The translations under genes were made by a program, and so were the position numbers. The notes beneath the pieces were generated by a model. It made no database searches and was not told the DNA's origin. It was given only the letters and a program-made list of their open reading frames with translations. From the NCBI RefSeq assembly GCF_006658505.1, contig NZ_VFUZ01000005.1:1-64000 (forward strand): a stretch of DNA of 64,000 nucleotides, in the 5' to 3' direction. The DNA is from Mesorhizobium sp. B2-4-15. GTDB lineage: Bacteria > Pseudomonadota > Alphaproteobacteria > Rhizobiales > Rhizobiaceae. Of this stretch, positions 1-64,000 are shown in pieces. Within the stretch, counting starts at the first letter, position 1. Each line of letters starts with the position of its first letter.

Positions 1-46
1 CCGTCCAGCCTGCATCTTGAATCACAAAACGGAGCCCGTGGGAATC

Positions 47-1429
47 CTACGATTCTCTCAAGCTATGAAACGCTCTAAAGCCCCCAGCTAGAGGCGCCAT
101 TGCTCGGGCGATGCCCAGCAACCGCGATTCCGACCAGCGTCTGCCGACCAGTTGCAGACCGATCGGCAGGCCGACGCTATCCTGTCCGCACGGCATCGAA
201 AGGGCCGGGTGGCCGCTATAGTTGAAGACGGCGCCATAGGCCGGCAGCATCCAGTAGTTCTGGTCCTGGCCGTCGACCTTGATCGGCGCACCGGGTTCGC
301 AATGCGGGAAGGCCGTGGTCATGGTCACCGGGCAAAGCAGCGCGTCATGGCTCTCGAAAAAAGCATCCCAGGCGAGGATGGACCGGTCGCGGCGGGCGAG
401 CACCTCGAACCAGCGGGAGATCTGTGTCGGCTCTTCCGGCGGCTCCGGTTGTGCGGCTTCCAGCATCATGCCGATCAGCGTTCCCCCCTGGGCAAGATCG
501 TCGTGCAGATCGAGCCTGGGCAGCTTCGCTTCCTCGACGATGGCGCCGGCCGATTGCAGTTGCCTTGCGAGATTTTCGACCGCCGCACTGATGTCGCCGG
601 CGACCGGGAAGCCGGGAAAGGTCGATGCAAAGGCGATGCGCACTGTCTGGAGGTCCAGCTTCGGCAAGGCCTCGACTGGCACCGGCGCAAGATCGGTGTC
701 GCACCCATCCGGCCCGGCGATGATTCGGTAGATCAACGACAGATCGTCCACGCTGCGCGCCAGCGGCCCGAGGCAGGACATCAGCCGCACGCTGCGCGGG
801 GCGCTGCCCGGGTCGGGGAAAGCGCCGGCCAGCGAGACGCGGCGCTCCGTCGGCTTGAGCCCATAGACACCGCAGAAGGCGGCGGGCAGCCGGATCGAAT
901 CCTGCATGTCGGTCCCGACATCGAACGGCGTCATGCCAGTGGCAACCGCCGCTGCGGCGCCGCCGCTGGAGCCACCTGCGGTCCGCTCAAGGTTCCAGGG
1001 ATTGCCGGTGCGGCCGAACAGCGGATTGTTCGACTGCCAGTCGGAAAGCATGGTCGCGACATTGGTCTTCGCGAAGAGATTGCCGCCGGCCGCCTTCAAT
1101 CTGAGAACCACCGGACTGTCCTGCCTGGCGACGTAGTCGGCGAAAGGCGGGAATCCGACCGTGGTCTTCATGCCCGCCGTCTCGTGCGTGTCTTTCAGCG
1201 TGAAGGGAACGCCATGCAAAAGCCCGAGCGCTTCACCGCGCGCCACCGCCGCGTCGGCATTTCTTGCCCGCTCGCGCGCGCCTTCCCTGTCGAGCAAAAT
1301 GACGGCGTTGACCGCTCCATTGTGGCTATCGATCTGCGCGAAGTGGGCGTCGAGTGCTTCGACGGCAGAAATCTTGCGCTTGGCGATAGCGGCGGCGAGA
1401 TCGGTGGTCGAGGAAAAGGTGGCGTCCAT
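47..1429 (-). CDS. Amidase signature family protein
   Basis: Amidase of the Ser-cisSer-Lys family, which hydrolyses carbon-nitrogen amide bonds; the substrate cannot be told from sequence. The 460 residues are full length for the family. The triad is visible: Lys79 in FTLKD, Ser154 in the Gly/Ser-rich GGSSGG loop and Ser178 as nucleophile in DSIRLPA. The loop before the nucleophile is unusual. Family members normally read GGSIR and use the glycines for the oxyanion hole, but here the residues are Met175-Gln176-Asp177-Ser178. The enzyme may therefore have altered or reduced activity. It stands alone on the minus strand, with about 170 bases before the next gene. Confidence 0.88.
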   Translation of the reverse strand: MDATFSSTTDLAAAIAKRKISAVEALDAHFAQIDSHNGAVNAVILLDREGARERARNADAAVARGEALGLLHGVPFTLKDTHETAGMKTTVGFPPFADYVARQDSPVVLRLKAAGGNLFAKTNVATMLSDWQSNNPLFGRTGNPWNLERTAGGSSGGAAAAVATGMTPFDVGTDMQDSIRLPAAFCGVYGLKPTERRVSLAGAFPDPGSAPRSVRLMSCLGPLARSVDDLSLIYRIIAGPDGCDTDLAPVPVEALPKLDLQTVRIAFASTFPGFPVAGDISAAVENLARQLQSAGAIVEEAKLPRLDLHDDLAQGGTLIGMMLEAAQPEPPEEPTQISRWFEVLARRDRSILAWDAFFESHDALLCPVTMTTAFPHCEPGAPIKVDGQDQNYWMLPAYGAVFNYSGHPALSMPCGQDSVGLPIGLQLVGRRWSESRLLGIARAMAPLAGGFRAFHSLRES

Positions 1430-1601
1430 GGCGAATGCTCCGGCTTGACCGCGCTCGCCCTGGTGAAGATGGCGGACAGCGGCATGACTTCAAGCCGAGT
1501 TGAGCATTCCAGCACCGGCAACGCTTGATCGAAATTGCGTTACCGAGTCGATGAAGTCAGCGCTGTCCCGCGACGTTTCTCATTTGCAATCCGGAGAAGC
1601 G

Positions 1602-2402
1602 CTACCCGACCAACGCCAGTTTCGCCGCTGCCGGCGCAAAGGGACGAATGGCGATCGCCTCTCGGGTCATGGTGACAAAGCTCGACGGCGGAACAGCCTG
1701 CCAATCGCCGCCGTCGCGGTCGAAAGGTTCGGAGACGATGCAGCGGCCGCCACCCTTGCGGAACATTGACGTGTAGAGCGTCGGCGCGTGGGCGTCGGTG
1801 GCATAGCGCACCGCGTGCAGCGCCTGTCCGTCCGAGAAGGCGGCGGTGAGTTTCAGGGCCGGTTCGAGGCCAGCGCGGCGCGAGGCTTCAAGCACCCGGC
1901 TGGTCGCGCGCGACACCGCGCCTTGCGGGTCGCCGGCCAATCCTTCGTCGATCATCAGCAGGAAAAACAATTCGGAATCGGTGGTGCCTTCGCGCTGGTC
2001 GAAAACGGCGTCGGACAGGGAATTCTCCAGCGCGCGGCGGATCCTTTCGAAGCCGCCGATCTGGCCGTTATGCATGAACGACCAGCGGCCGGAGATGAAG
2101 GGATGGCAGTTCATGCGGCTGGTGGCGCCGCCAGTCGAGGCCCGCACATGGGCGAGGAACAGGCCGGATTTGATCTGCCGGCACAGGCTCTTCAGATTGG
2201 GGTCCGACCAGGCCGGCAGGATGTCGCGATAGAGACCCGGTTCCGGCCGGTCGCCATACCAGGCAAGGCCGAAGCCGTCACCATTGGTCGGCGATTTCGC
2301 TTCCTGGGCGCAATGGCTCTGGGCAATCAGCGAGTGGCAGGGCGCCGTGAGGATGTCTTCGAGAAAGACCGCTTCACCGAGATAGGCCGCCCATCGGCAC
2401 AT
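1602..2402 (-). CDS. Class II glutamine amidotransferase (YafJ/EgtC-like)
   Basis: N-terminal-nucleophile glutamine amidotransferase of the YafJ/EgtC type. It starts MCRWAAYLG, so Cys2 becomes the catalytic N-terminal residue after Met removal. Further family features are the NGDGFGLAWY segment, the FLAHVRAST segment and FMHNGQIGG, which hold the glutamine-binding residues. The 266 residues are only the glutaminase domain; no synthetase domain is fused. The start lies 15 bases after the stop of the upstream small gene on the same strand, which suggests an operon of two. The acceptor of the released ammonia, or whether the enzyme acts as a simple amide hydrolase, is unknown. Confidence 0.88.
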   Translation of the reverse strand: MCRWAAYLGEAVFLEDILTAPCHSLIAQSHCAQEAKSPTNGDGFGLAWYGDRPEPGLYRDILPAWSDPNLKSLCRQIKSGLFLAHVRASTGGATSRMNCHPFISGRWSFMHNGQIGGFERIRRALENSLSDAVFDQREGTTDSELFFLLMIDEGLAGDPQGAVSRATSRVLEASRRAGLEPALKLTAAFSDGQALHAVRYATDAHAPTLYTSMFRKGGGRCIVSEPFDRDGGDWQAVPPSSFVTMTREAIAIRPFAPAAAKLALVG

Positions 2403-2417
2403 GGCTTCCGTCGTCCT

Positions 2418-2666
2418 CTAGGCGCGATCGGCGAGAGCCGCGGGCTCCTTGATCGCATGTGTGCCTCTGTTGTGCGTCCGCTCGTAAAGCTCGCGGACGA
2501 CTCGGCTGGCGGTAGTCTCGAACAGAAATGGCAAGAAAGCGTGAACGAGCGCGGCGCCCGCCGCTATCAGTAGGCGCGAGGAGAACCAGGCGGCGAAGGC
2601 CATATGGCTGAAATAGGTTTCGCCGACCTTGGCCGGATGAGAGGTGAAAATGCTTGCTACCGACAT
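2418..2666 (-). CDS. Small DUF6356-like protein
   Basis: An 82-residue protein matching my recollection of the DUF6356 family: it begins near the pattern IFTSHPAKVGETYFSHM and continues with one hydrophobic helix (about residues 22-48, AAWFSSRLLIAAGAALVHAF) and the conserved LPFLFETTASR stretch. Function is unknown; one membrane-embedded helix is likely. It is divergent from the Lrp-type regulator to its right and lies directly upstream of the glutamine amidotransferase, so the regulator might control this pair. Confidence 0.75.
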   Translation of the reverse strand: MSVASIFTSHPAKVGETYFSHMAFAAWFSSRLLIAAGAALVHAFLPFLFETTASRVVRELYERTHNRGTHAIKEPAALADRA

Positions 2667-2778
2667 GCTGGTCCCCTTCAGCGCTTGAGTTCTTATGTGA
2701 GTATCCTGACACGCTTCGCCGGTTCATTGGTCCCAAAATGTCCTTGTGTTTTGCCGTATCATGGGACAAACATCCCAC

Positions 2779-3249
2779 ATGGCGCTCGAAATCGACGAAA
2801 TCGACCGAAAATTGCTTGCCGAATTGCAACGCGACGGCACCCTGTCGGTCGACCAGCTGTCGGAACGGGTGGCCTTGTCGCGCAATGCCTGCTGGCGGCG
2901 CGTCAAGCGGCTGGAGGAGAATGGCGTCATTACTGGCCGCGTGGCGCTTGTCGATGCCGAGAAGCTCGGGCTTGGCTTGTCGGTGTTCATCCTGGTCCGC
3001 ACATCGAACCATGATCCCGGCTGGTTGCAGAAATTCCGCGCGGCGGTGACGGGCTTGCCCGAGATCATCGGCGTCTACCGTATGTCGGGCGACCTCGACT
3101 ATGTCTTGCGCGCCCGTGTCGCCGACGTGAAGGCCTATGACCGGCTCTACCAGCGGCTGATTGCCAAGGTGGCGCTGTCCGACGTGTCCGCCTCCTTCGT
3201 CATGGAGGAGATCAAGGAGACGACGGTGGTTCCGATGGAAGTGCGCTGA
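2779..3249 (+). CDS. Lrp/AsnC family transcriptional regulator
   Basis: DNA-binding regulator of the feast/famine family. An N-terminal winged helix-turn-helix (IDEIDRKLLAELQRDGTLS followed by LSERVALSRNACWRRVKRLE) is joined to a C-terminal RAM/AsnC ligand-binding domain (from about residue 65, with VYRMSGDLDYVLRA). With the start used here (MALEIDEID) it has 156 residues, the usual length; the frame is open upstream to 2746, but that extension would add 11 atypical residues. The gene is divergent from the DUF6356 gene. A six-base inverted pair, gtccca at 2730 and tgggac at 2762, lies just before the start and could be part of an autoregulatory site, which is only a guess. The ligand is unknown. 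Confidence 0.87.
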   Translation: MALEIDEIDRKLLAELQRDGTLSVDQLSERVALSRNACWRRVKRLEENGVITGRVALVDAEKLGLGLSVFILVRTSNHDPGWLQKFRAAVTGLPEIIGVYRMSGDLDYVLRARVADVKAYDRLYQRLIAKVALSDVSASFVMEEIKETTVVPMEVR

Positions 3250-3345
3250 GCTGTGCTCCGGCCATAGTGATGCCCGAAAGAAAGACGTTGATACTCTTGC
3301 ACGCGAATTGACCGAATCGGCATTCGCGCCGATAGGATCGATTTT

Positions 3346-3831
3346 ATGCGCGCAGCTCTCCAAACTCCCTCCGTCATCGGTCCGACTGTCGGCTTCGTAA
3401 GGTTGCCGCATGGTGAAGGACTACCGCTTCCCGCCTATGAAAGCACCGGCGCCGCCGGCATGGATCTGCGTGCGGCCGTGCCGGATGACCGGCCGCTGCT
3501 GATCCTGCCGGGAAAACGCGCCTTGGTGCCGACCGGCCTGATCCTGGAAATCCCCGAAGGCATGGAAGGCCAGGTCCGGCCTCGCTCCGGCCTTGCCTTC
3601 AAACACGGCCTCACCGTCCTCAATTCGCCTGGCACGGTCGACAGCGACTATCGCGGCGAGGTGAGGGTGCTCTTGATCAATCTCGGCGACGAGGATTTCG
3701 CGGTGACGCGCGGCATGCGGATCGCCCAGATCGTTTTCGCGCCAGTGACTCAAGTGGCCGTTGAAGAGCGTTCCCTGGCCGGCGGCACGGCGCGTGGCTC
3801 CGGCGGGTTCGGATCCACCGGCACCGCCTAA
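3346..3831 (+). CDS. dut: dUTP diphosphatase
   Basis: Homotrimeric dUTPase that hydrolyses dUTP to dUMP and pyrophosphate, supplying dUMP for thymidylate and keeping uracil out of DNA. All five motifs are visible: GAAGMDLRA (about residues 35-43), PRSGLA (79-84), [11 protein letters not shown] (96-106, with Asp99 as the expected general base), [10 protein letters not shown] (122-131) and the C-terminal [10 protein letters not shown] arm (150-159). The 161 residues are typical. Its stop codon overlaps the next start by one base (TAATG), so it is probably translationally coupled to the HAD phosphatase gene. Confidence 0.97.
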
Positions 3832-4490
3832 TGTCCTTTCCTAAACTTGTTATTTTCGACTGCGACGGCATCCTCGTCGACACCGAGAACCTTGCCAACC
3901 GACGCCTCGCCGAATGGCTTGTTACCGCAGGTTTTCCGACGACCTTTGAATATTGCCGCAAGAATTTTTCCGGCCGCAGCATGGTCTCGGTGCAGAGGGA
4001 GATCGAAGAGCAGACCGAGGTCAGGCTCGGCGCGGATTTCGTCGAGCGCTGGAATGCCGGCCTGCCGGATTTGTTCGCCCATGGCGTCGAGGCCGTCCCC
4101 TATGTGCGGGAATTTGTCGAGGCGGTGCGCGCGGCCGGCATCGCCTATTGCGTGGCCACCTCGGCCAGGATCTCGAAGATGCATATCACGCTTGGCCAGA
4201 CCGGGCTCTTGCCGCTGTTCGAACATGCGATGTTCAGCGCCACCATGGTCGGACGCGGCAAGCCGTTCCCGGACCTGTTCCTGCATGCGGCCAGCACCCT
4301 GGGCTTCGCGCCTGCCGACTGCATCGTCATCGAAGACAGCGTCGCCGGCACGCAGGCCGGCATTGCCGCCGGCATGCGGGTGTTTTCCTATCACGGCGAC
4401 CCTTATTCCGACCGCGATGGCCTGATCCAGGCCGGTGGCATCCTGTTCGACGACATGCGCGAGTTGGCCGGGCTGGTGCCGATCCACTGA
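3831..4490 (+). CDS. HAD-superfamily phosphatase (subfamily IA)
   Basis: Haloacid-dehalogenase-type hydrolase, probably a small-molecule or sugar-phosphate phosphatase. Motif I is IFDCDGILVDTE with nucleophile Asp10 and acid/base Asp12. Motif II is the Thr/Ser in CVATSAR (about 109-115). Lys of GKPFPDLFLHA is motif III, and IEDSVAGTQAG is motif IV with its acidic pair. A helical cap lies between motifs I and II, as in subfamily IA. It resembles the YieH/beta-phosphoglucomutase-like branch, but the substrate cannot be assigned. The one-base overlap with dut suggests coupling; removing damaged nucleotides or monophosphates would fit that neighbour but is inference. Confidence 0.87.
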   Translation: MSFPKLVIFDCDGILVDTENLANRRLAEWLVTAGFPTTFEYCRKNFSGRSMVSVQREIEEQTEVRLGADFVERWNAGLPDLFAHGVEAVPYVREFVEAVRAAGIAYCVATSARISKMHITLGQTGLLPLFEHAMFSATMVGRGKPFPDLFLHAASTLGFAPADCIVIEDSVAGTQAGIAAGMRVFSYHGDPYSDRDGLIQAGGILFDDMRELAGLVPIH

Positions 4491-4792
4491 TTTGCCCCCG
4501 GTCTTCACAGGCGGCTGGACGGGTTGGGGCTGCGTTGGGTCCAGGCGCCCGACAGCCCGAGGCGCGATGTCAACGATCTCCGGGGCAGCGCGCGAGGCGT
4601 CGTCGCACGACGTTTCGGTCATCCGCACTGGGGCGAGAAAACAGCGCATTACGTCAGGGATTCCGCCGCGCGTTCGAACGTTTGTCAGCAGACAACGCCA
4701 AAACGCTTCTGAACCAATCGCATTCGTTTGCCCAGGCAAAGAGGGCAAGATAAAATCCGCTCCACCAAACAGCACGTGATGGGGGAACTACC
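4491..4792. other. Intergenic stretch without a recognisable gene
   Basis: About 300 bases between the HAD phosphatase and the lyase gene. Short open frames cross it, but none has family features or a convincing ribosome site. The last 20 bases hold a purine-rich site (gggggaac) just before the lyase start, so the promoter of the two-gene lyase/dehydratase unit probably lies here. No repeat or terminator hairpin with a T-run was seen. Confidence 0.5.
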
Positions 4793-5596
4793 ATGGACAA
4801 GGGCAAGATTTTTCGCGACCTGCATGCCTCGACCTTCGTCATGCCCAATCCTTGGGATGTCGGCACGACGAAGTTGCTTGGCTCCTTCGGTTTCAAGGCG
4901 TTGGCGACGACCAGCGCCGGCTTTGCCTTTTCACGCGGCCTGCCGGATGGCGCCGTGACCTTCGACCAGATGATCCATCATTGCCGCGAGGTGACGGCGG
5001 CAACCAGCCTGCCGGTCTCGGCCGATCTCGAAAGGGGCAAGGGCGACAGCGCCGAGCGGGCCGCCGAAACCATCTTCGCGGCCGAAGCGGCGGGCCTTGC
5101 CGGCTGTTCGATCGAGGATCACACAGGCGATCCCGACAAGCCGATCTATGATTTTGCGCACGCGGTCGAGCGCGTCGCGGCGGCGGTGGAAGCGGCGCGC
5201 GCGCTGAAGCGCGATTTCGTGTTCACGGCGCGGGCGGAGAACTTTCTGTGGGGCAAGTCCGACCTCGACGACACCATCAAGCGGCTGCAGGCCTTCGAGA
5301 AGGCCGGCGCCGATGTGCTCTACGCGCCGGGCATCGGCGACATCGAGATGGTGCGGACCTTGTGCTCGGCGGTCAGCAAGCCGGTCAACGTCATGGCGAA
5401 ACCAGGCTTCACCATCGCCGATCTCGCCATGGCCGGGGCAAAACGCATTTCGCTCGGGCCCTGGCTGACCAATTTCGCCTATGGCATGCTGGAGACGGCG
5501 GCGCGCGAGATCCAGCAGGACGGCACGTTCGGCTTCACCCGCGCCGCCATGCCGTTCGGCAAGCTGCAGGCGCTGTTCGGCAAATCCTCGGACTGA
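4793..5596 (+). CDS. Isocitrate lyase / PEP mutase superfamily protein
   Basis: A TIM-barrel enzyme of the isocitrate lyase/phosphoenolpyruvate mutase superfamily (267 residues). Visible family segments are MPNPWDVGTTKLL near the N-terminus, TTSAGFAF, the metal-region SADLERG (about residue 79), GCSIEDHTGD (about 104) and TARAENFLWG. Members cleave or form C-C or C-P bonds next to an oxo acid; several act as 2-methylisocitrate, oxaloacetate or dimethylmalate lyases. The usual D-x-D-x-G-Y-G metal loop is altered here, so the exact reaction is uncertain. It lies 13 bases before a hydroxyproline dehydratase gene and is probably cotranscribed with it. Confidence 0.83.
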   Translation: MDKGKIFRDLHASTFVMPNPWDVGTTKLLGSFGFKALATTSAGFAFSRGLPDGAVTFDQMIHHCREVTAATSLPVSADLERGKGDSAERAAETIFAAEAAGLAGCSIEDHTGDPDKPIYDFAHAVERVAAAVEAARALKRDFVFTARAENFLWGKSDLDDTIKRLQAFEKAGADVLYAPGIGDIEMVRTLCSAVSKPVNVMAKPGFTIADLAMAGAKRISLGPWLTNFAYGMLETAAREIQQDGTFGFTRAAMPFGKLQALFGKSSD

Positions 5597-5609
5597 AAAG
5601 AGCCGTCAC

Positions 5610-6608
5610 ATGAGCCTTACCGTCGTCGACATGCATACGGGCGGCGAGCCGCTCAGGATCGTCACCGGCGGCTATCCGGAGATCCCAAAGGGCACCATCC
5701 TGGAAAAGCGCGCCTATGTGCGCGACCATCTCGATCATCTGCGCAAGCTGCTGATCTTCGAGCCGCGCGGCCACTACGACATGTATGGCGCCTTGCTGGT
5801 CGAACCCGACTTGCCCGGCGCCGACCTTGCCGTGCTGTTCATGCACAATGAGGGCTATTCGACCATGTGCGGCCACGCCATCGTCGCGCTCGGCCGCTAT
5901 GCCGTCGACGAAGGCCTGGTGGTGAAACAGGAGCTAATCACGACGGTCAACATCGAGGCGCCTTGCGGTTTGGTCGTCGCTTCGGTCGAGGTCCAGGACG
6001 GCAAGGCCGGCGCGGTCTCGTTCGAAAGCGTGCCGGCCTTCCTGTTTGCCCGTGACCAACGGATCGAATTGCCGGGCTATGGCGCGATCGGTTTCGACGT
6101 CGCCTATGGCGGCGCCTTCTACGCGCTGGCGGACTGCCACCAGTTCGGCCTTGAGTTCGGCCGCAGCCGGGTGCGCGATTTCGTCGACGCGGCGACGGCT
6201 TTGACGGACAGGCTGAAAGCGGATTTCCGGCTGTCGCATCCCGACCACGCCGATCTTGCCTTTCTCTACGGCACCATTTTGACGGATGGAAAGGACGCCT
6301 TTTCCGGCGAGGTGACGAAAAACATCTGCGTCTTCGCCGAAGCCGAGGTCGACCGTTCGCCGACCGGCTCCGGCGTCACCGCACGGCTGGCGGCCATGCA
6401 TGCTAGGGGCCAGATTGCCATCGGGCAGACGCGCACCTTCGAGAGCATCGCCGGCTCGCGCTTTTCCGGAGCCGTGGCGAGGACGGCGCAGGCCGGTCCG
6501 CACGAGGCGATCATCGCCCGCGTCGGCGGCCGCGCCTACTATTCCGGGCGTGCCGAATACATCGTCGAACCCGACGACGAGTTGGGACGCGGCTTCCTGT
6601 TGCGGTGA
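5610..6608 (+). CDS. Trans-3-hydroxy-L-proline dehydratase (proline racemase family)
   Basis: Member of the proline racemase fold family (332 residues from the ATG chosen here, MSLTVVDMHTGGEP). Proline racemases and 4-hydroxyproline epimerases use two cysteines. Here the first is kept (Cys87 in STMCGHAI) and the second position is Thr252 in DRSPTGSG. The Cys/Thr pair is the known signature of trans-3-hydroxy-L-proline dehydratase, which removes water to give pyrroline-2-carboxylate; that product is then reduced to proline. The reading frame is open upstream to 5481 inside the previous gene, but only the start at 5610 begins with the family N-terminus. The 13-base gap to the lyase gene suggests one operon. 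Confidence 0.87.
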   Translation: MSLTVVDMHTGGEPLRIVTGGYPEIPKGTILEKRAYVRDHLDHLRKLLIFEPRGHYDMYGALLVEPDLPGADLAVLFMHNEGYSTMCGHAIVALGRYAVDEGLVVKQELITTVNIEAPCGLVVASVEVQDGKAGAVSFESVPAFLFARDQRIELPGYGAIGFDVAYGGAFYALADCHQFGLEFGRSRVRDFVDAATALTDRLKADFRLSHPDHADLAFLYGTILTDGKDAFSGEVTKNICVFAEAEVDRSPTGSGVTARLAAMHARGQIAIGQTRTFESIAGSRFSGAVARTAQAGPHEAIIARVGGRAYYSGRAEYIVEPDDELGRGFLLR

Positions 6609-6617
6609 AGCGACCGC

Positions 6618-7325
6618 TTAGCCGCAGGACCGGGCCGCTTCCCGTGCCGAGATCGCCTTGTGCAGATGCACCATCATCGCGGCGGCGAACAACGGCGTCA
6701 CCAAATTGAGCAGCGGCACGGCAAGGAAGGCCGATATGACCAGGCCGGCGACAAACACCGTGCCGGCATAGCGCCCGCGCAAGGCCTTGGCCTCTTCTTC
6801 GGGGCGAAAGCGCATGGCGGCGAATTCGAAGAATTCGCGGCCGAGCAGATAGCCGTTGACGACGAAGAAAGCGGCGATGTTGATGCCCGGCACCAGCAGA
6901 AGCATGAGCGCCACGATGTTGCCGAGGATGACGACGCCGAAGAATTTTATCGCCAGCACCAGCGAACGCAGCGCCGGCATGGCGCGCCCAACCGGGTCGC
7001 GGGGATAGTCGGTGCGCTCGACCACCTCGGCGACATCGTCGAGGAACAGGCCGGCGATCACGGCCGTCACCGGCGCGACGAGCAGCGCCATCCCGAAGGC
7101 AAGCGCTATTGCCGCAATGATGCCGCCGAGCCAGCCGGCCCAGGACGGCACGCCGGGCAACAGCGTATGGAGCCATGGCAGGGCCAGCCACTCGACAAGG
7201 CTGGTCAGGCCAAACCACAAGGCAACCAGCGCCAGCAGGGTCAGGCCAAGCGTCTTGATGAACACGGCACGGAAAGGAGGCGAAAACAGTTCCAAGGCCG
7301 CAGTGCGGGCAGCGTCGAAAATCAC
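6618..7325 (-). CDS. EI24-domain (CysZ-like) membrane protein
   Basis: Integral membrane protein of the EI24/CysZ family. The pattern begins IFDAARTAALELFSPPFR and continues through several hydrophobic segments (TLGLTLLALVALWFGL, GWLGGIIAAIALAFGMALL, FFGVVILGNIVALMLLLV, VFVAGLVISAFLAVPLL). The conserved NGYLLGREFFEFAAMRF stretch, typical of this family, lies at about 150-166. CysZ imports sulfate for cysteine synthesis in enterobacteria; alphaproteobacterial homologues are mostly unassigned. I chose the GTG at 7325 because the family N-terminus begins there and a G-rich site precedes it. An ATG at 7433 would add 36 residues without similarity. Confidence 0.84.
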   Translation of the reverse strand: MIFDAARTAALELFSPPFRAVFIKTLGLTLLALVALWFGLTSLVEWLALPWLHTLLPGVPSWAGWLGGIIAAIALAFGMALLVAPVTAVIAGLFLDDVAEVVERTDYPRDPVGRAMPALRSLVLAIKFFGVVILGNIVALMLLLVPGINIAAFFVVNGYLLGREFFEFAAMRFRPEEEAKALRGRYAGTVFVAGLVISAFLAVPLLNLVTPLFAAAMMVHLHKAISAREAARSCG

Positions 7326-7470
7326 CGTGCCTAACCCCCTAGCTCCAGCGGGCACCGCCGGAAAGGCGGACGCTCCCGAGATAGGCGGCGCTGGCCGCAA
7401 GCACAAGCGTGGGTCGTGGTCGGTTTGGCGCAATTGCGGACGGAAAGCCGCTTCACAGGTCGGAATTGCC

Positions 7471-8373
7471 CTACCGCGCGAAGGCCGGCTTTCCGACCGG
7501 TATGGTCATGGCCGCGACGCCGGCGACGACGAAGGCCATTCCAGCCCAGGCGGTTGGCCCCAGGCTTTCGCCGAGGAAGACGGCGCCGATGCCGACGCCG
7601 ATCGGCACGCGCAGATAGGCCTGTGACGTCGTGCCGACCGAGCCCAGCGTGTGGATAAGGCGGAAATAGATGACGAAGGCCAGCGCGGTCGAGAACACGG
7701 AGAGGCCGAGCAGGGCCAGGATCGACGCCGACGAGGGCGTCAGCGTCCATGGCTGGTCGACCGCAAGGCTGAGCGGCACCAGCATGACCGCGCCGCAGAG
7801 CATCGAACCGGCGGCCGGCAGCATCGGATCGAGGCCCTTGAAGCCACGGCCGAAGATCGCGGCACATGCATAGCAGACCGTTGCCACGACGATGGCAAGC
7901 TGGGCCCAGAACTGATGGCCGAGACCACCCAGCGCCTGCGTGCCGATGATCAGGCAGATGCCGGCAATGCCGGCGCCGACACCAACCAATTTACGCAAGG
8001 TGACCGGCTCGTGGCGGGTGATCAGCGCTGTGAGCAGGAAGGTGAAGATCGGCGAGGTCGCATTGAGGATGGTGGCAAGGCCGGCGTCGACCGAGCGCTC
8101 GGCCGCCGCGACCAGCGTGAACGGCACGACGCTGTTGAGGCATGCCTGGAAGGCGAAGCGACGCCACGCGGCCGCATCGCGGGGCATGGCAAGCCCGCGC
8201 CAGCGGATGATGGCGAACAGGATGCCGCCGGCGATCAAGGTGCGGGCGGCGATGAAAGTGACCGGCGGGATCGTTTCGACGCCGATCTTGATGAAGGTGT
8301 AGGAGGCGCCCCACAGCACCGCCAACACGCCGAGCAGTGCCAGGTCGGTTGTCGTATCGCTTTTTTCGGACAT
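7471..8373 (-). CDS. DMT-superfamily (EamA) transporter
   Basis: Ten-helix drug/metabolite transporter with two EamA repeats (300 residues from MSEKSDTTTDLALLG). The first repeat contains VLWGASYTFIKIG and the conserved helix starting PPVTFIAARTLIAGG. The second contains GHQFWAQLAIVVATVCYACAAIFGR and ends in LGPTAWAGMAFVVAGV. Such proteins export amino acids or other metabolites; the substrate cannot be read from sequence. An upstream open extension to 8481 lacks family features. The next gene upstream, adenosine kinase, is divergent, with about 275 bases between them. Confidence 0.87.
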   Translation of the reverse strand: MSEKSDTTTDLALLGVLAVLWGASYTFIKIGVETIPPVTFIAARTLIAGGILFAIIRWRGLAMPRDAAAWRRFAFQACLNSVVPFTLVAAAERSVDAGLATILNATSPIFTFLLTALITRHEPVTLRKLVGVGAGIAGICLIIGTQALGGLGHQFWAQLAIVVATVCYACAAIFGRGFKGLDPMLPAAGSMLCGAVMLVPLSLAVDQPWTLTPSSASILALLGLSVFSTALAFVIYFRLIHTLGSVGTTSQAYLRVPIGVGIGAVFLGESLGPTAWAGMAFVVAGVAAMTIPVGKPAFAR

Positions 8374-8648
8374 GGACTTGTCGCCTTGGGGGTGCAATCG
8401 GACTTGTTCTAGGCAACGCCGCGAAGAAGTGCTTCGGCCACGGTCGAATTGTCGTAGCGCCTGGCTGTTGACGCGCACCACGTGGACCCCAATTTTGCAA
8501 GGACCGCGGCTTTACGCCTTCTCGACAGCGAACGGTCATGGCCGCCACGCCGGCAAGGACAGAAAATCGGTTGCCAATTTTCAGGGTCATGCTGTAGACC
8601 CGCCCGGGCATGGCAAGAAGCCGGCTCGGTTTTTTGGCGGAGACATTG

Positions 8649-9641
8649 ATGCCGGATTATGACGTGCTTTGCATCGGCAATGCCATTGTCGACATCATCG
8701 CCCAGTGCGAAGAGGAATTCCTCGAGACCAATGGCATCATCAAGGGCGCGATGAACCTCATCGACACAAGGCGCGCCGAGCTGCTCTACAGCCGCATGGG
8801 CCCGGCGATCGAGGCCTCCGGCGGCAGCGCCGGCAACACGGCGGCCGGCGTCGCCAGTTTCGGCGGACGCGCCGCCTTCTTCGGCAAGGTCTCTAACGAT
8901 GCGCTGGGCGAAATCTACGCGCACGACATCCATGCGCAGGGCGTCGCCTTCGACACCAAGCCGCTCGAGGGCGAGCCGCCGACGGCGCGCTCGATGATCT
9001 TCGTCACCCCCGACGGCGAGCGCTCGATGAACACCTATCTCGGCGCCTGCGTCGAACTCGGACCCGAAGATGTCGAGGCCGACAAGGCTTCGGGCGCCAA
9101 GGTCACCTATTTCGAGGGCTACCTTTGGGATCCGCCGCGCGCCAAGGAAGCGATCCGGCAGACGGCGAAGCTGGCGCACGCGGCGGGCCGTGAAGTGTCG
9201 ATGACGCTGTCGGATTCCTTCTGCGTCGACCGTTACCGCGACGAGTTCCTCGAGTTGATGCGCTCGGGCACCGTCGATATCGTCTTTGCCAACAGTCACG
9301 AGATCAAGTCGCTCTACCAGACATCGTCCTTCGACGCGGCGCTGGCGCAGATTCGCAAGGACTGCAGGATCGCCGCCGTGACGCGGTCCGAGAAAGGCTC
9401 GGTCATCGTGCGCGGTGACGAGACCGTGGTGATCCAGGCGACCGCCATCAGGGAGTTGGTCGACACGACGGGCGCCGGCGATCTTTATGCCGCCGGTTTC
9501 CTGCATGGCTACACGCAAGGCCGCGACCTCAAGACCTGCGGCGACCTCGGCTCTCTCGCCGCCGGACTGGTGATCCAGCAGATCGGCCCAAGGCCGAGGC
9601 AAAATCTGCGCCGCGAGGCCGAGCAAGCGGGGTTGCTGTAG
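8649..9641 (+). CDS. Adenosine kinase (PfkB family)
   Basis: Ribokinase/PfkB-family sugar kinase (330 residues). The N-terminal region has LCIGNAIVDIIAQ and the GGSAGNTAAGVASFGG signature. The C-terminal signature VDTTGAGDLYAAGFLHGY holds the catalytic aspartate and the anion hole. In Rhizobiales this orthologous group is annotated as adenosine kinase, phosphorylating adenosine to AMP with ATP; that specificity comes from the family assignment, not from residues I can check. The start at 8649 (MPDYDVLCIG) fits the family. An in-frame ATG at 8610 would add 13 residues. Confidence 0.87.
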   Translation: MPDYDVLCIGNAIVDIIAQCEEEFLETNGIIKGAMNLIDTRRAELLYSRMGPAIEASGGSAGNTAAGVASFGGRAAFFGKVSNDALGEIYAHDIHAQGVAFDTKPLEGEPPTARSMIFVTPDGERSMNTYLGACVELGPEDVEADKASGAKVTYFEGYLWDPPRAKEAIRQTAKLAHAAGREVSMTLSDSFCVDRYRDEFLELMRSGTVDIVFANSHEIKSLYQTSSFDAALAQIRKDCRIAAVTRSEKGSVIVRGDETVVIQATAIRELVDTTGAGDLYAAGFLHGYTQGRDLKTCGDLGSLAAGLVIQQIGPRPRQNLRREAEQAGLL

Positions 9642-10081
9642 GAACCGTCAAGCTGCCGATCTTCCCCCTTGTGGGGGAGATGGCCGGCAGGCCAGAGGGG
9701 GGCGCTGTCCCGCCGGTATCTCTAGGTTTCTATCTCGCTGTACGTGAACAATCATTCGTCCGTGGCAATCCTTCGCGCCCTCGACTGCTGCCCTTCGCAG
9801 GCTCAGGGCGTTCGAAGCTCGAAAAGCCAAGCGATTGGCTTTTCGTCCGCTGCGCGGACCGCTTCTCACCGTCGCGCGGCTGTCACATATCGCTCCTACA
9901 CGCAATTTGGGCGCCCCGTGACCGACATTGCGGGACGTCCGCAGTCAGTTGGGGTGTCCAGGATGTAAGACAACAAGCTGTGGAGCGGCAAGATTCGTGC
10001 CGCGATTTCCGTTTTCCGCACTAGAAATTCAGCAATCGGCCGTGGCTTGGGGGAGGAGCGCGCGGCCAGAAGACAGAATGC
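9642..10081. other. Repeat-bearing intergenic region
   Basis: A 440-base gap without a convincing gene. At about 9663-9712 there is a C-rich/G-rich inverted arrangement (tccccctt / gtgggggaga, then ggccggcaggcc), the look of short repeats scattered through Mesorhizobium genomes. At 9819-9867 lies a 49-base element listed separately that recurs near 37.7 kb. The right part (9870-10081) is plain sequence leading to the next gene; no ribosome site or small reading frame stands out. Confidence 0.6.
9819..9867. repeat. Dispersed 49-base repeat, copy 1
   Basis: Contains the palindromic core gaaaagccaagcgattggct followed by tttcgtccgc and ends in cttctc. A second copy with three mismatches lies at 37701-37749. 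Both are intergenic and flanked by other repeat modules, so this is one part of a mosaic intergenic element. Confidence 0.85.
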
Positions 10082-10777
10082 ATGAGCAGATTTCAGACAA
10101 ATGGTCTCGGACAGGACGACTTCGCGGAGATGGTCGCGGAGGACGTCGAGCGTGCGCTTGCCCACTATGACGAGGCGATAAACCGATCCACAGTGGTCTC
10201 GGTCGGCAAGATTGCCGGCAGCATAGCGTCGGCCGTCACCTTGCTGTCGCCGAAACTTCAGCGCGCCATCGACACCATCCATGCCGACCTTCCCGGCCTT
10301 GCCCAGAAGTTCGTGCGCGCGCTGGCGGCGGAAGCCGCGCGCCGCAGCGAAGCCGGCACCGCCGGAACGACAAACCCGCCGACGGCCTTGCTGGCCGATG
10401 AAGCACCTCCTCCCCAGTCCGACGACCTCGAATCGATGCTGATCGAGGACTGGGCCGGCCGTGTCGCCGGTTCGACCTATCTGGAGGAAAACCTGCGCAT
10501 CGCCCGCTCGACCCTGCACCGCTGGCAGCGGCGGGGCGACGTCATCGCCCTGCGCAAGGGCGGCCGCAAACACGTCTTCCCGCTGGCGCAATTCGTCGAC
10601 GGCAGGCCGGTGGCGGGCATAAGCGACGTGCTGTCCCTTATCGGCAATCCCAGGCTGGCCTGGCTGTGGCTGACGCGTCCGGCAGCACAACTCGACGGCC
10701 GCATTCCGATCGACCTGCTGCGGCAGGACCAGGTCGAGGAGGTTGTCGAGGCAGCGCGGGTGTTTATGCCGGGCTGA
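10082..10777 (+). CDS. Xre/MbcA/ParS-like (DUF2384-type) protein, orphan
   Basis: A 231-residue protein in two parts. The first 110 residues are helical with no recognised family. Residues about 125-165 look like a small DNA-binding or excisionase-like fold (TYLEENLRIARSTLHRWQRRG, then VIALRKGGRKHVFPLAQF). The last 60 residues (GNPRLAWLWLTRPAAQLDGRIPIDLL) match the toxin-binding C-terminal domain of Xre/MbcA/ParS antitoxins. Such antitoxins normally sit beside a RES-domain toxin, but none is present: the next gene is the convergent malic enzyme, 7 bases away. It may be an orphan antitoxin or a regulator with the same domain. Confidence 0.65.
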   Translation: MSRFQTNGLGQDDFAEMVAEDVERALAHYDEAINRSTVVSVGKIAGSIASAVTLLSPKLQRAIDTIHADLPGLAQKFVRALAAEAARRSEAGTAGTTNPPTALLADEAPPPQSDDLESMLIEDWAGRVAGSTYLEENLRIARSTLHRWQRRGDVIALRKGGRKHVFPLAQFVDGRPVAGISDVLSLIGNPRLAWLWLTRPAAQLDGRIPIDLLRQDQVEEVVEAARVFMPG

Positions 10778-10784
10778 GCGTTTC

Positions 10785-13064
10785 TCAAGTCCCCGCCGTA
10801 TACGCCGCGATCGCCGCCATGTTGACGATGTCCGAGTCCTTGGCGTTCAGCGACACGATCTGGACCGGTTTGTTCAGGCCGACCAGCAGCGGGCCGATCA
10901 CGGTCGAGCCGCCGAGTTCCTGCAGCATCTTGGTCGAGATCGAGGCCGAGTGGAAGGCCGGCATGATCAGCACGTTGGCCGGGCCGGTCAGCCTCATGAA
11001 CGGGTATTGCGCCATGGCGCGGGCGTTCAGCGCGACATCGGCGGCCATCTCGCCGTCATACTCGAAATCGACGCGGCGCCTGTCGAGGATGCGCACCGCT
11101 TCCTGGATGCGCTCGGAACGCTCGCCCTGCGGATGGCCGAAGGTGGAATAGGCAAGCATTGCGAGCCGCGGCTCATAGCCCATGCGGCGTGCGAAGCCCG
11201 CTGCCTCCTCGGCGATATCGGCGATCTGCTCGGCGTTGGGCATGTCGTGCACGGCGGTATCGGCGACGATCACCGTTCTGCCGCGCGCCAGCACGATCGA
11301 CACGCCGATGACGCGGTGGCCGGGCTTGGCATCGATCACGCGGCGCACGTCGTCGAGCGCGGTGGAATAGTTGCGGGTCACGCCGGTGACGATGCCGTCG
11401 GCATCGCCCAGGGCCACCATGCAGGCGGCGAAGTGGTTGCGATCGTTGTTGATCAGCCGCTGGCAATCGCGGAACAGGAAACCTTTGCGCTGCATGCGCT
11501 CGTAGAGATAGTCAGTGTAGATCGAGTTGCGGCGCGACAGCCGGGCATTGATGATCTCGAGGCCCTGCTTGTTGAGGTCGATGCCGGCGTTCCTGGCGTT
11601 CTCCTTGATGACATCATCGCGGCCAAGCAGGATGGCGGTGCCGAGCCGCTGGTTCACATAGGAAACGGCGGCGCGCATCACCTGCTCCTCCTCGCCCTCA
11701 GCGAAGACGATGCGCTTGGGTTGGCGGCGCACGCGGTCGTAGATGCGCTGCAGGGTCGAAGCGATCGGATCGCGGCGGGCGGACAACTCCTGCGCGTAGC
11801 GGTCGAGGTCGAGGATCGGCTTGCGGGCGACCCCAGAATCCATCGCCGCCTTGGCCACGGCAATCGGAATGGCCGAGATCAGGCGCGGGTCGAACGGCAC
11901 CGGAATGATGTAGTTGGGGCCGAATTTCGGCCGGTTGCCCTGATAGGCGGCGGCGACGTCGTCGGGCACGTCCTGGCGCGCCAGTTCGGCGAGCGCGCGG
12001 GCCGCGGCGATCTTCATGTCGTCATTGATGGTGGTGGCCCGCACATCCAGTGCGCCGCGGAAGATATAGGGAAAGCCGAGCACGTTGTTGACCTGGTTCG
12101 GGTAGTCCGAACGCCCGGTGGCCATGATCGCGTCGGTGCGGATTTCGGCCACTTCCTCCGGCGTGATCTCGGGGTCCGGATTGGCCATGGCGAAGATGAT
12201 CGGGTTCTTGGCCATGGACTGCACCATGGCGGTGGTCAGCGTGCCCTTGGCGGACAGGCCGAGGAAGACGTCGGCGCCATCGAGCGCTTCGGCCAGGCTG
12301 CGCGCCTCGGTTTTCACCGCATGCGCCGACTTCCACTGGTTCATGCCTTCGGTGCGGCCCTGGAAGACGACGCCCTTGGTGTCGCACAGGATGATGTTTT
12401 CCGGCGCGAAGCCCATCGCCTTCATCAGCTCGATGCAGGCGATGCCGGCGGCACCGGCGCCGTTGCAGACCATCCTGGTGGTCTTCATGTCGCGGCCGGT
12501 GATCTCCAGCGCGTTGATGAGGCCGGCGGCCGAGATGATCGCGGTGCCGTGCTGGTCGTCGTGGAAGACCGGGATGTCCATCAGTTCGCGCAGGCGCTGC
12601 TCGATGATGAAGCATTCCGGCGCCTTGATGTCTTCCAGGTTGATGCCGCCGAAGGAGGGCCCGAGGAAGCGCACGCAGTTGACGAACTCGTCGGCATCCT
12701 CGGTGTCGACCTCGAGATCGATGGAATCGACGTCGGCGAAGCGCTTGAACAGCACCGCCTTGCCTTCCATCACCGGCTTCGATGCCAGCGCGCCGAGATT
12801 GCCGAGGCCGAGGATGGCGGTGCCGTTGGAGATGACGGCGACCATATTGCCGCGCGTCGTATAGTCGAAGGCGCGGCTGGGATCCTCGGCGATGGCGCGC
12901 ACCGGCACGGCGACACCTGGCGAATAGGCGAGGCTGAGATCGCGCTGCGTCGTCATCGGCTTGGTGGCGACGATCTCGAGCTTGCCGGGCCGGCCCATGG
13001 CATGAAACTCGAGCGCTTCCTGCGCGCTGACGGACGGACCGTTGTTCTCGGTTTTCCTGGCCAT
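10785..13064 (-). CDS. maeB: NADP-dependent malic enzyme with phosphotransacetylase-like domain
   Basis: Large malic enzyme (759 residues) that decarboxylates malate to pyruvate. The N-terminal malic domain begins after about 20 residues (ALEFHAMGRPGKLEI, YSPGVAVP), followed by the NAD(P)-binding part (GAGAAGIACIELM at about 200-212, and FAMANPDPEITPEE). From about residue 430 the protein continues into a phosphotransacetylase-like domain (RIVFAEGEEEQVMRAA, MPAFHSASISTKMLQELGG), which in this class is thought to regulate activity rather than transfer acetyl groups. Position next to mutS matches the tme gene of Sinorhizobium meliloti, which favours the NADP form. It is on the minus strand with a 132-base leader. 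Confidence 0.94.
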   Translation of the reverse strand: MARKTENNGPSVSAQEALEFHAMGRPGKLEIVATKPMTTQRDLSLAYSPGVAVPVRAIAEDPSRAFDYTTRGNMVAVISNGTAILGLGNLGALASKPVMEGKAVLFKRFADVDSIDLEVDTEDADEFVNCVRFLGPSFGGINLEDIKAPECFIIEQRLRELMDIPVFHDDQHGTAIISAAGLINALEITGRDMKTTRMVCNGAGAAGIACIELMKAMGFAPENIILCDTKGVVFQGRTEGMNQWKSAHAVKTEARSLAEALDGADVFLGLSAKGTLTTAMVQSMAKNPIIFAMANPDPEITPEEVAEIRTDAIMATGRSDYPNQVNNVLGFPYIFRGALDVRATTINDDMKIAAARALAELARQDVPDDVAAAYQGNRPKFGPNYIIPVPFDPRLISAIPIAVAKAAMDSGVARKPILDLDRYAQELSARRDPIASTLQRIYDRVRRQPKRIVFAEGEEEQVMRAAVSYVNQRLGTAILLGRDDVIKENARNAGIDLNKQGLEIINARLSRRNSIYTDYLYERMQRKGFLFRDCQRLINNDRNHFAACMVALGDADGIVTGVTRNYSTALDDVRRVIDAKPGHRVIGVSIVLARGRTVIVADTAVHDMPNAEQIADIAEEAAGFARRMGYEPRLAMLAYSTFGHPQGERSERIQEAVRILDRRRVDFEYDGEMAADVALNARAMAQYPFMRLTGPANVLIMPAFHSASISTKMLQELGGSTVIGPLLVGLNKPVQIVSLNAKDSDIVNMAAIAAYTAGT

Positions 13065-13196
13065 GATGCTTTTGATTTCCTCGCCGGTGCAGCACCTCCT
13101 TGAAGCGGGTGCTTGTGTGGTTCCGAATTAAGACCACGCGCCGGCTCGTGTAAACCGCCAAGCTCGGCAAAGCTGCTTCAAAGCGCGCACGACTGT

Positions 13197-14390
13197 TCAC
13201 GGCCGTTCTTGTGTCGTCCTGAATGCCTCGATTTCACGGGCATGCTGGCGCAGCGTCGCCCAGCGCATCAAGGTCCCTGCACCCTGAAACGGCCATTGTG
13301 AGAACGGCGGGCCGCCGCTGCCCAAACGCTGCTTCAGTGCCGATAGATAGGCCGTCAGTTCCAGCCGCCCGGCCCGCACTTTTTCGAGCGTGCGGCCGCG
13401 TATCTCCTCGCGCGGGATAGCACGGTCGCGCAGCCGCTCGACGGCGCGCCTGATGGCGACCGGCTCCGGCTCGACGATCATGCAATAGTCCGGATCGAAA
13501 AAGACGTCGCGGCCGCCAAGGCTTGGCGTGCTGACGATCGGCAGACCGGCGAGCAGATACTCCATGGAGGAATACATCGCTCCTTCCTCGGCCGACAGGC
13601 AAAGCCCGACGGCGGCCTGGTTGTAGACGCGATTGACTTCAGCCGCGGACAGCTTGGCGGTCATGCCACCGACGATCGGGTTGGCGATGCGGTGCAGCGG
13701 CGACTGCGCCTGCAGGCGACGGACGAAGGCTCGGGCAAGGGCCGTCGGCATCTCGCCGATCGAGACCGTGATATGGACCAGCCTTTCAATGTCCAGCGCG
13801 AGATAATGGCGCTTGGTGTGCGAGATGCGGCCATTGTAGACGGCATCGAACATGACCGGCACGTCCGGGAGCGGGCGGAATATCTCTTCGGAAACCATGA
13901 GATTGTGGTTGGAGACGATCGCTGTGCCGCCGACAGCGGCGACAAGGCGACGCTCCTCCTCGGTGTTGCAGAGGAAGATCAGCTCGTGAAGCGGAAATCG
14001 TGCGCCGTACCAGGCGATGTCCTCGCCCATCCTGGCGACCACCGCCGGCCGCTCCAATGTCCAGTTCGGCGACAGCAGCAAGGTGGCGCGCCGCTTCGCC
14101 AGGTGTCGGCCGATGGCGGCAATGGTGGAGAGCGGGCGAGCGCCACCGATCGGTGTGTAGAGTATCAGCGGATCGCGGCAGATCGCATAAACCGAAACGA
14201 GCATGCCTGCGTCGAGATCACGCAAGGGGCCATGAACCGGAAGTAGGAAGGGGATCCGCCTGGCGGCCGAAAGCCGGGCCTTGCCGAGAAAATTGCGCGC
14301 GCGCAAGGCGATCCTCAGCCGCAGCCTTTCGACGGGCGAGTGGACCGGACCGACCATCTCCTCGAACGTTTCCTGGCGAAACCTGTCCAT
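13197..14390 (-). CDS. Glycosyltransferase, GT-B-like
   Basis: A 397-residue protein with the two-domain look of a GT-B glycosyltransferase. The C-terminal half carries a donor-binding pattern: CLSAEEGAMYSSMEYLLAG, then LPIVSTPSLGGRDVFFD. The glutamate in SAEEGAMYSS is at the place where GT4-like enzymes bind the nucleotide sugar. The N-terminal half has no recognised acceptor domain. Substrate and product, such as surface polysaccharide or a secreted glycan, are unknown. It sits alone between maeB and mutS, genes that are neighbours in other rhizobia, so it is probably an insertion in that order. Confidence 0.72.
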   Translation of the reverse strand: MDRFRQETFEEMVGPVHSPVERLRLRIALRARNFLGKARLSAARRIPFLLPVHGPLRDLDAGMLVSVYAICRDPLILYTPIGGARPLSTIAAIGRHLAKRRATLLLSPNWTLERPAVVARMGEDIAWYGARFPLHELIFLCNTEEERRLVAAVGGTAIVSNHNLMVSEEIFRPLPDVPVMFDAVYNGRISHTKRHYLALDIERLVHITVSIGEMPTALARAFVRRLQAQSPLHRIANPIVGGMTAKLSAAEVNRVYNQAAVGLCLSAEEGAMYSSMEYLLAGLPIVSTPSLGGRDVFFDPDYCMIVEPEPVAIRRAVERLRDRAIPREEIRGRTLEKVRAGRLELTAYLSALKQRLGSGGPPFSQWPFQGAGTLMRWATLRQHAREIEAFRTTQERP

Positions 14391-14547
14391 CGACCGCTGT
14401 CCTGTACGCAGGAATGATTAGGTCCGCCGCCAGCGGGGTGCAATGCCTGCAAACCCGCCAGACATTGGTGGCGACAACGCAGTCTTCCCCTGCTTTTCGA
14501 GGCCCCGGCATTAAACCCGGCCATCACATCTGCTAGCGTGCCGCGCC

Positions 14548-17313
14548 ATGAACATGCACAGCCCGAACGAGCCCGAAGCCCCAGAGGTGATGACGCCGCC
14601 GCAGCCCGGCGCCGCCGTCACGCCGATGATGGAGCAGTTCATCGAGATCAAGGCGGCGAACCCGGATTCGCTGCTGTTCTATCGCATGGGCGATTTCTAC
14701 GAGCTGTTCTTCGACGATGCCGAGAAGGCGAGCCGGGCGCTTGGCATCGTGCTGACCAAGCGCGGCAAGCACCAGGGCCACGACATACCGATGTGCGGCG
14801 TGCCGGTGCATGCCGCCGACGATTATCTGCAGAAGCTGATTGGCCAGGGTTTTCGCGTCGCCGTTTGCGAACAGATCGAGGATCCGGCCGAAGCCAAGAA
14901 GCGCGGCTCCAAATCAGTGGTGCGCCGCGACGTGGTGCGGCTGGTGACGCCGGGCACGATCACCGAGGACAAATTGCTGGCGCCTTCGGAATCAAGCTTC
15001 CTGATGGCGCTCGGACGGGTGAAGGGTGGCGCGGATCCAAGAGGCGGGGAGCGCGGGACCGCGACAGGAAACCAGGGAAGCTTCGCCTTGGCCTGGATCG
15101 ACATCTCGACCGGCGCCTTCCGCGTCGCCGAGACCACCGCCGACCGTCTGCTCGCCGATATCTTCCGTGTCGATCCGCGCGAGCTGATCGTCGCCGAGCC
15201 GGTGTTCCACGATCCCGAGCTGAAGCCCGTGTTCGACCTGCTCGGCCGGGTCGCCAACCCGCAGCCGCCGTCGCTGTTCGATTCGGCTTCGGCCACGGGT
15301 CGTATCGCGCGCTTCTTCGATGTGGCGACACCGGACAGTTTCGGCACGTTTTCGCGGGCCGAACTGTCGGCGATCTCGGGCGCCATCGCCTATGTCGAGA
15401 AGACGCAGAAAGCCGAGCGGCCGCCCTTGTCGCGGCCCGAGCGCGAGGAACAGGGCTCGACCCTGTTCATCGATCCGGCGACGCGCGGCAATCTGGAGCT
15501 TTTACGCACGCTGTCGGGGAGCCGCGAAGGTTCCCTGTTCAAGGCGATTGACCGCACGGTGACCGGCGGCGGGGCAAGACTGCTCGCGGACCGGCTGATG
15601 GCGCCGCTGACCGACCCGGCGGCGATCGTCGCACGGCTGGATTCGGTGTCGTTCTTCCGGTCCGAAACGCGGCTTTGCCAGGCGGTGCGCGCGAGCCTGA
15701 AAAGCGTCGCCGACATGCCGCGCGCCCTCTCCAGGCTGGCGCTCAACCGGGGCGGGCCGCGCGACCTCGGCGCATTGCGCGCTGGCCTCGAGGCCGCCGG
15801 CGCAATCGCTGATATTTTTGCCACGACAGCGCTGCCCCAGGAACTGACGGCAGCGCTGGCTGCCATCAAGGCACTCCCCGAAGCGCTTGCCCGGCACCTG
15901 ACGCAGGCGCTCGGCGAGGAACTGCCGCTCTTGAAGCGCGACGGAGGTTTCGTTCGCGGCGGCTACCATGCCGAACTCGACGAGATGCGGGCGCTGCGCG
16001 ACGAGTCGCGCAAGGTGATCGCCGGGCTGGAGCGCTCGCTGATCGACGAGACCGGCATCCGCTCGCTCAAAATCCGGCACAACAATGTGCTCGGCTACTA
16101 CATCGAGGTGACGGCCAACCATCATGCCGTGATGACCGGCAGCGATGGCGCCAAGGCGCGCTTCATCCACCGACAGACCATGGCCAACGCCATGCGCTTC
16201 ACCACGACGGAACTCGCCGAGCTCGAGACCAAGATCGCCAATGCCGCCGACCGGGCGCTCAGCATTGAACTCGCCGCCTTCGATGCGCTGACGGCGGAAG
16301 CCGTCGCCGAGGCCAAGGCGATCCGCGCCGGAGCCGACGCGCTCGCTGTGCTTGACGTGTCGGCGGCACTGGCGCTTCTGTCGGAAAGCGAGGCCTGGTG
16401 CCGGCCCGTGGTGGATTCCAGCCTTGCCTTCGAAATATCCGGCGGCCGGCATCCGGTGGTCGAACAGGCGTTGCGCCGTTCTGGCGAAGGCCCGTTCGTC
16501 GCCAATGATTGCGATCTCTCGCCGGAAGGCAGTGCCAAGAACGGCGCGATCTGGCTGCTGACCGGCCCGAACATGGGTGGTAAGTCTACGTTCCTGCGGC
16601 AGAACGCGCTGATCGCGATCCTTGCCCAGACCGGTTCCTTCGTGCCGGCGGCATCGGCCCATATCGGCGTCGTCGACCGCCTGTTCTCGCGCGTCGGCGC
16701 TTCGGATGATCTGGCGCGGGGTCGCTCGACCTTCATGGTCGAAATGGTCGAGACGGCGGCGATCCTCAACCAGGCCGGCGAACGGGCATTGGTGATCCTC
16801 GACGAGATCGGCCGCGGCACCGCCACTTTCGACGGCCTGTCGATCGCCTGGGCGGCGGTGGAGTACCTGCACGAGAAGAACCGCTGCCGGGCAATCTTCG
16901 CCACCCATTTCCATGAAATGACCTCGCTGGCCGGCAAGCTGGCGCGGCTTCACAACGTCACCATGAGGGTCAAGGAATGGGAAGGCGACGTCGTCTTCCT
17001 GCACGAGGTCGGCAAGGGTGCGGCCGATCGCTCCTATGGCGTGCAGGTGGCGCGGCTCGCCGGCCTGCCGGAAGCGGTTGTAGACCGGGCGAAGCAAGTG
17101 CTGCACCAGTTGGAAGAAGGCGAGGTTTCCGGCAAGACCAACCGACTGGTCGACGACCTGCCGCTATTTTCGGTGGCGATGAAACGCGAGGCGCCGAAGC
17201 CGGTGAAGAGCGACGCGCTGGGCGCCGCGCTCGGCGAGATCAATCCCGACGAGATGACGCCGAGGGAAGCGCTGGAGGCGCTTTACCGGCTGAAGGGGCT
17301 GGCGGGGAAATAG
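14548..17313 (+). CDS. mutS: DNA mismatch repair protein MutS
   Basis: Mismatch-recognition ATPase (921 residues, normal length). Domain I begins with [16 protein letters not shown] and holds the mismatch-reading Phe-x-Glu in GDFYELF (Phe50, Glu52). The connector, core and clamp domains follow. The ATPase domain has Walker [14 protein letters not shown] (about residues 672-684), Walker [16 protein letters not shown] and the conserved ATHFHEMT. The C-terminal tail carries the helix-turn-helix dimerisation region ([19 protein letters not shown]). It acts with MutL in post-replication repair. Its stop directly abuts the stop of the convergent aldo/keto reductase gene. Confidence 0.97.
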
Positions 17314-18159
17314 TCAGATCATCTCCAGCCCATGTTTGCGCGTGGGCGGTGGGAAGGCACGGTCGAGATCGGCGAGATCCTCAACCGTAAGCTCGATGTC
17401 GAGCGCCGCGAAATTCTGGCGGACATGCTCCTGGCTGCTGGCCTTTGGAATGGCGATGACGCCCTCCTGGTGCATCACCCAGGCCAAGGCGATCTGTGCG
17501 GCGGTCGCACCGTGGCGGACGGCGACCGCGTCGAGCCTGGCGTTGCGCGCCAAGGCGCCCTGCTCCACCGGCGAATAGGCCATCAGCGGGATGCCGCGCT
17601 GGCGGCTCCACGGTGCCAGATCGAACTCGAGGCCGCGCCGAGAGAGGTTGTAGAGAACCTGGTTGGTCTGGACCCCATCGCCTGCCGGCAGACCGACCAA
17701 TTCCTCCATCTCTTCGGTATCGAAATTGCTGACGCCCCAATGGCGGATCTTTCCCTCCTTCTTCAAGATTTCGAAGGCCTCGACCGTCTCCGCCAACGGT
17801 ACGCTGCCGGGCCAATGCAAGAGATAGAGATCGATACGATCGGTGCGCAGGCGCCTCAGGCTGTTCTCGCAGGCGCGCCGCACGCCCGCGCGCGAAGCGT
17901 TCGAGGGCAGCACTTTCGAGACCAGGAAGACTTCGGCACGGTGTCCGACTATCGCCTCAGCCACCACCTCCTCCGCACCGCCGCTGGCATACATTTCGGC
18001 GGTGTCGATCAGGGTGACGCCGAGATCGAGGCCGAGCCTGAGGGCGCTCACCTCGTCAGCGCGGCGGCGCGAATCCTCGCCCATCTTCCATGTGCCCTGA
18101 CCGAGAACGGGTACGGCCTCGCCGGAAGGCAGCGTGGTGGTTCTGACGCTCGATGGCAT
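17314..18159 (-). CDS. Aldo/keto reductase
   Basis: NADPH-dependent oxidoreductase of the AKR superfamily, a TIM barrel of 281 residues with the start used here ([17 protein letters not shown]). The catalytic tetrad is seen in order: Asp and Tyr of [12 protein letters not shown], Lys of [13 protein letters not shown] and His of [11 protein letters not shown]. The cofactor region [15 protein letters not shown], which binds the 2'-phosphate of NADPH, is at the C-terminus. Substrate unknown. An ATG at 18192 would add 11 residues. It is the last gene of a minus-strand run (copA, DUF305, this gene), with an 88-base gap from DUF305, so cotranscription is possible. Confidence 0.9.
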
Positions 18160-18247
18160 GACGGGGCTCCAGTTGAGGCAGGATCGCATCACAGGCCGGG
18201 CGAGAAATCCAGAGCGTTCTCGCCACAGCCTTACGATGCCCGAAGGC

Positions 18248-18640
18248 CTACTTCACGGGATGGGCGGCGAGCCAGTCCTGCATCTGCTTGATCTCGGCTT
18301 CCTGCGCGGCGATGACCGCTTCGGCGAGCTTGCGGATTTCCGGGTCCTGGCCGTTGGCAAGCTCGACCTTGGCCATGTCGATGGCACCCTGATGATGGGG
18401 GATCATGCCACGGACGAAATCGACATCGGCATTGCCGGTATATTGCGACGCCATCATGCCGGCATGCATCTTGTCCATCGCCGCCCTATAGCCCTCGGTC
18501 GAAGGGCTGGCTGCACCGGTCGCCATGCCTGCCATGTCGTGCTTCATCTCTTCACTGCTCGCCGGAACGCTTTCGAGGAAGACGGCGAGCAGCATTCCGG
18601 CCGCCATCAGCAAAAGCACCAGTTTCTTGGCCAACGTCAT
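18248..18640 (-). CDS. DUF305 (CopM-like) periplasmic metal-associated protein
   Basis: A 130-residue protein with an N-terminal hydrophobic signal ([18 protein letters not shown]) and one DUF305 domain. The family signature is [16 protein letters not shown] at about residues 75-90. The mature part is rich in Met and His ([22 protein letters not shown]), typical of periplasmic copper binders such as cyanobacterial CopM. It starts 43 bases after the stop of copA on the same strand, so it is probably cotranscribed from the CueR-type promoter upstream of copA. A role in binding exported copper is inferred from this context. Confidence 0.88.
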
Positions 18641-18683
18641 TCATGGTCTCCTGTTGAGTGGGTTTCGTATTTGGGGCTTTGGC

Positions 18684-21209
18684 TCAGAGTTTCAACGTTC
18701 TCAGCCGCAATGCATTGGCGATGACCGAGACCGAGGACAGGCTCATCGCCGCCGCCGCCAGCATCGGCGACAAAAGCGTGCCGGTGAGCGGATAGAGCAC
18801 GCCGGCCGCGACCGGCACGCCAAGCAGATTGTAGAGGAAGGCGAAGAACAGGTTCTGCCGGATGTTTCCGATGGTCGCCTGGGCCAGTGTGCGGGCGCGC
18901 ACGATGCCATTGAGGTCGCCCTTGACCAAGGTGATGCCGGCACTTTCGACCGCGACATCGGCGGCGGTGCCCATGGCGATGCCGACATCGGCGGCGGCAA
19001 GGGCTGGTGCGTCGTTGACACCGTCGCCTGCCATGGCAACGCCGGCGCCCCTGCCGCGCAGTTCGTCGACGAGGGCCGCCTTCTGTTCCGGCAACAGGCC
19101 GGCGCGAACCTCGTCGATGCCGAGGCTCCTGGCGATCGCGTTCGCCGTGCGCTCATTGTCGCCGGTCGCCATGATGATCCTGAGCCCGCTCTCATGCAGG
19201 GCCCTGATCGCCTCGGCGGTGGTCGCCTTGACCGGATCGGCGACGGCGACGATGCCGGCCAGCGTGCCGCCGACCGCGACGAACATCGCCGTCTTGCCAT
19301 CGCCCTGCAACGCTTCCGCGCTGGCTGAAACGGCGGCAACGGCGACGCCGAGGTCGCCCATCATCGCCGCGTTGCCGAGCGCGACCGTCTTGCCCGACAC
19401 GGTACCGGAAACGCCCTTGCCCGTGACCGCCTCGAAGCCGGTGGCGTCAGTGACGGCAACACCGCGCGCCGCCGCGCCTTCCACGATGGCTTCGGCCAAC
19501 GGATGTTCGGACCCTTTCTCCAGGCTCGCGGCGAGACCCAAAAGGTCATCCTCGGAAAAGCCATTGGCGGCCACGACGTCGGTCAGTTTCGGCCGGCCCT
19601 CGGTCAGCGTGCCGGTCTTGTCGACGATCAGCGTGTCGACGGAAGCAAAGCGTTCGAGCGCGGCGGCTTCCTTGATCAGCACGCCGGCATGCGCGCCGCG
19701 CCCGGTGGCGGTCATGATCGACATCGGCGTGGCGAGGCCGAGCGCACAGGGACAGGCGATGATCAGCACCGAGACCGCCGAGACAATGGCGAAGATCAGG
19801 CTGGGCTCGGGGCCGAAGAGCGCCCAGGCGATGAACGCGGCGATCGCGACGAGGACAACGGCCGGGACGAAGTAGAAGGAAACGCGGTCGGCCAATCCTT
19901 GTATCGGCGCGCGCGAGCGCTGTGCCTTGGCGACGAGCTCGACGATGCGCGCGAGCGTGGTCTCGGCGCCGATCCGTTCGGCGCGCATGATCAGCGAGCC
20001 TTGTTTGTTGAGCGTGCCGCCGGTGAGGGCATCGCCCTCGGCCTTTTCGACCGGCAGCGGCTCGCCCGTGATCATCGATTCGTCGATGGAAGAGCGGCCT
20101 TCCAGCACGGTGCCATCGACCGGCACGGCATCGCCGGGACGGATGCGCAGGCGATCGCCGGCCTTGACGCTGTCCAGCGGTACATCGGTCTCGAAACCGT
20201 CCCCGGCGATATGCCGCGCGGTCTTCGGCGCCAGATCAAGCAGGGCGCGGATCGCCGATCCGGTCTTTTCACGAGCACGCAGTTCCAGCACCTGGCCGAG
20301 GAAGACCAGCGCGACGATCACGGCGGCGGCCTCGAAATAGACCGGCACCGTACCGCCATGGCCGCGGAACTGATGCGGAAAGATGTCGGGGAAGAGCGTG
20401 GCGACGACGCTGTAGAGATAGGCGGCGCCAACGCCGAGCGAGATCAGCGTCCACATGTTCGGGCTGCGGTTGAGGATCGACTCCCAGCCACGATGGAAGA
20501 AGGGGAAAGCGGCCCAAAGCACCACCGGGCTTGCCAGGGCCAACTCGATCCAAACCTTCGTGAGATCCTCGACCAGGCCTTCGAAAGACAGGCCGACCAT
20601 CGGCGCCATGGCGATGATCAGAAGCGGGACCGACAGGGCCGCGCTGACCCAGAACCGCTTGGTGAAATCGACCAGTTCCGGGTTCGGCCCCTCATCGCCT
20701 GATGGTATCCCCATCGGCTCGAGCGCCATGCCGCAGATGGGGCAGGAGCCGGGCTTGTCGCGGATGATCTCGGGATGCATCGGGCACGTGTATTGCGTGC
20801 CCTTGGGCGCAGGCGGCGGCTCCGGTCTGTCACCGAGATAGGTCTGCGGTGCGGCTTCGAACTTCGCCTTGCAGCCGGCGGAACAGAAATAGAAAGCCTG
20901 GCCTTCATGGCGGACAAAGTGCCTGGCGGTGGCACGGTCGACGCTCATGCCGCAGACGGGGTCGATGGCCGTCAGGTATTGTTCCGCTCCGGCCTGGAAT
21001 TTCGTACGGCAGCGCTCGCTGCAGAAATGATAGAGATGGCCACCATGTTCTGATGCCGGCTTGCCGGCGGCCGTATCCACGGTCATGCCACAGACCGGGT
21101 CGCGCAGGACGGCACCGGCATCCACGGCCCCGCCTTTCGGCGTGCAACAGCTGCCATGCGCGCCATGTGTGTGGTGATCGCCGTGGTGATCATGGTCTGA
21201 ATGCGTCAT
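18684..21209 (-). CDS. copA: Copper-translocating P-type ATPase with two YHS domains
   Basis: P1B-type ATPase that exports Cu(I) from the cytoplasm (841 residues from MTHSDHDHHGDHH). The N-terminus is His-rich, then carries two YHS/TRASH metal domains (DPVCGM at about 37 and 83) and a heavy-metal-binding motif (YTCPMHPEI with CPICGMALEP, about 140-165) in place of classical HMA domains. The membrane CPC motif is in IACPCALGLATP (about 484), the phosphorylation site in DKTGTLTEG (about 527), the SEHPLAEAI motif of the nucleotide domain, and the hinge MAGDGVNDAPALA. The frame is open to 21401, but the upstream part covers the promoter, so the ATG at 21209 is the start. Confidence 0.95.
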   Translation of the reverse strand: MTHSDHDHHGDHHTHGAHGSCCTPKGGAVDAGAVLRDPVCGMTVDTAAGKPASEHGGHLYHFCSERCRTKFQAGAEQYLTAIDPVCGMSVDRATARHFVRHEGQAFYFCSAGCKAKFEAAPQTYLGDRPEPPPAPKGTQYTCPMHPEIIRDKPGSCPICGMALEPMGIPSGDEGPNPELVDFTKRFWVSAALSVPLLIIAMAPMVGLSFEGLVEDLTKVWIELALASPVVLWAAFPFFHRGWESILNRSPNMWTLISLGVGAAYLYSVVATLFPDIFPHQFRGHGGTVPVYFEAAAVIVALVFLGQVLELRAREKTGSAIRALLDLAPKTARHIAGDGFETDVPLDSVKAGDRLRIRPGDAVPVDGTVLEGRSSIDESMITGEPLPVEKAEGDALTGGTLNKQGSLIMRAERIGAETTLARIVELVAKAQRSRAPIQGLADRVSFYFVPAVVLVAIAAFIAWALFGPEPSLIFAIVSAVSVLIIACPCALGLATPMSIMTATGRGAHAGVLIKEAAALERFASVDTLIVDKTGTLTEGRPKLTDVVAANGFSEDDLLGLAASLEKGSEHPLAEAIVEGAAARGVAVTDATGFEAVTGKGVSGTVSGKTVALGNAAMMGDLGVAVAAVSASAEALQGDGKTAMFVAVGGTLAGIVAVADPVKATTAEAIRALHESGLRIIMATGDNERTANAIARSLGIDEVRAGLLPEQKAALVDELRGRGAGVAMAGDGVNDAPALAAADVGIAMGTAADVAVESAGITLVKGDLNGIVRARTLAQATIGNIRQNLFFAFLYNLLGVPVAAGVLYPLTGTLLSPMLAAAAMSLSSVSVIANALRLRTLKL

Positions 21210-21241
21210 CCAAAATGCCTCTATGCCTCTGCCTCGGAGCC

Positions 21242-21272
21242 GAGGTAGTGCTTCCAGTAACTGGAAGGTCAA
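21242..21272 (-). promoter_or_regulatory. CueR-type promoter of copA-DUF305
   Basis: On the minus strand: a -35 element TTGACC (21267-21272), a 19-base spacer and a -10-like TACCTC (21242-21247). Inside the spacer is a perfect 8-1-8 dyad, CTTCCAGTaACTGGAAG (21251-21267). A 19-base spacer with this CTTCC...GGAAG dyad is the hallmark of MerR-family activators of the CueR type, which untwist the over-long spacer when Cu(I) binds. The start codon of copA is 33 bases downstream. The matching cueR gene is at 32231-32650. Confidence 0.9.
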
Positions 21273-21400
21273 GGGCTGTTTTGATTTTTCGCGTTTCGGG
21301 GTCCAACCGGGCGGTTCACCCAGAAAAAGCCCATATTTCTTGGCGCAGCGTGTGCTAATACAGGCGGGTCCTTCAAACCATGACCCCGATCCCGTCGACA

Positions 21401-22204
21401 ATGAAATGCCTGGTCATCAATCTTGATCGGTCTCCTGACCGGCTTGCCCATATCACGGCCGAGTTTGCCCGCATCGGCATCACCTTCGAGCGAATAGCCG
21501 GAACCGATGCCCGCGAGTACCCGGACCTGGTGCTGCAGCCACAACATCCGATGTATGCCGTCCGCCGGCTGTCCCCCAGCGAGATTGCCTGCTTGCACAG
21601 CCATCGCAGCTGCTGGTCGATCATCGCGCGGGACGATGCCCCCTACGGCGCCGTCTTCGAGGATGACATTGTGTTCTCCGCGAAAGCCGGTGCCCTGCTT
21701 GCCGGCAGCAGCTGGATTCCGGCCGACGCCGATGTCATCAAGCTGGAGACCTTCTTCAGCAAGACCATGATCCAGAGGAAAAGGACGGCCGTCGGCCATG
21801 GCTTCTCAGCGTTCAGGCTCCGCAGGAGCCATATGGGGACCGGAGGCTACATCCTCTCAAGACAGATGGCGCGCGACCTGCTGGAAGCGACCGCAAAGGC
21901 CAACGCGGCCGCCGATGATCTCGTCTTCAACCCGGCATTCCCGACCTCGGGCGAAAAGACGATCTACCAGCTCGTTCCCGCACTCTGTGCGCAGGACCAG
22001 TTCGTGGGCGACAGACTGCCGAGCCTGATTTATGACGAACGCGAAGCCGAATGGGTCGCAAGCGGGTTGACCGTCAAACGCAGAAAGCCCCTCTCCGAGA
22101 AGGTGAGAGTGGAGATCAGGCGCATCGCCGAGTGGATCATCGATCACTGCAGGCTGCGGCGCTACACCGTCGTCCCTCTCGATCCGCCGGAAGCAGAAAA
22201 ATAG
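21401..22204 (+). CDS. Glycosyltransferase family 25 protein, tandem copy 1
   Basis: GT25-type glycosyltransferase (267 residues), the family of LPS beta-1,4-galactosyltransferases. Family segments: KCLVINLDRSPDRLAHI at the start, SEIACLHSHRSCWSII at about 62-77, and the acidic AVFEDDIVF (about 88-96) that serves as the metal/nucleotide-sugar site. The C-terminal half contains GGYILSRQMARDLL. The start was set by comparison with copies 2 and 3; an ATG at 21380 would add 7 residues. It is the first of three tandem paralogues, divergent from the copper operon. The sugar and acceptor are unknown; modification of surface polysaccharide is likely. Confidence 0.85.
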   Translation: MKCLVINLDRSPDRLAHITAEFARIGITFERIAGTDAREYPDLVLQPQHPMYAVRRLSPSEIACLHSHRSCWSIIARDDAPYGAVFEDDIVFSAKAGALLAGSSWIPADADVIKLETFFSKTMIQRKRTAVGHGFSAFRLRRSHMGTGGYILSRQMARDLLEATAKANAAADDLVFNPAFPTSGEKTIYQLVPALCAQDQFVGDRLPSLIYDEREAEWVASGLTVKRRKPLSEKVRVEIRRIAEWIIDHCRLRRYTVVPLDPPEAEK

Positions 22205-22547
22205 ACTTTGTTCCGGATGCCCGGTGCAACCAATTAGTCTAATTTAGATATTCCTAAAACATCAGCCGACATCCGCTGCGGGGCTGTTAAACCTCTTAGC
22301 TTCGAATTGCCGCTTGTTACCGGACTTCGAATAGAAAAATTTCACCTACTTCCCGTAACACGCAATCTTCGTGTAATTTTTTTGGATTTGGGCTGGCTTA
22401 AATATTCGTTTCTGCATATGGGGGATAAAAATCCCGCCAGCAAACGCCAAACTATTTCGTTCTACACGCCTAACGCGGCGCCAGACAGCTAGTGCCGGCT
22501 CGGCGAAACGAGTGCTCGTGTAATAGTAGCAAAGATTTCGTGCAAGA
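22205..22547. other. AT-rich gap between GT25 copies 1 and 2
   Basis: About 340 bases visibly richer in A and T than the genes on either side. A weak stem acacg/cgtgt followed by aattttttt (about 22360-22386, plus strand) could terminate transcription from copy 1. A 61-codon open frame at 22307-22492 has no family features and no clear ribosome site, so I do not call it. The promoter of the copy 2-copy 3 pair is expected in the right half. Confidence 0.5.
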
Positions 22548-23354
22548 ATGAAGTGCCTGATTATCAATCTCGATCGCTCACCCGACCGGCTCGCCCACAT
22601 GACCGCCGAATTTGCCCGCATCGGGATTGCCTTCGAGCGGATCGCGGCAATCGACGCCAGACAGCATCCGGATCTGGGCCTGCAACGCCAGCATGCTCTG
22701 TATGCGGTGCAACGCCTTTCCGGCAGCGAGATTGCATGCCTGCACAGCCATCGTGCCTGCTGGGCCATCATTGCCCAGGACGACGCGCCTTACGGCGCCG
22801 TGTTCGAGGATGACATGGTGTTTTCGGCGAAAGCCGGTGCGCTGCTAGCCGATACGAACTGGGTTCCAGCCGACGCCGATATCGTCAAGCTGGAGACATT
22901 CTTCCACACGACGGTGATCCAGAGGGAAAGAGCGTCCATCGGCCATGGGTTTTCTGTGTTCAGGCTCCGCAAGAACCATATCGGGGCCGGAGGCTACCTG
23001 CTCTCCAGGCAGGCGGCTCGCGACCTTCTCCTGGCCACCGCCGAGATCAACGTGGCAGTGGACAATCTGATTTTCGATCCCGCATTCACGACGTCGATCG
23101 GCAAGACCATCTACCAGCTTGTTCCCGCGTTGTGCGCGCAGGAACAGTTCGTTGGTGCCAGCTTGCCCAGTCTGATCGCGCAGGAGCGGGACGCTGCGTG
23201 GGTTGCCAGCGGGCGTGCGAATGAGCGGAGGAAACCGGTCATGGCGCGCATCAAGAGAGAGGTCTGGCGGACGGCGCGGTGGATTGCCGACTTGTGCCGA
23301 TTCCGGCGACAGATCGTCGTCCCCCTCGGCTCGATCGAGGCAGGCGACCAATGA
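22548..23354 (+). CDS. Glycosyltransferase family 25 protein, tandem copy 2
   Basis: Second GT25 paralogue (268 residues), with the same order of features as copy 1: KCLIINLDRSPDRLAHM, SEIACLHSHRACWAII, AVFEDDMVFSAKAGALL and GGYLLSRQAARDLL. Positions 22566-22620 are nearly identical in DNA to the start of copy 3, pointing to recent duplication or gene conversion. The last four bases (ATGA) overlap the start of copy 3, so the two are translationally coupled. Target specificity is unknown. Confidence 0.85.
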   Translation: MKCLIINLDRSPDRLAHMTAEFARIGIAFERIAAIDARQHPDLGLQRQHALYAVQRLSGSEIACLHSHRACWAIIAQDDAPYGAVFEDDMVFSAKAGALLADTNWVPADADIVKLETFFHTTVIQRERASIGHGFSVFRLRKNHIGAGGYLLSRQAARDLLLATAEINVAVDNLIFDPAFTTSIGKTIYQLVPALCAQEQFVGASLPSLIAQERDAAWVASGRANERRKPVMARIKREVWRTARWIADLCRFRRQIVVPLGSIEAGDQ

Positions 23355-24148
23355 AGCGCCTGGTCATCAATCTCGATCGCTCACCCGACCGGCTCGCCCA
23401 CATGACCGCCGAATTTGCCCGCATCCGCGTCGCCTTCGAGCGGGTTGCGGGGGTCGATGCCAGGGAATGCCCCGACCTGGTGCTGCAGCCGCAGCACGCG
23501 ATACACGCCATTCGCCCGCTTTCCGGCAGCGAGATCGCCTGCCTGCATAGTCATCGCGCCTGCTGGATGATCATTGCCGAGGACGACGCCCCATACGGCG
23601 CCGTGTTCGAGGACGACATGGTCTTCTCCAGCAAGGCCGGTGCGTTGCTGGGCGATATCAGCTGGGTGCCAGCTGACGCGGACGTCGTGAAGCTCGAGAC
23701 CTTCTTTTCCAGAACCGTGATCCAGAGGAAAAGGATCGCCGCTGGACACGGCTTTTCCATGGTCAGGCTCCGCAAAGGCCATCCGGGGGCTGGGGGCTAT
23801 CTGCTCTCGCGGCAGACGGCACGCGACTTTCTGGAGGCAACCGCCAAGGTCAATATCGCCGTCGACGATCTCATATTCGATCCGGTCATTTCAGCCGACA
23901 AGACTGTCTACCAGCTTGTTCCAGCGCTCTGCGCGCAGGACCAGTTCGTCGGCGACAGGCTGCCAAGCCTGCTTGACGAGGAACGGGATGCCGCACGCTC
24001 CGCGAGCGGGCTTTTGACGAGACAGAGGAAGCCGACAGCCGTGAGAATCAGGAGGGAGGCGGGACGCACCATGCGGTGGATCGCCGACTTCTGCAGGTTC
24101 CGGCGACAGATCGTCGTGCCTCTCGATCCGATCGAGGCGACTGAATAA
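23351..24148 (+). CDS. Glycosyltransferase family 25 protein, tandem copy 3
   Basis: Third GT25 paralogue (265 residues): KRLVINLDRSPDRLAHM, SEIACLHSHRACWMII, AVFEDDMVFSSKAGALL and GGYLLSRQTARDFL. The start at 23351 overlaps the stop of copy 2 and aligns with the starts of both sister genes; an in-frame ATG at 23279 inside copy 2 is less likely. Variable positions among the three copies cluster in the middle (the NLVFNP/NLIFDP region) and the C-terminus, where acceptor specificity might differ. The genes end 90 bases before glnD. Confidence 0.85.
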   Translation: MKRLVINLDRSPDRLAHMTAEFARIRVAFERVAGVDARECPDLVLQPQHAIHAIRPLSGSEIACLHSHRACWMIIAEDDAPYGAVFEDDMVFSSKAGALLGDISWVPADADVVKLETFFSRTVIQRKRIAAGHGFSMVRLRKGHPGAGGYLLSRQTARDFLEATAKVNIAVDDLIFDPVISADKTVYQLVPALCAQDQFVGDRLPSLLDEERDAARSASGLLTRQRKPTAVRIRREAGRTMRWIADFCRFRRQIVVPLDPIEATE

Positions 24149-24238
24149 GCCATTTGCCGGGCTGTCGGGCGGCCCCATACCCAGCGCCGCGAAAACGCGC
24201 TATAGACGCCGCCCAAAAGGCAAGGCCAACCGGTACAT

Positions 24239-27040
24239 ATGGCGAAAATCTCCCTGAAGCTTGATGAATTGATCGACGGCGACGCCTTGCGCCGCGAGAT
24301 GACCGCCCTGACGACGGCCACGGCCGGCGACGGCTCCGGACCGGCCGCCCGCGCCGGCGTTCTCCAGCTTCTCAAGGGCCGGCTCGCCGAAGGCCGCAGA
24401 ACAGCCGAGGCCATGCTGAGGCAGGATGGCGGCGGCAATGCCTGCGCCGAGCGGCTGTCGCATCTGATGGATGAGCTGATCCGCGCGCTCTACGATTTCG
24501 CGGCGACCCATGTCTACCGTGTGAAGAACCGGTCGGCGGCCGAACGCATGGCCGTCGTTGCCGTCGGCGGCTATGGCCGCGGCACGCTGGCGCCGGGATC
24601 CGACATCGACCTGTTGTTCCTGCTGCCCTACAAGCAGACGCCCTGGGGCGAACAAACAGTCGAATACATGCTCTACATGCTGTGGGATCTCGGGCTGAAG
24701 GTCGGCCATGCCACCCGCAACATCGACGAGTGCCTGAGGCTTTCGCGCACCGACATCACCATCCGCACCTCGATCCTGGAAGCGCGCTTCCTGTGGGGCG
24801 AACGCAAGCTCTATGACGAACTGATGCTGCGCTTCGACCACGAGTTGGTGCGCACGACCGGCCCGGAATATGTGCAGGCCAAACTCGCCGAGCGGGACGA
24901 GCGCCATGCCAAGGCCGGCGAAAGCCGCTATCTGGTCGAGCCCAACGTCAAGGACGGCAAGGGCGGCTTGCGCGACCTGCAGACGCTGTTCTGGATCGGC
25001 AAGTATTTCTACCGCGTGCGCACCGGCGAGGAGCTGGTCGAGAAAGGCGTTTTCACCGAGGCCGAGTACCGGGAATTCCAGAAGGCCGAGGATTTCCTGT
25101 GGGCGGTGCGCTGCCACATGCATTTCCTCACCGGCAAGGCCGAGGAACGGCTGCATTTCGACATCCAGCGCGAGATCGCCGAGCGGCTCGGCTACACCAC
25201 CCATCCCGGCCTGTCGGCGGTCGAGCGCTTCATGAAGCACTACTTCCTCGTCGCCAAGGATGTCGGCGACCTGACCCGCATCTTCTGCGCCGCGCTGGAG
25301 GAGGAGCAGGCCAAGCATGTGCCGGGCTTCAACCGCATCTTCCTCACCTTCCAGCGCCGCAAGCGCAAGCTCGCCGGTACCTCGGACTTCATCGTCGACA
25401 ACCACCGCATCAACATCGCCGACGACACCGTGTTCGAGCGCGATCCGGTCAATCTGCTCAGACTGTTCTGGTTCGCCGACAAGCACGGGCTGGAATTCCA
25501 CCCCGACGCGCTGAAACTGCTGACCCGCTCGCTCGGCCTGGTCAACAAATCTCTGCGGCGCGACGAGGAAGCCAACCGGCTGTTCCTCGACATATTGACG
25601 TCGGACCGCAATGCCGAACTCAACCTGCGGCGCATGAACGAGGCAGGGCTGCTGGGCAAGCTGATCCCCGACTTCGGCAAGATCGTCGCCATGATGCAGT
25701 TCTCGATGTACCACCACTACACGGTCGACGAGCACCTGATCCGCTGCATCGGCGTGCTGGCCGAGATCGAACGCGGCGATGGCGAGAAGGTGCATCCGCT
25801 GTCGCATTCGTTGATGCCGGGGCTGAAGAAGAGCCGCGAAGCGCTCTATGTCGCCGTGCTGCTGCACGACATCGCCAAGGGCAGGCCGGAGGATCATTCC
25901 GAGGCCGGCGCCAGGATCGCGCGGCGCATCTGCCCGCATATGGGGCTGTCGCCAGCCGACACCGAAACGGTCGCCTGGCTGGTCGAGAACCATCTCGCCA
26001 TGTCGATGACGGCGCAGACCCGCGATCTCAACGACCGCAAGACCATCGAGGATTTCGCCTCGATCGTCCAATCGGTCGAGCGGCTGAAGCTGCTTCTGAT
26101 CCTCACCGTCTGCGACATCAGGGGCGTCGGACCAGGCGTCTGGAACGGCTGGAAGGGGCAGTTGCTGCGCACGCTCTACTACGAGACCGAACTGCTCCTG
26201 ACCGGCGGCTTTTCGGAAGTGTCGCGCGCCGAGCGCACGACGGCGGCGCGCGAGCGGCTGGCCGAGGCATTGGCCGGCTGGCCGGCGAAGGAGCGCAAGC
26301 GCTATGTCGCCCAGCATTACGAAAACTACCTTTTGACCGTCGACCTGCCGGACCAGCTTCGCCATGCGGAATTCGTTCGGGAGGCGGACGCCGCCGGCAA
26401 AATGCTCGCCACCATGGTCAAGACATATGAATTCGAGGCGGTGACCGAGATCACGGTGCTGGCGCAGGATCATCCGCGCCTGCTTTCGGTGATTGCAGGC
26501 GCTTGTGCCGCCGCCGGCGGCAACATTGTCGACGCGCAGATCTTCACCACTTCCGACGGGCGCGCGCTGGATTCGATCCTGATCTCGCGGGAGTTCGACC
26601 TTGACGAGGACGAGCGCCGGCGCGCCGAGCGCGTCGGCCGGCTGATCGAGGACGTGCTGTCGGGCAAGAGCTGGCTGCCGGAGATGATCGAGAAGCGGAC
26701 GAAGCCCAGGCGCGGCGCCAAAGTGTTCAAAATCCCGCCGCGCGCCGAAATCCGCAACACGCTGTCGAACCGGTTTTCGGTCATCGAGGTCGAGGGGCTC
26801 GATCGCCCCGGCCTGCTGTCGGAGATCACCGGGACGCTATCCGACCTGTCGCTCGACATCGCATCGGCGCACATCACCACTTTCGGCGAGAAGGTCATCG
26901 ACACTTTCTATGTCACCGACCTCACCGGCCAGAAGATCGACAGCCCGGCCCGCATCGCCACCATCCGCAACCGGCTGATGGCGACGCTCGAAGGCACCGC
27001 GCCCGAACGCGGCGGCAAGGCCAAGGCGGCCGCCGAGTGA
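24239..27040 (+). CDS. glnD: PII uridylyltransferase / uridylyl-removing enzyme
   Basis: Bifunctional nitrogen sensor that uridylylates PII proteins when glutamine is low and removes the group when glutamine is high (933 residues). The nucleotidyltransferase domain has the [19 protein letters not shown] pattern (110-128, metal ligands Asp122 and Asp124). The central HD domain has [16 protein letters not shown] (about 540-555), the uridylyl-removing site. Two ACT domains that bind glutamine end the protein (about 740-810, [16 protein letters not shown]; and about 848-920, [16 protein letters not shown]). The gene is followed by murJ after 46 bases, as in other rhizobia. Confidence 0.97.
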
Positions 27041-27086
27041 CTGCCATCATCACTTTGTCCCAATCCCACAGGCAGTCTTAGAGCGC

Positions 27087-28685
27087 ATGAGCCTCGTCAA
27101 GAAATTCGCAACGGTCGCTTCCGGCACGCTGATGAGCCGCGCACTCGGCTTCGGCCGCGAGATGCTGATGGCGGCGGCACTCGGCACCGGGCCGGTCGCC
27201 GACGCCTTCAACGCCGCCTTCCAGTTTCCCAACACGTTTCGCCGGCTGTTCGCCGAGGGCGCCTTCAATGCAGCCTTCGTGCCGCTGTTCGCCAAGGAGA
27301 TCGAGACCCATGGCACCGATGGCGCCAAGCGCTTCTCCGAGGAAGTGTTCGGCGTGCTGTTCACGGCGCTGCTGGCGCTGACGATCGCCATGGAACTGGC
27401 GATGCCGCTGATCGTGCGCTATCTGGTGGCGCCGGGCTTTGCCGAGACGCCGGGCAAGTTCGAGACGACGGTCACGCTGGCGACGATCATGTTCCCCTAC
27501 CTGATCTGCATGTCGCTCGCCGCCATGATGGCCGGCATGCTGAATTCGCTGCGCCGCTATTTCGCGGCTGCCATCGCACCCGCTTTCCTGAACATCATCC
27601 TGATCAGCGTGCTTGGCTATGCATGGTACCATGGCCTGGATGCGCGCGCCGTCGGCTTCGGCCTGTCCTGGGGCGTGCTGGCGGCGGGCATCGTGCAACT
27701 CGCCATCGTCTGGGTCGCGGTACGCAATGCCGGCATCGCGATCGGTTTCCGCCGGCCGAAGATGACGCCCAATGTCAAGCGGCTGCTGATCCTGGCGCTG
27801 CCGGCGGCCATCACTGGCGGCATCACCCAGATCAACCAGTTGATCGGAACGGCTATCGCCTCGGCGCAGAACAGCGCGGTGTCCTCGCTTGCCTATGCCG
27901 ACCGCATCTACCAGCTGCCGCTTGGCGTCGTCGGTGTGGCTGTGGCGATCGTGCTCTTGCCCGAGCTGTCGCGGGCGCTGAAATCAGGCAATCTCATCGA
28001 GGCGGCCAACCTGCAGAACCGTTCCGTCGAGTTCACCCTGTTCATGACCCTGCCGGCGGCGGCGGCATTGTGGGTGATGTCGGAACCGATCGTGCGGCTG
28101 GTGTACGAACGTGGCGCCTTCGCGGCCAACCACTCGACGCCGACGGTGGCGCCGATCCTGGCAATCTTCGGGCTCGGCCTGCCGGCCTTCGTGCTGATCA
28201 AGGCCTTCACCCCAGGCTATTTCGCGCGTGAGGACACCCGCACGCCGATGATCTTCGCCGCCATCTCGGTGGCGGTGAACGTTGCCACCGCGCTGACCCT
28301 GTTTCCATCGATGGGCGCACCCGGCATTGCCGTGGCCTCGGCCGTGGCCGGCTGGGTCAACGCCCTGATGCTGCTTGGCATGCTGATCCGGCGCGGCCAT
28401 TGGGGCCGCGACGTGCCGCTTCTGAGACGCATTCCACGTCTGGTGCTGTCGGCGATCGTGATGGGCATCGCCCTGTACTTCGCCGAACATTGGCTGGCCG
28501 CCAGGATTGGTCCGGGTTCGCCGCTGGTGGTCAAGGCGACTACGATCCTGGCGCTGGTGGGCGGGGGTGCGGCTCTCTACTTCTTCATGGCGTTTGCCAC
28601 CGGCGGTGCCGATTTCGGCATGATCCGGCGCAACGTGAAGCGCAAGGGGTCGCCGGCGCCCAAGGAACAGTCTCCAGATCAGTGA
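27087..28685 (+). CDS. murJ: Lipid II flippase MurJ
   Basis: Polytopic inner-membrane protein of the MVF/MOP superfamily (532 residues, 14 predicted helices) that moves lipid II across the membrane for peptidoglycan synthesis. Family segments are SGTLMSRALGFGREMLMAA at the start, AFQFPNTFRRLFAEGAFNAAFVP (about residues 45-67, as overlapping parts), and YERGAFAANHST with the following helix (about 335-350). It follows glnD closely and precedes trpS, a gene order shared by many Rhizobiales. A repeat lies between it and trpS. Confidence 0.95.
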   Translation: MSLVKKFATVASGTLMSRALGFGREMLMAAALGTGPVADAFNAAFQFPNTFRRLFAEGAFNAAFVPLFAKEIETHGTDGAKRFSEEVFGVLFTALLALTIAMELAMPLIVRYLVAPGFAETPGKFETTVTLATIMFPYLICMSLAAMMAGMLNSLRRYFAAAIAPAFLNIILISVLGYAWYHGLDARAVGFGLSWGVLAAGIVQLAIVWVAVRNAGIAIGFRRPKMTPNVKRLLILALPAAITGGITQINQLIGTAIASAQNSAVSSLAYADRIYQLPLGVVGVAVAIVLLPELSRALKSGNLIEAANLQNRSVEFTLFMTLPAAAALWVMSEPIVRLVYERGAFAANHSTPTVAPILAIFGLGLPAFVLIKAFTPGYFAREDTRTPMIFAAISVAVNVATALTLFPSMGAPGIAVASAVAGWVNALMLLGMLIRRGHWGRDVPLLRRIPRLVLSAIVMGIALYFAEHWLAARIGPGSPLVVKATTILALVGGGAALYFFMAFATGGADFGMIRRNVKRKGSPAPKEQSPDQ

Positions 28686-28762
28686 GCAGCCCCTTGATCC
28701 TCCGCGCCCTCTCGTCCATAAGCGCGCCGTCGCAAGACTTTCGCCGCGCGCGGTTTCCAGCC

Positions 28763-28805
28763 GCGTGATTGGCTCCGAAAGGTCTGCAACTTTTCGGAAT
28801 CACGC
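28763..28805. repeat. Palindromic intergenic repeat (43 bases)
   Basis: Outer arms gcgtgatt and aatcacgc are perfectly complementary. Inner arms ccgaaa and tttcgg enclose ggtctgcaact. The architecture matches the element at 41306-41347, which has catgatc/gatcatg outer arms, and repeats I know from other rhizobial genomes. It sits in the gap between murJ and trpS and could also act as an RNA hairpin. Confidence 0.75.
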
Positions 28806-28838
28806 TGATACGGCCCTCCACAAGCCCCGAGGAAAAAC

Positions 28839-29906
28839 ATGTCCGCTTTCAAGCCACTCGTCTTCTCCGGTGTCCAGCCGACCGGCAATCTGCACCTCGG
28901 CAATTATCTGGGCGCCATCAAGAAATTCGTCGCCCTGCAGGATACGTCCGATTGCATCTACTGCGTCGTCGACCTGCATTCGCTGACCGCGCAGCTCGTC
29001 CATGACGACCTTGCCGACCAGACGCGGTCGATCACCGCCGCCTTTCTTGCCTCCGGCATCGATTCGAAGAAACACATCGTCTTCAACCAATCGCGGGTGA
29101 TGCAGCACGCCGAACTCGCCTGGATCTTCAATTGCGTCGCGCGCATCGGCTGGATGAACAAGATGACGCAGTTCAAGGACAAGGCCGGCAAAGACCGCGA
29201 GAACGCTTCGCTGGGTCTGCTCGCCTATCCCTCGCTGATGGCTGCCGACATCCTGCTCTATCGCGCCACCCATGTGCCGGTCGGCGAAGACCAGAAGCAG
29301 CATCTGGAGCTGACCCGCGACATCGCGCAGAAATTCAACAACGATTTTTCGGACCGCATCGCCAGGCTTGGCGTCGGCGTCGAGATGCAGGTGGGCGAGG
29401 AGACGGTGAACGGCTTCTTCCCGATCACCGAGCCGGTCATCGGCGGCCCGGCCGCGCGCATCATGAGCCTGCGTGACGGCTCGAAGAAAATGTCGAAGTC
29501 GGACCCGTCGGACCTGTCGCGCATCAACCTGACGGACGATGCCGACACCATCTCGAAGAAGATCCGCAAGGCCAAGACCGATCCGGAGGCCTTGCCTGGT
29601 GAAGTCGATGGGCTGGAGAGCCGTCCCGAGGCGGAGAACCTTGTCGGCATCTATGCGGGCCTCGCCGAGATATCGAAGGCCGACGTGCTGAAGGAGTTCG
29701 GCGGCCAGCAGTTTTCCGTCTTCAAGCCGGCGCTCGCCGATCTCGCCGTGGAGAAGTTGGCCCCGATCGCGAGCGAGATGCGCCGCATCCAAGGTGACCG
29801 CGCCTATGTCGACGCGGTGCTGAGGGACGGCGGCGAGCGCGCCGGCGCTCTCGCCGAAACGACGATGAGGACGGTGCGTGATATCATTGGGCTGCTGCAG
29901 GGCTGA
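28839..29906 (+). CDS. trpS: Tryptophanyl-tRNA synthetase
   Basis: Class I aminoacyl-tRNA synthetase that charges tRNA-Trp (355 residues). The HIGH-type motif is in [14 protein letters not shown] (about residues 12-25) and the KMSKS motif is exact in [11 protein letters not shown] (about 213-223). The region between them holds the Rossmann core with the tryptophan pocket ([23 protein letters not shown]). The C-terminal helical domain binds the anticodon. The length is typical for the bacterial enzyme. A tight hairpin lies about 55 bases after the stop. Confidence 0.97.
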
Positions 29907-29961
29907 TCCCTATCTTCACCATGATGGCCGAAGACATATTGGCCCAAGACATCCTGGCCTA

Positions 29962-29985
29962 AGACCGGCGGCTTGCCGCCGGTCT
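29962..29985 (+). terminator. Perfect 10-bp hairpin after trpS
   Basis: agaccggcgg / cttg / ccgccggtct, a fully paired 10-bp GC-rich stem with a 4-base loop. No T-run follows, so it may be a factor-assisted terminator or an mRNA 3'-end stabiliser. Just before it, 29923-29967 holds three imperfect 15-base units (tggccgaagacat, tggcccaagacat, tggcctaagacc). Confidence 0.6.
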
Positions 29986-30030
29986 GCTGCAGTGGCAGAT
30001 TGCGGTCGAAAAGATATCGAGTAGATAGAT

Positions 30031-30522
30031 ATGGTCTCCAAACGCCTCAGCCGCGAAGCCGGTCATCGCAGGAAATTCCTGACGATCATCGATGACACGC
30101 CCGAGTGCGAGCGCGCCGTCGCCTACGCTTCGAAGCGGGCGCAGAGCACCAGCGGCACGCTGGTGCTGCTCTATGTCATCGTGCCGGATGATTTCCAGCA
30201 CTGGCTGGGCGTCGAGAAGATCATGCGCGAGGAGGCCACCGCCACGGCGCGCGCGGCCCTCGACGGCTATGCCAACAAGGTGCGCCAGAAGCTCGGAATC
30301 GAACCGGAGATGGTGGTGCGCGAGGGCAAGCCGACGGAAGAGATCCACAAGCTGATCGAGGAAGACCAGGACATCGCCATCCTGGTGCTGGCGGCGGGCG
30401 CTGGCAAGGAAGGACCGGGGCCGCTGGTCGGCGCGGTGGCCGGCAAGGGCGCCGCCTTCCCCATTCCGGTCACCGTCGTGCCGCAAAACCTGTCCGACGA
30501 GGAGATCGACAGCCTCGCCTGA
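30031..30522 (+). CDS. Universal stress protein family protein
   Basis: Single UspA domain (163 residues) after a basic N-terminus. The core starts KFLTIIDDTPECERAVAYA and continues TLVLLYVIVPDDF. The C-terminal part, with VLAAGAGKEGPGPLV, occupies the place of the ATP-binding G-2x-G-9x-G(S/T) loop but does not match it exactly, so nucleotide binding is doubtful. These proteins act in stress survival; no specific partner is visible. It lies between trpS and nfu, as in other rhizobia. Confidence 0.86.
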   Translation: MVSKRLSREAGHRRKFLTIIDDTPECERAVAYASKRAQSTSGTLVLLYVIVPDDFQHWLGVEKIMREEATATARAALDGYANKVRQKLGIEPEMVVREGKPTEEIHKLIEEDQDIAILVLAAGAGKEGPGPLVGAVAGKGAAFPIPVTVVPQNLSDEEIDSLA

Positions 30523-30676
30523 GATCCGCCCGGGATTCAATTCCTCCAGCCAGATCCTTGGCAAAACATTCCGCCAGCCAGCCGTTCGGGCGATGCGTTT
30601 GGCTTGAATGTCCGGCCGATAGAGCCTATTTAGAATCATTCCAAACTATCTGCCCTGATCGGGCACGGAGACGGCC

Positions 30677-31246
30677 ATGTTCATCCAGACCGAATCGACG
30701 CCAAATCCGGCGACGCTGAAATTCCTGCCTGGCAAGGAAGTTCTGCTCGAAGGCACCGCCGATTTCCGCGACGCCGACAGCGCGGCGGCCGCCTCGCCGC
30801 TGGCCGGTCGGCTGTTCGAAATCCCCGGCGTCACCGGCGTCTTCTTCGGCTACGACTTCATCACCGTGACCAAGGACGGCCCCGACTGGCAGCACCTGAA
30901 GCCAGCGATCCTGGGCGCCATCATGGAGCATTTCATGTCCGGCGCGCCTGTCATGGCCAAGACCGGCCCGGCCGCCGAGACCAGCCAGACCGGCGAATTC
31001 TATGACAAGGCGGACGAGGAACTCGTCATCACCATCAAGGAACTGCTCGACACAAGAGTGCGCCCGGCGGTGGCGCAGGATGGCGGCGACATCACCTTCC
31101 GCGGCTTCGAGAACGGCACGGTGTTCCTGCACATGAAGGGCGCCTGCGCCGGTTGCCCGTCATCGACGGCGACGCTGAAGCACGGCATCCAGAACCTGCT
31201 TCGGCATTTCGTGCCTGAGGTGCAGCAGGTCGAACAGGTCGCCTGA
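30677..31246 (+). CDS. NifU/Nfu-type iron-sulfur cluster scaffold
   Basis: Fe-S cluster carrier (189 residues). Residues 1-87 form the Nfu N-terminal domain, starting MFIQTESTPNPATLKFLPG. The C-terminal NifU domain (about 112-185) carries the cluster-ligand pair Cys157-x2-Cys160 in KGACAGCPSST. The protein bridges an Fe-S cluster as a dimer and passes it to target enzymes. The two-domain layout is that of alphaproteobacterial and mitochondrial Nfu1 proteins rather than of nitrogenase-specific NifU. A strong terminator follows the gene. Confidence 0.94.
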   Translation: MFIQTESTPNPATLKFLPGKEVLLEGTADFRDADSAAAASPLAGRLFEIPGVTGVFFGYDFITVTKDGPDWQHLKPAILGAIMEHFMSGAPVMAKTGPAAETSQTGEFYDKADEELVITIKELLDTRVRPAVAQDGGDITFRGFENGTVFLHMKGACAGCPSSTATLKHGIQNLLRHFVPEVQQVEQVA

Positions 31247-31283
31247 TTCTTCCGCTCGCCGCCTGTCTATTCGCGAATAACAA

Positions 31284-31309
31284 AAAACCGGGCCGAATTG
31301 CCCGGTTTT
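31284..31309 (+). terminator. Rho-independent-type terminator after nfu
   Basis: A 9-bp perfect stem aaaaccggg / cccggtttt with an 8-base loop (ccgaattg), followed by ctgttt. It has A-rich and T-rich flanks and could work in both directions, ending nfu on the plus strand and the L,D-transpeptidase gene on the minus strand. Confidence 0.88.
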
Positions 31310-31390
31310 CTGTTTGGGACGTCCGTTGTTGCCTAGACGGTCCGCGTACGAAACTTGTTTGCCGTTTGGCCAAGCCCTGACGGGCATGGC

Positions 31391-32008
31391 CTATATCACG
31401 ATGACCTTGGCGCCGACCGAGGCGCGGTCATAGAGATCGATGATGTCCTGGTTCATCAGCCGGATGCAGCCAGACGACATGGCCTTGCCGATCGAGTTCC
31501 ATTCCGGGCTGCCGTGCAGGCGGTAACCCATGTCACCGCCCTTGTTGAACAGATACATGGCGCGCGCGCCGAGCGGGTTCTTCAGGCCCGGCTCCATGCC
31601 GCCGGCGAACTTGGCGAGCTCCGGCTGACGCTTGATCATCTGTGAAGGCGGCGTCCAGGTAGGCCATTCACGCTTGATCGCGATATGGGCCGTGCCATGC
31701 CACTCGAAGCCCTCGCGGCCAACGCCGATTCCGTAGCGGATCGCGCGTCCGCCGCCCTCGACGAAATAGAGGAACTTGTTCTGCGTATCGACGATGATGG
31801 TGCCCGGCTTTTCCTTGGTGTCGTAGTTCACTTCCTGCCGGTGGAACTGCCTCGGCACCCTTTCGATCGGGATGCGCGGCAGTTGATAACCAGCATCGGT
31901 CACCGCGCCATAGTCGTTGGAGAAAATCTGTCCGCCGATGGTGCTGCAACCGGCGATAGCAGTGGACAGCGCCAATGCGGCAAATATTGCAAGCGACTTC
32001 ATGCGCAT
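31391..32008 (-). CDS. L,D-transpeptidase (YkuD domain) lipoprotein
   Basis: Cell-wall enzyme that forms or edits 3-3 peptidoglycan crosslinks or anchors proteins to the wall. The start used here (MRMKSLAIFAALALS) gives a lipoprotein signal with lipobox IAGC and lipidated Cys21. The YkuD domain covers most of the rest: GTIIVDTQNKFLYFV, then YGIGVGREGFEWHGTAHI and the catalytic region with His165 (RLHGSPEWNSIG) and Cys181 in MSSGCIRLMNQD. The length of about 205 is normal for this short class. It is divergent from cueR. Confidence 0.93.
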   Translation of the reverse strand: MRMKSLAIFAALALSTAIAGCSTIGGQIFSNDYGAVTDAGYQLPRIPIERVPRQFHRQEVNYDTKEKPGTIIVDTQNKFLYFVEGGGRAIRYGIGVGREGFEWHGTAHIAIKREWPTWTPPSQMIKRQPELAKFAGGMEPGLKNPLGARAMYLFNKGGDMGYRLHGSPEWNSIGKAMSSGCIRLMNQDIIDLYDRASVGAKVIVI

Positions 32009-32230
32009 GAGGTGATCCGGTGCCCCGCCCAAACGTCAGCAGCACGAGTCGGCCGCTTTCTCGCCATTCATGCTGGCATTTGCTTTGCTTGCCAAGCACG
32101 CGATGCCTATATGCGGGGACTTACGCGCTGGTAAGCATATCACTATGGCATTTCGGCAACAGCCTTCACCGGATTGTGAAGGAAATTCAATGGGGCAAAT
32201 CGAGAAGCCCGCAAAAACGAGGAAACCGCC

Positions 32231-32650
32231 ATGAATGTCGGCGACGCCGCCCACCGTTCAGGCCTGCCGGCCAAGACCATCCGTTACTATGAGGAGATCG
32301 GCCTGATCGCGCCCGCGCGCGCCGCCAATGGCTACCGCGACTATTCCGGCGACGACATCCACCGGCTGACGTTTTTGCGCCGCGCGCGCAACCTCGGCTT
32401 TTCCATCGACGATTGCCGCCAGTTGATGGCGCTCTACCAGGATCGCGGCCGCGCCAGCCACGACGTGCGCGAGATCGCCGCCGCCCATGTCACGGCGATC
32501 GAGGAGAAGGTACGCGAATTGCAGTCGATGCGCTCGACCCTGCAGAAACTGATCCACGCCTGCCACGGTGACGAGCGGCCGGATTGCCCGATCTTGGATG
32601 ATATGGCGGGGACGGTGGAACGCGAACCGACCGCCGTCGGACGTCAATAG
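32231..32650 (+). CDS. cueR: Copper-responsive MerR-family regulator CueR
   Basis: MerR-family activator (139 residues). The winged helix comes first (MNVGDAAHRSGLPAKTIRYY, then EEIGLIAPARAANGYRDYS), followed by the dimerisation helix and the metal loop. The loop has Cys111-x7-Cys119 (CHGDERPDC), the spacing that CueR uses for linear Cu(I) coordination. Ser76 stands where CueR has Ser77, the residue linked to preference for monovalent ions. The best target in this window is the 19-bp-spacer promoter at 21242-21272 upstream of copA. The gene stands apart from copA by about 11 kb. Confidence 0.9.
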   Translation: MNVGDAAHRSGLPAKTIRYYEEIGLIAPARAANGYRDYSGDDIHRLTFLRRARNLGFSIDDCRQLMALYQDRGRASHDVREIAAAHVTAIEEKVRELQSMRSTLQKLIHACHGDERPDCPILDDMAGTVEREPTAVGRQ

Positions 32651-32680
32651 GTCCAAGAAAGCCGATGGGGCTCGGAGAGT

Positions 32681-32977
32681 TCAGCGCACATTCGTCGCCC
32701 AATCCCGGAAGGTCTCCAGAAGCGAACGCAAATGCAGCGGGCCGCCAGCCCCCTCAAACACGTTGTCCTTCGTCCAGCATGTCCACCAGTCGGTTGGATG
32801 CCCGCGATTGTGCGTGATCGGATCAAGGGTGCGCCCGTCGCAGTCCGTCCCCACAAGGTCGATTTTCAAGGACCAGCCGGGGTTATCGATGGTGCTGATC
32901 GAAGGACCAAACCGATGCTCCCAAACACCATCGCATTGGGCTTCGTACCAGCGGGCCAACCAATCCAGAACGTCCAT
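32681..32977 (-). CDS. Immunity protein 53 (Imm53)-like protein
   Basis: A 98-residue acidic, Trp-rich protein that fits the Imm53 pattern as I know it: LDWLARWYEAQCDGVWEH, the motif STIDNPGWSLKIDLVGTD, then DWWTCWTKDNVFEGAGG and a C-terminal LLETFRDWA helix. Imm53 proteins neutralise toxin domains of polymorphic toxin systems. No toxin gene or secretion gene adjoins it, so it is an orphan. It lies at the left edge of the accessory zone with the transposon and just after cueR, convergent with it. Confidence 0.78.
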   Translation of the reverse strand: MDVLDWLARWYEAQCDGVWEHRFGPSISTIDNPGWSLKIDLVGTDCDGRTLDPITHNRGHPTDWWTCWTKDNVFEGAGGPLHLRSLLETFRDWATNVR

Positions 32978-33032
32978 CCGGTCAAACTAGCGAAACGGCA
33001 GCGGCATGGGAAGAAGGCGTGCGCCAAGGCGG

Positions 33033-33054
33033 GGCTGTCAGGTGTATAATCGCC
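33033..33054. repeat. Transposon-end-like sequence (outer remnant)
   Basis: Ends in tgtcaggtgtataatcgcc, which resembles the right inverted repeat of the IS1595-family element (tgtcaaccagataatcgcc at 37055-37073) and the inner remnant at 33442-33467. It has the same orientation as both. It may be the end of a related, lost element. Confidence 0.45.
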
Positions 33055-33088
33055 GGACAGGACCGGTGCAGCGGGCGGCCGACTAGCC

Positions 33089-33286
33089 TTACATGCCAAG
33101 GGCCTTCATTATCTGAATTCCCAGCAAGACCATCACCGACATGGTCATAAAAAATATTCGAACGAACCAAACAAACGTGATGCGTCTCTTTCGCAATAAC
33201 CAGCACACCGTAAATGCGATGCTCATCGGGAATACCAGAACAATGAGCACAAAGGCTGTCAAAGCCACAGCAAAGTCCCCCCACAA
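33089..33286 (-). CDS. Small two-helix membrane protein, probably decaying
   Basis: 65 residues with two hydrophobic segments (VALTAFVLIVLVFPMSIAF and FFMTMSVMVLLGIQIM). The C-terminal half aligns with the protein at 33607-33816: VCWLLRKRR...VRIFF...LLGIQIMKALG against VCVLLSQRY...IRLFF...LLEMQVAVALG. The frame starts with TTG and lacks the good ribosome site of the other copy, so the gene may be degraded. Its upstream flank carries the same 40-base hairpin unit as the other copy, in mirror orientation. Confidence 0.5.
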   Translation of the reverse strand: MWGDFAVALTAFVLIVLVFPMSIAFTVCWLLRKRRITFVWFVRIFFMTMSVMVLLGIQIMKALGM

Positions 33287-33301
33287 GTAGGAACCAAGTC
33301 A

Positions 33302-33341
33302 TAACGCGAACGGCCCGCCTTATGGAAGGGCAGGCCGTTCT
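33302..33341. repeat. 40-base inverted repeat, left arm
   Basis: Perfect reverse complement of 33535-33574, with 193 bases between. Each arm is itself a near-palindrome (aacggcctgccctt / ccat / aaggcgggccgtt), so each can fold alone. The two arms precede the two homologous small membrane genes, which point away from each other. Confidence 0.92.
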
Positions 33342-33441
33342 TTGTTTCCGTGTTTCAGCTTGTTTTCTCGTGTTTTGCCAATGTCTCCGAGAGACTGAAT
33401 TTGACCTAGACCGATGTCAGGCTCGGAATCTACGCTCAGCT

Positions 33442-33467
33442 TTTGGTCTGTCAAATATATAATCGCC
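33442..33467. repeat. Transposon-end-like sequence (inner remnant)
   Basis: Twenty-one of 26 bases match the right inverted repeat of the IS1595-family element, ending in ataatcgcc immediately before the 8-base target duplication. Read outward, it behaves as the end of a second, related element whose body (the 33089-33286 gene and its hairpin) lies to the left. The present element therefore landed right at the end of a relative. Confidence 0.7.
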
Positions 33468-33475
33468 ATCGATAA
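33468..33475. repeat. Target site duplication, left copy
   Basis: Sequence atcgataa, identical to 37074-37081 on the other side of the element. Eight bases is the known duplication length of the IS1595 family. Confidence 0.92.
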
Positions 33476-33501
33476 GGCGATTATCTGGTTGACAAACCCA
33501 A
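33476..33501. repeat. Left terminal inverted repeat of the transposon
   Basis: Begins ggcgattatctggttgac; perfect reverse complement of 37048-37073 over 26 bases. Defines the left end of the element. Confidence 0.93.
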
Positions 33502-33534
33502 CGTTTGATGTTACAAGATAACAACTCGCGAGAC

Positions 33535-33574
33535 AGAACGGCCTGCCCTTCCATAAGGCGGGCCGTTCGCGTTA
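33535..33574. repeat. 40-base inverted repeat, right arm
   Basis: Lies inside the transposon, 34 bases in from the left terminal repeat, and is the exact reverse complement of 33302-33341. Located 32 bases before the start of the small membrane gene, it could fold in the 5' leader of that mRNA and affect its expression. Confidence 0.92.
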
Positions 33575-33606
33575 GGATTGCAGTTCCTGCTTAGGGAAGG
33601 GGAACT

Positions 33607-33816
33607 ATGTTTTCGCGAGGTGTCACGGTTGATCTAATTTTCACCGCTGCAGCGGGCGTCGCTACTATCGTATGCGTGCTCTTGTCTCAAAGGTACAAGG
33701 TCAAGCGGTCACTTCTTATCCGCTTGTTTTTCTTAATCATGTTTGGGGCAATTCTGCTGGAGATGCAGGTGGCAGTCGCTCTCGGGGTTTTTATTCCAAC
33801 ATCAGGCGCCCCATAG
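33607..33816 (+). CDS. Small two-helix membrane protein (transposon passenger)
   Basis: 69 residues with two hydrophobic segments (VDLIFTAAAGVATIVCVLL and LLIRLFFLIMFGAILLEM) separated by a short basic loop (SQRYKVKRS). A good ribosome site (gggaagggg) lies just before the ATG. No known family was recognised. It is paralogous to 33089-33286, and both are preceded by the same 40-base hairpin unit. It is the only passenger gene on the plus strand. Its size and topology would suit a holin-like or toxin-like membrane peptide, but nothing in the sequence proves that. Confidence 0.65.
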   Translation: MFSRGVTVDLIFTAAAGVATIVCVLLSQRYKVKRSLLIRLFFLIMFGAILLEMQVAVALGVFIPTSGAP

Positions 33817-33895
33817 GCGGGGCCTACCCAGCCGTAGGGGAATGGCTACAGGACTTGTAGGAGACCACCGGTTCCGCAAAATAGATCAATCTTCG

Positions 33896-34564
33896 CTATT
33901 CCTTGGGCTTCTTTTTCGGACGGTCATCTGGATGCACCCACCACTCCGGTCGAGCGTATTCCGCTGGTCGGCGGATATAGCCTTTTAGTCCGGGGACCAT
34001 CGCTGGCATGATGCACTCTTCCAGTTGGTCAAAGCTCATCACGAAATGAGAGATGCAATAGGGGATAACTTTGTCAGGAACGTTCTTCGTCGGCGGCGCC
34101 ACTCCCACCAATCCCTTCTTAGGGTGCCTGTCAGCGAAAAACTTGGCCGTTGCCGCTTGATCCGAATCGGCGCTCAGAAGAAACGCCCAATCGAAAATAT
34201 CGTCCTCGGCATCCATCATAAGCGACAGGGCAAGGTTGATATCCGACTGTTTCTCGCTCCTCTTTTTGCTCTCTGGATCGACTACGTGGTGCCCTTTCAG
34301 GATCGTCACGCCGCAAGCGATTTGGGCCGAATTGAAGCTGTTATGACGGTCCCGTTTCCCGGCATCGTCTTGAGGCACGGCTGTGCAGCAAACGGCCTTA
34401 ACCAGGGTTAGGCCGTTCTTCCGACAGAATATCTCTCCCAGTTTCCAAAGGCTCGCCCACTTAAGGAAGGCCTCGCCTTTTTCATGGATTGGATGGTAGA
34501 GGTTGAACCCGTCGACATAAAGCGCCGCACGTTTTCCCTCGGGCGGGTCTTGATCTTTCCCCAA
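33896..34564 (-). CDS. NYN-domain (LabA/DUF88) protein, transposon passenger
   Basis: A PIN-like NYN domain protein of 222 residues, a family of metal-dependent RNases. Acidic positions expected in the active site are visible: Asp18 with Asn21 (YVDGFNLY), Asp108 in EKQSDINLAL and Asp133/Asp135 in LLSADSDQAA. The C-terminus is basic (DDRPKKKPKE). No ATG is available at the N-terminus; the frame opens with TTG at 34564, just after an in-frame stop, with aagg about ten bases before it. Its role in the transposon is unknown: RNA cleavage in defence or element control are both possible. Confidence 0.83.
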   Translation of the reverse strand: MGKDQDPPEGKRAALYVDGFNLYHPIHEKGEAFLKWASLWKLGEIFCRKNGLTLVKAVCCTAVPQDDAGKRDRHNSFNSAQIACGVTILKGHHVVDPESKKRSEKQSDINLALSLMMDAEDDIFDWAFLLSADSDQAATAKFFADRHPKKGLVGVAPPTKNVPDKVIPYCISHFVMSFDQLEECIMPAMVPGLKGYIRRPAEYARPEWWVHPDDRPKKKPKE

Positions 34565-34658
34565 TTCTACACTACCTTGCGCTCACATCGTTGCGCTGCT
34601 CTCAGTGCAACCGCCCCAGCGCTCCGGCGACTGGGGTTTTCCTTTTTTAGGGCTATTT

Positions 34659-34829
34659 TCAATCAGTTTGGCGCTTTTGGCGCACCATATTCTTTATCTG
34701 TTCCGCCGTAAGTTTTGGTGCCTTGGCAATCTTCTTCACAACCGCCTCGAAGGATTCGTCGGATTGGTCGGTTTTCAGATCCCGCGCCGCTTCGCGGAAT
34801 TTGTCGATCTGCGGCTTTTTGTCGGGCAT
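34659..34829 (-). CDS. 56-aa charged protein (transposon passenger)
   Basis: Short gene of 57 codons including the stop. The protein starts MPDKKPQIDKFREAARDLKT and ends KNMVRQKRQTD, all helical and highly charged, with no membrane segment. It lies 95 bases upstream of the NYN gene on the same strand. The pattern IDKFREAARDL...DESFEAVVKKIAK is one I associate with small proteins encoded beside transposons in alphaproteobacteria, but I can give no function. Clean codon usage and a purposeful start support that it is real. Confidence 0.65.
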   Translation of the reverse strand: MPDKKPQIDKFREAARDLKTDQSDESFEAVVKKIAKAPKLTAEQIKNMVRQKRQTD

Positions 34830-34949
34830 GATCTCAACCTAGACGTTTTCAGGTGAATCTGATACGCAATGGCGCGAAGATGCCGATGCTATGGACGCAC
34901 CGCCACCTTCGTTCTTACCCCTTGTGGAAGGGGGCAGGGTGAACCGCCG

Positions 34950-34988
34950 TTAGGCGGCTACCGGTATTCTCCGGGTCATGAACCACAT
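34950..34988 (-). CDS. Possible 12-codon leader peptide
   Basis: A minimal frame, MWFMTRRIPVAA, preceded at the right distance by a strong ribosome site (aaggagg). Its stop overlaps a stem (gccgcctaacggcggtt). It lies upstream of the 56-aa gene on the same strand. A strong site before so short a frame suggests translation-coupled control such as attenuation, or a chance remnant. Confidence 0.35.
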   Translation of the reverse strand: MWFMTRRIPVAA

Positions 34989-35061
34989 GACACATCCTCC
35001 TTTCTCGCTTGGGCTCTGTGTCGCGACCGCCGGCAAGCTAAACCGCGACACACTCGATCTC

Positions 35062-35904
35062 TTAGGCAGCGGCCTCCTCATCGGAGCCGCTGCTTTCGGT
35101 TTCAGGAAGAGGTAGAGAATACGTGTCTCCCTCTTTAACTAGATTTCCCCTCTCCCTCTCCCTAGCGAGGAGATTATAGAGTGAGTTCCGGTTCTTGGTA
35201 ACAGCCAAGTCGGGAGGAGGATCGTTTAGCAAACTCTCGACGATTTCGCTTGTGGTCAGCCCCTTCGGATGAAGCGAGAGAAGTCGGGCGACAGCCGCTT
35301 CGTTTGGAGACATCTGCCAACTGTTGCTCGCCGCTGTATAGGGCGTGTCTTCAACGAGTCCGGCGGCGACATCATTCATGAAACGTTTGTAGCCAGAGGG
35401 CGAGAATAGACGACCGTTGTGTTTGACGATCATCTGCCGCGATTCTAGTTTTGCAATCCCTCCATAGAAAGCCTTATCCGTCCGTTGAAGCGTTTCGCCT
35501 AGGTGGGTCTTCAAAAGACCTTCCTTCAATTCCTGGTACGTTAAGCCGCGTCCTTCATCTTGAATGACCCTATGGATTGTAGCGGTCCATGTCTGGTTGC
35601 TGGCGCGCCTTGTGGCTGGCGTTGCTATCGCGCTCTTGGATGGTACCTGCGGCTTTTCGGGCTCCGGCACACTCGCCGCACCCGGCTTTTCGTCATCAAT
35701 GGAGACCGGGCTCTCGTCGTCCATCGCATCCATGAACGCCGACGCCGCTTCGATCAGCTTGTTTAGCCGTGTGCGCTTGTTCTTGATGCGCGCCTCCTCT
35801 TCGGCATGACGCGCCTTCATAGCGGACTCCTCCGTAACAAGCTGCTCAAGCTGAGCTTGCCATTTTCGGACGTCGGCGTGAGTGGGGAATGCGTGGTCGC
35901 TCAT
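35062..35904 (-). CDS. Coiled-coil, double winged-helix protein (transposon passenger)
   Basis: A 280-residue protein without a family I can name. Residues about 15-58 form a charged coiled coil (QLEQLVTEESAMKARHAEEE and following). A low-complexity Pro/Ala/Ser linker follows to about 100. Two winged-helix-like units come next: about 105-172 (TATIHRVIQDEGRGLTYQEL ... GGIAKLESRQMIVKHNGRLF) and about 195-268 (SPNEAAVARLLSLHPKGLTT ... LYNLLARERERGNLVKEGDT). The layout suggests a DNA-binding regulator or a transposition accessory factor. It lies between the transposase and the other passengers, on the same strand. Confidence 0.7.
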   Translation of the reverse strand: MSDHAFPTHADVRKWQAQLEQLVTEESAMKARHAEEEARIKNKRTRLNKLIEAASAFMDAMDDESPVSIDDEKPGAASVPEPEKPQVPSKSAIATPATRRASNQTWTATIHRVIQDEGRGLTYQELKEGLLKTHLGETLQRTDKAFYGGIAKLESRQMIVKHNGRLFSPSGYKRFMNDVAAGLVEDTPYTAASNSWQMSPNEAAVARLLSLHPKGLTTSEIVESLLNDPPPDLAVTKNRNSLYNLLARERERGNLVKEGDTYSLPLPETESSGSDEEAAA

Positions 35905-36058
35905 TTTGCCTCTACCTCTTGGCTGTCATGTAACAGCCTCCAAGTGAGTCGGCAAGCCACATAGGGGAGGGATAACTATGAGCTAGTTCTTGCGCCTTGC
36001 ATATCGCCAGAGCGGCAATTCCAACTGCACCGCCTTTCGGAAGTGTGTTCGCTTCGCG

Positions 36059-37012
36059 TCAAGCAGGTCTTTGATAGGTGAGGCGCTTACCAGCGGCACC
36101 CTTCAACGCGATGAAAGCGCGGGTGCCGTCATCCACGCCCATGGCAATACGGTTCGAATAGCGGAAGTCGAATTCGGCAAGGTAGCGGTGCAGATGCTGT
36201 TCGCCACAATGCTGATAGACGCCTTTCATGCCGCGCTTGAAGATGCTGTAGAAGCCTTCGACGGTGTTCGTGTGGATGGTCTTTTCGCCTTCGTAGCGCA
36301 CGTATTCGTCCTTGGAATGCGTGACGACATCGTGGGAAGCGAATTCCTGGCCCGCGCGGCGATACATGCCAGCTTCGTCAGTCATCAAGGCGCTTTCCTT
36401 GGCGATGTTGGCGCGAACGATAGGCATGACGGTGCCAATGCGGGCGGTATCGACGTGAAAGGAACGGGCGCGGCCACCACGTTCGACAAGCGTGAAGACA
36501 GAGTTCTTGTGCGCGCCGCCACCAGTCTTAACCGGAGTGCCCTTCAAGCGACCGATATACGTCTCGTCAACTTCCACCGTCTTGCCGTTGCCGCCCATTG
36601 GGGCAAGCTCGCCAGACGCCATTGCAAGGCGAATGCGGTGGCACAGGAACCAAGCGGCCTCATAGGTGCATTCGAGTATGCGGTGCATCTGGTGGGCGCT
36701 GATGCCCTTCTTTGAGGCGCACATAAGGTGGATAGCCTGTAGCCACTTGGTCAGCGGCAAATGGCTTTCCTCAAAGATCGAACCCATGCGGACGGTGAAC
36801 TGCGAACGGCAGGCGCTGCACTTGTACAGGCCGTGACGCTCGACACCGTTCGGGTTCTTTTTGGAAGGCTTGGTGCGAACGCCCTTCAAGGCGTAGTGGC
36901 GATCAACGCTACCGCACTTCGGGCAAACAGGACCATTCGGCCACAGTATGGATTCCACATGCTCGAAAGCCTTGGCTTCGTCGTGGAATTCGGGGCGGGA
37001 CAGAACGGACAT
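36059..37012 (-). CDS. IS1595-family (ISXO2-like) transposase
   Basis: Complete DDE-type transposase of 317 residues. The N-terminal zinc ribbon has Cys30-x2-Cys33 and Cys65-x2-Cys68 (CPKCGS and CSACRS). The catalytic core shows Asp149 in VEVDETYIG, Asp212 in LMTDEAGMYRR and Glu252 in HTNTVEGFYSIFKRG. Between ribbon and core lies a helix-turn-helix region (KGISAHQMHRILECTYEAAW). The gene ends 990 bases from nowhere else than the inner passengers, and its start is 36 bases inside the right terminal repeat. No frameshift or stop interrupts it. Confidence 0.96.
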   Translation of the reverse strand: MSVLSRPEFHDEAKAFEHVESILWPNGPVCPKCGSVDRHYALKGVRTKPSKKNPNGVERHGLYKCSACRSQFTVRMGSIFEESHLPLTKWLQAIHLMCASKKGISAHQMHRILECTYEAAWFLCHRIRLAMASGELAPMGGNGKTVEVDETYIGRLKGTPVKTGGGAHKNSVFTLVERGGRARSFHVDTARIGTVMPIVRANIAKESALMTDEAGMYRRAGQEFASHDVVTHSKDEYVRYEGEKTIHTNTVEGFYSIFKRGMKGVYQHCGEQHLHRYLAEFDFRYSNRIAMGVDDGTRAFIALKGAAGKRLTYQRPA

Positions 37013-37047
37013 GGAAATCTCCTATGCCCTTACCCTACGTAATCTAT

Positions 37048-37073
37048 TTGGGTTTGTCAACCAGATAATCGCC
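37048..37073. repeat. Right terminal inverted repeat of the transposon
   Basis: Ends gtcaaccagataatcgcc; pairs perfectly with 33476-33501. It lies just upstream of the transposase start codon (minus strand), so the transposase promoter must overlap this end. Confidence 0.93.
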
Positions 37074-37081
37074 ATCGATAA
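37074..37081. repeat. Target site duplication, right copy
   Basis: Sequence atcgataa, identical to 33468-33475. Restoring one copy joins tctgtcaaatatataatcgcc to the DNA in front of mmcB. Confidence 0.92.
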
Positions 37082-37121
37082 ACAGGTTCAAACCGTGAAC
37101 AAAATCAGGCATGGTGCCGCC

Positions 37122-37622
37122 ATGCCGATCATCTCGCCGATTCCCCTCAACCCCCTCATCGACGGACGCCAGTCCGAACGCGCGCTACTGGTGCGGCGCG
37201 GCGTGCAGCGGCTGCTGATGCAGATGGGCGCCCATGTGCTGCCTGAACTTTCGCTGGCCACGGGCCGGCGCGCCGATCTCGTTGCGCTGACGCGCCAGGG
37301 CGACATCTGGATCATCGAGATCAAATCCTCGATCGAGGATTTCAGGGTCGACCGCAAATGGCCCGACTACCGGCTGCATTCCGACCGCTTCTTCTTCGCC
37401 ACCCATCCCGGCGTGCCGGCGGACATCTTTCCGGAAGAGTGCGGATTCATCCTCTCCGACGGCTATGGCGCCGAAATCCTGCGCGACGCGCCGGAGCACC
37501 GCATGGTGGCGGCGACGCGCAAGGCGCTGATGCTGCGCATCGCGCGCGCCGGTGCCTCGCGGCTGCTGGCTGCGGAACTGGCCGGTGTGTCGGTGCCGGT
37601 GCTGGAGGGGGAGAGCGAGTAG
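37122..37622 (+). CDS. mmcB: Putative DNA repair endonuclease MmcB
   Basis: PD-(D/E)xK-fold protein of 166 residues, matching the MmcB family linked in Caulobacter to mitomycin C damage repair. The catalytic pattern is in RRADLVALTRQGDIWIIEIK (Asp, Glu-x-Lys), followed by SSIEDFRVDRKWPDY. The start used here (MPIISPIPLNPL) fits the family; the frame is open to 36948 inside the transposon, but those residues are not part of the family. The transposon ends 48 bases before the start, so the native promoter is probably disrupted and may be replaced by one inside the element. Confidence 0.9.
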   Translation: MPIISPIPLNPLIDGRQSERALLVRRGVQRLLMQMGAHVLPELSLATGRRADLVALTRQGDIWIIEIKSSIEDFRVDRKWPDYRLHSDRFFFATHPGVPADIFPEECGFILSDGYGAEILRDAPEHRMVAATRKALMLRIARAGASRLLAAELAGVSVPVLEGESE

Positions 37623-37921
37623 CTGCCATCGAAAGCTGGCGACGTGTGGTCGCCTTTCAGCGTTTGCGCTGCCCCTCATCTGCCTGCCGGCGTTCGTCGT
37701 TCGAAAAGCCAAGCAATTGGCTTTTCGTCCGCTACGCGGACCACTTCTCCACTCCCCGTATAGTGACGGGGAGAAGGACGCTTTCATCGCGGATTTCGCC
37801 AGTTTTCAGCGTTTGCAAAAGAAGCGCCAAGGGGCGGCAGTGTCCCTTCTCCCCGTTCCACGGGGAGAAGGTGCCGGCAGGCAGATGAGGGGCGGCGCGG
37901 CGTCTGCCAGAAGCGCGGACG
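37623..37921. other. Mosaic repeat region between mmcB and nhaA
   Basis: Almost 300 bases made largely of repeats. It contains a stem ctccccgtatagtgacggggag (37751-37772) also found near 39.2 kb, the 49-base element at 37701-37749, and a paired block cccttctccccgttccacgg / ggagaagg (37850-37870) with gccggcaggcagatgagggg after it. The cctgccggc and gccggcagg ends at either side suggest one nested palindromic element. No gene is called here. Confidence 0.7.
37701..37749. repeat. Dispersed 49-base repeat, copy 2
   Basis: Differs from 9819-9867 in three positions. Here it interrupts a copy of the ctgcctgccggc...ctccccgtatagtgacggggag element seen uninterrupted at 39151-39218, so it looks like an insertion of one repeat module into another. 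Confidence 0.85.
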
Positions 37922-39118
37922 CTATTCCTCGTCCTCTTCCACCCCTCCCGCTGCCGGCGCCAGCAAAAGCACCGCCGCGCCGAGGATGGCGGCGATGAAG
38001 GAGCCGGCGAGAATGCCGACCTTGACGGCGTCCTGCAGGGCCACATCGCCGGCGAAGGCGAGCAGGCCGATGAACAGGCTCATGGTGAAGCCGATGCCGC
38101 AGAGCAGCGACACGCCGAGCATTTGCGACCAGCCGGCATGGCCGGGCAGGTCGGCCAGGCCGAGCCGGATGGCAAGCGCGGAGGAGCCGAAGACGCCGAT
38201 GAGCTTGCCGACCACGAGGCCGGCGGCGACGCCCAGCGTCAACGGCTCGATCAGCGCGCCAAGGCTCAGGCCGGCGAGCGAAACACCGGCATTGGCGAAG
38301 CCGAAGATCGGGACGACTATGAATGCCACGAGCTTGTGCAGGCCGTGCTCGAGCCGGTGCAGGGGCGAATGCTCGAGGTCGTGCTCGATGCCGGCGGCGC
38401 GTTCAAGCGGAATGGTGAGCGCAAGGGCCACGCCGGCAAGCGTGGCGTGGACGCCCGACTTCAGCACCAGCACCCACAGGATGGCGCCAAGCACGAGATA
38501 GGGCGCCAGCGTCATCACCCGCATGCGATTGAGCATGACGAGCACGGCGATGACGGCGAAGGCGGCGCCGAGATAGGCCAGCGACAGACCGCTGGTATAG
38601 AATATGGCGATGATGATCACGGCGCCGAGATCGTCGATGATGGCAAGCGCCGTGAGGAAGACCTTCAGCGAGGCCGGCACGCGGCTACCGAGTAGCGACA
38701 GCACGCCGAGCGCGAAGGCGATGTCGGTGGCGGTCGGTATCGCCCAGCCGGGCAAGGCCGGCCCGTTGTTGCGGTTGATGGCGACATAGACAAGGGCAGG
38801 AACCACCATGCCGCCGGCGGCCGCGATGCCGGGCAGCACGCGCCTGGGCCAGGTCGAAAGCTGGCCGTCCAGCATCTCGCGTTTGATCTCAAGCCCGACG
38901 AGCAGGAAGAACACCGCCATCAGCCCATCATTGACCCAGTGCGAGATGCTGAGCGGGCCGAGATAGGCGTGGAGAACGGAGAAGTAGGTCTCGGCAAGCG
39001 GCGAATTGGCGACGATGAGCGCCAGGGCGGCCGCCACCATCAGAATGATGCCGCCGGCCGCCTCGCTGTCGAGAAATTCGCGGAAAACGGAGACCGGCCG
39101 CTGTTTCAAATCCTGCAT
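37922..39118 (-). CDS. nhaA: Na+/H+ antiporter NhaA
   Basis: Inner-membrane sodium/proton antiporter of 398 residues with about 12 hydrophobic helices. The ion-binding aspartate pair is seen in [17 protein letters not shown] (about residues 163-164). Other family segments are [20 protein letters not shown] and [19 protein letters not shown] with the early helices, and [15 protein letters not shown] near the C-terminus. It exports sodium and helps keep pH steady. It is on the same strand as actR and actS but separated from actR by a repeat-bearing gap of about 150 bases. Confidence 0.96.
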
Positions 39119-39150
39119 GTCGCCTCCGTCATCGTTTCCAAGCGTTTGCG

Positions 39151-39218
39151 CCGCCCCTCACCTGCCTGCCGGCATCCTCTCCCGTATAGTGACGGGGAGA
39201 GGGGCGCTGTCATCGATG
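39151..39218. repeat. Palindromic intergenic repeat (Mesorhizobium-type)
   Basis: Contains cctcacctgcctgccggc, then the stem tctcccgtatagtgacgggg and aggggcgctgtcatcg. The same blocks, with the 49-base element inserted between them, are found at 37664-37800. It lies between nhaA and actR. Confidence 0.75.
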
Positions 39219-39267
39219 GTTTCGCCAATTACCAATATCGCAAGCGATTGCCTGCGTGCTTCGGCGA

Positions 39268-39831
39268 TCAGCGCGGCGCGCGCTTGGCGAGGATCCGCTG
39301 CAGCGTGCGGCGGTGCATGTTGAGCCGGCGCGCGGTCTCGGAGACGTTGCGCTCGCACATTTCGTAGACGCGCTGGATATGTTCCCAGCGCACACGGTCG
39401 GCCGACATCGGGTTTTCGGGGGGTGCCGCGCGCTCACCTGTCGTGCGGGTGAGCGCGGCAAAGACATCGTCGGCATCGGCCGGCTTCGACAGATAGTCGA
39501 CGGCGCCGAGTTTCACCGCTGTCACCGCGGTGGCGATGTTGCCGTAACCGGTCAGGATGATGGTGCGGGAATCCTCGCGTTTCTCGCGGATGGCGGCGAC
39601 GACATCGAGGCCGTTGCCGTCGCCAAGCCGCATGTCGACCACGGCATAGGCGGGCGGGTTGGCGCGCGCCTTGCCCACCGCCTCCTCGACGCTCTCGGCG
39701 GTTTCGACCACGAAGCCCCTGGTTTCCATGGCGCGAGCGAGGCGGGTCAGGAATGGTTTGTCGTCATCGACGATCAGAAGCGAAGTGTCCTCGCCCTCGA
39801 CCATTGCGCCAATAAATTCATCGCCTGTCAT
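39268..39831 (-). CDS. actR: Redox response regulator ActR/RegA
   Basis: Two-domain response regulator (187 residues) of the RegA/ActR/PrrA type. The receiver domain has the acidic pair in LLIVDDDKPF and the phosphorylation site Asp66 in YAVVDMRLGDGNG. After a proline-containing linker comes a Fis-type helix-turn-helix, NVSETARRLNMHRRTLQRIL, whose sequence is almost invariant in this group. It controls genes for respiration, nitrogen and carbon metabolism under low oxygen or acid. The partner kinase gene actS lies 63 bases upstream on the same strand. Confidence 0.95.
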   Translation of the reverse strand: MTGDEFIGAMVEGEDTSLLIVDDDKPFLTRLARAMETRGFVVETAESVEEAVGKARANPPAYAVVDMRLGDGNGLDVVAAIREKREDSRTIILTGYGNIATAVTAVKLGAVDYLSKPADADDVFAALTRTTGERAAPPENPMSADRVRWEHIQRVYEMCERNVSETARRLNMHRRTLQRILAKRAPR

Positions 39832-39894
39832 CGTCTCGAAAATCCTGCTGCCTTAATTTTACGCAGATATAGTTTTGCGCCGCTATTGTCCAAT

Positions 39895-41226
39895 CTACGC
39901 GGTGTCAAACATGGTGGCAGGGGCCGATTCCGGATTCAGGAAGACAGTTCTCGGCCATGAAATCCGCACCACCGCGCCCTCGCCCAGGCCGCTCGAGTTG
40001 CGGAAATCGAGCGCGGCGCCCGAGCGTTCGAGCAGCGTCTTGGCAATGAACAGGCCAAGCCCCAGGCCACCGCCGGCCTCCGTGCCCTGGCGCGTCGACA
40101 TGTAAGGCTCGCCGATGCGGTCGATGATCTCAGGCGGAAAGCCGGGCCCGTCGTCGACAATCGAAAAGGTGACGGTCGCCTCGTCCCAGCTCCAGCTCAC
40201 GGTGACGTTCTTGCGGGCGAAATCGACGGCGTTCTCGACCAGATTGCCGAGGCCATAGATGACGCCCGGATTGCGGCGCCCGACCGGCTCCGGCCCGGTC
40301 CGTTCGCCGGGGCGAAGCTTGATCGAAATGCCGAAGTCGCGATGCGGCGCGGTGACCTCCTCGACCAGCGAAGTCAGCGGCAAGCGGGACAGATGCGCCT
40401 CACCCTCGGACGACAGGCTGGTCAGGCGCTTGAGGATTTCGCGGCAACGCTCGCTCTGCGAGCGCAACAGCTTCACGTCATCGCCATATTTCGGGTCCTT
40501 GCCGAGCGCCTTTTCCATTTCCTTGGCGACGAGCGTGATGGTTGCGAGCGGCGTGCCGAGCTCGTGCGCGGCCGCGGCGGCCAGGCCGTCGAGCGCCGAA
40601 AGATGCTGCTCGCGCTGCAGCACCAGTTCGGTGGCGGCAAGCGCATTGGCCAGAAGCCGCGCTTCGGCGGCCACCCGGAAGGCATAGATGGCCGTGAAAG
40701 CGATCGAGGACAGCACCGCCATCCACATGCCGGCGACATAGATGAAGGGCATCACCAACGGCGCGCCTTCATACCAGGGCAACGGCAGATGGATGAACAC
40801 AAGCAAGGTCGCCGCCATCATCACCAGCGCGCCGAGAATGGCGGTCAGGCGCAGGGGCAGCGATGTCGCCGAAATGACGACGGGCACGGTCATCAGCAGC
40901 GAGAACGGATTGGTCAGGCCGCCGGTCATATAGAGCAGGCCGGCAAGCTGCAGGCTGTCGAAGATCAGGATGCCGAAGGCGGCGAACGGGGTGAGCCGGT
41001 GCGCGGCCGGAAACCGGAAGGCCAGGAAGAGGTTCATCCAGGCCGAGCAGGCAATGAGCGCGAAGCACAGGCTGACCGGCAATGGGAACTTCAAACCATA
41101 AGCGACGACGAGCACCGTCACGCTCTGGCCGACGATAGCCAGCCAGCGCAGTCGGATCAGCGTGTTGAGCCGCAGCCGCTGGCTCTGCTGGAAGTCGGGT
41201 GCGCGCAAAACCTTGATCATCGCCAT
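39895..41226 (-). CDS. actS: Redox sensor histidine kinase ActS/RegB
   Basis: Membrane histidine kinase of the RegB/PrrB family (443 residues). About six transmembrane helices occupy residues 25-190. They contain GGLTNPF (102-108), the family's quinone-binding motif. His221 in AAAHELGTPLATI is the phosphorylation site, Cys261 in SERCREIL corresponds to the redox-active Cys265 of Rhodobacter RegB, and the ATPase domain has GLGLGLFIAKTLLERSG. It phosphorylates ActR when the quinone pool is reduced. The conserved signature residues make a working sensor likely. Confidence 0.95.
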   Translation of the reverse strand: MAMIKVLRAPDFQQSQRLRLNTLIRLRWLAIVGQSVTVLVVAYGLKFPLPVSLCFALIACSAWMNLFLAFRFPAAHRLTPFAAFGILIFDSLQLAGLLYMTGGLTNPFSLLMTVPVVISATSLPLRLTAILGALVMMAATLLVFIHLPLPWYEGAPLVMPFIYVAGMWMAVLSSIAFTAIYAFRVAAEARLLANALAATELVLQREQHLSALDGLAAAAAHELGTPLATITLVAKEMEKALGKDPKYGDDVKLLRSQSERCREILKRLTSLSSEGEAHLSRLPLTSLVEEVTAPHRDFGISIKLRPGERTGPEPVGRRNPGVIYGLGNLVENAVDFARKNVTVSWSWDEATVTFSIVDDGPGFPPEIIDRIGEPYMSTRQGTEAGGGLGLGLFIAKTLLERSGAALDFRNSSGLGEGAVVRISWPRTVFLNPESAPATMFDTA

Positions 41227-41305
41227 GGATTACAGCCGCGGAGCCGGGAACGCTAGGTCCGCTCCAATCCGATGGGGTCGGATTGAAGCTCTACTCCCTG
41301 TTGAC

Positions 41306-41347
41306 CATGATCTTGTCTCAAAAACCGATTTCGCTTTTGGGATCATG
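41306..41347. repeat. Palindromic intergenic repeat (42 bases)
   Basis: Outer arms catgatc / gatcatg and inner stretch tctcaaaaaccg...cgcttttggga. Same architecture as 28763-28805. It overlaps the stop codon of hrpB by a few bases and lies between hrpB and actS, so it supplies the hrpB stop region. Confidence 0.78.
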
Positions 41348-43958
41348 CTCGTGGCTTGGCGCGGGCGGTGGCGGCGGCGAGCAGCGGATTTTCCGGCCAG
41401 ACATGCTTGGGATAGCGGCCGCGCATGTCGGCGCGCACGTCGGCCCAGGAGCCGCGCCAGAATCCAGGCAGGTCGCGGGTCGTCTGGATCGGCCGGTGCG
41501 CCGGCGACAACAGTTCGAGCGTCAGCGGCACGGTGCCGTTGGCGATCGAGGGATGCCGGTCCAGCCCGAACAGTTCCTGCACGCGAACCGCCAGCACCGG
41601 CCATTCGCCGTCATAGCGGATCGGTACATGGCTGCCCGACGGGGCGTCGAAGTGGGTCGGCGCCAGCGCATCGACCTTGCGCCGCAGGTCATGCGGCACG
41701 AGCGAGGTCAGGCCAGCCGACACAACACCGGGATCGATGGCGGCCAGGGATGCGGCACCCGACAGGAAGGGCAACAGCCAGTCGTCAAGGCGCTCGAGAA
41801 GTGCTGCGTCCGACATGTCCGGCCAGGGCGACCCGAGGCCGCGATGCAGCCAGGAGAGCCGCTGGCGCAGCGTCTCGGCGTCCTTGCTCCAGCTCAGCAG
41901 CGACAGCCCGTGCTCGCGCAAGGCATCCAGGATGGCGCGATCGGCATCGGCGCCGGCCGGTGCCGGCAGCATGCGCTCGGCGAGCGTGACGGCGCCGAGG
42001 CGCACCGTTTCGCGCACGCGCACGGAGCGGCGATCGCGGTCGAAGCTCGTTTGCTTGCGCGTTTCGATCCGGTCGGCCAGTGTGGCGCGGATATCGTCCT
42101 CGTTTATTGCCGCCGCCGCCGCGATGCGCGCATTCTGCGCCTTGCCCTGCAGATCGGCGACGACCAGAAACGGCTCGCCCGCCAGGGGGTCGGCGGCATC
42201 GAGCATGGCGCCGGAGCCATTGGCCAGCACGAAGCGGCCGCGCTCGCCGCGTGCCTTGGCGACGCGGTCCGGCCAGGCGTGGATGAGGAGGGAACCGGCG
42301 GTCACATCCCCCTCCTCGTGGGGGTCCAAGGGGCGGGCGAGACCTGTGGCTCGCCCCGGTGTGTCGACCCCCGAAGCACCGTGGGGTGGAGGGATGGGTC
42401 GCGTGCCCGAACCGACCCCACCCCGTCTCTCTCGCTTCGCTGCGCTCAGCTCGGTCGCCGACCCTCCCCTAGAGGGGGATGGTAAGGCCTGCCTCGCCAG
42501 CCTCTCGGCCAGTTGCCGCGCGGCGGTGGCGCGCGGCGATCTTTCCTGGCGAAAGCGCATCAGCCGCCGTTCCAGATCGGCGCCGTCGCCGCCAAGGCCG
42601 CGTTCGGTGAGCAACACCGCGAGCATGGCCGCCTCGCCGGCGTGTCCGTTCCTGGCTGCTTCGGCGACCATATGCGCCAGCCGCACCGGGAGAGCGAGCT
42701 TGCGCATCGCGATGCCCGCTTGCGTCAGGCGCCCTGCCTCGTCGATGGCATGGAGCGCGCGCAGCAGCGTCCTTGCCTCGTTCAGTGCCGGAGCCGGCGG
42801 CGGGTCGAGAAAGGCGAGCCCGGTGGGATCGGCGACACCGAAGGCGGCGCAATCGAGCAGCAGGCCGGATAGGTCCGCTTCGAGGATTTCCGGCGGCGTG
42901 AAGGCGGGAAGCGCCGCCGTCTGCTCGGCGCGCCACAACCGGATCGCGACGCCGGCCTGCGTTCGGCCGGCGCGGCCGGCGCGCTGGTCGGCGGAAGCCT
43001 TGCTGACACGCACGGTCTCCAGCCTTGTCAGGCCGCTTGCCGGCTCATAGCGCGGCAGCCGCGACAGGCCGGAATCGATGACGACGCGCACGCCGTCGAT
43101 GGTGATGGAGGTCTCGGCGATCGAGGTCGCCAGCACCACCTTGCGGCGTCTGGCCGACGCCGGCCTGATGGCCGCGTCCTGCGCCTTGCCGTCGAGCTGG
43201 CCATAGAGCGGCACGATGTCGGTGTCGGCGCCGACCTTGCCCGCCAGCCGTTCGGCGGTGCGCTCGATCTCGCGCTGGCCCGGCAGGAAAGCGAGCACGC
43301 TGCCGCTTTCTTCGGCAAGGGCCGCACGGATCGCCTTGGCCATGGCGTCCTCGACCGGAACGCCGGCCGGCCGCTCGTCGTAGCGGATATCGACAGGAAA
43401 GGCGCGGCCCTCGCTCTCGATCACCGGCGCTCCCGACAGGAGTTTCGCGACGCGGGCGCCATCGAGCGTTGCCGACATGACGGCCAATCGCAGGTCGGGC
43501 CGCAGCGCACCTTGTACGTCGAGCGCCAGCGCAAGGCCGAAATCGCCGTCGAGCGAGCGCTCGTGGAATTCGTCGAAAATGATAGCGGAGACGCCGGGAA
43601 GTTCGGGATCATCAAGAATCATGCGGGAAAGCACGCCTTCGGTGACGACCAGGATTCTGGTCCGGGCCGACGTGCGGTTCTCCATGCGCATGGCGTAGCC
43701 GACGGTGCCGCCGGGCTCCTCGCCCAGCAGTTCGGCCATGCGGCGGGCGGCGGCGCGGGCGGCGAGCCGGCGCGGTTCGAGCAGCACGATCTTGCCGGCT
43801 CCCAGCCAGGACGCATCGAGCAGTGCCAATGGCACCAGCGTCGTCTTGCCGGCGCCGGGCGGCGCCACCAGCACGGCGCTGTTGCCATCACCGAGCGCTT
43901 CAACAAGCGCCGGCAGCACGGCTGTGACCGGAAGTTCCGGCAGGTGTCTGGTCGTCAT
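41343..43958 (-). CDS. hrpB: ATP-dependent helicase HrpB
   Basis: DEAH-box helicase (871 residues). Walker A is APPGAGKTTLVPLALL (about 32-47), motif II is FDEFHERSLDGDFG, a DEFH variant usual in HrpB, and SATLDGARVAKLL is motif III. The C-terminal HrpB-specific region starts after about 470. Between about residues 500 and 560 there is an insertion not expected for the family: RQALPSPSRGGSATE through PLDPHEEGD, Pro/Gly/Arg-rich, encoded by a genomic repeat (42307-42482) that keeps the frame. The rest aligns with the family normally (SLLIHAWPDRVAKARGERGR). Its cellular role is unclear. Confidence 0.93.
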   Translation of the reverse strand: MTTRHLPELPVTAVLPALVEALGDGNSAVLVAPPGAGKTTLVPLALLDASWLGAGKIVLLEPRRLAARAAARRMAELLGEEPGGTVGYAMRMENRTSARTRILVVTEGVLSRMILDDPELPGVSAIIFDEFHERSLDGDFGLALALDVQGALRPDLRLAVMSATLDGARVAKLLSGAPVIESEGRAFPVDIRYDERPAGVPVEDAMAKAIRAALAEESGSVLAFLPGQREIERTAERLAGKVGADTDIVPLYGQLDGKAQDAAIRPASARRRKVVLATSIAETSITIDGVRVVIDSGLSRLPRYEPASGLTRLETVRVSKASADQRAGRAGRTQAGVAIRLWRAEQTAALPAFTPPEILEADLSGLLLDCAAFGVADPTGLAFLDPPPAPALNEARTLLRALHAIDEAGRLTQAGIAMRKLALPVRLAHMVAEAARNGHAGEAAMLAVLLTERGLGGDGADLERRLMRFRQERSPRATAARQLAERLARQALPSPSRGGSATELSAAKRERRGGVGSGTRPIPPPHGASGVDTPGRATGLARPLDPHEEGDVTAGSLLIHAWPDRVAKARGERGRFVLANGSGAMLDAADPLAGEPFLVVADLQGKAQNARIAAAAAINEDDIRATLADRIETRKQTSFDRDRRSVRVRETVRLGAVTLAERMLPAPAGADADRAILDALREHGLSLLSWSKDAETLRQRLSWLHRGLGSPWPDMSDAALLERLDDWLLPFLSGAASLAAIDPGVVSAGLTSLVPHDLRRKVDALAPTHFDAPSGSHVPIRYDGEWPVLAVRVQELFGLDRHPSIANGTVPLTLELLSPAHRPIQTTRDLPGFWRGSWADVRADMRGRYPKHVWPENPLLAAATARAKPRA
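42307..42482. repeat. Intergenic-type repeat inserted in frame into hrpB
   Basis: Bounded by short palindromic ends (ccccctcctcgtggggg and ctcccctagaggggg). The inner sequence ctctcgcttcgctgcgctca and tcggtcgccgaccctcccc is of the kind found between genes in Mesorhizobium genomes. Translated on the minus strand it gives about 58 residues without stop. Extent is estimated from the palindromic ends to within a few bases. Confidence 0.75.
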
Positions 43959-44005
43959 CGCGTTCGCATATCAGCGGTCGCGGTCGCTCTGCAATGTGTA
44001 CGGCC

Positions 44006-44896
44006 TCAAAGCCTGGTCCGTGAAAACGGGTTCCAGCGCACCGTGCCGAGCCGCACCTCCTCGCGCACCATCGTCAGCAGACCGGAACCGCCGACCACCG
44101 CCAGACCGACCAGCGACAGCCAGTCGGGATATTCCTGGAAGAACAGCGCGCCGAGGATGACCGCCCAGACGATCTGCGAATAATGCGTCGGCGCAATCCG
44201 GTTGGCGGGCGCGTATTTGGCGGCCAGAAGCTGCATGAATTGCCCGCAGGCCGTGAAAGCGCCCGCCATCGCCAGCCAGACAAGCTGCATGGCATTTGGC
44301 AGGGTGAGCGAAGTGGTGGCGGCCCCGAGCCCGTTGAACAGCAGGCCATAACCGACAAGCACGCCGAGCATCGATGTACGCTTTTCCTGCTGGGCGAGTG
44401 ATCGCATCAGGATGACGCTGGTCGCGGCGAGGAAGGCATTCACGAAGGCCGCCAGATGGCCGAGGTTCAATTCGCGAAAACCCGGACGCACCACCAGCAT
44501 CACGCCAGCGAAGCCGGCGATGACGGCCAGCCAGCGCCAGGGACCGACCTTTTCCTTCAGGATGACGGTCGACAGGATGGTGACCAGCAAAGGCGCCAGG
44601 AAGATCAACGCGTAGACTTCGGCAAGCGGAATATGGGTGAAGGCGTAGACGCTGAGCACGCCCGACGCGATGCCGGCAAAGGCCCGCGCCTGCACGGCCA
44701 ATGGCCGTTTCATGCGCCAGAAATGGCGCCAGCGTTCGCCCGCCGGGCGGGTGAAGAACAGGAAAAAGCCAGCAAACAAGGTGGCGAAAAAGCCGATCTC
44801 GAAGACGGTGAACTGCCCGCCCAGGCTCTTGATAACGGCATCGCTGCCCGAATAACTTGCGTAGGCGATGAGGGCGAGCAGGATTCCGTTCGGCAC
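44006..44896 (-). CDS. DMT-superfamily (EamA) transporter
   Basis: Ten-helix transporter with two EamA repeats (296 residues from the GTG at 44896, VPNGILLALIAYASYSGSDAVIK). Segments: GSDAVIKSLGGQFTVFEIGF, ALIFLAPLLVTILSTVILKE closing repeat one, and QIVWAVILGALFFQEYPDW in repeat two. The frame is open to 45004 but that part crosses the divergent PIG-L gene, and the family N-terminus starts at the GTG. Substrate unknown. It lies just upstream of hrpB on the same strand, with a 47-base gap. Confidence 0.84.
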   Translation of the reverse strand: MPNGILLALIAYASYSGSDAVIKSLGGQFTVFEIGFFATLFAGFFLFFTRPAGERWRHFWRMKRPLAVQARAFAGIASGVLSVYAFTHIPLAEVYALIFLAPLLVTILSTVILKEKVGPWRWLAVIAGFAGVMLVVRPGFRELNLGHLAAFVNAFLAATSVILMRSLAQQEKRTSMLGVLVGYGLLFNGLGAATTSLTLPNAMQLVWLAMAGAFTACGQFMQLLAAKYAPANRIAPTHYSQIVWAVILGALFFQEYPDWLSLVGLAVVGGSGLLTMVREEVRLGTVRWNPFSRTRL

Positions 44897-44923
44897 GTTT
44901 TTCCATTTCCGGGAGAGAGTAGC

Positions 44924-45622
44924 GTGAAAATACTGGCGCTCGGCGCGCATCCCGACGACATCGAGATTTTCATGTTCGGTACGATGGCCGCCTATGCGGC
45001 GCAAGGCGCAGAACTGACTTTTGCCGTGGCCACGGATGGTGCCAGGGGCGGCAAGAGTGATCCCCGGGTTCTGGCCCGTGTCCGCCGCGAGGAAGCGACG
45101 GCCGCGGCCGCGCTGCTTGGCGCAGCGCCGCGCTTCCTCGACTTTCCCGATGGCGAGCTGGTGGCCGACGGCGCTCTTATCGGCGCGTTGAAAACGCTTC
45201 TATGCGAGATTGGACCGGATCTGGTGATCACGCACGCCCCCAACGACTATCACGCCGATCATCGGTCCCTGTCTGACGGCGTGCGCATCGCGGCCTCGTT
45301 CGCCGTCCCCGTGCTGCATGCCGACACGATGGGCGGCACCGGGTTCGCGCCCACGCACTATGTCGATATTTCCGCCTATCGGGATATCAAAACGCAGGCG
45401 ATCAGGGCGCACCGCTCGCAGGGGCCGGAGCAATATGTCGACAGGGCGCGCATCCAAAATGAATTTCGCGCCGGCCAATGCAACAGCCTCCCCGGTTCAT
45501 TGGCGGAGGCCTTCCGCTTCGAGCCCAGATTTCCCTTCGCCGATATACGGGCATTGTTGCCGCCGGCGCCACCCCTGCGGCCGGTGATGCCAAACCCGAG
45601 CACCGCCAACGAGGCCGGCTGA
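44924..45622 (+). CDS. PIG-L (LmbE-like) deacetylase
   Basis: Zinc-dependent N-deacetylase of the LmbE/PIG-L family (232 residues). The metal ligands are in ALGAHPDDIEIF (His/Asp/Asp, residues about 8-11) and in APNDYHADHRSLSDG (about 104-112). Such enzymes remove acetyl groups from amino-sugar compounds or small thiol precursors. The start is GTG at 44924, with a good site gggagagag before it. The divergent EamA gene also starts with GTG only 27 bases away, so the two 5' regions nearly touch. Substrate unknown. Confidence 0.87.
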   Translation: MKILALGAHPDDIEIFMFGTMAAYAAQGAELTFAVATDGARGGKSDPRVLARVRREEATAAAALLGAAPRFLDFPDGELVADGALIGALKTLLCEIGPDLVITHAPNDYHADHRSLSDGVRIAASFAVPVLHADTMGGTGFAPTHYVDISAYRDIKTQAIRAHRSQGPEQYVDRARIQNEFRAGQCNSLPGSLAEAFRFEPRFPFADIRALLPPAPPLRPVMPNPSTANEAG

Positions 45623-45710
45623 GCGACTGCCAGAGGAACCCGGCGGTCATTTCCCAACGATTTCAAGCGCCCGCTCGTCATGTTGCGGCGCAGCAACGAA
45701 TTCGCTTGCC

Positions 45711-45750
45711 TTGTTTAGTAAAAATTGCATCACTAAACAAATTACTAAAC
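45711..45750. promoter_or_regulatory. Operator-like dyad upstream of the ABC/Dha operon
   Basis: TTGTTTAGT (45711-45719) and its perfect complement ACTAAACAA (45732-45740) with 12 bases between, followed by a third ACTAAAC at 45744-45750. Located 100-139 bases before the binding-protein start, in an otherwise AT-rich patch. It is most likely the binding site of a repressor or activator encoded elsewhere; no regulator gene lies next to the operon. Confidence 0.65.
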
Positions 45751-45849
45751 ATCGGCAGTGCTGCCGCGCCGCCATGTTTGGGCCCCTGAGGAGAGGGTTG
45801 AGGATTTTGAAACCGTCATTCGGGCGCGTTTCGCAAATGGGAGGAAGGC

Positions 45850-47178
45850 ATGAAATCGAGCTTGAAACTGGCGTTGGGACTGGCTTCGGCGATGGTTGCG
45901 TCGACAGTTGTCTCGAATGCCGCGCACGCTGAAGACCTGACGCTGTGCTGGGCCGCCTGGGACCCGGCAAACGCGCTTGTCGAACTGTCCAAGGATTTTA
46001 CCAAGCAGACCGGCATCGGCATGAAATTCGAGTTCGTGCCGTGGACCAACTATGCCGACCGCTTCCTCAACGAACTGAACTCACACGGCAAATTGTGCGA
46101 CCTGATAATCGGCGACAGCCAGTGGATCGGGGGTGCGGCCGAGAACGGCCATTACGTCAAGCTGAACGACTTCTTCGACAAGGAGAAGATCAGCATGGAC
46201 GACTTCGTGCCGGCGACGGTGCTGGGTTATTCAGAGTGGCCAAAGAACACGCCGAACTACTGGGCACTGCCGGCGATGGCCGACGCTGTCGGCTGGACCT
46301 ATCGCAAGGATTGGTTCTCGCGCCCGGAGTTGCAAGCCGAGTTCAAGGCGAAGTACGGACGCGATCTGGCGCCGCCCAAGACCTATGACGAGCTCAAGGA
46401 CATCGCCAAGTTTTTCCAAGGCCGCGATATCGACGGCAAGAAGGTATACGGCGCGTATATCTTCACCGAGCGGGGCTCGGAAGGCATCACCATGGGCGTG
46501 ACAAACGTCCTCTACGACTACGGCTTCCAATACGAGAATCCGAAGAAGCCATACGATATGAAGAGGTTCGTCAATTCGGCGGGCGCGGTGAAGGGCCTCG
46601 AGTTCTACAAGGATCTCTACAAGTGTTGCACCGCGCCGGGCATGACCGACGCCTACATGTCAGAGGGACTTGACGCCTTCAAGTCAGGCCAGGTGGCCAT
46701 GCAGATGAACTGGTTCGCGTTCTTCCCTGGCTTGTACAAGGACCCGAACGTCGGCGGCGACAAGATAGGGTTCTTCCCCAACCCTGCCGGCCCGCAGGCG
46801 CACTTCACCCAACTTGGCGGCCAAGGCATCTCGGTGGTCTCGTATTCGGATCATAAGGACGACGCGCTGAAGTACATCAAGTGGTTTGCCCAGCCGGCTG
46901 TTCAGCAGAAATGGTGGGAGATCGGTGGCTACTCGGCGCTGAAGGCGGTGGTGGAAGCACCATCCTTCCCGCACAGCGCGCCCTTCGCCCCTGATTTCCT
47001 CGCATCGATGCAGATGGTCAAGGACTTCTGGGCCGAGCCGAGCTACGCCACATTGCTGCAGGCGATGCAGAAGCGCGTCCATGATTACGTCGTGGCCGAC
47101 CAGGGCACGGCCCAGGAAGCGCTCGACAGCCTGGTCAAGGACTGGACAGCGACCTTCCAGGACGACGGCAAGATGTAA
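45850..47178 (+). CDS. ABC transporter substrate-binding protein (sugar type, family 1)
   Basis: Periplasmic solute-binding protein (442 residues), first gene of the long operon. A Sec signal peptide occupies about residues 1-27 (KLALGLASAMVASTVV, cleavage after NAAHA). The mature part has the sugar-type (MalE/UgpB-like) pattern: WAAWDPANALVELSKDFTKQ, DLIIGDSQWIGGAAENG, and MQMNWFAFFPGLY. A good ribosome site (ggaggaa) precedes the start. The substrate is unknown; the linked kinases suggest a sugar, polyol or ketose whose breakdown gives dihydroxyacetone or a related ketose. A strong hairpin follows the gene. Confidence 0.93.
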   Translation: MKSSLKLALGLASAMVASTVVSNAAHAEDLTLCWAAWDPANALVELSKDFTKQTGIGMKFEFVPWTNYADRFLNELNSHGKLCDLIIGDSQWIGGAAENGHYVKLNDFFDKEKISMDDFVPATVLGYSEWPKNTPNYWALPAMADAVGWTYRKDWFSRPELQAEFKAKYGRDLAPPKTYDELKDIAKFFQGRDIDGKKVYGAYIFTERGSEGITMGVTNVLYDYGFQYENPKKPYDMKRFVNSAGAVKGLEFYKDLYKCCTAPGMTDAYMSEGLDAFKSGQVAMQMNWFAFFPGLYKDPNVGGDKIGFFPNPAGPQAHFTQLGGQGISVVSYSDHKDDALKYIKWFAQPAVQQKWWEIGGYSALKAVVEAPSFPHSAPFAPDFLASMQMVKDFWAEPSYATLLQAMQKRVHDYVVADQGTAQEALDSLVKDWTATFQDDGKM

Positions 47179-47201
47179 GGCTCCTCCCGAGCCACGGCCG
47201 A

Positions 47202-47230
47202 GTGTCCCGTGCCGCCTTGGCACGGGACAC
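47202..47230 (+). promoter_or_regulatory. Intercistronic hairpin after the binding-protein gene
   Basis: A perfect 12-bp stem gtgtcccgtgcc / ggcacgggacac with a 5-base loop (gcctt). No T-run follows, so the operon is probably not fully terminated. Such hairpins after the binding-protein gene protect the upstream mRNA and reduce readthrough, giving more binding protein than membrane components. Confidence 0.85.
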
Positions 47231-47278
47231 AGTTCAGATAAATTCCATCATCGAGACGAGCACGTGACCGAAGCAGGA

Positions 47279-48232
47279 ATGACCATGCTCAATCGGACCG
47301 CGGACAACGTTGCCCGGGCTACCCCGGAGCCGTTGGCGCGCAAGGTCCGGGGCATCAGCGACAAGGGCCTGGCGTGGCTGTTCATCTCGCCGACGATCCT
47401 TCTGCTGCTCGCCATCAACATCTTCCCGCTGTTCTGGGCGATTTATCTTTCGTTCACCAACTACCGCGCCAACCGGTCCAACGAGGTTGTGAAGAATCTC
47501 GGCTTTGCAAACTACCAACGCATCCTCGGGGACCAGGATGTCTGGATTGCCATGCAGACAACGGCGCATTTCGTGTTCTGGACCATCCTGCTGCAGACGG
47601 TTATCGGCTTCACGCTGGCCTGGCTGATCGACCGGAAGTTCCGCGGCCACGCTTTCTGGACGACGGTCATTCTGGTGCCAATGATGCTGTCGCCCGCCGT
47701 GGTCGGCAATTTCTGGCGCTTCCTCTACCAACCTCAGACCGGCCTCTTCAACTACCTCGTCGCTTTTTTCACGGGCGTACCGCCTTCCTCCTTCGAGATG
47801 CTGGGCAGCGTACAACTCGCACCGTGGGCAATCATCATCGTCGACACCTGGATGTGGACGCCTTACGTGATGCTGATCTGCCTCGCCGGCCTGCGCTCCA
47901 TCCCTGAATACATCTATGAAGCGGCCGAGGTCGACCGCGCCTCCAACTGGCGGCAATTCTGGTCGATCACGCTGCCTATGGCGCTGCCCTTCATCATGCT
48001 GGCGGTGCTGTTTCGCGGCATCGAGAACTTCAAGATGTTCGACATGGTCAACCTGCTCACCGGCGGCGGGCCGGGCTCGACCACCGAGGTCGCCTCGATC
48101 ACGCTGAAGCGGCAGGCTTTCGAGAGCTGGCGCACCGGTTATTCCTCGGCCTTCGCCATCATCCTGTTCGTCGCGGTGTTCGGGCTGGCCAACATCTACG
48201 TCAAGGCGCTCAACAAGGTGAAACAGAGATGA
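47279..48232 (+). CDS. ABC transporter permease (sugar type), subunit 1
   Basis: Inner-membrane permease of the MalF/UgpA type (317 residues from MTMLNRTADN). Six helices are visible, beginning GLAWLFISPTILLLLAINIF. The EAA loop that contacts the ATPases is EAAEVDRASNWRQFWSITLP at about 215-234. The start chosen has an agcagga site before it. The frame continues open into the binding-protein gene, but without family features. Its last four bases overlap the next permease gene. Confidence 0.93.
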   Translation: MTMLNRTADNVARATPEPLARKVRGISDKGLAWLFISPTILLLLAINIFPLFWAIYLSFTNYRANRSNEVVKNLGFANYQRILGDQDVWIAMQTTAHFVFWTILLQTVIGFTLAWLIDRKFRGHAFWTTVILVPMMLSPAVVGNFWRFLYQPQTGLFNYLVAFFTGVPPSSFEMLGSVQLAPWAIIIVDTWMWTPYVMLICLAGLRSIPEYIYEAAEVDRASNWRQFWSITLPMALPFIMLAVLFRGIENFKMFDMVNLLTGGGPGSTTEVASITLKRQAFESWRTGYSSAFAIILFVAVFGLANIYVKALNKVKQR

Positions 48233-49179
48233 GCCTGACCACAGCCCATTCTGTCGTCGCACCCTCGGCAGGTTCGAAGCGCATCGCCGGCGCGATCATC
48301 ATCGCCTACGCGCTGATCTCGATCGTGCCGCTCTTGTGGATCTTCGCGACCAGCTTCAAGACGCCGCCGGATTCGATCGCCTATCCGCCCAAGATCGTGT
48401 TCCAGCCGAGCATCGAGGGCTACTGCAACCTGTTCACCACGCGGACAAGGCAGACGCCGGAATATATCAACTCGCTCGGGCCGGCGACCGGCTTCTGCGA
48501 CGAGACGGTGCGCAAGCGCAATATGGTGATCGCCGGCCCGTCCAACTTCCTGCCGCGCTTCCTCAATTCGCTGATCATCGCCTTCGGCTCGACCTTCTGT
48601 GCTGTCTTTCTCGGCACGCTGTCGGCCTATGGCTTCTCGCGCTTCAAGGTGCCGCTGGCCGACGATCTGCTGTTCTTCATCCTGTCGACACGCTTCATGC
48701 CGCCGATCGCCGTCGCCATCCCGATCTATCTGATGTATCGCGAGCTTGGCCTGTCGGACACCGCGCTCGGCATGATCCTGCTCTACACGGCGGTCAACGT
48801 GTCGCTGGCGGTATGGCTGCTCAAAGGCTTCATCGACGAAATCCCGCGCGAATATGAGGAAGCGGCGATGATCGACGGCTACACGCGGCTGCAGGCCTTC
48901 TGGCGCACCGTGCTGCCGCAGGCGACGACCGGCATTGCCGCCACCGCCATCTTCTGCCTGATCTTCGCCTGGAACGAATATGCGTTCGCGGCACTTTTGA
49001 CCTCCGGCACGGCGCAAACTGCGCCGCCCTTCATCCCGACCATCATCGGCGAAGGCGGCCAGGACTGGCCGGCGGTCGCGGCCGGCACGACGATCTTCCT
49101 GGTGCCGATCCTGGTTTTCACCATCCTGCTTCGCAAGCAATTGCTGCGCGGCATCACCTTCGGCGCGGTGCGCAAATGA
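48229..49179 (+). CDS. ABC transporter permease (sugar type), subunit 2
   Basis: Permease of the MalG/UgpE type (316 residues). The N-terminal helix is IAGAIIIAYALISIVPLLWI. An extended periplasmic loop of about 60 residues follows (PPKIVFQPSIEGYCNLFTT and on). The EAA motif is EEAAMIDGYTRLQAFWRTVLP at about 204-223. It forms the membrane channel with subunit 1. ATGA overlaps at both ends link it to its neighbours in translation. Confidence 0.93.
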   Translation: MSLTTAHSVVAPSAGSKRIAGAIIIAYALISIVPLLWIFATSFKTPPDSIAYPPKIVFQPSIEGYCNLFTTRTRQTPEYINSLGPATGFCDETVRKRNMVIAGPSNFLPRFLNSLIIAFGSTFCAVFLGTLSAYGFSRFKVPLADDLLFFILSTRFMPPIAVAIPIYLMYRELGLSDTALGMILLYTAVNVSLAVWLLKGFIDEIPREYEEAAMIDGYTRLQAFWRTVLPQATTGIAATAIFCLIFAWNEYAFAALLTSGTAQTAPPFIPTIIGEGGQDWPAVAAGTTIFLVPILVFTILLRKQLLRGITFGAVRK

Positions 49180-49382
49180 GCATGACCCAATCCGCAAAAC
49201 GCAAATCGCTCTGGCCGCGCTGGGCCAGGCGCGGTGTGATGGAAAACGTCGCCACAGCGCTCATCGCCATCGGCTTCCTGATGCTGTTCCAGCCCTTCGC
49301 GCTGTCGCTCTACACCTATTCCTTCATCACCATGCTTGCTGGCACCGTGATGTTCATCGTCGTCTCGAAGTTCCCGGAATAA
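49176..49382 (+). CDS. Small two-helix membrane protein of the ABC operon
   Basis: 68 residues with a basic N-terminus (SAKRKSLWPRWARRG) and two hydrophobic stretches (VATALIAIGFLMLFQPFAL and YSFITMLAGTVMFIVV). It overlaps the permease gene by four bases and ends two bases before the first ATPase gene, so it is part of the operon. Similar small proteins occur in the two-ATPase glycerol-type ABC operons of rhizobia. A role as transporter accessory subunit is likely but unproved. Confidence 0.78.
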   Translation: MSMTQSAKRKSLWPRWARRGVMENVATALIAIGFLMLFQPFALSLYTYSFITMLAGTVMFIVVSKFPE

Positions 49383-49384
49383 TC

Positions 49385-50497
49385 ATGGCCGAGATCCGCG
49401 TCCAACACCTGAGGAAGGCCTTCGGCGACTTCGTTGCCGTGCAGGATTCCAACTTCGTCGTCGAGGACGGCGAGTTCTTCGTCATGCTTGGGCCGTCCGG
49501 CTGCGGCAAGACGACGACCCTGCGCATGATCGCCGGACTCGAATTGCCGACCGGCGGCCAGATCCTGCTCGACGGCGAGGACGTCACCATGCTCAGGGCA
49601 CGCGAGCGCGACATCGCCTTCGTCTTCCAGCTGTTCGCGCTCTATCCGCACATGAATGTGCGCAAGAACATCGGCTTCCCGCTTTTGGCGCAAGGCAAGC
49701 CGTCGGCGGAAATCCGCACAAGGGTCGAGGAAACGGCCAAGCTGCTGCGCATCGACCATCTGCTCAACAAATCCGTCTCGGGTCTTGCCGGCGGCGATCG
49801 CCAGCGCGTGGCGCTTGGCCGCGCCATCGTGCGGCGGCCAAAATGCTTCCTCATGGACGAGCCGCTGGGCACGCTCGACACCGAATTCCGCGATCTGATG
49901 GTGCATGAACTGCGCGAACTGCACAACCGGATCCACGCCACAACGGTCTATGTCACGCACGACCAGATGGAAGCGATGTCGATGGCCGACAAGATCGCTG
50001 TGATGAACCATGGCGTCATCGAACAATTCGGGAGCCCACGCGAAATCTACGACCGGCCGGCGACCGTGTTCGTCGCCGACTTCATCGGCTCGCCGCCGAT
50101 GAATTTTCTCAAGTTCGGCGGCGGGCTTGCCAAGGGTGCCAGGGAGATCGTGGTGCAGGGCGCGACGGTCGCGGTGCCGGAGGTGCGCGAGGACATCGCG
50201 CCAGCCGACATGGCGCTCGGCATCCGCCCGGAGCACATCCGTTTCGACGATGCCTCCAAGCTGCGCGGCGCCATCTACGGCACCGAATATCTCGGCACGA
50301 CGCAGATCGTCGCCGTGGAAACGGCGGACGGCATCATCAAGGCGCGGGTACCGGCCGAGATCCGGCTCAATGCCGGCGACCATGTCGGCCTGGCCCTGAA
50401 CAGCGCGCGGCTGTCGCTGTTCGACAGGGGCTCCGGCCGCGCCGTGAAGACGGCGATCCACGATACTGCCTCGGAGCGGAGAGCGCGGCATGGCTGA
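49385..50497 (+). CDS. ABC transporter ATP-binding protein, subunit 1 (UgpC/MalK type)
   Basis: Nucleotide-binding subunit (370 residues). Walker A is GPSGCGKTTTLRM (about 38-50) and Walker B is CFLMDEPLGTLD. The signature motif is unusual: LAGGD (in SGLAGGDRQRVALGRA) instead of LSGGQ. A C-terminal TOBE/MalK-type domain follows (PADMALGIRPEHIRF). The next gene encodes a second, distinct ATPase, so the transporter probably uses a heterodimer with one non-standard ATP site. The two genes overlap by 8 bases. Confidence 0.92.
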   Translation: MAEIRVQHLRKAFGDFVAVQDSNFVVEDGEFFVMLGPSGCGKTTTLRMIAGLELPTGGQILLDGEDVTMLRARERDIAFVFQLFALYPHMNVRKNIGFPLLAQGKPSAEIRTRVEETAKLLRIDHLLNKSVSGLAGGDRQRVALGRAIVRRPKCFLMDEPLGTLDTEFRDLMVHELRELHNRIHATTVYVTHDQMEAMSMADKIAVMNHGVIEQFGSPREIYDRPATVFVADFIGSPPMNFLKFGGGLAKGAREIVVQGATVAVPEVREDIAPADMALGIRPEHIRFDDASKLRGAIYGTEYLGTTQIVAVETADGIIKARVPAEIRLNAGDHVGLALNSARLSLFDRGSGRAVKTAIHDTASERRARHG

Positions 50498-51503
50498 TGT
50501 GCGCATCAAGAACGTGACCAAGAGTTTTGGTGAGCATGTCGCCGTCAACGGTCTCGATCTGCATATAGCCGACGGCGAATTCGTCGTGCTGCTCGGGCCG
50601 ACCGGGGCCGGCAAGACGACGACGCTGCGGCTGATCGCGGGGCTGGAACGGCCGGATGCCGGCACGATCGAGATCGGCGGCCATAATGCTACGACACTGT
50701 CGCCGGCCGAGCGCGACACGGCTTTCGTCTTCCAGCAATATTCGCTCTATCCGCATCTGTCGGTGTTCGAGAATCTCGCCTTCCCGCTGCGCTCGCCGGC
50801 GCGGAGAACGCCGGAGGACCAGATCCGCCGCCGCGTCGAGGAAGTGGCGAAGATGGTGCGCATCCATCACAAGCTCGCCAACCGCTCGACCAAGCTCTCG
50901 GGCGGTGAAATGCAGCGCGTCGCCATCGGCCGCGCGCTGGTGCGCAAGCCCGCCATCTACCTGATGGACGAGCCGCTGTCCTCGCTCGACGCCAAGCTGC
51001 GGGCGGATTTGCGGCTCGAGCTGAAGCGCATCCAGTCCGAACTCGGCGCCACCATGCTCTACGTCACCCACGACCAGATCGAGGCGATGACCATGGCCGA
51101 CCGCATCGGCATCCTCGCCGATGGCGTGCTGGTGCAGATCGGCTCGCCTCGCACGATCTATTCGGAGCCGGCGAACCTGCATGTCGCGGCAAGGCTCGGC
51201 CAGCCCGCGATCAATCTTTTGCCCATGGGGTTGCTTCCCGATGGCGGCGTGCCGGCCGGCACGAAGACGATCGGCGCGCGCACCGAACATCTGGCGATCG
51301 AAAAGGCCGTGAATGGCCATGCCGACGGCGTCGTCGACTGGGTCGAGCATCTCGGCGACCAGAACCATCTGCATGTGACGGTGGGGCCGAAGAAACTGGT
51401 GACGCTGACCGACCCCGACACCGATTTGGGGCAAGGCGACAGGGTGGTGATCCGCTACCGCTCGCCGCTCTATTTCGGCGCGGATGGACAGAGATTGATG
51501 TGA
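50490..51503 (+). CDS. ABC transporter ATP-binding protein, subunit 2 (UgpC/MalK type)
   Basis: Second nucleotide-binding subunit (337 residues). Walker A is GPTGAGKTTTLRL (about 36-48), the signature is canonical (KLSGGEMQRVAIGRAL) and Walker B is IYLMDEPLSSLDAKLR. The C-terminal regulatory domain is shorter than in subunit 1. With subunit 1 it resembles the GlpS/GlpT pair of the rhizobial glycerol transporter, although the gene order here is different. It ends 69 bases before the fused kinase gene. Confidence 0.92.
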   Translation: MADVRIKNVTKSFGEHVAVNGLDLHIADGEFVVLLGPTGAGKTTTLRLIAGLERPDAGTIEIGGHNATTLSPAERDTAFVFQQYSLYPHLSVFENLAFPLRSPARRTPEDQIRRRVEEVAKMVRIHHKLANRSTKLSGGEMQRVAIGRALVRKPAIYLMDEPLSSLDAKLRADLRLELKRIQSELGATMLYVTHDQIEAMTMADRIGILADGVLVQIGSPRTIYSEPANLHVAARLGQPAINLLPMGLLPDGGVPAGTKTIGARTEHLAIEKAVNGHADGVVDWVEHLGDQNHLHVTVGPKKLVTLTDPDTDLGQGDRVVIRYRSPLYFGADGQRLM

Positions 51504-51572
51504 ACGGTTCTTGGCGCCCCGCCAAGGTGACGCCGGCTTCTGATTGACGATTGCGAATACGGGACGAATTCG

Positions 51573-53216
51573 ATGAAGCACTTTTTCAACCGCAGGGAAA
51601 CGATCGTCACGGAGGCGCTTGACGGCCTTTTGCGGACCACTGGTTCCGGAGAGCTCGCGCGCCTCGACGGCTATCCCGAGATCAAAGTCGTGCTGCGCGC
51701 CGGCTGGGACAAGACGAAGGTCAGCATCGTCTCCGGCGGCGGTGCGGGACACGAGCCATCGCACGCCGGCTTTGTCGGCAAGGGCATGCTGACAGCGGCG
51801 GTGTCGGGCGAGATCTTTGCCTCGCCAAGCGTCGAAGCGGTGCTGGCCGCCATCCGCGCGGTCACCGGCCCGGCCGGCTGCCTGCTGATCGTGAAGAATT
51901 ACACCGGTGACCGTCTCAATTTCGGCCTGGCCGCCGAGAAGGCGCGCGCCGAAGGTTTTGCCGTCGAGATGGTGATCGTCGCCGACGACATCGCGCTGCC
52001 CGACATCGCCCAGCCGCGCGGCGTCGCCGGCACGCTGTTCGTGCACAAGATTTCGGGCCATCTGTCAGAAGCAGGCCACGACCTGGCCGACATCGCGGCC
52101 GCTGCACGCGCGGCGGCGAAGGACATCGTCTCGCTCGGCCTGTCGCTGTCGTCCTGTTCCATCCCCGGCCAGCCGCATGAAGACCGGTTTGGCGCCGATG
52201 ATGGCGAGCTTGGCCTTGGCATCCATGGCGAGCCTGGTGTCGAACGCATCGCAGTGCAAAGCGCCGACCGGCTGGTGGCGATCATGACGGAGCGCCTGGC
52301 GGCGCGGCTCGACCCGAAGGCCAACCATGCCCTGCTGATCAACAATCTAGGCTCGGTGCCGCCGCTCGAAATGTCGCTTGTTGCGAATGCGGTGCTTGCC
52401 TCGCCGCTCGGCAAGTCGGTCAAGCTGGCGATCGGCCCCGGGCCGCTGATGACGGCGCTCAACATGAACGGCTTCTCGCTGTCGCTGATACGGCTTGACG
52501 CGGCCCGCGAGGCCGCCCTGCTGGCGCCGGTCGGCCCGCACGCCTGGATGCCGGCAAGGCCGGTCGCCGCACCTGCTGTCGTGCTGATGGCGAAAGCAGT
52601 CGGACAGAGTGCCGCGCACAAGCCCAGCCAGGACGCCGTCACCAGGCGCCTGATCGTCACGGTCTGCGAAAAACTGATTTCGCTCGAAGCGACATTGAAC
52701 GGACTGGACGCCAAGGCGGGCGACGGCGACACCGGCTCGACGGTGGCGACCGGCGCGCGCAGCATCCTCGAACGGCTTGATGCTTTGCCGCTGGCCAACC
52801 CCACGGCGACCCTTGGCGCGGTGGGTGACATTTTGAGCGCATCGATGGGTGGTTCCAGCGGGGTGCTGCTGTCGATCTTCTTCACCGCGGCGGCACAGGC
52901 CCTGGACGGCGGCGCGCGCGTTGCCCGGGCGCTGCTTGCCGGGCTCGAGCGGATGACCTTCTACGGCGGCGCCAGACCGGGCGACCGCACCATGGTCGAC
53001 GCGCTGGAGCCGGCGCTCAAGGCGTTTGATGCCGAAGGCCTGGAGCAAGCGGCAATAGCGGCCCGGCGCGGTGCAGAGGCCACGGCTGCGATGGAGGAGG
53101 CAAAGGCGGGGCGGTCCGCCTATGTCGGCGCCAAATTGCAGGGCGTGGTCGACCCCGGAGCCCATGCCGTGGCCGAGGCGTTCGCGGCCGCCGCCACGCT
53201 GCTTGTCACGGCCTGA
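51573..53216 (+). CDS. Fused DhaK-DhaL (ATP-type) dihydroxyacetone/ketose kinase
   Basis: 547-residue kinase with both halves in one chain, the layout of ATP-dependent dihydroxyacetone kinases. The DhaK half (1-330) has SGGGAGHEPSHAGFVGKGML and His218 in GLGIHGEPG, the residue that forms a hemiaminal with the ketose. The DhaL half (about 350-547) has the magnesium-nucleotide site Asp379, Asp384, Asp386 in LDAKAGDGDTGS and the MGGSSGVLLSIFF loop. It may phosphorylate dihydroxyacetone or a related ketose such as erythrulose, as some fused homologues do. A separate, PTS-type DhaK/DhaL/DhaM set follows directly, so a different substrate is plausible. Confidence 0.9.
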   Translation: MKHFFNRRETIVTEALDGLLRTTGSGELARLDGYPEIKVVLRAGWDKTKVSIVSGGGAGHEPSHAGFVGKGMLTAAVSGEIFASPSVEAVLAAIRAVTGPAGCLLIVKNYTGDRLNFGLAAEKARAEGFAVEMVIVADDIALPDIAQPRGVAGTLFVHKISGHLSEAGHDLADIAAAARAAAKDIVSLGLSLSSCSIPGQPHEDRFGADDGELGLGIHGEPGVERIAVQSADRLVAIMTERLAARLDPKANHALLINNLGSVPPLEMSLVANAVLASPLGKSVKLAIGPGPLMTALNMNGFSLSLIRLDAAREAALLAPVGPHAWMPARPVAAPAVVLMAKAVGQSAAHKPSQDAVTRRLIVTVCEKLISLEATLNGLDAKAGDGDTGSTVATGARSILERLDALPLANPTATLGAVGDILSASMGGSSGVLLSIFFTAAAQALDGGARVARALLAGLERMTFYGGARPGDRTMVDALEPALKAFDAEGLEQAAIAARRGAEATAAMEEAKAGRSAYVGAKLQGVVDPGAHAVAEAFAAAATLLVTA

Positions 53217-53288
53217 CGCATGCTCCAGTTGTCGAATGGCTGTTCTTTCGCTACTGCGGTCAGGGCGCAAACCAGGAATTTGGCCGAC

Positions 53289-53891
53289 ATGACGGCATTG
53301 AACCTTGCCAGGCTGGTCGCGGCCGCCGCGGATGCGATTGCCGCTCACGCCGATGAATTGACGGCGCTCGACCAGGCGATCGGCGACGGCGACCACGGGT
53401 TGAACATGAAACGCGGCTTCGAGGCCGTGCGGGCCGAGGCCGATCTGTTCGCGGCAAAACCGCTGCCCGAAGCGCTGAAGGCGATCGGCACCAAGCTGGT
53501 GATGACGGTGGGTGGAGCTTCCGGCCCGCTCTTCGGCACGTTGTTCATGGCGCTCGGCAAGGAGATTTCGGCGGACCCCGACCGCGCCGGCCTGACGGCG
53601 GCCTTCGGCAAGGCTATCGGGGCGGTGGCGGCGCGCGGCAAGTCACAGGTTGGCCAGAAAACCATGCTCGATGTGCTGCAGCCGGTGCATCGGGCCTTGG
53701 CCGAGGGAAAGACGGCGGCTGAAATAGCCGACATCGCCGACATCGCCGCCAAGGCGACCGTGCCCATGAAGGCGTTGCGCGGCCGCGCCTCGTTCCTCGG
53801 CGACCGCTCGATCGGCCATATGGATGCCGGCGCGCGCTCGACCGCGCTGCTGGTGCGTACAGTGGCGGAAACCATCGGGGAGGTTGCCTGA
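53289..53891 (+). CDS. dhaL: PTS-type dihydroxyacetone kinase subunit DhaL
   Basis: ADP-binding subunit (200 residues from MTALNLARLV). In PTS-type systems the ADP stays bound and is rephosphorylated by DhaM. The ligands Asp28, Asp33 and Asp35 are in ALDQAIGDGDHGLNM; the phosphate loop is VGGASGPLFGTLFM and the end has SIGHMDAGARSTALL. The frame is open upstream to 53220, but those residues are not family-like. The stop overlaps the dhaM start by one base. Confidence 0.92.
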   Translation: MTALNLARLVAAAADAIAAHADELTALDQAIGDGDHGLNMKRGFEAVRAEADLFAAKPLPEALKAIGTKLVMTVGGASGPLFGTLFMALGKEISADPDRAGLTAAFGKAIGAVAARGKSQVGQKTMLDVLQPVHRALAEGKTAAEIADIADIAAKATVPMKALRGRASFLGDRSIGHMDAGARSTALLVRTVAETIGEVA

Positions 53892-54280
53892 TGAGCAATG
53901 TCGGGATCGTGATCGTGTCGCATTCGCCGCTGGTCGCGGAGGGCACGGCCGACATGGTGCGCCAGATGGTGGGCGACGAAGTGCCGCTTGCATGGTGCGG
54001 CGGAAACGGCCATGGCGGGCTCGGCACCAATGTCGAGGCGATCATGGGCGCAATCGACCAGGCCTGGTCGGAAGCCGGCGTCGCCATTCTCGTCGATCTC
54101 GGCGGCGCCGAGACCAACTCGGAAATGGCGGTCGAGATGATCGGCGAGCCGCGTGCGCACAAGATCGTCGTCTGCAACGCACCGATCGTCGAGGGCGCGG
54201 TGATGGCGGCGACAGAGGCGTCCGGCGGCGCCTCGCTGAAAGAGGTGGTGGCGACGGCGCACGAATTGTCGCCGTCGTGA
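53891..54280 (+). CDS. dhaM: PTS-type phosphocarrier DhaM (EIIA-Man-like domain only)
   Basis: 129-residue protein equal to just the first domain of Escherichia coli DhaM. The phosphorylated His11 is in VIVSHSPLVAEG, followed by GGNGHGGLGTN and LVDLGGAETNSEM typical of EIIA-Man-type folds in DhaM. E. coli DhaM continues with HPr and Enzyme I-like domains; here those functions are encoded by separate genes immediately downstream. It passes phosphate from HPr to DhaL-ADP. Confidence 0.92.
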   Translation: MSNVGIVIVSHSPLVAEGTADMVRQMVGDEVPLAWCGGNGHGGLGTNVEAIMGAIDQAWSEAGVAILVDLGGAETNSEMAVEMIGEPRAHKIVVCNAPIVEGAVMAATEASGGASLKEVVATAHELSPS

Positions 54281-54301
54281 GTGAACAGGAACGTTGAACC
54301 T

Positions 54302-54604
54302 ATGTCCGCAGCCACCGAAGCGACCGTCCTGATCACCCATGCGGTGGGCCTGCATGCGCGCCCTTCGGTGAAGTTTACCAAGCTGGCCAAGACCTTTGCC
54401 GCCGATGTCGAGATCGCGCTTGCCGCCAATGGGCCGTGGTTCGACGCCAAGAGCATCGTCAAGGTGATGGCGGCCAAGGCGCCGAAGGGCACGTTGCTGC
54501 ACATCAGGGCCAGGGGTGATGGCGCCAATGATGCCGTCGATGCGCTGGTCGATCTGGTGCGGCGCGACTTCGACGAAGGCGCGGACCATGCTCGTACCGC
54601 TTAG
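54302..54604 (+). CDS. HPr phosphocarrier protein, dedicated to the Dha system
   Basis: 100-residue HPr. The active-site His18 is in AVGLHARPSVKFT, and the DAKSIVKVMA segment holds Ser51 at the place of regulatory Ser46. It is encoded between dhaM and an Enzyme I gene and overlaps the latter by 17 bases, so it very likely serves DhaM rather than the nitrogen-PTS. An in-frame ATG at 54281 would add 7 residues. Confidence 0.93.
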   Translation: MSAATEATVLITHAVGLHARPSVKFTKLAKTFAADVEIALAANGPWFDAKSIVKVMAAKAPKGTLLHIRARGDGANDAVDALVDLVRRDFDEGADHARTA

Positions 54605-56174
54605 GCTCCAAGGCATTTCCGCCTCGGCCGGCTATGCCGAGGGGCCGCTGTTCGATCTCGATCGGCCACCGGCCGTCTACGCCAGCAAAGCCACCGCGGC
54701 GGAAGAGAAGGCGTCGCTGGAAGCCGCGATCGGCAAGGCGCTGAAACGGCTTGCCGCCATGGTCGAAGCCGCAGACCGCGACGCCGCCAGCATACTCGAA
54801 TTCCACATCGCCATGCTGGAGGACGACACGCTGAGCGAACCGGCCTTCGCGTCGATCGTTTCCGGACAGACCGCCGACACCGCCTGGCGAGAGGCACTCA
54901 ATGGTGAGATCGCCGGCTACGAAGCCTCCGACCAGGATTATTTTCGCGCTCGCGCCGCGGACCTGCGCGATATCAGGGATCAAGTGCTGCGTGCCCTCAC
55001 CGAGGACGAGGACCGCGCCGCGCCTTCGGGCGCCATCCTGTTCGGCGAGGACATCGCGCCGACGCGTTTTCTTGAAACCGACTGGACGAACGGCGGCGGC
55101 ATCGCGTTGCAGGCGGGCAGCACCGCCAGCCATGTCGCCATGCTGGCGCGATCGCGCGGCGTGCCGATGGTGGTTGGGCTGCGCCAATTGGAGGCCAATC
55201 TGGCCGGCCTCGCTTTGCTCGACGCCGAGCACGGCAGCATCGTGCTGGCGCCCTCGCCGGCGGAGGTCGTCTCCTTCCGGCAATTATCCTCTTCTTTCAC
55301 GACCCGCCAAGGCAAGGCACGGACCTTCCTGGCACGGCCGGCGGTTACCAAGACCGGCACGGCGGTGCGCGTGCAGGTCAACATCGCCGGCCCGTCCGAT
55401 GTCGACGCCATCGACATCGCGACCTGCGACGGGGTCGGCCTGATGCGGACCGAATTCCTGTTCGGCAAGACCCTGCCGGATGAGGAGACGCAATACCACG
55501 CCTACCGCAAGGTGCTGGAATGGGCCGGCGACAAGCCAGTGACGATCCGCACCGTCGATGCCGGCGGCGACAAGCCGGTGCCAGGCTTCACCGTCGAGGA
55601 AGGCAACCCGTTCCTTGGCCTGCGTGGGATCAGGCTGTCGCTGGCGCGGCTCGACATATTCCGCGTTCAGATCAGGGCATTGCTGCGCGCCGCACCACAC
55701 GGCAATCTGAAAGTGATGTTTCCGATGATCGCCATGGCTGAGGAATATGAGTGCGCGGCCGCCTTGTTCGCCGAAGAACAGGCGGCGCTTGCCGCGCGCG
55801 GCGTCACGCGGCAGATGCCGCCGCTCGGCATCATGGTCGAGGTGCCGTCGGTGGCCATCGCGCCGGAGGCGTTCGCCAACGTCGCCTTCTTCTCCATCGG
55901 CTCCAACGACCTGACGCAATATGTGATGGCGGCGGCGCGCGACAATGCAGCAGTCGCGCATCTCAATTCCGTCCGCCATCCTGCCGTCCTGCGGCTGATC
56001 GGCTCGGTTGTGGCCTTCGGGCGGGACAATGGCATTCCCGTCAGCCTGTGCGGCGATGCCGGTGGCGATCCTGCGTCGATCCCATCGCTGCTGGAAGCCG
56101 GCCTGCGCGACCTTTCCGTCGCGCCGGCGCAACTCGCCATGGCCAAGGCGGCCATATCGGATATTTCGGTCTAG
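54588..56174 (+). CDS. ptsI: PEP-protein phosphotransferase (Enzyme I), dedicated to the Dha system
   Basis: Complete Enzyme I (528 residues) that takes phosphate from phosphoenolpyruvate and gives it to HPr. The phosphohistidine His182 is in GSTASHVAMLARSRGVPMVVG. The PEP-binding barrel has TCDGVGLMRTEFLFG, FSIGSNDLTQYVMAAARDN and the catalytic Cys in SLCGDAGGD (most relatives read CGEMAGD). A GAF-type extension seen in PtsP of the nitrogen-PTS is absent, so this is the sugar-type enzyme. With HPr, DhaM, DhaL and DhaK it makes the relay complete within one operon. Confidence 0.94.
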   Translation: MLVPLRLQGISASAGYAEGPLFDLDRPPAVYASKATAAEEKASLEAAIGKALKRLAAMVEAADRDAASILEFHIAMLEDDTLSEPAFASIVSGQTADTAWREALNGEIAGYEASDQDYFRARAADLRDIRDQVLRALTEDEDRAAPSGAILFGEDIAPTRFLETDWTNGGGIALQAGSTASHVAMLARSRGVPMVVGLRQLEANLAGLALLDAEHGSIVLAPSPAEVVSFRQLSSSFTTRQGKARTFLARPAVTKTGTAVRVQVNIAGPSDVDAIDIATCDGVGLMRTEFLFGKTLPDEETQYHAYRKVLEWAGDKPVTIRTVDAGGDKPVPGFTVEEGNPFLGLRGIRLSLARLDIFRVQIRALLRAAPHGNLKVMFPMIAMAEEYECAAALFAEEQAALAARGVTRQMPPLGIMVEVPSVAIAPEAFANVAFFSIGSNDLTQYVMAAARDNAAVAHLNSVRHPAVLRLIGSVVAFGRDNGIPVSLCGDAGGDPASIPSLLEAGLRDLSVAPAQLAMAKAAISDISV

Positions 56175-56185
56175 GCACGGCTGGC

Positions 56186-56611
56186 ATGGTCGACAACACA
56201 CCCGAACCCGGTTCCGAAGAGGCGATCCGCGCCTACAAGACAATCCTGTCGCAGGTCATCGACCAGCGCCCGTCCGGCATGCGCCAGCGCCTTGCCGACG
56301 CGCTTGGCAAGCACCGCAGCTTCGTCACGCAGATTTCGAGCCCCGCCTATTCGATCCCCATCCCCTCAAAGCATCTGCCTTCAATCTTTTCCGTCTGCCA
56401 TTTCAGCCCGGCCGAGCGGGATCAGTTCCTTGCCGCCTACCATCAGGCACATCCGGGAAAAATGTCGATCGCGGCGGGCATGCGCAAGACACGGCATGTT
56501 TCTCTGGTCGTGCCCGATTTCGGCGACGACAAGCAGAACGCAGCGCTCGACCGGGCGATCAACGAATTCATTCAGAAGATCACCAGCATCGCCGGCAAAG
56601 GTAGCAGCTGA
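56186..56611 (+). CDS. Small HTH-like protein in the Dha operon
   Basis: 141 residues, no named family recognised. Residues about 30-55 (GMRQRLADALGKHRSFVTQI) look like the first part of a helix-turn-helix of the Xre type. The middle holds YSIPIPSKHLPSIFSVCHFS and the next stretch ERDQFLAAYHQAHP is helical. It starts 11 bases after ptsI and ends 32 bases before dhaK, so it is part of the operon. It could be a local regulator of Dha synthesis or a structural partner; nothing decides. Confidence 0.6.
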   Translation: MVDNTPEPGSEEAIRAYKTILSQVIDQRPSGMRQRLADALGKHRSFVTQISSPAYSIPIPSKHLPSIFSVCHFSPAERDQFLAAYHQAHPGKMSIAAGMRKTRHVSLVVPDFGDDKQNAALDRAINEFIQKITSIAGKGSS

Positions 56612-56643
56612 CCATTTCTTGCCGGGCTGTTTGGGAGGACGCC

Positions 56644-57630
56644 ATGAAGAAATTTATGAACGCGGTGGACACGGTGCTGACCGAGAGCCTCGACGGTTTC
56701 GTGGCCGCCCATGCCGATATACTGGTGCTTGGCGAGGAGCATAAATTCATCCGCCGCAGGAGCTTGCGGCCAGGCAAGGTGGCGCTGATCTCCGGAGGTG
56801 GCTCGGGCCACGAGCCGCTGCATGGCGGCTTTGTCGGCCAGGGCATGCTGGATGCCGCCTGCCCCGGCCAGGTTTTCACCTCGCCGACGCCGGACCAGAT
56901 GCTGGCGGCGGCGCAGGCTGTCGACACCGGCGCCGGCTGCCTGTTCATCGTCAAGAATTATGAGGGCGACGTGATGAACTTCGACATGGCGGCCGAAATG
57001 TCGGAAGGCATCCTGCAGGTGGTGACCAATGACGACGTCGCCGTCGAGAATTCTTCCTACACGACCGGCCGGCGCGGCGTCGCCGGCACGCTGGTGGTGG
57101 AAAAGATCGTCGGCGCGGCCGCCGAGCATGGCCTGGCCCTCCCGATGCTGAAGACGCTGGGCGAGCGCGTCAATGCCGCGACCCGCTCAATGGGCGTGGC
57201 GCTGACCAGTGGCACGGTGCCGGCCGCAGGCAAGCCGACCTTCGACATCGGCGACGGCGAGATGGAGTTCGGCGTCGGCATCCATGGCGAACCCGGCCGC
57301 CGCCGCGACAGGTTGAAAAGCGCCGACGCGATCGCCGAGGAAATCTGCACCGCTATCCTGGGCGATCTCGGCGACAGGGCGACAGGCCGGGCGCTGCTGT
57401 TCGTCAACGGCTTCGGCGGCACGCCGCTGATGGAACTCTATCTGATGTACAACAGCGCACGCCGGATCTTCGAGAGCCACGGCATAACGATCACCCGCTC
57501 GCTCGTCGGCGCCTATGTCACCTCGCTCGACATGGCCGGCTGCTCGATCACGCTCACCATGCTCGACGACGAGATGACAGGCTGGTGGGACGCCCCCGTC
57601 CACACGGCGGCGCTGCGCTGGGGCATGTAA
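56644..57630 (+). CDS. dhaK: PTS-type dihydroxyacetone kinase subunit DhaK
   Basis: Substrate-binding subunit (328 residues). His214 in GVGIHGEPGRRRD is the residue that binds the carbonyl of dihydroxyacetone covalently. Other family segments are ISGGGSGHEPLHGGFVGQGM and LFIVKNYEGDVMNFDMA. Phosphate comes from the ADP/ATP held by DhaL. This DhaK has no DhaL fused, and it is the partner missing between the DhaL/DhaM genes upstream. It is the last gene of the operon. Confidence 0.94.
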   Translation: MKKFMNAVDTVLTESLDGFVAAHADILVLGEEHKFIRRRSLRPGKVALISGGGSGHEPLHGGFVGQGMLDAACPGQVFTSPTPDQMLAAAQAVDTGAGCLFIVKNYEGDVMNFDMAAEMSEGILQVVTNDDVAVENSSYTTGRRGVAGTLVVEKIVGAAAEHGLALPMLKTLGERVNAATRSMGVALTSGTVPAAGKPTFDIGDGEMEFGVGIHGEPGRRRDRLKSADAIAEEICTAILGDLGDRATGRALLFVNGFGGTPLMELYLMYNSARRIFESHGITITRSLVGAYVTSLDMAGCSITLTMLDDEMTGWWDAPVHTAALRWGM

Positions 57631-57700
57631 GACTGGCTTCAGACATGCGTTTCTGCGACCATCGTGCACAACCCTATTGTCTGCAACATTGTCCGGCTTG

Positions 57701-58837
57701 ATGCTGCCACCCCTGACACCCGCCGACGAAAAACTGTTGCTGCGCTTCGCCGATCCGGAGTCCGCGGCGGTCGACGACAATTTGTCGGCAAAGGCTCTGT
57801 CGGCACTGCTCGACAATGCCGAATTCCACGGCATTCTGCCGATCATGCTGCGCAAGCTCCGTGAGCGTGGCGACGTCCGTTTGCCTGATGATCCTGCCTT
57901 GCAGCTGAAGCTGTCGGGACTGCGTGATCAGGCGACGATTGCCACCGGCCAGTCGATGCTGCTGCAGTATCATGGCGACCGCATCATGAAGGGAATGGCG
58001 GCGGAAGGCATTCCGGCGCGGATCGTCAAGGGCCCTGTCTTCGCGCGAAAGCTTTACCGCAACGTATCCGACAGGCCGTTCACCGACATCGACATTCTCG
58101 TCGAGCCCGCCAACCTCGCGCGGGCCAACCGGGTGATCGCGGCATGCGGCTTCGAGCTTGGCAGCGACGAAGCCGAATCCTACCGGTTGCAGGAATTCAA
58201 ATGGCTGGAAAAGGAGAATTCCAGCCTGCTGGTCGAACTGCATGGCGACCTTGTGCACGACACCGGCATGCGGCGGCGCCTGTCACTGGGGTTCCGCGAA
58301 TTGGGTATCATCGACGGCGAGACTGCGGACACGCCGGCCGCGCTTTTGACGATCGCCATCGTGCACGCCGCCGGCGGCCACAAATTCCACCGGCTGCAGC
58401 TTTGCGTCGACGTTCTGCAAGGCGTGCGTGCGCTGCAATCATCCCAATCGGAAACCCGCCTGCTCGACGCCGCGCGCATGACCGGCATCGAACTCGAACT
58501 GGCGATCGTGCTCAATGTGACCGGCGAACTGTTCGGGGAGCACCGCGCGCTCGAGCTTGCCGGGCGGATCAAGCCCGACCTCTCGATAAGGCTGGCCAAG
58601 CGGCTGATCACGACCAATACGCTGCTCAGGGTCAATTCCCGGGAAAAGATCGGCTCGCGCCTGCGCCGCGATGCTTTCCGCTGGATCCAGCGGCTGGCGA
58701 AGGCCAGAGCAATTCCGGGGGAAAGTGTGAAGCGGTTTTCCGTCTGGAAATTGCCGCGGGGATTCAGTTCGACGCAGCCAGCGTATCCAGGATCAGCGCC
58801 GCCGCGTCGGCCGGGCGCGTGCCGACTTCCAGGGTAA
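57701..58837 (+). CDS. NTP_transf_5-like nucleotidyltransferase
   Basis: 378-residue protein of the family often found in lasso-peptide and polysaccharide clusters. The signature is ARIVKGPVFARKLYRNVSDR, then PFTDIDILVEP, with the Asp-x-Asp metal site. The ATG used has no strong ribosome site; TTG at 57677 would add 8 residues. The natural end seems replaced: from about residue 337 the frame runs through a palindromic repeat (58709-58754) and then antisense through the end of the convergent HPr-kinase-like gene, for a 74-base overlap. Confidence 0.8.
   Translation: MLPPLTPADEKLLLRFADPESAAVDDNLSAKALSALLDNAEFHGILPIMLRKLRERGDVRLPDDPALQLKLSGLRDQATIATGQSMLLQYHGDRIMKGMAAEGIPARIVKGPVFARKLYRNVSDRPFTDIDILVEPANLARANRVIAACGFELGSDEAESYRLQEFKWLEKENSSLLVELHGDLVHDTGMRRRLSLGFRELGIIDGETADTPAALLTIAIVHAAGGHKFHRLQLCVDVLQGVRALQSSQSETRLLDAARMTGIELELAIVLNVTGELFGEHRALELAGRIKPDLSIRLAKRLITTNTLLRVNSREKIGSRLRRDAFRWIQRLAKARAIPGESVKRFSVWKLPRGFSSTQPAYPGSAPPRRPGACRLPG
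58709..58754. repeat. GCAATTCC...GGAAATTGC palindromic repeat, copy 1
   Basis: 46-base palindromic element: gcaattcc at the left, ggaaattgc at the right, with gggggaaagtgtgaagcgg between. A related copy lies in inverse orientation at 63197-63238. It forms part of the coding frame of the nucleotidyltransferase, giving residues AIPGESVKRFSVWKLPRG. Confidence 0.8.
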
Positions 58838-59750
58838 AGGTCGGCACCGAGGAGACCAGCTTGCCGATCGTCGCCAGCCGGCGCTTCTGCAGCGGCAACA
58901 GGCCGGTCATGCCGGTGCGGACATTGTCCATCGCCAGCGCCACCATTGCGTCGGTCCGGGCCATGGGTAAGAGCCGGGTCTCATTGTCGACGGACCGGGC
59001 TAGATGCAGAAGGGCCGCCACCAGCCTGGCGGCCGGGCTTTCGATTCGTGCTATCTCGGCCAGCCGCTCCAGCGAGACCGCCTGTTCCCCGTTGCGGTCC
59101 CATGACGGACCAAGGCATGGCGACACGAGCGGGATCATCGCGGCGGTCTTCTGGTGGATCTTGACGTGGCGCGGCAAACCCCAGGCCACAGGCCTGGCCG
59201 AAGCGACGTTCAGGATCATGGCGTCGTCGGAGCAAAGGCCGAAGCCTTGCGTTGCCAGCGCCAGCGACGTGGTGGTCTTGCCTGTGCCGCTTGGCGCGTG
59301 GATCAGCACGACAGCGTCACGATCGGGTAGCGTCAGGCCGGCGGTGTGCAGCATATGCTGGCCGCCGGCATCGAGCGCGGCGTCCAGCACCAGCATCGAC
59401 GGCGTCCAGGCCGCTTTCGTACCGGGGCGGACCCGGAGTTTCGCCCAGCCCTCCTTGTCATTCATCGCCACCGTCTGGCGCCCTGGAAAGACGAGATGGA
59501 CCGTGCCGCCTTCCGCGATCATCCGGCAGTAGCCGTCTTCCGGTATCTCTCCTTCGAAGACGAGCGACCCGTTGGGTTCTTCCTCCAGAACATCCGTCTC
59601 GGTGATATCAAGGTGAAAGCCCGGCTCGACGGCAGCTCCCATGCGCATGATGCCTAGCATCCTGTCGAAATCCTGCCACAGCTCGGGACGGTCGGCCGAT
59701 ATGCCGAGAACCTGGCCGTTGAGGCCATAGCATGTTGAAAGTCGGGTCAA
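58764..59750 (-). CDS. HPr-kinase-like P-loop protein
   Basis: 328-residue protein with a single P-loop kinase domain in its middle: Walker A HAPSGTGKTTTSLALA (about 151-166) followed by GFGLCSDDAMILN, the layout of HprK-related proteins. The first 140 residues are not similar to the HprK N-terminal domain. Such proteins are found in lasso-peptide gene clusters, where some phosphorylate the peptide. Its start overlaps the stop of the B2-like gene by four bases (ATGA), so they are coupled. No precursor is visible, so the substrate is unknown. Confidence 0.77.
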   Translation of the reverse strand: MTRLSTCYGLNGQVLGISADRPELWQDFDRMLGIMRMGAAVEPGFHLDITETDVLEEEPNGSLVFEGEIPEDGYCRMIAEGGTVHLVFPGRQTVAMNDKEGWAKLRVRPGTKAAWTPSMLVLDAALDAGGQHMLHTAGLTLPDRDAVVLIHAPSGTGKTTTSLALATQGFGLCSDDAMILNVASARPVAWGLPRHVKIHQKTAAMIPLVSPCLGPSWDRNGEQAVSLERLAEIARIESPAARLVAALLHLARSVDNETRLLPMARTDAMVALAMDNVRTGMTGLLPLQKRRLATIGKLVSSVPTFTLEVGTRPADAAALILDTLAASN

Positions 59751-60181
59751 GCGCGACCCACCTCTGTGGCATCGGCATGGTGGCGATAGATCTCGACCAT
59801 ACCGGGAAGACTGTCACTGACCACCGGCTTGCCATCGAGGCAGACCCAGCAATGGGCCGACAAATGCTGCGCCTGCAGCGATTTCGGATCGACGCCGAAA
59901 CGCAGCTCCGGATCGAAGCCGGCGAAGCGCAGGAAACGATGGCCGAGCAGACCCTCGCGCAGACATCTGCGGTCGCGCATCAGCCAGGGATGGCGCACGG
60001 TGCGGTTGACGCGGGCGACGATGTAGACGGCTGGCAGGCCGCGATAGGGTGTCGGCGAGGCGAGCGGCGCCCATTTCAGCACCTCCTCGAAATCGCGGTT
60101 GGCTATGAGGACCGGCATCAGCCGCGCGCTTGCCCAGAGATGGCAGCGAAACAAAGTACGCAGGAGCGGACCGTCGGCCAT
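59747..60181 (-). CDS. Lasso-peptide B2-like (transglutaminase-fold) protease
   Basis: 144-residue protein with the transglutaminase-like fold used by the B2 leader peptidase in lasso-peptide synthesis. Cys73 (RDRRCLREGLLG), His110 (LSAHCWVCLDG) and Asp116 are in the expected order for the catalytic triad. It starts 16 bases after the PqqD-like gene and is coupled to the HPr-kinase-like gene. The frame is open to 60337 but the upstream part overlaps the PqqD gene and is not family-like. Confidence 0.8.
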   Translation of the reverse strand: MADGPLLRTLFRCHLWASARLMPVLIANRDFEEVLKWAPLASPTPYRGLPAVYIVARVNRTVRHPWLMRDRRCLREGLLGHRFLRFAGFDPELRFGVDPKSLQAQHLSAHCWVCLDGKPVVSDSLPGMVEIYRHHADATEVGRA

Positions 60182-60197
60182 CAGGCGCGTCCCTTCA

Positions 60198-60482
60198 TCA
60201 GGCGCTAGGTGCGGCGAGGATACCTTCCGAGACCAGATCTGTGGCGAGTGTCGCCATGTCCTCGTCGAGCGTATCCTTGTCGACCTCGAACTCCTCGCAA
60301 AGCAGGCCGACGATCTGATCAAGGCTGCGGGCGCCATCGACCTTGTCTAGAAAGGCTTCGGTCGTACCGTTGCAGGTGTAGAGTTGGCCGCTGCGCGCCA
60401 GAAGCACGACGGCCCCATCGCCGACATGCTGGACCGAGGCGTCGTCCGCCAGCCGCAAAACCGTCCCAGAAACAATTTCCAT
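60198..60482 (-). CDS. PqqD-family (RiPP recognition element) protein
   Basis: 94-residue PqqD-like protein. It begins MEIVSGTVLRLADDASVQHV, contains the typical ARSGQLYTCNGTTEAFLDKV and DQIVGLLCEEFEVD, and ends in a helical part. In RiPP pathways this fold grips the leader of the precursor peptide (the B1 role in lasso clusters). It is the first gene of the PqqD-B2-kinase trio. The extended frame to 60605 adds 41 residues without similarity. Confidence 0.83.
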   Translation of the reverse strand: MEIVSGTVLRLADDASVQHVGDGAVVLLARSGQLYTCNGTTEAFLDKVDGARSLDQIVGLLCEEFEVDKDTLDEDMATLATDLVSEGILAAPSA

Positions 60483-60749
60483 CCCCAACCCCAAAAAGCC
60501 ATGCAAAACCCCGAAATGAGATAGCGCGGTGATGGGGCGCTGTCTATCAGCCGGGGAGATAGTCCATGCCGGTTTGCGTTTTGCAGGCGACCACCGGTGG
60601 CGCATGCGCTCCCCTCAATGCCGTACTTCACCGCGGTGGGCGTCTCCGTTCAGGACGAGACCATCTCGGACGAAAATCGGGGAAGACATCGCCGGAAAAA
60701 ACAGCATAGGCTATCACAAAGACGGCAAATCGATCCTGGGAGGATGTGG
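60483..60749. other. Gap searched for a RiPP precursor
   Basis: 270 bases between the PqqD gene and the propionyl-CoA synthetase gene. Both promoters must lie here. I looked for a 35-55-codon minus-strand frame ending in a core that starts with Gly and has Asp/Glu at position 7-9, as in lasso precursors, and found none with a ribosome site. A 94-codon GTG frame here (60347-60631, minus) is out of frame with PqqD and looks random. Confidence 0.5.
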
Positions 60750-62657
60750 ATGGCTTCACGCTATCACGAGGTCTATGACGGCTGGAAACGCGATCCGGAA
60801 AAATTCTGGGCGGACGCGGCCGTCGCTATCGATTGGTACTCGCCCTGGGACAAGGTGTTCGATGCCACGGCCGGCGTCTACGGCCGCTGGTTCACCGGCG
60901 CGACCTGCAACACCTGCTACAACGCCATCGACCGCCATGTCGCCGGCGGGCGCGCCGATCAGATTGCGCTGATCCATGACAGCGCCATCACTGGAACGGT
61001 GAAGAAATTCACCTATGCCGAGCTCAAGCGCGAAGTGGTGGCGCTGACCTCGGTGCTGAAGAATCGCGGCATCGGCAAGGGCGACCGTGTCATCATCTAC
61101 ATGCCGATGGTGGCAGAGGCGGCGATCGCCATGCTCGCCTGCGCCCGGATCGGTGCGGTGCATTCGGTCGTTTTCGGCGGCTTTGCCTCGCATGAGCTTG
61201 CCACCCGCATCGATGACGCCAGGCCGAAGCTGATCATCTCCGCCTCCTGCGGCCTTGAGCCAGGCCGCATCGTGGCCTACAAGCCGCTGCTCGACAGGGC
61301 GATCGAGATGTCCCGCCACAAGCCGGACGCCTGCCTGATCCTGCAGCGCGACCAATTGCGCTGCGATCTGAAGGACCATTTCGACATCGACTATGCCGAC
61401 GCCGTCGCCCGCGAGCGGGCGGCCGGCGCCAATGTCGACTGCGTGCCGGTGCTCGCCACCGACCCGCTCTACATCATCTACACGTCGGGCACGACGGGTC
61501 AGCCCAAGGGCATCGTGCGCGACAACGGCGGCCACATGGTCGCGCTGAAATGGACGATGGAGAACGAATTCGGCGTCAAGCCGGGCGAGGTGTTCTGGGC
61601 GGCGTCCGATGTCGGCTGGGTGGTCGGCCATTCCTACATCGTCTACGGACCGCTGCTGCATGGCTGCACCAGCATCCTGTTCGAAGGCAAACCGATCGGC
61701 ACGCCCGACGCCGGCACTTACTGGCGCGTCATTGCCGAACACGGCGCCGTCGCGCTGTTCACCGCGCCGACAGCCTTCCGTGCCATCAAGGGGCAGGATC
61801 CCAGGGGCGAGTTCGTTCCCAAATACGATCTGTCGAAATTCCGCACGCTGTTCCTCGCCGGCGAGCGCGCCGATCCCGAAACCATCAAATGGGCGGAGCA
61901 GAAATTGAACGTGCCCGTCGTCGATCATTGGTGGCAGACGGAGACCGGATCGCCGATGACGATCAACCCGGCCGGCCTCGGCCTGCTGCCGGTGAAATAT
62001 GGCTCGCCCGGCGTGCCGATGCCCGGCTACGACATCCGGGTGCTCGACGACGCCGGCCACGAAGTGCCGCGCGGCACGCTGGGCAATGTCGTGGTCAAGC
62101 TGCCATTGCCGGCCGGCTGCCTGCCGACCTTGTGGAACGCCGATGCCCGCTTCCGCCAAGCCTATCTCGACGAGTTCCCCGGCTTCTACAAGACGGCCGA
62201 TGCCGGCATGATCGACGAAGACGGCTATCTCTACGTGATGGCTCGCACCGACGACATCATCAATGTCGCCGGCCATCGGCTGTCGACCGGGGCCATGGAA
62301 GAGGTGCTGGCCGCCCATCCCGACGTCGCCGAATGCGCCGTCGTCGGCATTGCCGATGCCATGAAGGGCCAGGTGCCGCTCGGCTTCGTGGTGCTCAATG
62401 CCGGTGTCGCGCGCGATGGGGATGCCATTGAGAAGGAGGTTGTCGCGCTGGTGCGCGAACGCATCGGCCCGGTCGCCGCCTTCAAGACCGTGGTGATGAT
62501 CAAGCGCCTGCCCAAGACGCGGTCGGGGAAGATCCTGCGCGGCACCATGCAGAAGATCGCCGACAAGGAAGAGTGGGCCATGCCGGCGACCATTGACGAC
62601 CCGGCCATCCTCGACGAGATCACCGCCGCCCTGAAGGAACGCGGGATCGGGGTTTGA
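60750..62657 (+). CDS. prpE: Propionyl-CoA synthetase (PrpE-like acyl-CoA synthetase)
   Basis: AMP-forming acyl-CoA synthetase of the PrpE/ACSS type (635 residues from MASRYHEVYDGWKRDPEKFW). The nucleotide loop is YTSGTTGQPKGIVRDNGG (about 248-265). Substrate-side segments include ASDVGWVVGHSYIVYGPLL and DHWWQTETGSP. The lysine acetylated in this family is in KTRSGKILRGTM (about 590). It activates propionate, and perhaps acetate, to its CoA thioester. The start has a very good site (gggagga). A strong terminator follows. Confidence 0.93.
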   Translation: MASRYHEVYDGWKRDPEKFWADAAVAIDWYSPWDKVFDATAGVYGRWFTGATCNTCYNAIDRHVAGGRADQIALIHDSAITGTVKKFTYAELKREVVALTSVLKNRGIGKGDRVIIYMPMVAEAAIAMLACARIGAVHSVVFGGFASHELATRIDDARPKLIISASCGLEPGRIVAYKPLLDRAIEMSRHKPDACLILQRDQLRCDLKDHFDIDYADAVARERAAGANVDCVPVLATDPLYIIYTSGTTGQPKGIVRDNGGHMVALKWTMENEFGVKPGEVFWAASDVGWVVGHSYIVYGPLLHGCTSILFEGKPIGTPDAGTYWRVIAEHGAVALFTAPTAFRAIKGQDPRGEFVPKYDLSKFRTLFLAGERADPETIKWAEQKLNVPVVDHWWQTETGSPMTINPAGLGLLPVKYGSPGVPMPGYDIRVLDDAGHEVPRGTLGNVVVKLPLPAGCLPTLWNADARFRQAYLDEFPGFYKTADAGMIDEDGYLYVMARTDDIINVAGHRLSTGAMEEVLAAHPDVAECAVVGIADAMKGQVPLGFVVLNAGVARDGDAIEKEVVALVRERIGPVAAFKTVVMIKRLPKTRSGKILRGTMQKIADKEEWAMPATIDDPAILDEITAALKERGIGV

Positions 62658-62668
62658 GGCGCCGCTTC

Positions 62669-62701
62669 GCTTGCCGATGGGCCTATCTTTGATCGGCAAG
62701 C
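62669..62701 (+). terminator. Terminator after propionyl-CoA synthetase
   Basis: A perfect 10-bp stem gcttgccgat / atcggcaagc with a 13-base loop, followed by aatacttttattg. It begins 12 bases after the stop codon. Confidence 0.85.
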
Positions 62702-62711
62702 AATACTTTTA

Positions 62712-62927
62712 TTGTGCAATGCAGCAAGCCACCCTACAGTGATTGACGGGGGGCCATCGACAAGGTCGCATGGCTCAAAAGAAAATCACGTGCCTTATCT
62801 CCTGTCGATGGCAGTGGTCGCCGCGACCATGATCGCGGCAAGCTGGCTGGTGGCCACCGAGGCCGAACCGCGTATCCGGCTGCTGCTCGACCACACCGTT
62901 TTCCGCTACCGGATGAAGGCAGCGTAA
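62712..62927 (+). CDS. Possible small single-helix membrane protein
   Basis: Open frame of up to 71 residues. Its C-terminal part has a convincing membrane segment (LLSMAVVAATMIAASWLVA) followed by a charged tail (EAEPRIRLLLDHTVFRYRMK). The first 26 residues look random, and a GTG at 62788 or an ATG at 62808 may be the true start. No neighbour suggests a role. Called because of clean helix-plus-tail organisation only. Confidence 0.4.
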   Translation: MCNAASHPTVIDGGPSTRSHGSKENHVPYLLSMAVVAATMIAASWLVATEAEPRIRLLLDHTVFRYRMKAA

Positions 62928-63139
62928 CCGCCACGGTGTGAACCCTCTCGGCCTGCCCGCCACACGCAATCGGACGCCTTCGAAGCGGCGCATCTTCTCG
63001 ACCGCTGGGTGATGTACGGCCATACGCCGGTGGACAAGCCGAGGATCGAGGGATGCAGGCTGAGGCATAGGCTCCGCCGTCTTCCAGAGCGGCGGCCTGT
63101 CCGGATTCGCCGACAAGCAGAGCCGGCTGATCTTTTCCT

Positions 63140-63180
63140 GGGGACAGCTCACCGTTTCACGGAAACGGTGAGCTGTCCCC
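63140..63180. repeat. Perfect 19-bp hairpin repeat
   Basis: Left arm 63140-63158 (ggggacagctcaccgtttc) and right arm 63162-63180 are exact complements with a 3-base loop (acg). Its length and perfection suggest a REP-like mobile palindrome or a bidirectional transcription stop. No second copy in this window. Confidence 0.9.
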
Positions 63181-63196
63181 AACTCTTTGTTTTGAT

Positions 63197-63238
63197 GCAA
63201 TTCCGACGGAAACCGTCTGACATTCTCCCTGGAATTGC
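63197..63238. repeat. GCAATTCC...GGAATTGC palindromic repeat, copy 2
   Basis: 42-base element with perfect outer arms gcaattcc / ggaattgc. Its reverse complement aligns with the copy at 58709-58754 over most of its length. It lies about 20 bases after the stop of the autokinase gene. Confidence 0.8.
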
Positions 63239-63256
63239 CGAGGAGCGCAAGCGCGG

Positions 63257-64000
63257 CTAGACGGGTGCCTTGCTGCGCACTTCCGACTTGTCGAGATAGT
63301 AGGTCGAGTATTTGTCGAAGAATTTCTCCGAGGCCCCGAACGATCCGTATTTGGCCAGCTTCTTCAGGTCGACCTTGTTCAACACCACCCCGACGATCTT
63401 GTTGGCGACATAGGGTTCGGATTCCAGCATCGACCGCACCATGGCGCGCGGCGTGCGCCCCCACTCGGTGACCAGCACGAAGCCGTCGACGAGCGGCGCG
63501 AAGGCCTTGGCGTCGACAACCGGCCCGAGCGGCGGCAGGTCGACGACGATGTATTCGAACGTCTCCTTGGCGTTCTCGATGAAGCGCCGCATCCCGGCCG
63601 AGGAAAGCAGCTCGCTGGTATGCGAGAAGTGCCCGCGCGACACGGCCGGGATGATGGCCAGCTTGGTCTGCCGGTCGATCTTGCCGACCGACTGCCAGGT
63701 CTGGCCACTCACCACCGCTTCCATCAGCCCCTGGTCGGCTTCCATGCCAAGGCCGCGGCTGAGGCCCGGATTGCGCAGGTCACCGTCGATGAGCAGCGTC
63801 CTGGCGCCATTGGCGGCAAGCAGCCCGGCCAGATTGGCCGCGACCGTCGACTTGCCTTCGCCGGGAAGGACCGAGATGACGCCGATGACGCGGCTTCCTT
63901 GCCCTTCCAGCACGACGTCGAAAGCGATCTTGGCGCTGCGCAACGTTTCGGCGAACATCGATGCCGGAGCGTCGATGCTCACCCTCATGCGCGCGCGCCT
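63257..64000 (-). CDS. Exopolysaccharide tyrosine autokinase, C-terminal part (runs off window)
   Basis: Cytoplasmic kinase domain of a BY-kinase/ExoP-type polysaccharide chain-length protein. The frame is open through the right edge, so only the end of the gene is seen. Motifs: Walker A VLPGEGKSTVAANLAGLL, A' TLLIDGDLRNP and Walker B YIVVDLPPLGP. The pattern APASMFAETLRSAKIAFDVV just before the kinase is the linker that follows the second membrane helix in ExoP/Wzc. A short Tyr cluster near the C-terminus (FDKYSTYYLDK) provides the autophosphorylation sites. An in-frame ATG at 63988 is probably internal. It would control polymer length in surface polysaccharide export. Confidence 0.9.
   Translation of the reverse strand, partial: RRARMRVSIDAPASMFAETLRSAKIAFDVVLEGQGSRVIGVISVLPGEGKSTVAANLAGLLAANGARTLLIDGDLRNPGLSRGLGMEADQGLMEAVVSGQTWQSVGKIDRQTKLAIIPAVSRGHFSHTSELLSSAGMRRFIENAKETFEYIVVDLPPLGPVVDAKAFAPLVDGFVLVTEWGRTPRAMVRSMLESEPYVANKIVGVVLNKVDLKKLAKYGSFGASEKFFDKYSTYYLDKSEVRSKAPV

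Follow-up and report, generated by a model that had tools for sequence, protein, structure and literature searches.

Transposons of the IS1595 family combine a DDE transposase bearing a zinc ribbon with short inverted repeats and 8-bp direct repeats, and some members of the family carry passenger genes. Successive Tn7-like cargo transposons enter one benign chromosomal site, attTn7, where older ones are displaced. The comM gene is an integration hotspot of AbaR-type islands, which lie inside the gene and use Tn7-type machinery. Tn7-like transposons were also shown to carry defence cargo (PMC8649781). DDE transposons with a readable target code are few, and the known ones point to the end of a gene or to a promoter. 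The TnGBS, ISLre2 and ISKra4 elements, which have unrelated transposases of the Mutator type, insert 15-17 bp from the -35 box of sigma-A promoters, and in this group a transposase signature correlates with targeting (PMC3942029).

The element described here lies in a 64,000-nucleotide stretch of DNA from Mesorhizobium sp. B2-4-15 (the window). It shares with the IS1595 family the transposase architecture, the short inverted repeats and the 8-bp direct repeats, but its group is distinguished by a conserved core protein (p56), a two-slot cargo layout and putative choice of LexA boxes as targets. Comparative evidence strongly suggests that the clade defined by the transposase and p56 core with two cargo slots picks its targets by an SOS/LexA-box-like sequence, as occurs in the operators of DNA-repair genes. 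Unlike the TnGBS, ISLre2 and ISKra4 elements, members of this group have a LexA box 12 bp from the tip and occur in both orientations. Unlike Tn7-like transposons, the window element relies on a single DDE protein, has no orientation control and could use many different boxes, not a single gene; no TnsA/B/C/D-type machinery, including a TnsD-like selector, was found, and in searches of Pfam and NCBIfam the element's other ORFs matched no Tns protein. Whereas AbaR-type islands occupy the comM gene itself, the relatives studied here sit in the comM promoter, beside an SOS box.

The window element is a cargo transposon of 3598 bp (33476..37073). Its left (33476..33501, + strand) and right (37048..37073, - strand) terminal inverted repeats were complementary over all 26 nt (100%), the right repeat being the tip on the mmcB side, and the target duplication atcgataa was present at 33468..33475 and 37074..37081. 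The transposase of 317 aa (36059..37012, - strand) matched the Pfam family DDE_Tnp_IS1595 (PF12762, ISXO2-like DDE domain; 1.1e-31) and the NCBIfam family transpos_IS1595 (NF033547; 1e-55), both above the curated cut-offs, and its N-terminal zinc ribbon matched Zn_ribbon_IS1595 (PF12760; 1.1e-13, 51.3 bits against a cut-off of 25.4). The repeats, the duplication and these matches confirmed the claim of the earlier note that this was an IS1595 transposon with exact ends, and its five ORFs were open where that note had placed them. Catalogued sister elements were likewise flanked by 8-bp repeats. In the home genome, the exact window tip was found at no second place.

The insertion site is defined on one side by an mmcB-like gene at 37122..37622 (+ strand), named after the MmcB family, and on the other side by a merR-like gene (32231..32650, + strand) named by reading its sequence. 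Homologs of the window mmcB (85-100%) were found in nearly all genomes of the genus, and loci that had been collected for the tip alone proved to have both window flanks, the merR side and the mmcB side. The merR-mmcB interval was read in 132 genomes of the genus. It was empty, at 50-120 bp, in 13 of them and reached up to 7 kb in others. A conserved operator-like motif, GTTCAAACCGTGAAC (37086..37100, + strand, 12 bp from the right tip), was present with no more than 3 mismatches in all 132 genomes, empty sites included. A tip (no more than 6 mismatches) lay beside this motif in 81 of the 132 genomes, and in 69 of these 81 the distance was exactly 12 bp, the random rate being 0/2095. The 8-mer between tip and motif varied from genome to genome, yet each element had a second copy of its own 8-mer at the opposite end. 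The transposase pointed toward mmcB in 9 cases and away from it in 11, and genome G126 contained a decayed copy of the window's own element, reversed, at the same place. Because the 8-mers differed and were duplicated, the orientations were mixed and the G126 copy was reversed, the mmcB site had evidently been hit by repeated separate insertions and not by a single inherited one.

The LexA box of Alphaproteobacteria is GTTCN7GTTC/GAACN7GAAC (PMC3091678; PMC9578287), and Caulobacter mmcB is SOS-regulated (PMC9578287). The mmcB motif has the form GTTC-N7-GAAC, which differs from the canonical direct repeat GAAC-N7-GAAC; in the window, the motif at +4 matches the canonical box at 6 of 8 positions, and sister elements reach 8 of 8. 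In other genera of the family, mmcB was accompanied either by GTTCAAANCGTGAAC or, in a small number, by a canonical box at a comparable place. This lends support, short of proof, to the view that the motif at mmcB, a candidate variant LexA box, is a LexA operator.

Elements of the genus and family located away from mmcB showed the order tip, 8-bp duplication, 4 bp and GAAC-N7-GAAC. An unbiased scan of named genomes added 79 loci, the genomes being partly overlapping, and offsets of up to 134 bp were analysed in 178 flanks of 89 distinct elements. Exact GAACN7GAAC occurred 13 times at +4 bp past the duplication and 5 times at all other offsets combined, and never in the reverse orientation in these 178 flanks. 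Matches of at least 7/8 were found 16 times at +4, whereas any other offset had 0.11 on average. At the level of sequence comparison, this demonstrated fixed-offset targeting beside LexA-box-like sequences. The genes beside the boxes were named by reading sequences. Nine box sites were at comM (L044, L180, L185, L217, L218, L223, L224, L227 and L252), and others were rmuC-like (L222), radC-like (L306), L220 and a promoter common to L187 and L188. Since 9 of the 13 exact boxes were homologous comM promoters, the independent promoter types were fewer, about 4 exact and 3 more at 7/8; besides comM, at least three types had an exact box (L187/L188, L220 and L306), and L049, L186 and L222 had 7/8 matches. 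No description of an SOS-box-targeted transposon or of such a target rule in IS1595 was found in the searched literature, itself incomplete.

The comM promoter also allowed the state before insertion to be seen. In G121 the promoter was empty and read GTTCTTGGAATGTTC-TTGA-TCTGATCG, with TCTGATCG present once, and in G011 TCTGATCG stood on each side of the element. Judging from such empty promoters, which had the box, 4 bp and a single copy of the 8-mer, the box preceded the element. An empty site with one copy of the octamer, proposed in the earlier note as a check on the window element, was thus obtained for its sister elements and not for the window copy.

The sites at mmcB and at comM are without exception promoter regions, and insertion at a fixed distance from a promoter has a precedent (PMC3942029). 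It could be supposed, therefore, that the elements measure their distance from a sigma-70 promoter, as TnGBS and ISLre2 do, and that the boxes merely overlap promoters. However, the order is element, box, gene at mmcB, where box and gene stay together, and box, element, gene at comM, where the insertion parts them; because these arrangements differ, the direction of the promoter varies while the polarity of the box is constant. In addition, the L186 insertion apparently lies within an hsdS-like coding region, which favours plain sequence over promoter context as the signal. Promoter targeting is consequently considered very improbable.

Selection after random insertion was also considered, with copies adjacent to SOS genes persisting through SOS-linked expression of their cargo. 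The cargo is indeed often defence-like. This process, however, cannot explain why the offset is exact to the base for 69 of 81 tips and 13 of 18 exact boxes; moreover, orientation was near random, and a sister clade with similar cargo showed no box. Such an origin of the pattern appears extremely unlikely, and targeting by the box-like sequence is preferred.

The mmcB site was also found to hold stacked elements. An older, diverged tip (33442..33467, - strand; 81% identical to the new tip) abuts the left duplication of the window element on the outside and agreed at all of 23 nt with GGCGATTATATATTTGACAGACC, the tip common in the genus. This older tip was presumably displaced away from mmcB when the present element inserted. 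A search for stacked tips that tolerated 7-9 bp spacing gave 27 candidate junctions of the type old tip, 8 bp, new tip, and all that could be placed were at mmcB. In at least 12 junctions the 8-mer was the same as that at the mmcB flank (the window, L042, L045, L046, L050, L065, L068, L082, L132, L134, L160 twice and L190), and in L160 repeats of a single 8-mer enclosed two complete tandem units. Stacked junctions with degenerate ends had diverged 8-mers. A fixed cut site would give rise to just such an order, with the newcomer entering between the resident and mmcB, and the unit closest to mmcB is presumably the youngest.

The same junctions might suggest that a newcomer recognises a resident relative by its inverted repeat and inserts immediately next to it, mmcB being merely an inherited landing pad, since an old tip was present in almost every genome at mmcB, with new elements exactly 8 bp away. 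Against this, the insertions at comM and at other boxes occurred without a resident tip and with an unchanged offset to the box, and no tip-8 bp-tip junction was found among about 12 elements of the genus located off mmcB. Furthermore, the tips in L164 and L191 were one base off in their distance to the old tip, yet 12 bp from the motif. Resident-tip targeting was dropped as the main model after the box-side insertions without a resident tip were found, and it is now regarded as highly unlikely; the box-like sequence remains the favoured signal.

Target choice was then compared with transposase phylogeny. A tree of 84 transposases contained a group of 41, of which 20 were from mmcB, 15 from box sites and 6 from neither; the remaining 43 comprised 42 from neither and one from a box site (L306). 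The target trait changed 7 times on this tree vs 27 in shuffles. Some of the six box-less members of the targeting clade were old, degenerate or reassigned, and at L306, where the transposase falls outside the clade, the box may be present by chance. The window transposase was placed inside the targeting clade and has Leu156. All 34 targeting transposases had leucine at this position, seven residues past the invariant Asp149, whereas nearly all of the 42 others compared had Lys, Glu, Asp or Asn there. Residue 156 is proposed only as a candidate determinant of target choice. Sister elements from Rhodobacterales and other orders had the same core genes, AT-rich targets and no boxes. Because close sister clades differ in target choice and the box-targeting clade is set apart from the rest by a single residue close to the catalytic Asp, the basis of this choice is directly testable.

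The following sequence of events is proposed. The transposition complex would dock on GAAC-N7-GAAC, or on GTTC-N7-GAAC at mmcB, from one side, and the ends would be joined 12 and 4 bp from the box, so that the intervening 8 bp end up as the direct repeats. Insertion may occur in either orientation. With the box left intact and its distance constant, the next element would reuse the same 8 bp and enter on the box side of the resident, which would move outward and decay. The mmcB site would be the favoured store, probably since box, promoter and gene remain together there after insertion. That stacks occur only at mmcB may perhaps have the same reason, box and gene being unseparated at this site.

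Recognition that is one-sided and lies outside the duplicated 8 bp makes a bound accessory protein, LexA, attractive. We lean slightly toward recognition via bound LexA rather than by the transposase alone; direct recognition of the box by the transposase is only a little less probable, and the L186 insertion, apparently within an hsdS-like gene, speaks for the bare sequence. A broader proposal is put forward more tentatively, at somewhat less than even confidence: DNA-bound LexA would serve as a landing mark that ties target choice, and possibly its timing, to the SOS response, and SOS promoters, above all that of mmcB, would act as ordered stores of defence-type cargo with newcomers on the gene-proximal side. 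Programmed reuse of one harmless site would explain the exchange and layering of small defence-type genes at one constant chromosomal position in rhizobia, and new cargo could be discovered by reading between the tips at mmcB.

In each element the transposase follows one tip, and p56 separates cargo slot 1, next to the transposase, from cargo slot 2, which borders the other tip. In the earlier note, four passengers had been ascribed to the window element; three of them are exchangeable cargo genes, and the fourth, the 56-aa protein p56 (34659..34829, - strand), is a core gene of the transposon, since 85 of 87 related elements have a homolog of it, encoded on the same strand as the transposase. 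The four were seen together again only in the decayed G126 copy, so their recurrence as one unit was not borne out. The role of p56 as target selector was rejected: non-targeting, box-less sister elements also carry it, and p56 alone thus does not set the target.

Slot 1 of the window element contains a coiled-coil protein of 280 aa (35062..35904, - strand), which was found elsewhere only in the L036 copy. The earlier reading of this protein as winged-helix is weakly supported by a HARE-HTH match below the cut-off (E 0.0047). Slot 2 contains a NYN-domain protein (33896..34564, - strand) and a membrane protein of 69 aa (33607..33816, + strand). The Pfam NYN match was marginal (3.2e-5; 24.9 bits, the cut-off being 24.2), and the match to PADLOC HEC-09 (P0003) had an E value of 1.3e-24, with residues 11-202 aligned to positions 2-201 of the 203-position profile. 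Homologs of this protein were found in 11 of 147 genomes of the genus. ORFs like the 69-aa membrane protein were present at the mmcB site in L055, L056, L080, L094, L118, L130 and others.

Cargo of sister elements included BstA (L046 and L065), Beta protein/PD-Lambda-2_C (L041 and L042), RhuM/PDC-S05 (L164) and PDC-S13 (L252). DUF3800 (PDC-M04A) accounted for 11 of 72 cargo proteins, and SocA/Panacea (5), dCTP deaminase (2), Dam methylase and PIN were also found. Because sister elements carry such families, defence- or addiction-type cargo is likely for the element family, and it is putative for the window copy. HEC-09 is a defence candidate, and an anti-phage role of the window NYN gene is likewise putative. 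The defence role suggested earlier gains support for the NYN gene, from its HEC-09 assignment, and for the element family, from the PADLOC defence families of the relatives; the idea of the three cargo genes acting as one module gains none.

Control of the elements by SOS through internal boxes was also considered and rejected, as no enrichment was observed (6 boxes in 45 elements, approximately the chance rate).

A remnant of the older element, a small membrane ORF, was found at 33089..33286 (- strand). The 40-nt sequence located 5' of the 69-aa membrane ORF (33535..33574, + strand) is a perfect inverted copy of 33302-33341. This inverted repeat straddles the old-tip junction, and a small membrane ORF lies downstream of each copy.

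The insertion sites of the sister elements, related IS1595-group elements outside the box-targeting clade, were examined. At loci L235, L255, L262, L265, L266, L280 and L311, these elements were found in A/T-tract 8-mers adjoining hairpin-forming flanks, and this combination resembled intrinsic terminators. A flank folding below -8 kcal/mol was observed at 26 of the 53 non-box sites, compared with 5 of 36 sites located at mmcB or beside a LexA box (GAACN7GAAC).

In a sister group from Devosiaceae and Rhizobiaceae (L298, L300, L303 and L308), the insertion sites matched TAGG-N8-CCTA or were close to it, the variant at L308 being TAGG-8-CCCA. This pattern is apparently another target code within the same IS1595 group. 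The duplications at L264, L284 and L314, from Hyphomonadaceae and a Roseobacter relative, lay between TGTCA and TGACA, with TGTTA as a variant at L264. At L228 and L231, which belong to two genera, an inverted-repeat unit lay in the same 8-mer, CTTGAGGG, itself inside CCCCCTCCCCCTTGAGGGGAGGGG, perhaps a repeated palindrome that serves as a target.

The window contained 40-nt perfect inverted copies at 33302-33341 and 33535-33574, and a separate small membrane ORF lay downstream of each copy. A comparable palindrome and ORF were present at the mmcB (merR-mmcB interval) sites L094 and L118. The mmcB element of genome G005 (L047) was bordered by TTTTTAAC and GTTAAAAA, one 8-mer in inverted copies, as though the DNA lying between inverted ends had been turned around.

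A solitary perfect copy of the common tip, a terminal inverted repeat frequent in the genus, was found elsewhere in the home genome (L048, G000:C23:150951-150973), and no partner was detected in the 16 kb read. Elements of this alphaproteobacterial group occurred in MAGs labelled Acidimicrobiales and Gammaproteobacteria (L278 and L313), labels that likely reflect misbinning. In genome G013, comM was seemingly split by approximately 32 kb (C49:20692-52990), perhaps by an island within the gene.

Follow-up and report, generated by a model that had tools for sequence, protein, structure and literature searches.

The locus studied here raises the question of what a set of lasso-type maturation genes does when no cyclase accompanies it. 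The window, the whole 64,000-nucleotide stretch that was analysed, opens contig C45 in the 6.09-Mb genome of a Mesorhizobium sp. (G000), and it encodes a PqqD-family RRE, a B2 peptidase, an HPrK-like kinase and a nucleotidyltransferase-like protein (NT), together called the quartet. The original prediction described a partial lasso-peptide-like cluster and offered three options: a remnant, a cluster whose missing parts lie elsewhere, or genes that process another peptide in a pathway not yet described. Our analysis favors the third option. The quartet is probably a maturation cassette for a lasso-related RiPP pathway that works without a cyclase, and we put the probability of this reading at about 0.7. 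It rests on sequence comparison, namely a conserved cassette with its own B2 clade, the absence of a C gene nearby, and a peptide family that has a leader and core signature and co-occurs with the kinase. The quartet system is undescribed in the literature searched, whose scope excluded subscription papers and preprints.

Table 1. Positions of the quartet genes, the separate lasso cluster and peptide genes (window numbering unless a locus is named; L009 was fetched as C45:76001-96000)
Feature	Position	Strand	Evidence or remark
HPr-like ORF	54281-54604		
Intergenic stretch, ~70 bp, without peptide gene	57631..57700	.	compared with G073
NTP_transf_5 nucleotidyltransferase-like protein (NT)	57701..58837	plus	PF14907 89.7 bits, cut-off 31.2
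HPrK-like kinase, 328 aa	58764..59750	minus	HprK models matched weakly, below cut-off
B2, transglutaminase-fold cysteine leader peptidase, 144 aa	59747..60181	minus	NF033537 69.1 bits, cut-off 33
PqqD-family RRE (B1-like), 94 aa	60198..60482	minus	PF05402 43.7 bits, cut-off 23.4
PrpE/Acs-like acyl-CoA synthetase	60597..62657	plus	NF007815 742.6 bits, below cut-off 955
NT-like gene of lasso cluster	L009:5863-7059		
Lasso precursor (A)	L009:7528-7680		above NF033528 and NF033521 cut-offs
Lasso cyclase C	L009 cluster		NF033535 786 bits, cut-off 525
Precursor-peptide gene of G073, between dha gene and NT	L028:8871-8957	minus	
Host peptides, contig C22 (four)	L204:6830-6919, 7225-7317, 8684-8779, 11967-12062		
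Host peptide, contig C56	L205:7754-7855		
Host peptide, contig C23	L206:8079-8159		

All four proteins were found where the prediction had placed them, with the RRE, B2 and NT above and the kinase below model cut-offs (Table 1). The B2 protein also exceeds the cut-off of PF13471 (42.3 bits vs 26) and contains the predicted Cys73, His110 and Asp116. The kinase carries His135, a P-loop SGTGK (residues 154-158, including Lys158) and Asp175-Asp176. It is HprK-related like the proteins of the NCBIfam models TIGR04352 (HprK-related kinase A) and TIGR04355 and scores far below their cut-offs, with 30.2 bits against a curated cut-off of 200 and 22 bits against 200, respectively. Its profile resembles the HprK structures 1jb1, 2qmh and 1ko7 across no more than 35 residues (E 2e-4 to 4e-4), and the structure models were poor for both the kinase (AlphaFold, pLDDT 57) and the NT (pLDDT 54). 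The NT has a DxD motif at residues 137/139. The RRE, B2 and kinase genes are tightly spaced on one strand, and the kinase starts with TTG overlapping the B2 stop. The NT gene lies outside this trio operon, convergent with it and overlapping the kinase 3' end, while the PrpE/Acs-like gene is divergent from the RRE gene. As predicted, no lasso cyclase was found among the window genes and no precursor was found by the peptide profile, which had no match there even when E was relaxed to 0.5; the gap that lacks a peptide gene here holds one in the same-genus genome G073. Rfam, tRNA and PADLOC searches returned nothing useful.

Two thirds of the genus genomes (97 of 146) carry the kinase. Sampling 394 genomes across the family turned it up in 23, from 10 of 109 genera; 18 of these genomes belong to nine other genera. 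Its relatives at 65-79% identity in the named collection belong to Mesorhizobium and one Rhizobiales record. We examined 34 quartet loci, comprising the window (49001-64000), G073, 18 loci outside the genus and 14 named loci, each spanning about 10 kb on either side or reaching the contig end. The kinase and PqqD occur in all 34, and B2 and NT in 33 each (L138 is without a recognisable B2, and L130 is without NT within 20 kb). This recurrence in 34 loci indicates that the association is not due to chance. The kinase residues His135, Lys158, Asp175 and Asp176 and the P-loop residues are invariant in 34/34 sequences, and His-Lys-Asp-Asp is the residue set given for lasso kinases in the available text of PMC9266682. 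The NT residues K118, G119, D137 and D139 are invariant in 33/33. All 33 B2 rows share the Cys and His, and Asp116 is variable among the relatives. A class-wide kinase search, which scored only five candidates per genome, yielded one distant relative among them; this locus (L143) has PqqD, kinase and NT with no B2 match, and was left out of the 34.

The candidate substrates are short peptides. One such peptide is repeated in ORFs upstream of the quartets outside the genus, with five in tandem in L129. Further peptides were collected by a pattern search and then by a profile (A2) built from 14 peptides, which found ten in L131; NCBIfam and Pfam gave sub-threshold matches only, lasso-leader models among them. 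Within the genus, the peptide occurs at E <= 1e-7 in 97/97 kinase-positive genomes vs 1/49 kinase-negative ones, and the sole exception (G667) has 11% contamination. The Fisher p value of this co-occurrence, 5e-38, ignores phylogeny and comes from a profile trained on quartet-side peptides. Each kinase-positive genome of the genus has 4-29 peptide matches (E <= 1), spread over many contigs. Of the 18 quartet genomes from other genera, 14 gave a match at E <= 0.01. The profile found none at this threshold in G751, G844, G880 and G770, and a looser search gave divergent candidates in the loci of the last three. Among the fetched 20-kb stretches, those of G073 and the 18 loci from other genera gave a match at E <= 0.35 in 13 of 19 cases, L138 and L140 have pattern matches, and half of the named loci (7 of 14) have one at E <= 1e-3. 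As controls, 600 kb of class B2/lasso loci gave 0 matches at E <= 1e-3, and five dinucleotide shuffles of 380 kb gave 0 vs 30 in the quartet loci.

The peptide genes lie in tandem beside many quartets and are also scattered in the genomes. The host genome has six matches, all on three contigs other than that of the quartet (Table 1), so the proposal that missing parts lie elsewhere holds for precursors. A plasmid search with the peptide query matched 4 of 72,556 records, all from Mesorhizobium, with the best places being three without an annotated feature (the gene table is incomplete) and one hypothetical protein. The same search with the kinase gave no match, and peptides on plasmids without the kinase suggest action in trans. 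Since, within the genus, many copies lie at a distance from the quartet with unrelated genes as neighbours, the peptides may be real but form an unlinked small-protein family, such as regulatory micro-proteins, with the quartet acting on another target. One uncharacterised family of about 310 aa recurs beside scattered peptides in ten loci (no Pfam match for the one member scanned), and no other recurrent neighbour accounts for them. The peptide genes arrayed in tandem next to other-genus quartets, the near-perfect co-occurrence with the kinase and the lasso-type leader spacing argue against an unlinked family, which we consider unlikely. The quartet substrates are probably this mostly unannotated family of about 26-45 residues.

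We collected 124 distinct peptides, of which 123 passed E <= 0.35; 119 were split into leader and core, and four were dropped. The leader has the form Y(-17)xxP(-14)xL(-12)...[T/V/A](-2)A(-1), with the consensus YxKPxLxKRxKLSxV[T/V]A. The Y-17/P-14/L-12 spacing was seen in 117/119 parsed peptides, although it is partly imposed by the parsing pattern, which allowed 17-19 and preferred the shortest. Among the 117 peptides with Y(-17), Ala(-1) occurs in 116, and position -2 is T in 61, V in 39, A in 16 and M in 1. Core lengths are mostly 5-20 residues, with outliers to 84. Ser or Thr is present in 112/112 unique cores (mean 97.6 and maximum 108 in 5000 shuffles) and is commonest at core positions 3-5 (27, 48 and 38%). 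An Asp/Glu at core positions 7-9 occurs in only 15/119 peptides, nine of which have G/A/S/C at position 1, and 104/119 are without it. Most cores lack the ring acceptor of a lasso peptide, and some have it. In 124 closer pairs, leader mismatches at codon positions 1/2/3 were 0.13/0.07/0.32, whereas core mismatches in the same pairs, compared only at equal length and ungapped, were 0.50/0.48/0.51. This pattern points to a translated, conserved leader joined to a hypervariable core. A Shine-Dalgarno-like site precedes 41 of 126 peptide genes, vs 5.9% of all ATGs.

An AsnB-like cyclase gene (C) was found in the host genome, but in a complete lasso cluster on C45 beyond the window end, at about 82-89 kb and 24 kb from the quartet. 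This cluster also has its own B1, B2, kinase and ABC transporter. The cyclase is therefore not a missing part of the quartet's cluster but belongs to a second system, and the suggestion of parts elsewhere fails for the C gene. The quartet might still serve as a second tailoring set for this lasso cluster, with the C gene and precursor shared in trans. The two lie on one contig in both G000 and G073, and the lasso precursor leader, by inspection, is also Y(-17)xxPxL. However, the second cluster has these tailoring genes itself, an NT-like gene included, and identity between its B1, B2 and kinase and the window counterparts is only 26-31% where alignable (26% for the RRE and B1). In addition, whole-genome searches of four quartet genomes from other genera (G025, G131, G038 and G085) gave one B2 each, that of the quartet, and none of the scanned proteins reached 525, the NF033535 cut-off. 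Their five large AsnB-like proteins score 157-262 and match asparagine synthase or N-acetylglutaminylglutamine amidotransferase models; a strong Asn_synthase match was not found in G131, and the scan left out weak 20-32-bit matches in ORFs of about 370-475 aa. We rejected the shared cyclase on these grounds as quite unlikely.

The original prediction had proposed a comparison of C-less neighbourhoods; it gave a C gene in 0/34 quartet loci, where the G000 and G073 lasso clusters lie beyond the examined stretches, and precursor-like peptides near many quartets. In a class-wide sample that served as the control, C was within the fetched stretch in 28/37 B2 loci, and some of the nine without it are near contig ends. 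In the B2 tree, a single branch (support 85/95, and 88% of 200 bootstraps) sets 24/24 quartet rows apart from the others, so that the quartet B2s form one clade, in a tree that used 24 of 33 quartet rows and drew a program warning of long branches. The lasso B2 of the host is apart from them, beside the lasso B2 of G073.

A dha/PTS-like operon adjoins the quartet in the window and in G073, and the window has an HPr-like ORF. The kinase could thus be an HPr kinase for the adjacent dihydroxyacetone-PTS, with the other genes as bystanders. Against this, no dha-operon match is listed in the 20 kb surrounding each of four other-genus quartets, and PqqD, B2 and NT accompany the kinase in nearly all loci, and we rejected this role as very unlikely. 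A lasso cluster that lost A and C would explain machinery equal to that of kinase/nucleotidyltransferase lasso clusters and the lack of both genes in the window, but the remnant option is scarcely credible for a C-less quartet kept with intact catalytic residues in ten genera, with no C beside any of the 34 loci and a separate B2 clade.

A cyclase-free cassette has a close parallel in the linear polyphosphorylated peptides (LPP) of Bacillota (Popov et al. 2026, PMC13381572). LPP and quartet have in common a discrete RRE, an HprK-like kinase, an NTP transferase, a YxxP leader, and a linear product with no macrolactam cyclase, the quartet product being a predicted one. The quartet thus shows the combination that marks LPP clusters, RRE with HprK-like kinase and NTP transferase but without cyclase. 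LPP clusters often coexist with a lasso cluster in one genome (PMC13381572), as in the quartet host. The LPP systems use a SpI/SipW-type peptidase and an MsbA-like exporter (PMC13381572), whereas the quartet has a B2 peptidase. LPP precursors have 35-200 aa, with one to three per cluster (PMC13381572), whereas those of the quartet mostly have 26-45 aa with cores of mostly 5-20 aa, and are scattered at 4-29 matches per genome in the genus. Only YxxP is common to the LPP leader YxxPxVLxHQxIxFETxxS (PMC13381572) and the quartet leader. The available text of PMC13381572 describes LPP as restricted to Bacillota, whereas the quartet is found in Alphaproteobacteria, in one family as grouped in the genome sampling. 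Because of the different peptidase, leader motif and phylum, we do not file the quartet as LPP, and its best reading is that of an alphaproteobacterial, B2-using analogue.

The phosphorylated lasso clusters (Bsf, PMC10368454; paeninodin and pseudomycoidin, PMC9266682) also have B1, B2, kinase and nucleotidyltransferase genes in common with the quartet. The BsfA leader has the same Y(-17), P(-14) and L(-12), with a residue other than Thr at -2 as in part of the quartet peptides, and BsfA is phosphorylated on Ser3 (PMC10368454). Unlike these clusters, the quartet has no C gene and no dedicated D gene was seen. The quartet therefore contains the B1 (RRE) and B2 of a lasso system, but an AsnB-like macrolactam cyclase is with it in 0/34 loci; without C and mostly without a ring acceptor, it is not filed as lasso either. 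The earlier label of a lasso-like cluster is misleading in this respect, since the machinery is common to lasso systems and the product is probably no lasso.

We infer that the peptides are the substrates of the cassette. The PqqD-like RRE is proposed as a leader-binding adaptor, which would hold the mini-precursor through Y(-17)xxP(-14)xL(-12). The HPrK-like kinase, together with the RRE, would then place one or more phosphates on core Ser/Thr, mostly at positions 3-5, and B2 would cleave after Ala(-1) to release a linear core of about 5-20 residues. The LPP kinase puts several phosphates on Ser3 (PMC13381572), and close analogues underlie these three proposed steps. More weakly, the NTP_transf_5 protein may attach a nucleotidyl or sugar moiety to the phosphate. 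PsmN, the pseudomycoidin nucleotidyltransferase, reportedly decorates phospho-Ser with hexoses (PMC9266682), and deletion of the LPP NTP transferase caused no change in a heterologous host according to the available text of PMC13381572. One cassette would act in trans on several precursors, many encoded far off and some on plasmids. The product might serve as a signal, as a surface or EPS-linked peptide, or as a bacteriocin. We see an even chance that the quartet represents a new alphaproteobacterial RiPP class, in which one chromosomal cassette converts 4-29 fast-diversifying mini-precursors in trans into linear phospho-peptides, some of them acylated.

A quartet system of this kind would carry cyclase-free, phosphate-bearing lasso relatives beyond Bacillota, into Alphaproteobacteria with kinship to nitrogen-fixing Mesorhizobium. 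It would mean that B2 works without C and that two thirds of the sampled genus genomes hold a large, mostly unannotated peptide repertoire. The genome would also provide a second natural pair of lasso and linear systems, both with YxxP, which bears on the avoidance of cross-talk. With its short, defined leaders, cores and enzymes, the system lends itself to assays of RRE binding, B2 cleavage and kinase activity on synthetic peptides.

Several quartets have further genes nearby. An AMP-binding ligase family of about 475 aa is beside 11 of the 18 outside-genus quartets and is paired in 11/11 with a GNAT-like ORF, a call that rests on similarity to one seed and includes some ORFs overlapping the ligase. 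In some lineages, this pair may acylate the product, which is again a weaker inference. The ligase family is replaced by the PrpE/Acs-like synthetase in the window, G073 and 14/14 named loci, where it adjoins the quartet; these synthetases score only 55-62 bits against the ligase seed and are a possible accessory of the quartet. No dedicated exporter was identified. The 81 neighbour ORFs represent 63 Pfam families, and the 25 commonest of these include no SpI/SipW-type peptidase. DUF6065-like genes are near the peptides in L137, L139 and L141.

A complete lasso cluster lies beyond the window on the same contig, with genes for the precursor, RRE (B1), leader peptidase (B2), macrolactam cyclase, an HPrK-like kinase, an ABC transporter and an NT-like protein. 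The predicted core of its precursor starts with GGGGNTATD, and the ring is likely closed to Asp9. Its surroundings read as an exopolysaccharide gene region.

The quartet (PqqD/RRE, B2, kinase and nucleotidyltransferase, NT) is directly adjoined by a dihydroxyacetone-kinase/PTS-like operon, both in the window and in the same-genus genome G073. The operon members, by reading, are DhaK, DhaL, DhaM, HPr-like, enzyme-I-like and a second DhaK-like protein. A distant locus in a different family of the same class (L143, genome G534) holds PqqD, kinase and NT; a B2 search there gave no match, and the locus may represent a further variant.

Two Cys residues occur in three of the four cores of one own-genome cluster of candidate mini-precursors. 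Patatin-like and 2-hydroxyacid dehydrogenase-like genes adjoin this cluster, with a GntR/FCD-like gene farther along. Scattered peptide genes are adjoined at 10 loci (L221, L222 and eight more) by an uncharacterised protein family of ~310 aa, possibly a regulator; a Pfam scan of the L222 member found no match.

Coordinates of the features
Feature	Location	Remark
Dihydroxyacetone-kinase/PTS-like operon	window 51573-57630	names from reading
Complete lasso cluster, kinase-bearing	L009:5863-13393 (contig C45, about 81.9-89.4 kb)	beyond window
Own-genome peptide cluster	L204:6830-12062	four peptides
Members of ~310-aa family	L221:6823-7755; L222:8240-9172	
Three mutually similar ORFs	window 21380-24148	MKxLVINLDRSPDRLAH-like stretch at start or internal
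Lower-GC stretch and transposase-like ORF	window 32001-37012	

Elsewhere in the window, we take the three mutually similar ORFs at 21380-24148 to be, probably, tandem GT25-like glycosyltransferases. At 32-36 kb the GC content is lower, 55-56% compared with about 64%, and this region is a possible insertion. A transposase-like ORF, recognized by eye at 36059-37012, adjoins the lower-GC stretch.
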